This document shows positions 1 through 22,915 of a stretch of 22,915 nucleotides of DNA, one piece after another. This DNA is from a virus: positions 1-22,915 of IMG/VR virus record IMGVR_UViG_3300025860_000092, one strand, 5' to 3'. A model generated the notes under the pieces. It searched no databases, was not told the origin of the DNA, and saw nothing but the letters and a program-made list of their open reading frames with translations. Numbering within the stretch: position 1 is the first letter of the stretch; each line of letters opens with the position of its first letter. Position numbers and translations under genes: made by a program.

Positions 1-155
1 TGAGTAAGTATGACATAACAGAATGTAAAAATAATAAAGCATGTGAAATTGTTACACGAAATGGTAGACAAGATTATGTATTCTCTACTAATCTTATGAA
101 AAATATTAATACTTTATTTAAAGGAGAACAACATGAACACAGACTTACTAGATAA
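1..155 (+). CDS. Small hypothetical protein, 5' edge cut by the window
   Basis: The window begins with TG followed by an open frame (AGT AAG TAT GAC ...) that runs to TAA at 153-155. If the base just before the window is A, this is a complete 51-residue protein starting MSKYDITECK. It contains two cysteines (TECKNNKAC) and is otherwise polar, with no motif I recognise. Its 3' end overlaps the next gene, which starts at 133, by 23 bases in another frame. That is longer than most junctions here but not unusual for phage early genes. The start is inferred because one base lies outside the window, so the coding call is moderate and no function can be given. Confidence 0.5.
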   Translation, partial: SKYDITECKNNKACEIVTRNGRQDYVFSTNLMKNINTLFKGEQHEHRLTR

Positions 156-264
156 ATTTTGTATGAAAACCTATGGTCATACTAATTGGTATCAAGTACA
201 ACATGAAGGTGAAGAAGAAGAACATATTGCTATCGTGTTTGTTAAAGAAGACTATGATGAATAA
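133..264 (+). CDS. Small acidic hypothetical protein (43 aa)
   Basis: An ATG at 133 follows an AAGGAG ribosome binding site at 121-126, an ideal spacing, and opens a 43-residue frame ending TAA at 262-264. The protein is acidic, with a run of Glu in the middle (EGEEEEH) and an acidic end (KEDYDE). It has no cysteine pair, membrane segment or known motif. The strong ribosome site and the tight packing with its neighbours support it as a real early-type phage gene. The function is unknown. Small acidic early proteins in phages sometimes bind host proteins, but nothing in this sequence shows that. Confidence 0.6.
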   Translation: MNTDLLDKFCMKTYGHTNWYQVQHEGEEEEHIAIVFVKEDYDE

Positions 265-334
265 AGAAGATTATGTATTTTGTATGATTATGCTATTGCT
301 TTTATATCTATTTTGTGTTATACTATTAGTCTAA
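257..334 (+). CDS. Possible 25-residue membrane micro-protein
   Basis: A short frame starts at ATG 257 (or the adjacent in-frame ATG at 254), overlaps the end of the preceding gene and ends at TAA 332-334. The product begins MNKEDYVFC and then becomes almost wholly hydrophobic (MIMLLLLYLFCVILLV), which would form a single membrane-spanning helix. An AAAGAAG stretch at 244-250 is a fair ribosome site. The same bases carry a promoter-like signal at 296-324, so the hydrophobic reading may be a by-product of T-rich promoter DNA. Conservation of the peptide in relatives would decide. Confidence 0.33.
   Translation: MNKEDYVFCMIMLLLLYLFCVILLV
296..324 (+). promoter_or_regulatory. Sigma70-like extended -10 promoter (copy 1)
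   Basis: TTGCTT at 296-301, a 17-base spacer and TATACT at 319-324, with the extended -10 TG at 316-317 (TGTTATACT). A start near 331 would give a short leader with AAGGAG at 337-342 and the ATG of the exported small protein at 349. The architecture matches the signals at 1051, 4515 and 7416, including ATTAGT just after the -10. Confidence 0.6.
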
Positions 335-348
335 CTAAGGAGAAGTAT

Positions 349-483
349 ATGAAAATATTATTAACAATACTAACTTTAACAACATGCGTAACTGTATTAG
401 CTACAGAATCAGAGACTGTATATACACCAGAAAAAACTTATACTTGCTGGGTGTATGATGATGGTACTAGGATATGTTACTAA
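349..483 (+). CDS. Small exported protein with signal peptide (44 aa)
   Basis: The start is ATG 349, chosen because AAGGAG lies at 337-342. A longer in-frame reading from 280 has no ribosome site and would bury the signal sequence. Residues 1-18 form a classic signal peptide: Lys at 2, a hydrophobic core (ILLTILTLTTCVTVL) and a small residue before TES, so cleavage near Ala18 is likely. The mature part is about 26 residues with two cysteines (CW...ICY) that could form a disulfide in the periplasm. It is probably exported or envelope-associated in the host. A Cys in the signal core does not fit a lipobox well. The promoter at 296-324 is well placed to drive it. The function is unknown. Confidence 0.6.
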   Translation: MKILLTILTLTTCVTVLATESETVYTPEKTYTCWVYDDGTRICY

Positions 484-674
484 TGAGGTGCGTAGCATGT
501 GATAGAAATCTCTCTGACTTTGAGTCAACACGTAAGTCTCATGATACAGGAGAGTACGTTGATCTATGTAACAAGTGTTACAATGAAATACAATCAGACA
601 TAGATAACATAGATGAACGAGAAGACTTACGACATGAAGACGACATGATAATTGATTGGGAGAACGATGAGTAA
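483..674 (+). CDS. Small zinc-finger-like protein (63 aa)
   Basis: The start at ATG 483 overlaps the preceding stop as TAATG, which is preferred over an in-frame ATG nine bases upstream. The N-terminus reads MRCVACDRNLSDFE and a second pair follows near residues 30-33 (LCNKC), so the CxxC...CxxC pattern predicts one zinc ribbon. The C-terminal third is strongly acidic (DIDNIDEREDLRHEDD). The protein lies directly before the primase and shares its last eight bases with that gene, so the two are almost surely co-translated. Phages often carry short proteins of this kind and their roles are mostly unknown. DNA, RNA or protein binding is possible. Confidence 0.65.
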   Translation: MRCVACDRNLSDFESTRKSHDTGEYVDLCNKCYNEIQSDIDNIDEREDLRHEDDMIIDWENDE

Positions 675-1365
675 ATTTTTTAAGCTAGGTCCTTGTCCAC
701 ACTGTGGATCAAAGGACAATCGTGCTGAGTATGAGAATGGTTTCTGGTGTTTTGGTTGTAGTAAATTAGAACAAAAGAATGATACCCAATCACTACGAGA
801 TAGACTTAAACGTAAGGAACAAACTACTACTATGAAAGCAGGTCAACTAATTGATACAGTTAAAGAGATACCACAGAAAGCAATGAAATGGTTGCTATCT
901 TACGGCATCTCCCCCGAAGAGATAGAAAAATACGGTATCTCCTGGAGTCCATCACGACAGCTGCTAGTATTAATTAGCCGTAAAGACTATTGGCAGGGTA
1001 GAAACTTTGGCTTTGGTAACATTAAGTATTACTCTCAAGGTATTAAACCCTTGACAGTGTATGGTAAAGGTGATACAATAGTAGTAGTAGAAGATGTTTT
1101 GTCTGCTACTAAAATAGCAAGATGCCGTGATGAAAGTATATGTGCCAGTCCTTTGCTTGGCTCCTCGTTGAGCAAGCAAAGTATGGCTCAGTTAACTAAG
1201 AGGTACAAGACAATACACGTATGGCTTGATAGAGATAAGGCTAAGGAAGCTATACGTATAAGAAATAAACTAAGAGCTTTAGGTATTACAAGCAAGGCTA
1301 TCATTACACCGCTTGATCCCAAAGAGTATAACAAAACGGAGATTATGAAATGGTTGAAGAGTTAA
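667..1365 (+). CDS. DNA primase, Zn-finger plus TOPRIM (T7 gp4 N-terminal type)
   Basis: The protein has 232 residues from ATG 667 (MSKFFKLGPCPHC). It makes RNA primers for lagging-strand synthesis. An N-terminal zinc finger has Cys10, Cys13, Cys28 and Cys31 (CPHCGS...WCFGC), the layout of the T7 gp4 zinc domain that reads the template priming site. A TOPRIM fold follows, with Glu142 in IVVVEDVLSA and the DxD pair Asp188/Asp190 in VWLDRDKA, which bind catalytic metal. There is no helicase domain: that function is encoded by the next gene, which overlaps by 16 bases in another frame. In T7 the two activities sit on one chain, so here they are separate and presumably assemble. The start at 667 was preferred to the longer 652 reading because it overlaps the preceding stop closely. 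Confidence 0.88.
   Translation: MSKFFKLGPCPHCGSKDNRAEYENGFWCFGCSKLEQKNDTQSLRDRLKRKEQTTTMKAGQLIDTVKEIPQKAMKWLLSYGISPEEIEKYGISWSPSRQLLVLISRKDYWQGRNFGFGNIKYYSQGIKPLTVYGKGDTIVVVEDVLSATKIARCRDESICASPLLGSSLSKQSMAQLTKRYKTIHVWLDRDKAKEAIRIRNKLRALGITSKAIITPLDPKEYNKTEIMKWLKS
1051..1079 (+). promoter_or_regulatory. Sigma70-like extended -10 promoter inside the primase gene (copy 2)
   Basis: TTGACA at 1051-1056 is a perfect -35. A 17-base spacer leads to TACAAT at 1074-1079 with TG at 1071-1072 (TGATACAAT). It lies within the primase coding sequence, about 270 bases before the helicase start. Because these bases also encode the TOPRIM strand, chance is harder to exclude than at 7416. The shared spacer length and TG element support it. 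Confidence 0.45.
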
Positions 1366-2585
1366 TAATAAAGTTATTCTGTGATGACAGATCATACTAT
1401 AACAATTACTACAAGTATATAAATCTAAATTATATTAAAAATAATTTTAGTAATATATATAAGTTGTTCCTTATAGTACACCAGTACTATGAGGCTAATC
1501 AAAGTCATGCACTAAGTAAGTTAGACTTTGAGTTAGCATACCATAGTAGTTACTTGTTAGAAGATAGTGAACGTAATGAACTATCAGATACGCTTGATCG
1601 TATACTAGCTCTTGATGTTAATGTTGACAACACAGTAGGTTACCTCAATGAACACAAGAAACGCTGCGTTGCAGGAGAGCTAGCTAAGGTAGCACTTGAT
1701 GTTGAAGATGGTAGTGCTGAACTATCTGATCTACTAGATAAGGTTAAAGAATTTGAAGCTGATGACATAACAGAAGATGCTGCTAACACAGTTAACATGG
1801 ACTTGAGTGAGCTATATGACACAGCAATAGCTACGCCTGGTCTACGTTGGAGACTTGATTGGCTTAACAAATCACTAGGCTCTCTACGTAAGGGTGACTT
1901 TGGTTTCATCTTTGCTAGACCTGAGACAGGTAAGACTACTTTCCTAGCTAGTGAGATGACACACATGGTAACACAAACAGATGGTGACATCCTATGGTTT
2001 AACAACGAAGAACAAGGTAAGAAGGTAGCAATCAGATGTTACCAAGCATTGTTTGGTGTAGACAGTGAGACTTTATTTAGTAACGTAGATAGATACAAAG
2101 AAGAGTATCATGATCTCATTGGTAGTAGGATTAAGATATATGATTATGAAGACTCAAGTAGCTACAAGCGGATTGAGTCTATCATTAAAGAAGTTAATCC
2201 CTCATTGATTATCTTTGATCAGATAGATAAGATAAAAGGATTTAAGAATGAACGCTATGACCTTGAACTTAAAAAGATATACCAATGGGCAAGAGAAATA
2301 GCTAAGAGTTATGCCCCTGTCATTGCCGTATCCCAAGCAGGCGGCACTGCCGAAGGCAAGGTGTGGTTAACAATGGATGATGTAGACAGCAGCAAGACTG
2401 CAAAGCAAGGTGAAGCTGACTGGATACTAGGCATAGGAAAAGAACAAGACAACACAAGTAACATGCGATTCTTAAACATCAGTAAAAATAAATTAATTGG
2501 TGATAAAGATACACTGCCTGACTTGCGACATGGCAACAAACAGTGTATGATTAAACCTAACATAGCGAGGTATGAAGACTTATGA
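1350..2585 (+). CDS. Replicative DNA helicase, DnaB/T7 gp4 C-terminal type
   Basis: The protein has 411 residues. It is predicted to be a ring-shaped, NTP-driven 5'-3' helicase that unwinds DNA ahead of the polymerase. Residues 1-160 are a helical N-terminal region that probably docks the separate primase. The RecA-type core carries Walker A at 189-196 (ARPETGKT), a catalytic Glu at about 220 (WFNNEEQG), Walker B at 286-293 (LIIFDQID, Asp290), a VSQA motif near 328 and a basic SKNK element near 379. The first position of the Walker A consensus is Ala rather than Gly, while the GKT core is intact. The gene overlaps the primase by 16 bases, and its stop overlaps the polymerase start as ATGA. 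Separate primase and helicase genes distinguish this phage from T7 itself. Confidence 0.88.
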   Translation: MVEELIIKLFCDDRSYYNNYYKYINLNYIKNNFSNIYKLFLIVHQYYEANQSHALSKLDFELAYHSSYLLEDSERNELSDTLDRILALDVNVDNTVGYLNEHKKRCVAGELAKVALDVEDGSAELSDLLDKVKEFEADDITEDAANTVNMDLSELYDTAIATPGLRWRLDWLNKSLGSLRKGDFGFIFARPETGKTTFLASEMTHMVTQTDGDILWFNNEEQGKKVAIRCYQALFGVDSETLFSNVDRYKEEYHDLIGSRIKIYDYEDSSSYKRIESIIKEVNPSLIIFDQIDKIKGFKNERYDLELKKIYQWAREIAKSYAPVIAVSQAGGTAEGKVWLTMDDVDSSKTAKQGEADWILGIGKEQDNTSNMRFLNISKNKLIGDKDTLPDLRHGNKQCMIKPNIARYEDL

Positions 2586-3751
2586 GTTACTTAGTATTAG
2601 ACGTAGAAACAACCATTAGTAATAATGGTAATCCCTTTGATAAGACTAACAAGTTATGTATGGTTGGTATGTTATCACAAGATGAAGTTAGTATAGAAGA
2701 CATAGAGTTCTCCGTTGAACCCTACCGAGAATCACTTGATCGTATCCAATTAGCCGTGGATAAGTGCGATGTGTTGGTAGGGTTTAATATTAAGTTTGAT
2801 TTACACTGGCTTAAAAGATATGGTATTACCTTTGATAAGAAAAGAATATGGGACTGTCAGTTAGTACAGTATGTATTATCTAACCAAGAAAATTCTTATC
2901 CATCATTAGATGCAACATCAGAGTACTATGGTCTAGGTAATAAACTAGATGAAGTTAAAGAAAACTATTGGAAGAATGGTATTGATACTACTGAGGTACC
3001 TGAAGAGATACTGTCTGAGTATCTACAACGAGACTTAGAACTAACTGAGAAAGTTATGGTCAAGCAAATGGAAGAGTTGTCTAAGCGACCTCATCTCCGT
3101 AAGCTCATAGCTCTACACAACCAAGACTTACTAGTGCTGCAAGCTATGGAATACAATGGTATGCAGTATGATTATGATAAGTCTAAAGTATTAGGAGATG
3201 AACTTGAAGAACAGATATCCAAACTTAACAAGAAGCTGCATGACTTTCATGCTTACGATGATTTTAATCCCAATTCTGGCGAGCATCTTTCTGCTTTTCT
3301 TTATGGTGGGATCATTAAGGAGCGTTTTCAACGCCCCATTGGACATTACAAGACTGGCGTACGCACAGGCGAAGTTAAGTATAGGTGGGAAGAGCAAGAC
3401 AAAGAGTTTCCACGAAGAATAAATCCTTTGCCTAAGACTGAGCTTAAGAAAGAAGGGTTCTTCAGTACGAATGAAGAGACCTTACGTAAGCTAACACCAC
3501 GTAGTGATGAAGGTAAAGAGATACTAAGAATTATATTGGCACGTGCTACCATGCAGAAACGTATGACTACATACTATCATGGTGTGCCACAACTAATTGA
3601 TGAGATGCACTGGGCTAATGGAATTATACATGGTCAACTCAATCAATGTAGGACTAAGACAGGTAGGTTAAGTAGTAGTAAGCCTAACCTACAGAACTTT
3701 GATGGAGAGATTAAGACTCTCTTCCCAACTAGATATGGAGAACAGATATGA
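2582..3751 (+). CDS. Family A DNA polymerase, N-terminal part (3'-5' exonuclease and start of polymerase domain)
   Basis: The protein has 389 residues. The 3'-5' proofreading domain looks complete: Exo I is LVLDVETT (Asp7, Glu9), Exo II is VGFNIKFDLHWL with its Asp, and Exo III is EYLQRDLELTEK in the Tyr-x-x-x-Asp form. The chain continues through a thumb-like region to the conserved TGRLSSSKPNLQNF segment that precedes motif A in PolA enzymes, and ends at LFPTRYGEQI. Motifs A, B and C are absent and are encoded by the gene at 3974-4684. The stop overlaps the start of the intervening 74-residue gene as ATGA, so translation passes directly on. Alone it could be only an exonuclease. With the C-terminal part it would make a roughly 625-residue polymerase, somewhat shorter than T7's 704. 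Confidence 0.88.
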   Translation: MSYLVLDVETTISNNGNPFDKTNKLCMVGMLSQDEVSIEDIEFSVEPYRESLDRIQLAVDKCDVLVGFNIKFDLHWLKRYGITFDKKRIWDCQLVQYVLSNQENSYPSLDATSEYYGLGNKLDEVKENYWKNGIDTTEVPEEILSEYLQRDLELTEKVMVKQMEELSKRPHLRKLIALHNQDLLVLQAMEYNGMQYDYDKSKVLGDELEEQISKLNKKLHDFHAYDDFNPNSGEHLSAFLYGGIIKERFQRPIGHYKTGVRTGEVKYRWEEQDKEFPRRINPLPKTELKKEGFFSTNEETLRKLTPRSDEGKEILRIILARATMQKRMTTYYHGVPQLIDEMHWANGIIHGQLNQCRTKTGRLSSSKPNLQNFDGEIKTLFPTRYGEQI

Positions 3752-3972
3752 ATGAAGAAGATAACTTTGAATTTAAAGAAAGACAACTAGAACGACAAGC
3801 ATTAGAGCAAGCAGCTGACTTAAGTATTTGTATAGATTTTAGTGAGGTGTTACATAAACATAGTGTAGAGTATGTACTAAATAGAATGTTACCTAGTGCT
3901 AAACAAGAACTAAAACGTAAGATAATAAATGATTATCATAAACGATTAATAGACTCTAACGTAGGATTATAA
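3748..3972 (+). CDS. 74-residue protein of unknown function lodged between the two polymerase parts
   Basis: The ATG at 3748 overlaps the stop of the polymerase N-part (ATGA), and the TAA at 3970-3972 is one base before the ATG of the C-part. The product is charged and probably all helical (MNEEDNFEFKERQLERQALE... then SAKQELKRKIINDYHKRL), with no HNH, GIY-YIG, LAGLIDADG or intein motif. It uses a reading frame different from both polymerase parts, which share one frame. It is therefore a separate small gene rather than a domain of the polymerase. It could bridge or regulate the two halves, or be what is left of a mobile insertion. The sequence alone does not tell which. Confidence 0.7.
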   Translation: MNEEDNFEFKERQLERQALEQAADLSICIDFSEVLHKHSVEYVLNRMLPSAKQELKRKIINDYHKRLIDSNVGL

Positions 3973-3973
3973 T

Positions 3974-4684
3974 ATGTTACTTAATGCAGATGCAAAACAA
4001 CTTGAATGGATATGTGCTACCTATCTATCCCAAGATAAGGTAGCTATAGATGAGATCAACAACCAAGTTGATCAACATGCTGATAACCAAGCAAGGTTTG
4101 GATTGCCCTCACGATTGATTGCTAAGACTTTTGTCTTTAGATTAATCTATGGTGGTAGTGCTTTTAGTTATGCTAATGATCCTAACTTTAAAGACATAGG
4201 TAATGAAACCTTTTGGCAAGGTGTGATTGATCAGTTCTATGATAAGTATACAGGACTTAAGGCATGGCATGATAAGATAATGTTTGATGTAAAACAAACT
4301 AATCAGTTAGTGATGCCAACAGGCAGAACATATGAATACCAACCTGAGGTTAATAGTCAAGGTAATCTTAAGTATCCTCGCACACGAATCCTTAACTATC
4401 CAGTGCAAGGACTCGGTGCTGACCTAATGACTATAGCTCGTGTTAGTTTGTATAACAAGATAGTAAACATGGAAGGTGTTAAGTTAATCAATACAGTACA
4501 TGATTCTATCATGCTTGACTTTGATGAAAAGGTATGTTATACTAATAGTATAGTTCCAATTGTTAAAGAATCATTTGAGAATGTACCAGCAAACTTTAAA
4601 CATTTGTTTGGTAAAGATTTCAACCTCCCAGTTAGGGTTGATATACAAGTAGGTAATAGCTGGGGTAACGTAGAAGATGTATAA
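3974..4684 (+). CDS. Family A DNA polymerase, C-terminal catalytic part
   Basis: The protein has 236 residues. It begins MLLNADAKQLEW, which is motif A with the metal-binding Asp at residue 6, so the start codon sits only five codons before a catalytic residue. Motif B (O-helix) is RLIAKTFVFRLIYGG, with Arg47, Lys51, Tyr59 and Gly60. NYPVQGLGADL lies at 141-151, and motif C is TVHDSIML with His176 and Asp177. All expected palm and finger residues are therefore present, and nothing seems lost at the break. The gene is in the same frame as the N-terminal part, 225 bases downstream of its last sense codon, but that stretch has many in-frame stops, so readthrough is excluded. The two chains must associate, or the RNA must be spliced, to give working polymerase. 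Confidence 0.88.
   Translation: MLLNADAKQLEWICATYLSQDKVAIDEINNQVDQHADNQARFGLPSRLIAKTFVFRLIYGGSAFSYANDPNFKDIGNETFWQGVIDQFYDKYTGLKAWHDKIMFDVKQTNQLVMPTGRTYEYQPEVNSQGNLKYPRTRILNYPVQGLGADLMTIARVSLYNKIVNMEGVKLINTVHDSIMLDFDEKVCYTNSIVPIVKESFENVPANFKHLFGKDFNLPVRVDIQVGNSWGNVEDV
4515..4543 (+). promoter_or_regulatory. Sigma70-like extended -10 promoter inside the polymerase C-part (copy 3)
   Basis: TTGACT at 4515-4520, a 17-base spacer and TATACT at 4538-4543 with TG at 4535-4536 (TGTTATACT). The -10 region is identical to that of copy 1 and is followed by AATAGT. It lies in codons for the segment just after motif C and points at the SSB-like gene at 4702, giving a leader of about 150 bases. It would allow the single-stranded-DNA-binding protein and downstream nucleases to be made independently of the polymerase. 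Confidence 0.6.
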
Positions 4685-4701
4685 TTTTATAGGAGATTTA
4701 T

Positions 4702-5259
4702 ATGCAAGTTAATGTTGTAGATGTATCAAGCTTAAACACACATGCTGCTAAGAATGGTAGACAATACCAATCATTAGAAATCATGTACAAGAACGATCAA
4801 GGGCAAGCACAGTCTAAAAAGCTGATGTCATTCGCTAACCCTGCCGTGTTTAAAGCTGCTCAAGAATGGCAAAAAGGTGATGTCGTACATGTTAGCACTG
4901 AGAAAGATGCTAATGGTTATTGGCAATGGACAGCAGTTGGTGATGCAGATACTACTACAGACAATCGTGGTGGTGATACTGCAGCAGCTCCTCAAGCTAA
5001 GGCAAGTGCTCCTACAACTCGTGTAACAGGTAGTAACTACGAGACTAAGGATGAACGTGCTGCAAGGCAAGTAATGATAGTCCGTCAATCATCTATCTCT
5101 AATGCAGTAGCAACACTAGCTTTAGCAGGTAGCAATACTACACAAGGTAATCCAAGTGAAGTCATTGCTCTAGCTAAACAGTATGAAGCTTATGTGTTAG
5201 GGCAAGCTGCCACTACAGCAGCTGAAGACTTTTCTGCAATTGAGGACATACCATTCTAG
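4702..5259 (+). CDS. Single-stranded DNA-binding protein-like
   Basis: The protein has 185 residues and is preceded by TAGGAG at 4690-4695. Residues 1-80 are predicted to be beta-rich (MQVNVVDVSSL..., GDVVHVSTEKDANGYWQWTAVG), consistent with an OB fold and aromatic residues that can stack on bases. A Thr/Ala-rich flexible linker follows at about 82-112. The end is a mixed helix plus an acidic tail (AEDFSAIEDIPF), closely resembling the acidic Asp-Ile-Pro-Phe tail by which bacterial SSBs recruit partners. Its position between the polymerase and the exonuclease fits a role in coating unwound strands. The assignment rests on tail, length and context, since no invariant active-site motif exists for this family. 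Confidence 0.7.
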   Translation: MQVNVVDVSSLNTHAAKNGRQYQSLEIMYKNDQGQAQSKKLMSFANPAVFKAAQEWQKGDVVHVSTEKDANGYWQWTAVGDADTTTDNRGGDTAAAPQAKASAPTTRVTGSNYETKDERAARQVMIVRQSSISNAVATLALAGSNTTQGNPSEVIALAKQYEAYVLGQAATTAAEDFSAIEDIPF

Positions 5260-5267
5260 GAGAAACT

Positions 5268-5579
5268 ATGGAAGATAGAGATAGAGCAAGTTTATTAGGA
5301 GCGATAGCAGTAGCTATTGCTCTACTACTCTTAGTGTACTTAGTACAAAAAGAAAGAGTTTATGATATAGTAGGAGATGAAGTAGTAACCATTGTAGCAC
5401 CTGCTATACCTGAACCTTATGTAGTAGATTCATATGAATCATCAGTAATAGCAGTACAATCTTGGGATCATTTAGAAGCAGACAATGTTCCTTTACTTGA
5501 GATTGAACCTGTTGACGATGTTGTTTATGATTACATTTTAGATGAACAACTAACAGAGCTACCACCTTTACAAGGATAA
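5268..5579 (+). CDS. Membrane-anchored protein of unknown function (103 aa)
   Basis: It starts at ATG 5268 after TAGGAG (5257-5262), where the stop of the SSB-like gene forms part of the ribosome site. Residues 8-25 are strongly hydrophobic (LLGAIAVAIALLLLVYLV), flanked by charged residues (EDRDR before, QKERVYD after), as expected for one membrane anchor. The remaining 75 residues are acidic and Val/Glu/Asp-rich with no cysteine and no recognised motif. Lying between SSB and exonuclease genes, it could tether replication or recombination proteins to the membrane, but that is speculation. It does not look like a holin with several spans or a lysin. The next gene starts three bases after its stop. 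Confidence 0.6.
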   Translation: MEDRDRASLLGAIAVAIALLLLVYLVQKERVYDIVGDEVVTIVAPAIPEPYVVDSYESSVIAVQSWDHLEADNVPLLEIEPVDDVVYDYILDEQLTELPPLQG

Positions 5580-5581
5580 AC

Positions 5582-6280
5582 ATGATTGCATTAATTGACC
5601 ATGACTTAGTTGTCTTTAGATGTGCTGCAAGTGCAGAACAAGATGACTTTGGTATTGCTAAGTATAGAGCAGATGCGTTGTTAGATGAACTACTTACTAA
5701 GACAGGATGTACAGAATATCGTGCATTCTTGTCAGGTAAGTCTAACTTTCGTAAGACAATCTATCCTGAATATAAAGCTAACAGAACTGCCCCTAAACCA
5801 ATCCATTTAGAAGCATTGAGAGACTATGCACTAGAAGAGATGGGAGCTGAATTAGCACCTGAAGGAATAGAAGCTGATGATGCTATGGGTATCAATCAAA
5901 CAGATGATACTGTGATTGTATCCTTAGATAAAGATATGCTCATGATCCCTGGTAAACATTTCTCATGGGAAATTAAAGGTAAGGGTTGGGTTAAGCCTGA
6001 CAAATGGACTGACCAGACTGAGCTCGGAGGACTACGACTGTTCTTTGAGCAATGTCTTAAAGGAGATACTGCAGATAACATTAAAGGTATTGAAAAGGTT
6101 GGTGATAAAACAGCAAAGAAAATGTTAGCTGACTGCACTACAGAGCAAGAGATGTTTAATACTGTACGTGCTGCCTATGGCAATGATGAAGAGTTTATTA
6201 TGAATGCAAGTTGTCTATGGATTCAGCAACATGAAGATGATGTTTGGAGAGATAGATTTAATGCCTATATTCAAAAGTAA
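5582..6280 (+). CDS. 5'-3' exonuclease, FEN/T7 gp6 type
   Basis: The protein has 232 residues. It is predicted to be a metal-dependent 5' nuclease that removes RNA primers and resects DNA ends, and it may also help degrade host DNA. It has ALIDHDL at the start (Asp6, Asp8), FRKTIYPEYKANR near 57-68 for binding the 5' strand, EADDAMG at 97-103, SLDKDM at 114-119, and CLKGDTADNIKGIEKVGDKT at about 158-177. That last stretch combines the final metal-binding Asp residues with a helix-hairpin-helix DNA-binding turn. All acidic positions expected of the family are present. It overlaps the downstream endonuclease gene by 20 bases. The family is clear, but whether it acts mainly as a flap nuclease or an exonuclease is not decided by sequence. 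Confidence 0.87.
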   Translation: MIALIDHDLVVFRCAASAEQDDFGIAKYRADALLDELLTKTGCTEYRAFLSGKSNFRKTIYPEYKANRTAPKPIHLEALRDYALEEMGAELAPEGIEADDAMGINQTDDTVIVSLDKDMLMIPGKHFSWEIKGKGWVKPDKWTDQTELGGLRLFFEQCLKGDTADNIKGIEKVGDKTAKKMLADCTTEQEMFNTVRAAYGNDEEFIMNASCLWIQQHEDDVWRDRFNAYIQK

Positions 6281-6647
6281 GTTAGAAGTAAAAGCTTGGG
6301 CAGAACTTAAGAAACATTTTCCAAGTGTCAAGTATGAACCAGATGTGATTGAATACACGCAGCCAGAAAAGATAAGGAAATATAATCCTGATTTTAAGAT
6401 GGCTAAGAATGTATACATAGAAGCTAAGGGTAAGCTTGACTTAGCTACACGTCAAAAGATGGTATGGTTTAAAGAGTGTAATCCAGGTGTCATAATTATA
6501 TTTTTATTTATGAATCCTGATAATAAGATAACTAAACGAAGTAAGACATCGTATAGTAATTGGGCTGAGAAAGAAGGTTTTCTATGGTTAGACTTTAGAA
6601 AAGATTGGATCAAAGCTTATAAGCAAATAGTTAAGGAGCATACGTAA
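6261..6647 (+). CDS. Holliday junction resolvase, T7 endonuclease I type
   Basis: The protein has 128 residues from ATG 6261 (MPIFKSKLEV), with GGAGA at 6246-6250 upstream. A longer reading from 6204 lies wholly inside the exonuclease gene and has no family features. The PD-(D/E)xK nuclease core is intact: Glu9, Asp44 in YNPDF, and Glu54 and Lys56 in YIEAKG. The spacings of 35, 10 and 2 residues equal those between T7 Glu20, Asp55, Glu65 and Lys67. The enzyme is expected to act as a domain-swapped dimer cutting four-way and branched DNA, to resolve recombination intermediates before packaging and to help break down host DNA. Its stop overlaps the phosphoesterase start as TAATG. Confidence 0.87.
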   Translation: MPIFKSKLEVKAWAELKKHFPSVKYEPDVIEYTQPEKIRKYNPDFKMAKNVYIEAKGKLDLATRQKMVWFKECNPGVIIIFLFMNPDNKITKRSKTSYSNWAEKEGFLWLDFRKDWIKAYKQIVKEHT

Positions 6648-7414
6648 TGAAGAAACATTTAGTAATTGGTGACACCCAAGTAAAGCCAGGCATTAGTCTG
6701 GCTTACTTGTCTTGGATAGGTAGATATATTGTTGACAAACAACCAGAAGTTATAGTAATGATTGGTGACTTTGCTGATATGCCTAGCTTATCAAGCTATG
6801 ATGTAGGTAAGAAATCGTTTGAAGGTAGGACCTATAAGGCTGATATACGTGCTGTACATAAAGGTATGGAAGCACTACTCGCTCCTATGAATGCCTTGAA
6901 CAACAGACTAGCTAAAGCTAAGAAGAAGTTATACAAGCCTAAGATGGTACTGACTATGGGTAACCATGAGCAGCGTATCAACACTGCAATTGAGTATGAT
7001 AGAAAGTTAGATGGTCTTATATCTTTTGATGATCTACAGTACGAAGAAGCAGGATGGGAAGTAGTACCATTTCTTGAGGTTAAAGAAATAGATGGTGTTG
7101 CCTACTCGCACTACTTTGCTAGTGGCGTTATGGGTAGACCTGTAACATCAGCTAATGCTTTGCTTACTAAGAAACATATGAGCTGCGTTGCAGGACATCA
7201 ACAAGGACATTCAATTGCCTATGGGCAGAATGCGACAGGTAAACAGATGACTGCAATCATTAGTGGTAGTTGTTATTTACATGATGAGAACTATCTATCA
7301 CATCAGACTAACCAACATTGGAGAGGATTGTATATGTTACACAATGTAGACAATGGTTCATTTGATGAATGTGCTATACCATTGCACTACCTAAAAAGAA
7401 AGTACAAGAAATAG
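6647..7414 (+). CDS. Calcineurin-like metallophosphoesterase
   Basis: The protein has 255 residues. Metal-binding motifs appear in order: GDTQ (Asp9), GDFAD (Asp41), GNHE (Asn106, His107), a lone His at 155 (YSHYF) and GHQQGH (His184, with His188 beyond). This is the dinuclear phosphoesterase set. The first motif normally reads Asp-x-His, but here the third position is Gln11, so one ligand of the first metal is changed. From memory, phage members of this group often read this way, so the enzyme may still be active. The substrate is unknown: phage relatives have been proposed to act on nucleotides or nucleic acid ends. The gene lies directly after the resolvase and ends just before a strong promoter. 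Confidence 0.82.
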   Translation: MKKHLVIGDTQVKPGISLAYLSWIGRYIVDKQPEVIVMIGDFADMPSLSSYDVGKKSFEGRTYKADIRAVHKGMEALLAPMNALNNRLAKAKKKLYKPKMVLTMGNHEQRINTAIEYDRKLDGLISFDDLQYEEAGWEVVPFLEVKEIDGVAYSHYFASGVMGRPVTSANALLTKKHMSCVAGHQQGHSIAYGQNATGKQMTAIISGSCYLHDENYLSHQTNQHWRGLYMLHNVDNGSFDECAIPLHYLKRKYKK

Positions 7415-7415
7415 C

Positions 7416-7444
7416 TTGACTTTTGTGTATTTATATGCTATAAT
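7416..7444 (+). promoter_or_regulatory. Strong sigma70-like extended -10 promoter in the intergenic gap (copy 4)
   Basis: TTGACT at 7416-7421, exactly 17 bases, then a perfect TATAAT at 7439-7444 with TG at 7436-7437. It fills the only sizeable gap in the left block (7415-7450), which is itself strong evidence. Transcription should begin near 7450-7452, on top of the DUF3310 start codon at 7451. It would drive the small-gene cluster, the ribonucleotide reductase and the SLOG gene using host RNA polymerase. Confidence 0.78.
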
Positions 7445-7450
7445 ATTAAT

Positions 7451-7690
7451 ATGAAGAACAGTACAATAAGAGCTAATATAGCTAAAGAAAAACAAGTAGG
7501 TGGTAATCATTATAAACAATATGTGATTCAACCTATAGAGTTTATAACAAAAAACAATATCCCTTTTATTGAGGGTAATGTGATCAAGTATGTTCTCCGT
7601 TGGAGAGATAAGAATGGTATACAAGATCTTGATAAAGCAATTCATTACTTAGAGTTGTTAAAGGATATAAAAAGAAATGGTAAAAATTAA
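7451..7690 (+). CDS. DUF3310 small phage protein
   Basis: The protein has 79 residues and contains the hallmark KQVGGNHYKQ near residue 15, then IQPIEFI and a helix with KYVLRWRDKNGIQDLDKAIHYLELL, the core of DUF3310. Members are widespread in phages and often adjoin nucleotide metabolism genes. They have been suggested to be nucleotide kinase-like or nucleotide-handling proteins, without firm proof. Its ATG coincides with the predicted transcription start of the promoter just upstream, and no ribosome binding site precedes it. Translation may therefore be leaderless or come from a longer upstream transcript. No better internal ATG exists before the conserved segment. It overlaps the next small gene by 14 bases. 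Confidence 0.82.
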   Translation: MKNSTIRANIAKEKQVGGNHYKQYVIQPIEFITKNNIPFIEGNVIKYVLRWRDKNGIQDLDKAIHYLELLKDIKRNGKN

Positions 7691-7823
7691 AGAAAAAAGA
7701 GTTTGTAATAAGTGTGGTGAGGTTGCCAAGATATGGGATGCTAAGAAGTGGTGGTGTTCTATAGATACATTAGAAGGTGAGTTCAACATGGTTGGTTACT
7801 GTCCACAGGAGAAAAAGAAATGA
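7677..7823 (+). CDS. 48-residue Cys-rich (zinc-ribbon-like) protein
   Basis: ATG 7677, preceded by AAGGA at 7661-7665, opens 48 codons ending TGA 7821-7823, which overlaps the next gene as ATGA. The protein reads MVKIKEKRVCNKCGEVAKIW, then has Cys27 in a KKWWC stretch and Cys42 in VGYCP. Cys10, Cys13, Cys27 and Cys42 could bind one zinc ion. Without this gene there would be an unexplained 129-base hole in a cluster where every other junction is tight, which supports it as real. Possible roles include DNA, RNA or host-protein binding, with nothing to choose between them. Confidence 0.72.
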   Translation: MVKIKEKRVCNKCGEVAKIWDAKKWWCSIDTLEGEFNMVGYCPQEKKK

Positions 7824-8038
7824 TAGCAGAATATCTATTACTAGTAAGTTTATTAGATCCATTTGGTGCATCGTATGAACAATACGTTGGTAATTTTACA
7901 TCATGTGATAAAGCACATATGTATTACATAGTACACTTTGATCCTCTAGTTACTAGTGATGGTTATCGTTGTCTTAATGAAGAGTATGTTCATCTACCTG
8001 CAGACTGGGATACAACAAGAAAGGAAATACATGAGTAA
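7820..8038 (+). CDS. Hypothetical protein with hydrophobic N-terminus (72 aa)
   Basis: It starts as ATGA on the stop of the Cys-rich gene. The first 17 residues (MIAEYLLLVSLLDPFGA) are hydrophobic but have no positive charge, so they make a poor signal peptide and may pack inside the fold instead. The rest holds two Cys (FTSCDKA and YRCLNEEY) and is rich in aromatic residues. The pattern, with Cys, Tyr and a final helix, could suit a small exported disulfide protein, but I do not recognise a family. The next gene starts inside its last codons (8031), so the two are co-translated. Confidence 0.6.
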   Translation: MIAEYLLLVSLLDPFGASYEQYVGNFTSCDKAHMYYIVHFDPLVTSDGYRCLNEEYVHLPADWDTTRKEIHE

Positions 8039-8234
8039 TAGTATTAATGATTATGAAATCACTGGGGCAATCATGCGTAGCAAAGTGCCCTCAAAGAAAT
8101 ACAAAGATAACTATGATGCAATCTTTGGATCACTAACCTGTAATCACTGTGATTTTAAACAGGATAATAAAAACAACGTACTTTGTCAATCATGTGGAAA
8201 AACTATTGATAACAAAGTGGAAGGTCGGTCATAA
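8031..8234 (+). CDS. Small zinc-ribbon protein (67 aa)
   Basis: The start at ATG 8031 has AAGGA at 8021-8025 upstream. A longer reading from 7956 overlaps the whole end of the preceding gene and is rejected. The first 40 residues are polar (MSNSINDYEITGAIMRSKVP...). The C-terminal half carries TCNHCDF and LCQSCGK, two CxxC knuckles about 13 residues apart, the signature of a zinc ribbon. Such ribbons often bind nucleic acid or act as adaptors. The tail ends KVEGRS. This is the third Cys-rich small protein in the left block. Its target is unknown. Confidence 0.65.
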   Translation: MSNSINDYEITGAIMRSKVPSKKYKDNYDAIFGSLTCNHCDFKQDNKNNVLCQSCGKTIDNKVEGRS

Positions 8235-8238
8235 TAAC

Positions 8239-8430
8239 ATGCTTACGTTTAAGGAAGTTTGTGAAGAATTATCTAAACTAGACGAGACTACATTACTGGA
8301 AGTGCTTGACATCACATCAGATGAACTCGTTAACAAGTTTCAAGATAAGATAGAGGAAGATTTAGAATCATTAGCTATTGATTTAGAAAAAGATTCTGTA
8401 TTAGATTTATTTAACCAAGATATAGATTAG
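8239..8430 (+). CDS. Conserved-looking small acidic phage protein (63 aa)
   Basis: It starts at ATG 8239, four bases after the preceding stop. The longer reading from 8149 is a shadow of the zinc-ribbon gene. The product (MLTFKEVCEELSKLDETTLL, then EVLDITSDELVNKFQDKIEE) is acidic and mostly helical. From memory this pattern, a helix with a Leu/Asp-Glu turn followed by Ser-Asp-Glu-Leu-Val and Asp-Lys-Ile-Glu, recurs in short proteins of many unrelated phages, but it has no assigned function. No strong ribosome site is visible, so coupling to the preceding gene is likely. The next gene is the ribonucleotide reductase, 12 bases on. Confidence 0.68.
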   Translation: MLTFKEVCEELSKLDETTLLEVLDITSDELVNKFQDKIEEDLESLAIDLEKDSVLDLFNQDID

Positions 8431-8442
8431 GAGATAAGAAAC

Positions 8443-10302
8443 ATGGATGTATACCAATCGGTAATTGCGAGCTCACGCTATGCAAGATATATACCAGAAC
8501 TCAAAAGACGAGAAACCTGGGCAGAAACAGTAGATAGAATGGTAAACTACTTACAATCTAAAAATGCAGGACTAGATAAAGAATTTAAAGAAATAAGAGA
8601 GGCTGTGTATAACCTTGAGATCATGCCATCAATGAGACTTATGATGTCTGCTGGTGAGGCATGTGATAGAGATAACATTGCAGCATATAACTGTTCATAC
8701 CTAGCCATCAATAACAAGCGTGCCTTTAGTGAAGCTTTGTACATATTGATGAATGGTACTGGTGTAGGATTCAGCTGTGAACGACAAGAAATTGCCAAGC
8801 TACCAGAGATCCCAGCTGAACTATCAGTTGTTGATGATGTCATCGTAGTTGGTGATAGTAAGTTAGGATGGGCGAAAGCCTTTAAGAAGTTACTGTCGTC
8901 CCTATGGGAAGGAGATATACCTAGTGTAGACTACTCACAAGTACGTCCTGCTGGTGCACGTCTCAAGACATTTGGTGGTAGAGCTAGTGGTCCTGAGCCT
9001 CTTAAAAGATTGTTTGACTTTGTTATAGATACATTTAAACATGCTAAAGGACGTAAGTTAAACTCAATAGAGGTCCATGATATAGTCTGTATGGTTGGAG
9101 AGATAGTAGTTGTTGGTGGTGTTAGAAGATCAGCCCTTATCTCCCTATCAAATCTTACAGATAAACGCATGAGAGAGGCTAAAATGGGTGCATGGTACAA
9201 TGATTTTGCATACCGAGGGTTAGCTAATAACTCAGTAGCTTACACAGAGAAGCCTGATATGGAAACATTCATGGAAGAATGGGTATCTCTTGTTAAGTCT
9301 AAGTCAGGAGAACGTGGTATCTTTAATAGAGTTGCTGCACAAGTACAAGCAGCCAAGCAGGGTAGAGATCCTAATCTAAATTATGGTACTAACCCTTGTT
9401 CAGAGATCATTCTCCGTGATAAACAGTTCTGTAACCTCACAGAGGTAGTAGTACGTAATGGTGATACAGAAGAAACCTTAGCTAACAAAGTGCGACTAGC
9501 TACTATACTAGGTACATTACAGAGTAATCTAACTAACTTTCAGTTCTTATCAGCAGAATGGGTTAAGAATACGTCAGAAGAAAGACTACTGGGTGTTTCA
9601 TTAACAGGTATCATGGATGCTAAAATAACAGCTAACCCTGATCCTAAACTACTAGAGAGGTTAAAAGATCATGCTAGAAGAACCAATCACAAATACGCAG
9701 ACAAGCTTGACATCCCACGATCAAGAAGTATTACGTGTGTTAAACCTTCTGGGACTGTGTCTCAGCTTGTTAATAGTGCTAGCGGCATACATGCTCGTCA
9801 TAACGACTACTATATAAGAACCATCCGTATGGATAACAAAGATCCTATTACTCAGTTCTTAACTGATAAAGGGGTACAAGTAGAGCCAGAACAGTTTAGA
9901 CCAGATAGTACATCAGTGTTTAGCTTCCCTATGAAAGCACCTAAAGGAGCTATTACTAGGAATGACATGACAGCTATTGAGCAGTTAGAGAATTGGTTAG
10001 TATACCAACGTCACTGGTGTGAACATAAACCTTCTGTAACGATCTCCGTTAAAGATGATGAGTGGATGGAAGTAGGTACTTGGGTATGGAAATACTTTGA
10101 TGAGATTAGTGGTATATCTTTCTTACCTCATAGTGATCATAGCTATGTGCAAGCACCTTATACCGATTGCAGCAAAGAAGAGTATGAAGCTTTGAAAAAG
10201 ATTACTCCACAAGAAATTGATTGGACATCTTTCTTAGAAGAAGATGACTTTACTGAAGGCAGCCAAACATTAGCCTGTACAGGTGGGAGTTGTGAAATAT
10301 GA
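8443..10302 (+). CDS. nrdJ: Adenosylcobalamin-dependent (class II) ribonucleotide reductase, monomeric RTPR type
   Basis: The protein has 619 residues with TAGGAG at 8429-8434. It reduces ribonucleoside triphosphates to deoxy forms, supplying dNTPs for phage DNA, and needs vitamin B12 from the host but no oxygen and no second subunit. Visible catalytic parts are Cys84 (AAYNCSYLA) and Cys330 (QFCNLTEV) as the redox pair, Asn317-Pro-Cys319-Ser-Glu321 with Cys319 as the thiyl radical residue, and a C-terminal shuttle pair Cys612/Cys617 (CTGGSC). Spacing Cys319-Cys330 (11) and Cys612-Cys617 (5) equals that of Lactobacillus leichmannii RTPR (408-419, 731-736). It is about 120 residues shorter than that 739-residue enzyme, so peripheral parts are trimmed. 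Its stop overlaps the next gene as ATGA. Confidence 0.93.
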   Translation: MDVYQSVIASSRYARYIPELKRRETWAETVDRMVNYLQSKNAGLDKEFKEIREAVYNLEIMPSMRLMMSAGEACDRDNIAAYNCSYLAINNKRAFSEALYILMNGTGVGFSCERQEIAKLPEIPAELSVVDDVIVVGDSKLGWAKAFKKLLSSLWEGDIPSVDYSQVRPAGARLKTFGGRASGPEPLKRLFDFVIDTFKHAKGRKLNSIEVHDIVCMVGEIVVVGGVRRSALISLSNLTDKRMREAKMGAWYNDFAYRGLANNSVAYTEKPDMETFMEEWVSLVKSKSGERGIFNRVAAQVQAAKQGRDPNLNYGTNPCSEIILRDKQFCNLTEVVVRNGDTEETLANKVRLATILGTLQSNLTNFQFLSAEWVKNTSEERLLGVSLTGIMDAKITANPDPKLLERLKDHARRTNHKYADKLDIPRSRSITCVKPSGTVSQLVNSASGIHARHNDYYIRTIRMDNKDPITQFLTDKGVQVEPEQFRPDSTSVFSFPMKAPKGAITRNDMTAIEQLENWLVYQRHWCEHKPSVTISVKDDEWMEVGTWVWKYFDEISGISFLPHSDHSYVQAPYTDCSKEEYEALKKITPQEIDWTSFLEEDDFTEGSQTLACTGGSCEI

Positions 10303-10436
10303 GATTAACTGTTTATCCAATACTAGGAGTACACCTCGGGTTTGAGTTCACCGATGGTGTAGTTAATAATGAAGCTATCAGCTATATGTTAATAGATTTG
10401 TTTATAGTTCGTTTTCAATTTGCGTGGTATCAATAA
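10299..10436 (+). CDS. 45-residue hypothetical protein between RNR and SLOG genes
   Basis: The ATG at 10299 overlaps the reductase stop (ATGA), and the TAA at 10434-10436 overlaps the next ATG (TAATG), so it fills the whole gap. The product begins MRLTVYPILGVHLGFEFTDG and ends LFIVRFQFAWYQ. It looks like four short beta strands around a Gly/Asp turn, with many aromatic residues. There is no cysteine and no membrane helix. Perfect coupling on both sides is the main evidence that it is translated. The role is unknown. Position suggests a partner of the reductase or simply a co-regulated gene. Confidence 0.68.
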   Translation: MRLTVYPILGVHLGFEFTDGVVNNEAISYMLIDLFIVRFQFAWYQ

Positions 10437-10825
10437 TGAGATTAGCTATTATAGGTAGTAGAAGTATTACAGACGATGCTTTAATACTGAAGTCAGTAGA
10501 TAAAGTAGTTAAGGAATTAAATCCGAGTTGTGTATTGATTGGAGATGCTAAAGGTATTGATCCTACAGTAGCTCACTATGCACAGTCTCATGATATAGAT
10601 ATAATCAGGTTCCTTCCATATCATTTGTTAGATCCCACATCTAACTTTGATAGTAAGTATTTCTTTGTTCGCACGAAGCAACTTATAAACAATGCAGATG
10701 CTTTACTAGCAATATGGAATACACACAGTAAGGGTACAGAGTATGCTATCAAGTATGCTCAGAAGCTAGAGATTCCAGTGAAGGTAGTTAAAGTACCTCC
10801 TAAGACTCAGTTTGTCTACTCTTAA
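10436..10825 (+). CDS. SLOG-domain protein (DUF2493/YspA-like)
   Basis: The protein has 129 residues from ATG 10436 (MRLAIIGSRSITDD). The upstream in-frame ATG at 10424 lies inside the previous gene and adds only four residues. It forms a Rossmann-like SLOG fold: the first strand and loop are IIGSRS (5-10), the second glycine loop is LIGDAKGID (34-42), and NADALLAIWNTHSKGTEYAI (about 88-107) carries the Ser/Gly-rich loop and final helix that bind a nucleotide-like ligand in this superfamily. Relatives include DprA and the LOG and TIR-adjacent SLOG sensors. In phages the DUF2493 version is common and its ligand is not settled. It is the last gene of the left block and adjoins the convergent junction hairpin. 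Confidence 0.8.
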   Translation: MRLAIIGSRSITDDALILKSVDKVVKELNPSCVLIGDAKGIDPTVAHYAQSHDIDIIRFLPYHLLDPTSNFDSKYFFVRTKQLINNADALLAIWNTHSKGTEYAIKYAQKLEIPVKVVKVPPKTQFVYS

Positions 10826-10842
10826 CTGTCCAAAGGTTGATA

Positions 10843-10864
10843 GGGGGGAACGTCAGTTCCTTCC
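10843..10864. terminator. Hairpin at the convergent junction, probable terminator
   Basis: GGGGGGAAC at 10843-10851 and GTTCCTTCC at 10856-10864 flank a GTCA loop. They form a 9-base stem containing two G-U pairs on the + transcript. The sequence lies between the stop of the SLOG gene (10825) and the end of the - strand operon (10871). On the + strand a T-rich run (CATTTTTTATTTT) begins about eight bases after the stem, further than in an ideal intrinsic terminator. On the - strand no T-run follows. It may separate the two converging transcripts. Confidence 0.45.
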
Positions 10865-10870
10865 ATTCAA

Positions 10871-11554
10871 TCATTTTTTATTTTCCTTATTCCTTAATTT
10901 CTGTAATAAAATACCAATCCCTGCTAATTGAGCAGCTGATTTATTGTCTCTCATTAAAGTTTTAAACTCTTCATAAGACATATTTTTTAATTGTTCTGGT
11001 GTTTTCTTTACTAATTCTCCATATTTTTTTCCAAGATACCCTTGTTTAGCTGCATCTATAAAACTACTATACTTAACTTGCATATCACCATGTACTTTAG
11101 AAGGATTATCTAGTGATTGCTCCTTAATTCCATAAGATGATTCAGAACCAAAAGTTTTACCCGCAGCTGCTTTAATTTCTTCAGTAGTATAACCATCTTT
11201 ATTTAAGTTAGTTAGCTCTGTTTTATAAACTTTAAGAGCTTGCATATCAAAATTAGTATTAAATTCTTCTAAGTTCTTTACCTGTTGATCAGTTTTAGGT
11301 TCTAAAGTATTATAGTTCTTAATCCAAATATCACGATTTTTACCCTGTTCAGTATTATAAAGTGTTGCCATAGTATCAGCATCTAATACTTGAGTATTAT
11401 CAATAGGTTGCTCTACAGCAACTTGTGGTTGTGATTCATTTCTAAGTTCTTCTTGTTTAGCAATAAATTTTTGAGGATTTAAATAATCTTTAACTCCTTT
11501 CATACTATTGTTAAAAGATTCTTGAACTACTTTTAGATCTATAGCTAGACTCAT
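10871..11554 (-). CDS. Last gene of the virion operon, hypothetical (227 aa)
   Basis: The start (MSLAIDLKVVQE) overlaps the stop of the 579-residue gene by four bases. The protein is polar, Lys/Gln/Glu-rich and mostly helical, with a possible disordered stretch near residues 35-55 (ESQPQVAVEQPIDNTQVL). Residues 110-190 (YTTEEIKAAAGKTFGSESSY..., FIDAAKQGYLGKKYGELVKK) look like a small folded domain. No Cys or membrane segment is seen. Its position at the end of the internal-protein run suggests a virion or ejection component, but an accessory protein cannot be ruled out. The stop lies seven bases before the junction hairpin. I do not recognise a family. Confidence 0.65.
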   Translation of the reverse strand: MSLAIDLKVVQESFNNSMKGVKDYLNPQKFIAKQEELRNESQPQVAVEQPIDNTQVLDADTMATLYNTEQGKNRDIWIKNYNTLEPKTDQQVKNLEEFNTNFDMQALKVYKTELTNLNKDGYTTEEIKAAAGKTFGSESSYGIKEQSLDNPSKVHGDMQVKYSSFIDAAKQGYLGKKYGELVKKTPEQLKNMSYEEFKTLMRDNKSAAQLAGIGILLQKLRNKENKK

Positions 11555-13290
11555 TGTGTCATTAACCTTAAAATTTCCATAGCTGTTTCTTTAGTTGCTT
11601 TTACTCCATTAATTTTAGCATTTAACCTAGCAACTGTATTAAGATTTTTAGCTACTCGTTTAGAAGCAACAGAAGCATTAGAATAAAATACACCTTCATC
11701 AGTCATTTCTATTTGATTAGGCATAACATTATTTGTTATTAAATCAGCTTTAACACCTCCTAAGAAAATAGCATTCTCATTTTTAGCATCATCTAAGAAA
11801 GTTTCAGAGTTTTCTTGCATGTAATTAAACGTAGTATCAGACATATTAGTTACTGTATTTAAAAAATTACCATTATATTCATATCTATTTTTAGGATTGT
11901 CTGCATGATATTCAGCAGTTTGAAATATGTTATTATAATAACCTAACATCTCTGGAGATACTTTATTTCCTTTAATCATTCCTTCAAACACAGGTTGTAG
12001 TTCAGTAATTCCTTTTTGAATCATCTCTCCATTCTTAGTATACTGAGCAAAAGAAGGATTATCTATTGCAAACTTTTTACCTTGAATAATAGCTAGATTA
12101 ATAATAGATTGCTGTCTTGCTTGTTTTTCTCCAGGAGCAAAGGAAATACCTGCTGAAGTAGATATAAACTCAAAACCTTTAATTTCTAAGTTCATTAACT
12201 CAAGAGACTCTCTGTCTTTACCTGCAAGTAATCTACCAAAGTTTTGTTGTGCTGCAATCGTAGCATTCGTATTTTCTAGTCTTTCTTTAAAAGTTTTACC
12301 TGATAAAGCATCTGAAGACTGAGAAGATAAACTATTTAAATGTTCTTTCATTAACTCATAAGCTTGTTTATTTTCATCAGTTGGAGGTAATGCTGCAATA
12401 ACTCCTAAATATTTTCTAGCTTCTAAAATAGTAATATTCTTTTCTCTATCTGCTGCCTTACCATCAAGTTCTCCAGATAGTAAACGATCTTCAATGTTAT
12501 TAAGTTCATTAGTAATATTAAGCATCTCGTTACTAGCTACTACGATTGTACCACCTTTAAGATTAATATCTTCTTGTAAAGCTGCAGCAGTCTGTTCATT
12601 CCTTAATGATCCATCCTCAATCATTTGTTTTACTGCAGCCCTTTCTTTATCTGCATTTTTATATTTAAGATATAATTCTTGTTTATCATCATTATCCATA
12701 AACATGGGTGTTTCATTTTTAGTTCTAAGATAGTCATCTATAATTTTTAGTCTTTCTGTTTCCGCTGCTATTTGTCGTTCATATAAAAGATTATCTTGCT
12801 TCATTAAATTAGCAATACCTCTATTACCTAGGGCTTGATTAACTCCTTTAGCAATTTCATCTGCATAAGCAGGATTTCTATTAGCTAGAGCTTGAGTATC
12901 TTTTAAAACTCTACGCTCATATTCATAAGGAGACATAACATTTTGTTCTTTTGCTTTATTATATAATGTAGTTATTTGATTAAGCTCATTCATAACTGCT
13001 TCATTATCTGGGTCATCTGCTAATTGTTGTTGTAAACTTTGTTGGTCTTGTGCTATTTGATTTAAATTAGTAGGACTCATGCTTTCATAATCATCTGCTA
13101 ATTTTTGTCCTAACTCTTGAGCTTCTCCCAGAGTTTGCTGTTTATCAAATTGTACTGCTCCTTTTATAGCAGTATCAGCTACATCAAGTATACCTGCAAA
13201 ACTATTATACTTAGCAGGCATAGCCTGTGGTGTTGCATAGGTAAGCCCTGGTTGATTTTGTTCTATTTTAGTTGTATCAAATGTAGCCAT
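11551..13290 (-). CDS. Large helical virion protein, possible gp15-like internal protein
   Basis: The protein has 579 residues from MATFDTTKIEQ, with AAGGAA shortly upstream inside the last codons of the 1,824-residue gene. The sequence is almost wholly helical and Gln/Asn/Glu-rich, with coiled-coil-like stretches near residues 75-115 (NLNQIAQDQQSLQQQLADDP) and no transmembrane segments. Its size, composition and position beside the huge ejection-type protein and a gp14-like protein resemble T7 gp15 (about 750 residues), which helps form the periplasmic conduit during DNA ejection. There is no invariant motif to prove this. In T7 gp15 precedes gp16, whereas here the similar-sized gene follows the large one. 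It is confidently coding, with moderate functional inference. Confidence 0.72.
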   Translation of the reverse strand: MATFDTTKIEQNQPGLTYATPQAMPAKYNSFAGILDVADTAIKGAVQFDKQQTLGEAQELGQKLADDYESMSPTNLNQIAQDQQSLQQQLADDPDNEAVMNELNQITTLYNKAKEQNVMSPYEYERRVLKDTQALANRNPAYADEIAKGVNQALGNRGIANLMKQDNLLYERQIAAETERLKIIDDYLRTKNETPMFMDNDDKQELYLKYKNADKERAAVKQMIEDGSLRNEQTAAALQEDINLKGGTIVVASNEMLNITNELNNIEDRLLSGELDGKAADREKNITILEARKYLGVIAALPPTDENKQAYELMKEHLNSLSSQSSDALSGKTFKERLENTNATIAAQQNFGRLLAGKDRESLELMNLEIKGFEFISTSAGISFAPGEKQARQQSIINLAIIQGKKFAIDNPSFAQYTKNGEMIQKGITELQPVFEGMIKGNKVSPEMLGYYNNIFQTAEYHADNPKNRYEYNGNFLNTVTNMSDTTFNYMQENSETFLDDAKNENAIFLGGVKADLITNNVMPNQIEMTDEGVFYSNASVASKRVAKNLNTVARLNAKINGVKATKETAMEILRLMTQ

Positions 13291-13292
13291 TT

Positions 13293-16200
13293 TTAATTTC
13301 CTTGTTTATAAGCATCGTTAGCATCTAACATCCAAGCTTCCATTTCATTTAATTCCTCAATTGAGTCAGGGAATTTACGTGATAAGGTTGCTTTAAGAGT
13401 TCTAATTTGTTCTATAGTACTGTCACTATAATAAGGGGCATCATATTTAAAGTCTTTTTTAAATTCTCTATAGAATTTCTCAGCAAAAGAAACATCTTGT
13501 TGAGCAATCATAGTTAATGCTTGATCCATAAACTCATTATGTTCTAATGTATTAGTAACTAATGTTCCTTTATTTAATTTAAATTTCCAAACAACTAAAA
13601 ATTCTTTAACCTCGTCTACTTCCATTGGTTTATTACCTCTGGATTTGCGATAAATTTGAACAGCTCGTTTAGCTTCAGCTCTAATATCTGCTTTTTTATC
13701 AATGTTTTTACCTGTTTGATCCCAAAGCATTGTTGTCCTAGAATCAGGAGCACTTAATAAAGCCTTCCAAATTTGTTCACCTGAGGTAGTTTCTAATCCT
13801 GTATCAGCTCCCGTTTTAGTTATATCAGCAGTCCACTCATCTGTTAAAGCACCAAAGATTAATTTTTCTGCAGCACTAAGGAAAGGAATCATATCTGTAA
13901 TAACAGCCTTAGTCATTCTCATTTTTTCTGCAGAAGAAAAAGCATCAGAATTATTACTATATACATCAAATAATAACCTAATTGCTCCATTGTCACCAAA
14001 GATTTTTTTATAAAAAGCTACAGAAGCACCCATTTCTTTTGTATCTATTGTATCTCCTTTAGCACTAGCCAGCATCCTAAGAAAATTAGATATAGGACCT
14101 AATGGAGAATTACCATGAACACTTAATACCTCTCCAGGAACAACAAAAGTTTCCTTACCTAAGTACTTACCATAAGCATTAGCAATTTGATATGAAAGAT
14201 TTAGTTTACCAAAGTACTCACCCCAAGTTCTCATGTCAGGATCTTCATGTTCCATTAAATAACTACGTAAATACTTATCTACATTATATAAACTAGAACC
14301 ATATATTGCAAAATCAGCAGCCAATAAAGCAGCTCTTTGTTTTCCAGTAAAAGGAGTTGCTTGAGCATTCCAAGTTCTTTCAGACATCTTTTGTGAAAAA
14401 GAGGTAAATAAACCTAAGTACCTTAAAGGTAAGTTGCTTTGCCAACCAAATGCCATAGAGTTATTCATACCACCTGCAAGTCTATTTGCATCTAAAGCTA
14501 TCTGTGATAAAGCTTCAGGTGTTTTCCAACTTCTCTTAGGATTCATTTGTTTAAATTGCTCTAAAGCAACCATCATAAATAAATCTCTGTTAATTGTTTC
14601 ACCAAATTCAAATCCTATTTCACCAGCTTTTTGTGCAGTTTTTTCTAAGTACATTAAAGGGTTTAAATAAGATGCTGTATTAACACCACGTAAACCAGTA
14701 AGATTAGTGCCAGAGGTAGCACCTAATTTAGGCAAGGTATTTATACCAATTCCTTGATTGTATACATGATCTCTTACATTATTTAAACCTGATTTTTCCA
14801 TAGCATTAATAATAAGAGCATACTCTTCATTTGTATACTTAGTAAATTTTCCTGTTGTAACATCAATGCCTAAGCCTGAATCTTTTATTGCTTTTTCACT
14901 AAGGTCCCAATAGCTATCTATATGTTTATTTAAGTCACTAGTACCCTTTTTCATATTACGTTGTAATGAAATTCTTTTTGATGTTATAGTCAACGCATGA
15001 GTATAAAGTCTAGCCATTTGTATAGGATTACCATTAGAAACAACAGCAATAGGTCCTAAAGAAGCTAATGATTGTAGAATAAACTGTTTAACAGGTCGCA
15101 TTATAATCCATAGGGAAGTAATAGGTCTTAAGGGAGCTCCTGCTACAGAACCTGGATGACGTTGAGCATATCTACCTTTACCAATAAAGTATTTACCTGC
15201 CTTAGTTTGACCAGCTGTTGCATCAGCAATTTCAGCTAATGTCCCCCCTAGCCAACCTACAATTCCAGCTATATCTCCTCTAGCTTTACCCATTTCATAA
15301 ATATAGATTTTATCCCATATTGCTAGAGCATGATTATAAACATCACTATGCCCTGCTACCTCTTGTATTTGATCTCTACTAGGAAATCTATCTTCAATCC
15401 TACCTAAACCTTTTTGAGATACATTATCTTTAGGTGCTATTTTTATATAAGGATTATTATTCATAAAAGCATTAACAAACTCTGCTTTTAATTGTCCTGT
15501 ACCTACTATATCCATTACAGCAGCTCCTGTAGTCTGAGCTGTTTGAACTAATGTAGAATAAGGATCACTTTCTAATTCATATTTTAAACCATTACGTAAG
15601 GACTCATTTGTTTTTAACTGATGTCTTTGTATTTCCATATCAGCCATTTCACCTAAGTCTTTATTATTCCGTCTTTTTAATTCTGATACTAAGTCAACCT
15701 CATAAAAATAATTAGCATTATCTAATGTATTCATATAAGCTATAGCATCTTTTCGTGATTGAAACATAGCTATAGTTTCACTAAATTCAGAGAGGTCTCG
15801 GATAGCTTTTGCTCTATCATTAGAGTAATCTATTTGTCTACCATTTTGTTTAAATCTAACAGGATACTGTCTTACTACAATACCTTCATTATGTATTTTA
15901 GGAACATAGCCTTTAACTTGAGGACTTAAATCTCTAGGTAATGGTCCTGCTTTAACTGTACCAAATACACCAAAGTTATAATAGTTTCCATCAGGAGCTA
16001 AGAACTTTTTAGAAAGTTGATGAATTTGTTGTTGAGGCATCCCTGTACCATCTTGTACATAATGAGTAGCCTCTTTATTTAGATTATTTGATTTATGTAA
16101 TATTGGTTTATTACTATTAAAATCCCATACTTCATAGTTTGCAACAATACGTTGAGCATTGTCAGGAACAAAATTAATAAAGTCATCTGCAGGTCTAAAT

Positions 16201-18767
16201 GTAAACGTATCCTTTACAGGCATAGGCATACGTTCTTTTGTAATAGGATCTATATAATAAAAAGAACTGTTATATCCTTCATCTTGTAGTACTCTTCTAG
16301 CAACTTGTTGTCTCATTTGATGTAACTCATTAGTTACAATTCTAAATGATTGTACAGCTGTTTGAAACTTTTGTACTTGATCATACCTAAGATTAGCTTC
16401 ACCAAGAACTCTACCTATATCTCCACCTGATAACATGTCTTTTTGATTTCTACTCATGTATATTAAAAGATCAGAGAATTGATTTTGTTCTTTAGTCGTC
16501 ATTTCTTTTTTATAGATTTGATTTAATCTTGTTAATGTATTATTAAAAAAGGATTCTTTTGCTAGATCTTGAGAGAAAAAAGCATCTTCCATTTTCTGAG
16601 CAAACTTTCCATAAGGCGTAAAGATATCTGAAACTATTCCTTTAGTAGTAGAACTAGAAGTTTTATTAAACAATGTTCTTAGTAATACTCCTTTTAACCC
16701 AGTATATCTATCTTTAGGAGTTTCTTTCATAGATCCAAAGAAAGCATCATACAAATCTTTATCTCGTTTCCATTCAATACGATAAGTAGAAGTAGGTCTC
16801 ATTTCTTGAGGAACATCATCAAAGTTTCTAAGGTAATTATCTCTATCTAGTTTAGCTACCTCTGCACCATCTATTCTTCTTACCTCATTTAAATTACTAT
16901 CTAATTCTATAATTGTTACTTCTTTGTTTGCTAGTTTTGCATCAACACCAGCTTCTTCTACTAATGATCTTTTTAATTCAGTTGCAGATACTACAGCATC
17001 ATTTAAAGTAACATAGTCTGATGTAGAACTCTTTCTAAAAATTAATCTTGTTTCAAATCCTAAAGGAACAGGTTCAAATACTGAAAAAGATTTAGCAGGA
17101 ACTAAGGGTACTCTAGGATTAATACCATTAAGACCACTTGATATAGTTTCTAACTCTACTAATCGTTGTGGTATATCTCTAGCTCCTTCAGGCATAAAGC
17201 GTTTAGTAGCATTCATTTCTGATATAAGTTTTAATTCTCTAAGTGCAGCACTATCAACTAACCATCCAGGATTATTTAAATTAAAGATATTTCCATTAGC
17301 ATCACTAAAGTATTGTATTACAGTTCTAGGACTCCAACCAATAGTTTGTTCACCAGTATTATTTAAGATAGTATCAAAGACTTGCATTGTAGGATCTTCT
17401 AATCCAGCTTCAATTAAGTTAATACCTTTCTTAGGATTAGTTACCATAGTTGTAGCAAGAGGAGTATTAGCTCTAATTTGTACCTCTCTTGATGCAGGAA
17501 TGCTAATAGAAGTTACTACTTGAGGAATGTTTGTTGTATCTAACTTAGTATTGTCTAATTGTTTAATTAATGCAGCACCTGGCTTACCTACCACTACTTT
17601 GTTTTTAAGGTTTACAGTTCCTTTATATCCTGATTTAATTCCTTTAGGTCCGAGAATACCTATCAGTATATCAAGAGGGAGTGATACTAAAGCAGGATCA
17701 TTTGGATTAACGTACTCACCAACAGCTTGAGTTGTTTCAGCAAGACTTGATAAAAGTTTTATTGATATAGTATTGTTTAAATTTTCATCATCTACACCAA
17801 AAACTTCATTAAGAAATTCTTTATAAAATTGTGCCCAAGAAGCACTTAATGTTTTATCGTTAGGATCATATTCACCTGAATTTCTTTTAGTAGTATAATC
17901 ATATAAACTTGTTAAAGTACTGAGAGCTTTTCCATACTCAGTTTCATCAGCCTCTAATATTTTACGAGCTGCTGCAACTTTTTTAGGATCTAATGATCCA
18001 GTACCCTCTTTCATATAATTTATAATTAAACTACCTGCTTTAGCTACAGGAGTTTGTATACTATTAGGATTATAACTTTGTTGACCAAAGTAAGCACCAA
18101 AAGAATCTAATATATCTACTATCCATTTAAATCCTTGACCAAAAATCATATCTGATATAGCTAGAGGTTCTGAAATTACTGCATCAACAATAGTATTACC
18201 ATCATACTTATTTAATTGTTCTACTTGCTGATCAAAAGATTTACTAGAAGGTTTAGGATTCTTTTGTTCTTCTACCATATTTTGATAGGATTGATCCCAT
18301 GCTGCTGCTACATCTAAATCATATTCTTTATTATCTTGAGCTATTAAAGTTTCATCATTTAAATCTTTACCCGTTTCCATAAGATATTCATTACTTAATT
18401 TCTGTTTATATCTATCACGTAGAGTAGGTTCAAACTTATTTTTATATAAATAATTTTCAAGATACTGACGTTTACTAGATCTTTCCATTTCAGGATCTAA
18501 TAATATATTATTAATTAAGTCTTGGTTTTCTTTATTATCTTCTTGTTGAAATTTAAATTGAAGAGATTCTATAAAGGAAGATTGCCCTTTTTGTTGTGCC
18601 TCTTTAAGAATATTTAAGTAGGTATCAACAGGATTTTCAGACTCTGATAATATAGAAGCATAATAAGCATCATTGTTATTTACAAGTTGAGGCTCAGGAG
18701 GTGCTTCATATGGAGCACCATTTGAAAGATTAACTTCTGGAATTGTTATACCATTTAATTCAGACAT
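13293..18767 (-). CDS. Very large internal virion/DNA-ejection protein (1,824 aa)
   Basis: At 5,475 bases this is nearly a quarter of the window. AAGGA lies 5-9 bases before the start (MSELNGITIPEVN). The N-terminal 180 residues are helical and charged, with Glu/Asn-rich stretches. Hydrophobic patches occur near residue 370 (LVSLPLDILIGILGP), about 1210-1245 (TSLWIIMRPVKQFILQSLAS) and about 1480 (RAALLAADFAIYG), which could insert in membrane. T7 gp16 (1,318 residues) is the obvious analogue: it leaves the capsid and extends the tail through the cell wall. No lytic transglycosylase motif (ES...GLxQ) is visible, so cell-wall cutting activity may be absent or different. The family was assigned by size, context and composition only. 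Confidence 0.72.
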   Translation of the reverse strand: MSELNGITIPEVNLSNGAPYEAPPEPQLVNNNDAYYASILSESENPVDTYLNILKEAQQKGQSSFIESLQFKFQQEDNKENQDLINNILLDPEMERSSKRQYLENYLYKNKFEPTLRDRYKQKLSNEYLMETGKDLNDETLIAQDNKEYDLDVAAAWDQSYQNMVEEQKNPKPSSKSFDQQVEQLNKYDGNTIVDAVISEPLAISDMIFGQGFKWIVDILDSFGAYFGQQSYNPNSIQTPVAKAGSLIINYMKEGTGSLDPKKVAAARKILEADETEYGKALSTLTSLYDYTTKRNSGEYDPNDKTLSASWAQFYKEFLNEVFGVDDENLNNTISIKLLSSLAETTQAVGEYVNPNDPALVSLPLDILIGILGPKGIKSGYKGTVNLKNKVVVGKPGAALIKQLDNTKLDTTNIPQVVTSISIPASREVQIRANTPLATTMVTNPKKGINLIEAGLEDPTMQVFDTILNNTGEQTIGWSPRTVIQYFSDANGNIFNLNNPGWLVDSAALRELKLISEMNATKRFMPEGARDIPQRLVELETISSGLNGINPRVPLVPAKSFSVFEPVPLGFETRLIFRKSSTSDYVTLNDAVVSATELKRSLVEEAGVDAKLANKEVTIIELDSNLNEVRRIDGAEVAKLDRDNYLRNFDDVPQEMRPTSTYRIEWKRDKDLYDAFFGSMKETPKDRYTGLKGVLLRTLFNKTSSSTTKGIVSDIFTPYGKFAQKMEDAFFSQDLAKESFFNNTLTRLNQIYKKEMTTKEQNQFSDLLIYMSRNQKDMLSGGDIGRVLGEANLRYDQVQKFQTAVQSFRIVTNELHQMRQQVARRVLQDEGYNSSFYYIDPITKERMPMPVKDTFTFRPADDFINFVPDNAQRIVANYEVWDFNSNKPILHKSNNLNKEATHYVQDGTGMPQQQIHQLSKKFLAPDGNYYNFGVFGTVKAGPLPRDLSPQVKGYVPKIHNEGIVVRQYPVRFKQNGRQIDYSNDRAKAIRDLSEFSETIAMFQSRKDAIAYMNTLDNANYFYEVDLVSELKRRNNKDLGEMADMEIQRHQLKTNESLRNGLKYELESDPYSTLVQTAQTTGAAVMDIVGTGQLKAEFVNAFMNNNPYIKIAPKDNVSQKGLGRIEDRFPSRDQIQEVAGHSDVYNHALAIWDKIYIYEMGKARGDIAGIVGWLGGTLAEIADATAGQTKAGKYFIGKGRYAQRHPGSVAGAPLRPITSLWIIMRPVKQFILQSLASLGPIAVVSNGNPIQMARLYTHALTITSKRISLQRNMKKGTSDLNKHIDSYWDLSEKAIKDSGLGIDVTTGKFTKYTNEEYALIINAMEKSGLNNVRDHVYNQGIGINTLPKLGATSGTNLTGLRGVNTASYLNPLMYLEKTAQKAGEIGFEFGETINRDLFMMVALEQFKQMNPKRSWKTPEALSQIALDANRLAGGMNNSMAFGWQSNLPLRYLGLFTSFSQKMSERTWNAQATPFTGKQRAALLAADFAIYGSSLYNVDKYLRSYLMEHEDPDMRTWGEYFGKLNLSYQIANAYGKYLGKETFVVPGEVLSVHGNSPLGPISNFLRMLASAKGDTIDTKEMGASVAFYKKIFGDNGAIRLLFDVYSNNSDAFSSAEKMRMTKAVITDMIPFLSAAEKLIFGALTDEWTADITKTGADTGLETTSGEQIWKALLSAPDSRTTMLWDQTGKNIDKKADIRAEAKRAVQIYRKSRGNKPMEVDEVKEFLVVWKFKLNKGTLVTNTLEHNEFMDQALTMIAQQDVSFAEKFYREFKKDFKYDAPYYSDSTIEQIRTLKATLSRKFPDSIEELNEMEAWMLDANDAYKQGN

Positions 18768-18775
18768 TTATATCC

Positions 18776-19399
18776 TTAGCTTTTAAAAATATTACTAATA
18801 CCTTCAGCATTAGTCAGTAATGTACCACCTAGAGTACTAGCATCAGACCACATACCACTTTTACTTGCTGAAGTATTAGCTTGTGATCCTGCATTAGCAG
18901 CGGCTACATTAAATCCAGTAATTTGATTACCTACATCTTGAGCTACATTAATGTTACCTAAGTTAGCAGAGGTTTGTGTACCAATAGAACCAATAGCACC
19001 AGTGTAAGAAGATGTACCTCCAGAGCCTAATGCACCCATACTACCTTCAATTTGTCCTTGTTGAATACGTCCTTGTCTAATACTAGATAATCTACCTCTC
19101 TTTTGTAGTAACTGATTGTACCTATTTCTAGCTTCTTCTGCTTTATTTTGTTGTGTTACTTGCTCTCTTTGGAAACCTGATTGTTGACTTGCATACTTTT
19201 GAGATTGAATATTACTAGCTACATTTATACCTAGACCACCTACTTGCATAGCCGTTTTAAATCCTTCACTACCTAAAAAAGTACCGAAAGAACTAGATTG
19301 AAGACCTGCAAATGGTCCAACACCTGCTAAACCAAAACCAGTAGCTATTGCGGCTATTGGCAATGCTACCTTTGCTATTTTCTTAACTGCTTTACCCAT
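18776..19399 (-). CDS. Internal virion protein, T7 gp14-like
   Basis: The protein has 207 residues. Residues 5-28 are basic then hydrophobic (KKIAKVALPIAAIATGFGLA), suiting membrane insertion. A long amphipathic helix follows, with Gln/Arg/Glu repeats at about 65-105 (QKYASQQSGFQREQVTQQNK and on to the Arg-rich RLSSIRQGRIQQGQ). Then comes a Gly/Ser/Ala-rich region (GALGSGGTSSYTGAIGSIGT). This three-part design is typical of gp14-class ejection proteins, which form an outer-membrane pore on infection. The gene lies between the small gp13/GNAT-like gene and the huge ejection protein, matching the T7 order 13-14. There is no enzymatic motif. Confidence 0.75.
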   Translation of the reverse strand: MGKAVKKIAKVALPIAAIATGFGLAGVGPFAGLQSSSFGTFLGSEGFKTAMQVGGLGINVASNIQSQKYASQQSGFQREQVTQQNKAEEARNRYNQLLQKRGRLSSIRQGRIQQGQIEGSMGALGSGGTSSYTGAIGSIGTQTSANLGNINVAQDVGNQITGFNVAAANAGSQANTSASKSGMWSDASTLGGTLLTNAEGISNIFKS

Positions 19400-19400
19400 T

Positions 19401-19706
19401 TTAAATCTCCAATACTGTTAAATAATTTAATATACCATCTTCTGTTAGAACAATACCTCCAGGTACTTCTTTTGCTCCAAACACAATGTTAAACTTTCTT
19501 TCTTTCTTTGAAGCACAGATACCATAAACCTTCTTAATACCCTTGTCCCTTAACTTTTGTTTTGCTATTTCTAAACCTTTTAAATATCTTTTAAACTTAG
19601 TATGACTCCAAGAAAGACACTCTATGTGCATTTCCCAGTTATCTAGTGCTTCATTCCAAGTGATTCCAATGAATCCATTATCTGGTTCTTCGTACAGTAT
19701 TTCCAT
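19401..19706 (-). CDS. Small GNAT-like / T7 gp13-like virion-module protein (101 aa)
   Basis: The protein has 101 residues (MEILYEEPDNGFIGITWNEA) and its stop lies two bases from the next gene. Strand-helix order resembles half of an acetyltransferase-like fold: a strand pair ending HIECLSW, a long helix (YLKGLEIAKQKLRDKG), a strand (KVYGICAS), a short helix (KERKFNIVFGAKEV) and a final strand. A similar short protein often lies between the nozzle and gp14-type genes of T7-like phages, where gp13 has been noted as GNAT-like and is needed for virion morphogenesis. The acetyl-CoA-binding RxxGxG/A loop is not evident, so catalysis is doubtful. The call rests on position and pattern. Confidence 0.55.
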   Translation of the reverse strand: MEILYEEPDNGFIGITWNEALDNWEMHIECLSWSHTKFKRYLKGLEIAKQKLRDKGIKKVYGICASKKERKFNIVFGAKEVPGGIVLTEDGILNYLTVLEI

Positions 19707-19707
19707 A

Positions 19708-21954
19708 TTATTGTGTTGTTAACATAGTTACTGGATGACCCCATCCTAGTAATCTCATATCCTTACCAAATTCAGAATAAATATACAGGCTTAAACATTT
19801 ACCTGATCCTCGTAATTTATTCTTAGTAACTACCATAGAGTCTCCACTAGCAAAGCTACCTGCTCCTGAAGGAGTATAGTTTCTTAGTATCTTATAGGCT
19901 TGGAAAGGATTACCCCATTTTCCATTAGCATCGGAGTTTGCCCAACCCCATTGAGCTTGTACTTGAGCACCAGATTGATTAGTAAATACTAAATCATCTC
20001 CTGATAATACAAATCCATCTTCAGTTCTTTGGAAGTAAAAGAAAACATAGGGTATTTGTTTTTCTCTCATAATGTCACCAAACAACTCATAACCTGTAAT
20101 TAAGTAACTACTAAAGTTAGCACCAACACTATCCTTAGTCTTCCAATCTACAAAGGTATTATCATTGTATTCAGACAGGGTAAAAGATGTACCATCTATA
20201 GTTAAGAAACTGAATTGGGAAGATCTACTAATAGCTACATCATCATCTACAACTACAGTATCTCCTGCTGTTACTAGTACAGTATCTGTTCCTGCAACCA
20301 CAGTCTCTTCTTGTTCATTTACAGAGTATCCTGGAATATCTACATAGGCTGCTACATAAGGAGAACTTCCTATTACATCAGATATTTCATTTTTATACCA
20401 AGCAGTTAAGGTTAAATCATATATTAATTCTTTGTTATATTTATTAACATAGTTTAGAGTATCATAATTTACACTATCATTATAGAGAAATCTAACTCTG
20501 TTTTCTTTCTCATCATAGAAACCTCTAGCATTATTCTTACCTGCTTCTGGTATTTCTAAGTAAAGCTTTTGAATAGAAGTTAATGATATAGATTCTGCTG
20601 CAAATCGTCCTGAAGCTGTATCAGGTTTAAGTAAGTATATACCTGCTCTTGACCAGTAGATAAAGTTACCATTAACATTAACAATTGCTTTAGGATTAAA
20701 TACACCATTAGTAGAAATCTTAGAAGCTTGGAAAGAGGTTGCAATAAACCCTCCAGTATCTCCATAGATCTCCCATATGCCGTTTTCTGCAAAGACTAGT
20801 ATAGATGCTTGCGAAGCAACAATTCGTACAATACGAGTGATTTCAGGTATCTGTATGGAGCCACCATCAGTATCTATTAGATCATTAATACCTGGATCAG
20901 TAGGATCAGCCTCTTGATAACAAGTTCCTAAGTCATTATCATTTCTAATAACTTTTGAAAAGAAAATATAACCAGAGTAGTTAGGTGATCTTGCATCTCC
21001 ATTAGAAACAGTAGAATCTATGCCTGCATAAAATAATCGTTGTGCATAAGAGGTAACACTAGTAATTGTACCTTGTTCTTGATCTAAAGGTAAACCAGTA
21101 GTAACATCTGACTTAGCCATCCTAGATGTACCTCTATTAAAAGCATCAATAATAAATGAGCCTTTAGCAATCTGATAGTTAGACTGGGAGTTCTTAACTA
21201 GAGTATCTGGATCATACTTCTCATAATCAGCAGAGGCAGTATTAGATATTTTACCTAATGTCCAGTTATCTGCATTACTAGGATATTGTGCAATTTTTGT
21301 AAACGTATAAGTTATCGCATCAGCACCAGTACTAGTAACAATGTTCTTGTTCCACCCTTGGTTACGCAAGTTATATTTGTGTTCAGGGCTTAATGTTGTA
21401 GGTCTAGTATCTAAGAATAAGTTATCTTCTACACCATAAATATCTCTAATTTCAAGAGTAATCTCTGATTGAGTTACAGCACCTGTAGTAGGTTCATACT
21501 TAAGTAAAACAGGTTTAGCTAAATCTTTAGAAACAATAATACAGTTGTTATTAATAACTGATGTTTCAATGTTACTATTAGCTAATCCTGCAATAGTAAT
21601 AGCAGCACCACTATTCTTAAGATTAGAAGATGGAGAAGGTGTTAACAAATCCATAAACCAAAGTTTATTATTAACTCGTACAATACCTAATGATACTGTC
21701 GTATCTCCACCAGGACTTTCCCATTGATGAAATGATTGTTTACCTTCTTTTATATCAGTAGCAGTAAAGCCAGTAGATGTCAAGGTATAGTCTGATTCAT
21801 AATCAACACCCAAACGTCTATATCGTGAACCATCACGATTAAGAACAAAGTTAGCTTCGTCTACGGAAGCATTCTCTGGAAATGTTAATTGATTTGCTTC
21901 AGTAATAAGTCCCTTAACAAAGGACCTAAAAGCCTTTTCACCCTTCTTAGCCAT
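19708..21954 (-). CDS. Tail nozzle protein, T7 gp12 (tail tubular protein B)-like
   Basis: The protein has 748 residues with a GAGG ribosome site shortly upstream. The start (KAFRSFVKGLITEANQLTFP, then ENASVDEANFVLNRDGSRYR) matches the pattern of podovirus nozzle proteins, whose N-terminus inserts under the tail gatekeeper and reads 'L..G...p..sp......n..l..dG...rR.G'. The rest is beta-rich with many Thr, Asn, Asp and Gly residues and repeated short strands, consistent with the beta-propeller of gp12. Aromatic-Gly pairs such as GNFIYWSRAGIYLL near the middle fit propeller blades. Six copies would close the end of the tail tube. It is the largest beta-structured protein here and the natural start of the ejection module that follows. 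Confidence 0.75.
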   Translation of the reverse strand: MAKKGEKAFRSFVKGLITEANQLTFPENASVDEANFVLNRDGSRYRRLGVDYESDYTLTSTGFTATDIKEGKQSFHQWESPGGDTTVSLGIVRVNNKLWFMDLLTPSPSSNLKNSGAAITIAGLANSNIETSVINNNCIIVSKDLAKPVLLKYEPTTGAVTQSEITLEIRDIYGVEDNLFLDTRPTTLSPEHKYNLRNQGWNKNIVTSTGADAITYTFTKIAQYPSNADNWTLGKISNTASADYEKYDPDTLVKNSQSNYQIAKGSFIIDAFNRGTSRMAKSDVTTGLPLDQEQGTITSVTSYAQRLFYAGIDSTVSNGDARSPNYSGYIFFSKVIRNDNDLGTCYQEADPTDPGINDLIDTDGGSIQIPEITRIVRIVASQASILVFAENGIWEIYGDTGGFIATSFQASKISTNGVFNPKAIVNVNGNFIYWSRAGIYLLKPDTASGRFAAESISLTSIQKLYLEIPEAGKNNARGFYDEKENRVRFLYNDSVNYDTLNYVNKYNKELIYDLTLTAWYKNEISDVIGSSPYVAAYVDIPGYSVNEQEETVVAGTDTVLVTAGDTVVVDDDVAISRSSQFSFLTIDGTSFTLSEYNDNTFVDWKTKDSVGANFSSYLITGYELFGDIMREKQIPYVFFYFQRTEDGFVLSGDDLVFTNQSGAQVQAQWGWANSDANGKWGNPFQAYKILRNYTPSGAGSFASGDSMVVTKNKLRGSGKCLSLYIYSEFGKDMRLLGWGHPVTMLTTQ

Positions 21955-21955
21955 T

Positions 21956-22234
21956 CTATTCCTCTATTGTAATAGCTTCTTTCTTAGCCTGCTTTTTCTC
22001 GTAACGTACCCTAGCTTTCTCTGCTTCATTTAACTTAGGTTCTTGTTTATTTGAATTAACATAAGTAGCTACTTGTGTATCTACAAATGAAAGTGATGTA
22101 AACTTACCTTCTAGTGACTTAGGAATCTCTCCACCTCCACTCCATTGTAATACGTAATGTGATGTACCTGGTTGAATTACTGCTTGTAAATCCATAGTAC
22201 CATTTGTTTTATAACTCTTTGCAACATTGGTCAT
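21956..22234 (-). CDS. Small virion-module protein of unknown function (92 aa)
   Basis: The protein has 92 residues preceded by AAGGA at good spacing. Residues 1-60 seem to be mixed beta (LQAVIQPGTSHYVLQWSGGG, then GKFTSLSFVDTQVATYV). The C-terminal 30 residues form a charged Lys/Glu helix (NEAEKARVRYEKKQAKKEAI). It sits between the Lys-rich protein and the nozzle. Such small genes around the tail tube may encode head-tail joining or assembly factors, but no motif supports a specific role. The stop is one base from the nozzle start. Coding is confident and function unknown. Confidence 0.6.
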   Translation of the reverse strand: MTNVAKSYKTNGTMDLQAVIQPGTSHYVLQWSGGGEIPKSLEGKFTSLSFVDTQVATYVNSNKQEPKLNEAEKARVRYEKKQAKKEAITIEE

Positions 22235-22248
22235 GTTTATCCTTATTT

Positions 22249-22692
22249 TTATAAATATTTATTTTGCATAGAAGTCATTGTTACTAAGCCTCTACTTTTC
22301 TTTTTAGTACTTGGTTTCTTTTTATCCATTCTATTTACACTTGAAGGTGTATTCTTACTTACTAATGCTGGATTAACAGGAGCTTTCTTTTTAACTGCTG
22401 CACTACCAGGAACAGAATTACCTTTAGTATTACGATTAACCTTACCCATATCAGGACCTACAGGTTTAAGTTGTGTAGGAGTATAAGCATTACCATCCAT
22501 TGTACTGGCAGAAGGTTTAGTTGTTTTTTTCATGTAAGAAGGAACATTCTTTTTATCTACAGTATTAGGAATATCTTTAGCAGAGCCTTCTCCTCGTTGA
22601 GGACCAGCAACAACTTTTACTGTATCTGTTTTAAAAGAAGTAGTTTTTCTTCTACGTTTTTGCATTCCTTTTACTGCTTCTCTAATAGCCAT
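22249..22692 (-). CDS. Lys-rich low-complexity protein (147 aa)
   Basis: The protein has 147 residues and starts MAIREAVKGMQKRRRKTTSF. It is rich in Lys, Thr, Ser, Pro and Asn, and poor in aromatic and hydrophobic residues, with clusters KKTTKPSASTMDG, VKKKAPVNPALV and DKKKPSTKKKSRG. It is very basic and probably disordered, without Cys or a membrane segment. Such a polymer could bind DNA or a polyanionic surface in the virion, for example as a condensing or decoration protein. Its position, before the 92-residue protein and nozzle, suggests a virion role. The upstream stop at 22692-22694 overlaps its ATG as TAATG, so it is co-translated with the ORF before it. No family is recognised. Confidence 0.6.
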   Translation of the reverse strand: MAIREAVKGMQKRRRKTTSFKTDTVKVVAGPQRGEGSAKDIPNTVDKKNVPSYMKKTTKPSASTMDGNAYTPTQLKPVGPDMGKVNRNTKGNSVPGSAAVKKKAPVNPALVSKNTPSSVNRMDKKKPSTKKKSRGLVTMTSMQNKYL

Positions 22693-22816
22693 TACTTCTT
22701 TCTCCCTGTTTTTGTTCTAAGTTGTTTACTAAAACTACCTGGTATATTCTTAAACTTTGTACCATCCATTGTTGTAGATATACCTCTTTTTAATTTCTTC
22801 TTCTTTTTTGCACCAT
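22692..22816 (-). CDS. Small basic protein (about 41 aa) split by an apparent frameshift at an A6 run
   Basis: On the - strand an ATG at 22816 follows GGGG at 22826-22823, a good ribosome site, but its frame stops after eight codons (22790). A shift of one base at the run of six A (plus-strand TTTTTT near 22804-22809) would continue in the frame that runs to TAA at 22692-22694. The joined product begins MVQK with a Lys run, then ISTTMDGTKFKNIPGSF and a basic end TKTGRKK. The alternative is a shorter protein from ATG 22769 (MDGTKFKN). Either a programmed -1 shift or a lost A in the sequence explains the pattern. The stop overlaps the next start as TAATG, which supports the downstream frame as translated. 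Confidence 0.42.
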
Positions 22817-22845
22817 AGACATCCCCTTTAATAAAGGGAGCTGTA

Positions 22846-22915
22846 TTACTTGTTAATGAACTCAATAGTTAGGTGTCCTTTTAGTTGCTCTGTTTCTACC
22901 ATAGTTTGGATACTT
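22846..22915 (-). CDS. C-terminal end of a gene cut by the window edge
   Basis: An open - strand frame enters from the right edge and ends at TAA 22846-22848, giving SIQTMVETEQLKGHLTIEFINK as its last residues (first codon partly outside the window). An in-frame ATG lies at 22902, but the frame is open beyond it, so this may be the tail of a longer virion gene. The alternating hydrophobic residues suggest a final beta strand. Too little is present for an identity. It keeps the tight spacing of this block. Confidence 0.4.
   Translation of the reverse strand, partial: SIQTMVETEQLKGHLTIEFINK

What the first reader, a model, noticed from the sequence alone, without database searches (positions are those of the whole stretch)
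7416..7480. Consensus promoter placed so that DUF3310 mRNA may have no leader
The -10 ends at 7444 and the ATG is at 7451, where transcription should begin. There is no ribosome binding site before the ATG. Either the gene is translated from a leaderless transcript, or it is translated only from upstream readthrough while this promoter serves the downstream genes.
Basis: partly seen in the sequence, partly recalled or inferred. Interest (0 to 1): 0.55.

Follow-up and report, generated by a model that had tools for sequence, protein, structure and literature searches.

The report
Phage promoter abutting a leaderless gene
In this marine virus of bacteria a strong, conserved host-type promoter sits so close to a small gene that its messenger RNA probably begins at the gene's own start codon, and relatives use the same layout at other genes.

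Summary
TTGACT (7416-7421), a 17-nt spacer with TG, TATAAT (7439-7444), then six bases and the DUF3310 ATG at 7451; no Shine-Dalgarno (SD). It is the only 11-of-12 promoter match in 3000-22915. The window belongs with Methylophilales phages MEP401/MEP402. The leaderless reading is best supported. In 83 loci the -10-to-ATG gap is 6 in 43 and 5 in 3, while the spacer interior and the protein N-terminus vary. A second gene of these phages (68 aa, next to portal) has gap 6 in 69 of 79 loci. Of 37 distinct family promoters, 16 carry ATA and 14 ATG at positions 7-9 after the -10, so the expected +1 falls on this A. Lambda cI and PY54 cro, known leaderless genes, have gap 6. It is not universal: gap 3 (7 loci) and gap 1 (5) put the ATG upstream of the expected +1, so those relatives need readthrough mRNA; L057 has an SD leader. 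Unselected phage promoters also peak at gap 6. No transcript was mapped. Leaderless phage mRNAs are known; this is a new, unusually systematic member.

The parts
7416..7421 (+). -35 element TTGACT
   Evidence: TTGAC invariant in 17 of 17 representatives
7422..7438 (+). 17-nt spacer; TG of the extended -10 at 7436-7437
   Evidence: spacer 17 in all 20 promoter clusters
7439..7444 (+). -10 element TATAAT
7445..7450 (+). six bases ATTAAT between -10 and start codon (discriminator)
   Evidence: gap 6 in 43 of 83 loci
7451..7453 (+). ATG start codon of DUF3310; its A is the inferred +1
   Evidence: inferred and calibrators; not mapped
7451..7690 (+). DUF3310 protein, 79 aa
   Evidence: PF11753 E 5.4e-13; several PHROG matches annotated nucleotide kinase
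6647..7414 (+). upstream metallo-phosphoesterase gene; readthrough from here would carry DUF3310 on a longer mRNA
   Evidence: phrog_221 E 1.9e-50; PF00149 just under its cut-off
7677..10825 (+). downstream genes of the inferred transcript, including class II ribonucleotide reductase 8443-10302
   Evidence: SD-like pairing before most of them

Best explanation
The element is a strong extended -10 sigma-70 promoter for host RNA polymerase, inside a co-directional operon. Transcription most likely starts at the A of the DUF3310 ATG (7451), giving an mRNA with a 5'-terminal AUG and no leader, read by leaderless initiation for DUF3310; the downstream genes on the same RNA use their own SD sites. 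The promoter occupies the place where an SD would be, so the two cannot coexist. Shown: the sequence layout, its conservation, the lack of SD, and repetition at other genes. Inferred: the actual start of transcription, ribosome use, and timing. Readthrough from upstream promoters probably also carries the gene.
For: Gap 6 in 43 and gap 5 in 3 of 83 loci; 12 of 17 distinct representatives have gap 6, with 8, 9, 16, 17, 19, 26 or 29 residues between Met and the GGxHY core, all in frame. MEP401 and MEP402 each have four such intergenic promoters; two of the four abut an ATG at gap 6, the others lead to a short SD leader or a long leader. The 68-aa gene: gap 6 in 69 of 79 loci, 7 of 10 clusters. 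Two further genes with gap 6 in relatives (L475; L477 and L481). Positions 7-9 after the -10 are ATA in 16 and ATG in 14 of 37 family promoters, A at position 7 in 33. L057 keeps the promoter with ATA and has GGAGAG plus an ATG at gap 19; 11 loci with another small gene inserted give DUF3310 a GGAG-type SD. Lambda cI and PY54 cro show gap 6 (PY54 mapping in passages of PMC4488713). No T7-type RNA polymerase in MEP401, MEP402 or MW202697, with T7 as positive control, which fits use of host polymerase. The window's 70-nt mRNA 5' end folds weakly (-3.9 kcal/mol).
Against: No transcript or protein was measured. Gap 3 (7 loci) and gap 1 (5 loci) keep the promoter but place the ATG upstream of the expected +1; in the tree of 30 phosphoesterases each is one clade, gap 3 nested inside gap 6. 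The 68-aa gene in 10 of 79 loci has its promoter 36-85 nt upstream by my scan (the 36 is a contig cut inside the promoter) and, in the sequences I read, no SD, so these genes can apparently be translated without SD and without being leaderless. The gap-6 loci are partly conserved by descent.
Confidence: 0.72

Rival explanations
1. DUF3310 is translated from longer readthrough mRNA by SD-independent, AU-rich initiation; the promoter serves only the downstream genes and the short interval reflects genome compaction.
For: Gap-1 and gap-3 relatives (12 of 83 loci) seem to require it; 10 of 79 loci of the 68-aa gene lack gap 6 and, where read, an SD; upstream genes run in the same direction and no plus-strand terminator was predicted between 6705 and the promoter.
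Against: It does not predict the sharp preference for gap 6, nor the same gap at unrelated genes, nor that DUF3310 has an SD-like upstream sequence wherever it is not next to the promoter (read by eye).
Confidence: 0.2
2. Transcription starts a few bases off (7450-7455): a 1-2 nt leader, or an RNA lacking the AUG.
For: Start-site choice is known to be flexible by a few bases (recalled); gap 5 in L007-L009 and a gap-9 ATG in MW202697 (read).
Against: A is at position 7 in 33 of 37 family promoters.
Confidence: 0.06
3. The promoter-like string is not used as a promoter and is conserved for another reason, for example as a protein-binding site.
For: Promoter matches of 9 of 12 or better are not enriched in the window as a class.
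Against: Both hexamers, the 17-nt spacing and the TG are kept while inner spacer positions vary; such elements sit at operon heads and gene junctions in MEP401/402.
Confidence: 0.02

Closest known systems
Lambda cI mRNA from PRM (leaderless)
   Same: -10-like hexamer six bases before the ATG; leaderless status recalled, and stated in passages of PMC4488713
   Different: Repressor of a temperate phage; here a consensus promoter at a nucleotide-metabolism gene
PY54 cro and cI leaderless mRNAs (PMC4488713, passages read)
   Same: mRNA mapped to the AUG; the cro -10-like hexamer is six bases before the ATG
   Different: Repressor genes of a plasmid prophage; PY54 cI shows no -10-like hexamer at gap 6
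TA-led (leaderless) genes of bacteria, Zheng et al. 2011 (PMC3160421, passages read)
   Same: TANNNT about 12 bp upstream of the start, counted from its first T
   Different: Survey of cellular genomes; it reports leaderless genes in 9 of 71 beta-proteobacterial genomes
Deinococcus-Thermus -10-adjacent ORFs (PMC12340547, abstract and passages read)
   Same: -10 beside the ORF drives leaderless mRNA; too short a distance disturbs expression
   Different: Cellular genes in a different phylum

Membership tests
Leaderless mRNA gene | -10 placed so that +1 is the start codon (gap about 6) | tested here: met
   calibrators lambda cI and PY54 cro
Leaderless mRNA gene | 5' end of mRNA at AUG | not testable with these tools
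   needs transcript mapping
Leaderless mRNA gene | No SD upstream | tested here: met
   +1.4 kcal/mol
Leaderless mRNA gene | Translation from the leaderless RNA | not testable with these tools
   needs ribosome profiling, toeprint or reporter
Leaderless mRNA gene | Interval conserved in relatives | tested here: inconclusive
   gap 6 or 5 in 46 of 83 loci, gap 3 or 1 in 12, gap 19 or more in 12, 13 without detected promoter
Extended -10 sigma-70 promoter | -35, 17-nt spacer, TGn, TATAAT | tested here: met
DUF3310 (PF11753) | Pfam match over the curated cut-off | tested here: met
   49.2 bits against 24
Methylophilales phage group of MEP401/402 (Zobellviridae in the records) | DNA similarity and shared gene order | tested here: met
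   77-78% identity over 83-85% of 5401 bases; annotation; family-level markers were not tested

The most novel reading that the evidence does not exclude
This phage group uses one standard promoter whose transcript begins AUA or AUG; a single A-to-G change at +3 turns a leadered promoter into a leaderless gene, and the group uses this at several genes. More widely, phages with strong sigma-70 promoters use leaderless starts far more often than their annotation suggests.
Probability: 0.4. Interest if true: 0.65.

Novelty: new member of a known kind. Interest (0 to 1): 0.5.

Why it matters
Leaderless mRNAs in proteobacterial phages are known to me mostly from repressor genes of temperate phages (recalled). 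Here a phage group without a detected T7-type polymerase, in an otherwise SD-rich genome, appears to use them at a nucleotide-metabolism gene and at a gene beside the capsid genes. The L057, gap-3 and long-leader relatives are natural variants of one promoter, which make leaderless, SD-led and SD-less initiation directly comparable. The gap-6 peak in unselected phage promoters suggests a wider, testable pattern.

Tried and rejected
A downstream start codon: no in-frame ATG, GTG or TTG lies between 7451 and the GGxHY core in the window, so rejected. Structured RNA: no Rfam family reaches its gathering score in the window; folds of four stretches are not clearly better than shuffles (z 0.06 to -1.09). 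Chance promoter: rejected on conservation. Strict leaderless rule for the whole family: rejected because of gap-1 and gap-3 clades. The first search for a phage RNA polymerase rang in no control genome; repeated with T7 as control. The bacterial comparison is mostly Clostridia assemblies and not host-matched. No OM43 host genome was examined. Literature searches listed no paper on leaderless genes in this phage group; most subscription papers are not held.

Full report
What is there. The window has TTGACT at 7416-7421, a 17-nt spacer ending in TGC, TATAAT at 7439-7444, six bases, and ATG at 7451. It is the only site in 3000-22915 that matches 11 of 12 consensus bases, and it has the TG. The gene is a DUF3310 protein whose PHROG matches include several annotated nucleotide kinase. 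The upstream metallo-phosphoesterase gene stops at 7414. The window is close to Methylophilales phages MEP401 and MEP402, recorded as Zobellviridae.

No ribosome binding site, in a genome that uses them. Pairing of the 20 bases before each start with the anti-SD has a median of -6.05 kcal/mol in MEP401 (66 genes, 47 at or below -4), -6.05 in MEP402 (68, 52) and -6.2 in the window (30, 26); DUF3310 in the window scores +1.4. Eleven, ten and three genes respectively are weaker than -2, so SD-less starts are a minority but exist.

The interval in relatives. I took 80 DUF3310 loci, the best of 383 confirmed ones, plus the window and the two isolates. Of these 83, 70 have a good promoter upstream: gap 6 in 43, gap 5 in 3, gap 3 in 7, gap 1 in 5, gap 19 in 1, gap 91-110 in 11. 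Of the 13 others, one (L064) is a contig cut inside the promoter that still shows gap 6, and 12 have no promoter and show an SD-like string by eye. After removing near copies, 17 representatives have gap 6 (12), 5 (1), 3 (2) and 1 (2). Several inner spacer positions vary freely, and the number of residues before the GGxHY core takes seven values among gap-6 representatives, all in frame, so there was time for length change.

The exceptions. With gap 1 or 3 the ATG would lie before the usual +1, so a leaderless AUG RNA from this promoter is not expected. In a tree of 30 distinct phosphoesterase proteins (56 of the 83 loci had enough of the gene), gap 3 is one clade inside gap 6, gap 1 is a separate deep clade, and L057 (gap 19, with GGAGAG) is single. 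In 11 loci another small gene sits between promoter and DUF3310; its own ATG lies at gap 3, and DUF3310 then has GGAGG or a similar string.

The same layout elsewhere. MEP401 and MEP402 each have four intergenic promoters of this type: one before a small gene with a short SD leader, one before DUF3310 (gap 6), one at the head of the minus-strand operon with a long leader, and one before a 68-aa gene next to portal (gap 6). For that gene, 79 of 80 retrieved loci were scored (L552 is truncated and was dropped): gap 6 in 69, and no other gap under 36. The other ten carry the promoter farther upstream with an AU-rich leader; the ones I read have no SD. Two more genes show gap 6 in relatives (L475; L477 and L481). 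The promoter pattern was found in 29 of 37 related records searched, out of the 80 loci at hand.

Where transcription should start. In 37 distinct promoters of the family, positions 7-9 after the -10 are ATA in 16 and ATG in 14; position 7 is A in 33, position 9 is A or G in 36. Leadered promoters thus mostly have ATA where leaderless ones have ATG, and the expected +1 is the same A. Lambda cI and PY54 cro, leaderless by experiment (PY54 in passages of PMC4488713; lambda recalled and cited there), also have six bases between the -10-like hexamer and ATG; PY54 cI does not.

A wider pattern. Counting ATGs that open an ORF of 50 codons or more, gaps 5, 6, 7 gave 3, 10, 2 in 113 distinct sites (mean elsewhere 1.03) and 0, 9, 3 in 132 sites (mean 1.26); bacterial contigs gave 0, 1, 2 in 128 sites (mean 1.19). 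Without contigs of this family the first sample gives 2, 5, 2 in 106 sites (Poisson P for gap 6 0.0038) and the second is unchanged (P 6.9e-6). Of 21 unrelated ORFs at gap 5-7, none has an SD-led in-frame start within the first 40 codons; 20 were scanned (L294 left out) and 10 match a PHROG family, among them terminase small subunit, exonucleases and a methyltransferase. Gap 31 reaches 5 and 8 in the two samples, within the range expected for SD leaders, so gap 6 is one of two peaks. The bacterial set is mostly Clostridia, so the phage-host contrast is only a lead.

Mechanism and judgement. MEP401, MEP402 and MW202697 have no match to the T7-type RNA polymerase family while T7 does, so host polymerase is the likely enzyme. 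The best reading is a leaderless DUF3310 mRNA that also serves the downstream nucleotide-metabolism genes, with readthrough as a second source. Leaderless phage mRNAs are known; a passage in PMC5312081 even calls phage transcripts often leaderless. What I did not find described, in the searches named above, is the repeated use in one phage group, the ATA/ATG alternation at +1 to +3, and the natural variants.

Noticed in passing
window 4515-4543: Second promoter-like element (TTGACT, 17, TATACT, TG) inside the polymerase ORF 3974-4684, 158 bases before the next gene; similar elements followed by AATAGTATAG or the like occur in several related records. It may be conserved only through the protein.
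   Followed up: partly
window 2582-4684: DNA polymerase A appears split over two ORFs (2582-3751, 3974-4684) with a 74-aa ORF between; MEP401 and MEP402 are annotated the same way.
   Followed up: no
L084 29573-29779 (-), L085 30853-31059 (-): 68-aa gene between portal and scaffold/capsid with the same promoter and gap 6; function unknown (phrog_8956, E 0.003).
   Followed up: yes
L477, L481: Gene with a GRYRT motif (131 aa in L481, phrog_8035) also starts at gap 6 in relatives.
   Followed up: partly
L040, L049, L059, L063: A small gene, by its residues probably a membrane protein, is inserted between promoter and DUF3310, with its own ATG three bases after the -10.
   Followed up: partly
L140, L149: Other phage contigs with an ATG one base after a consensus -10, like the gap-1 relatives; unexplained.
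   Followed up: no
window 19401-19706 (-): Another start without SD (+1.0 kcal/mol), with counterparts in MEP401 and MEP402 that also lack one, and no promoter beside it.
   Followed up: no
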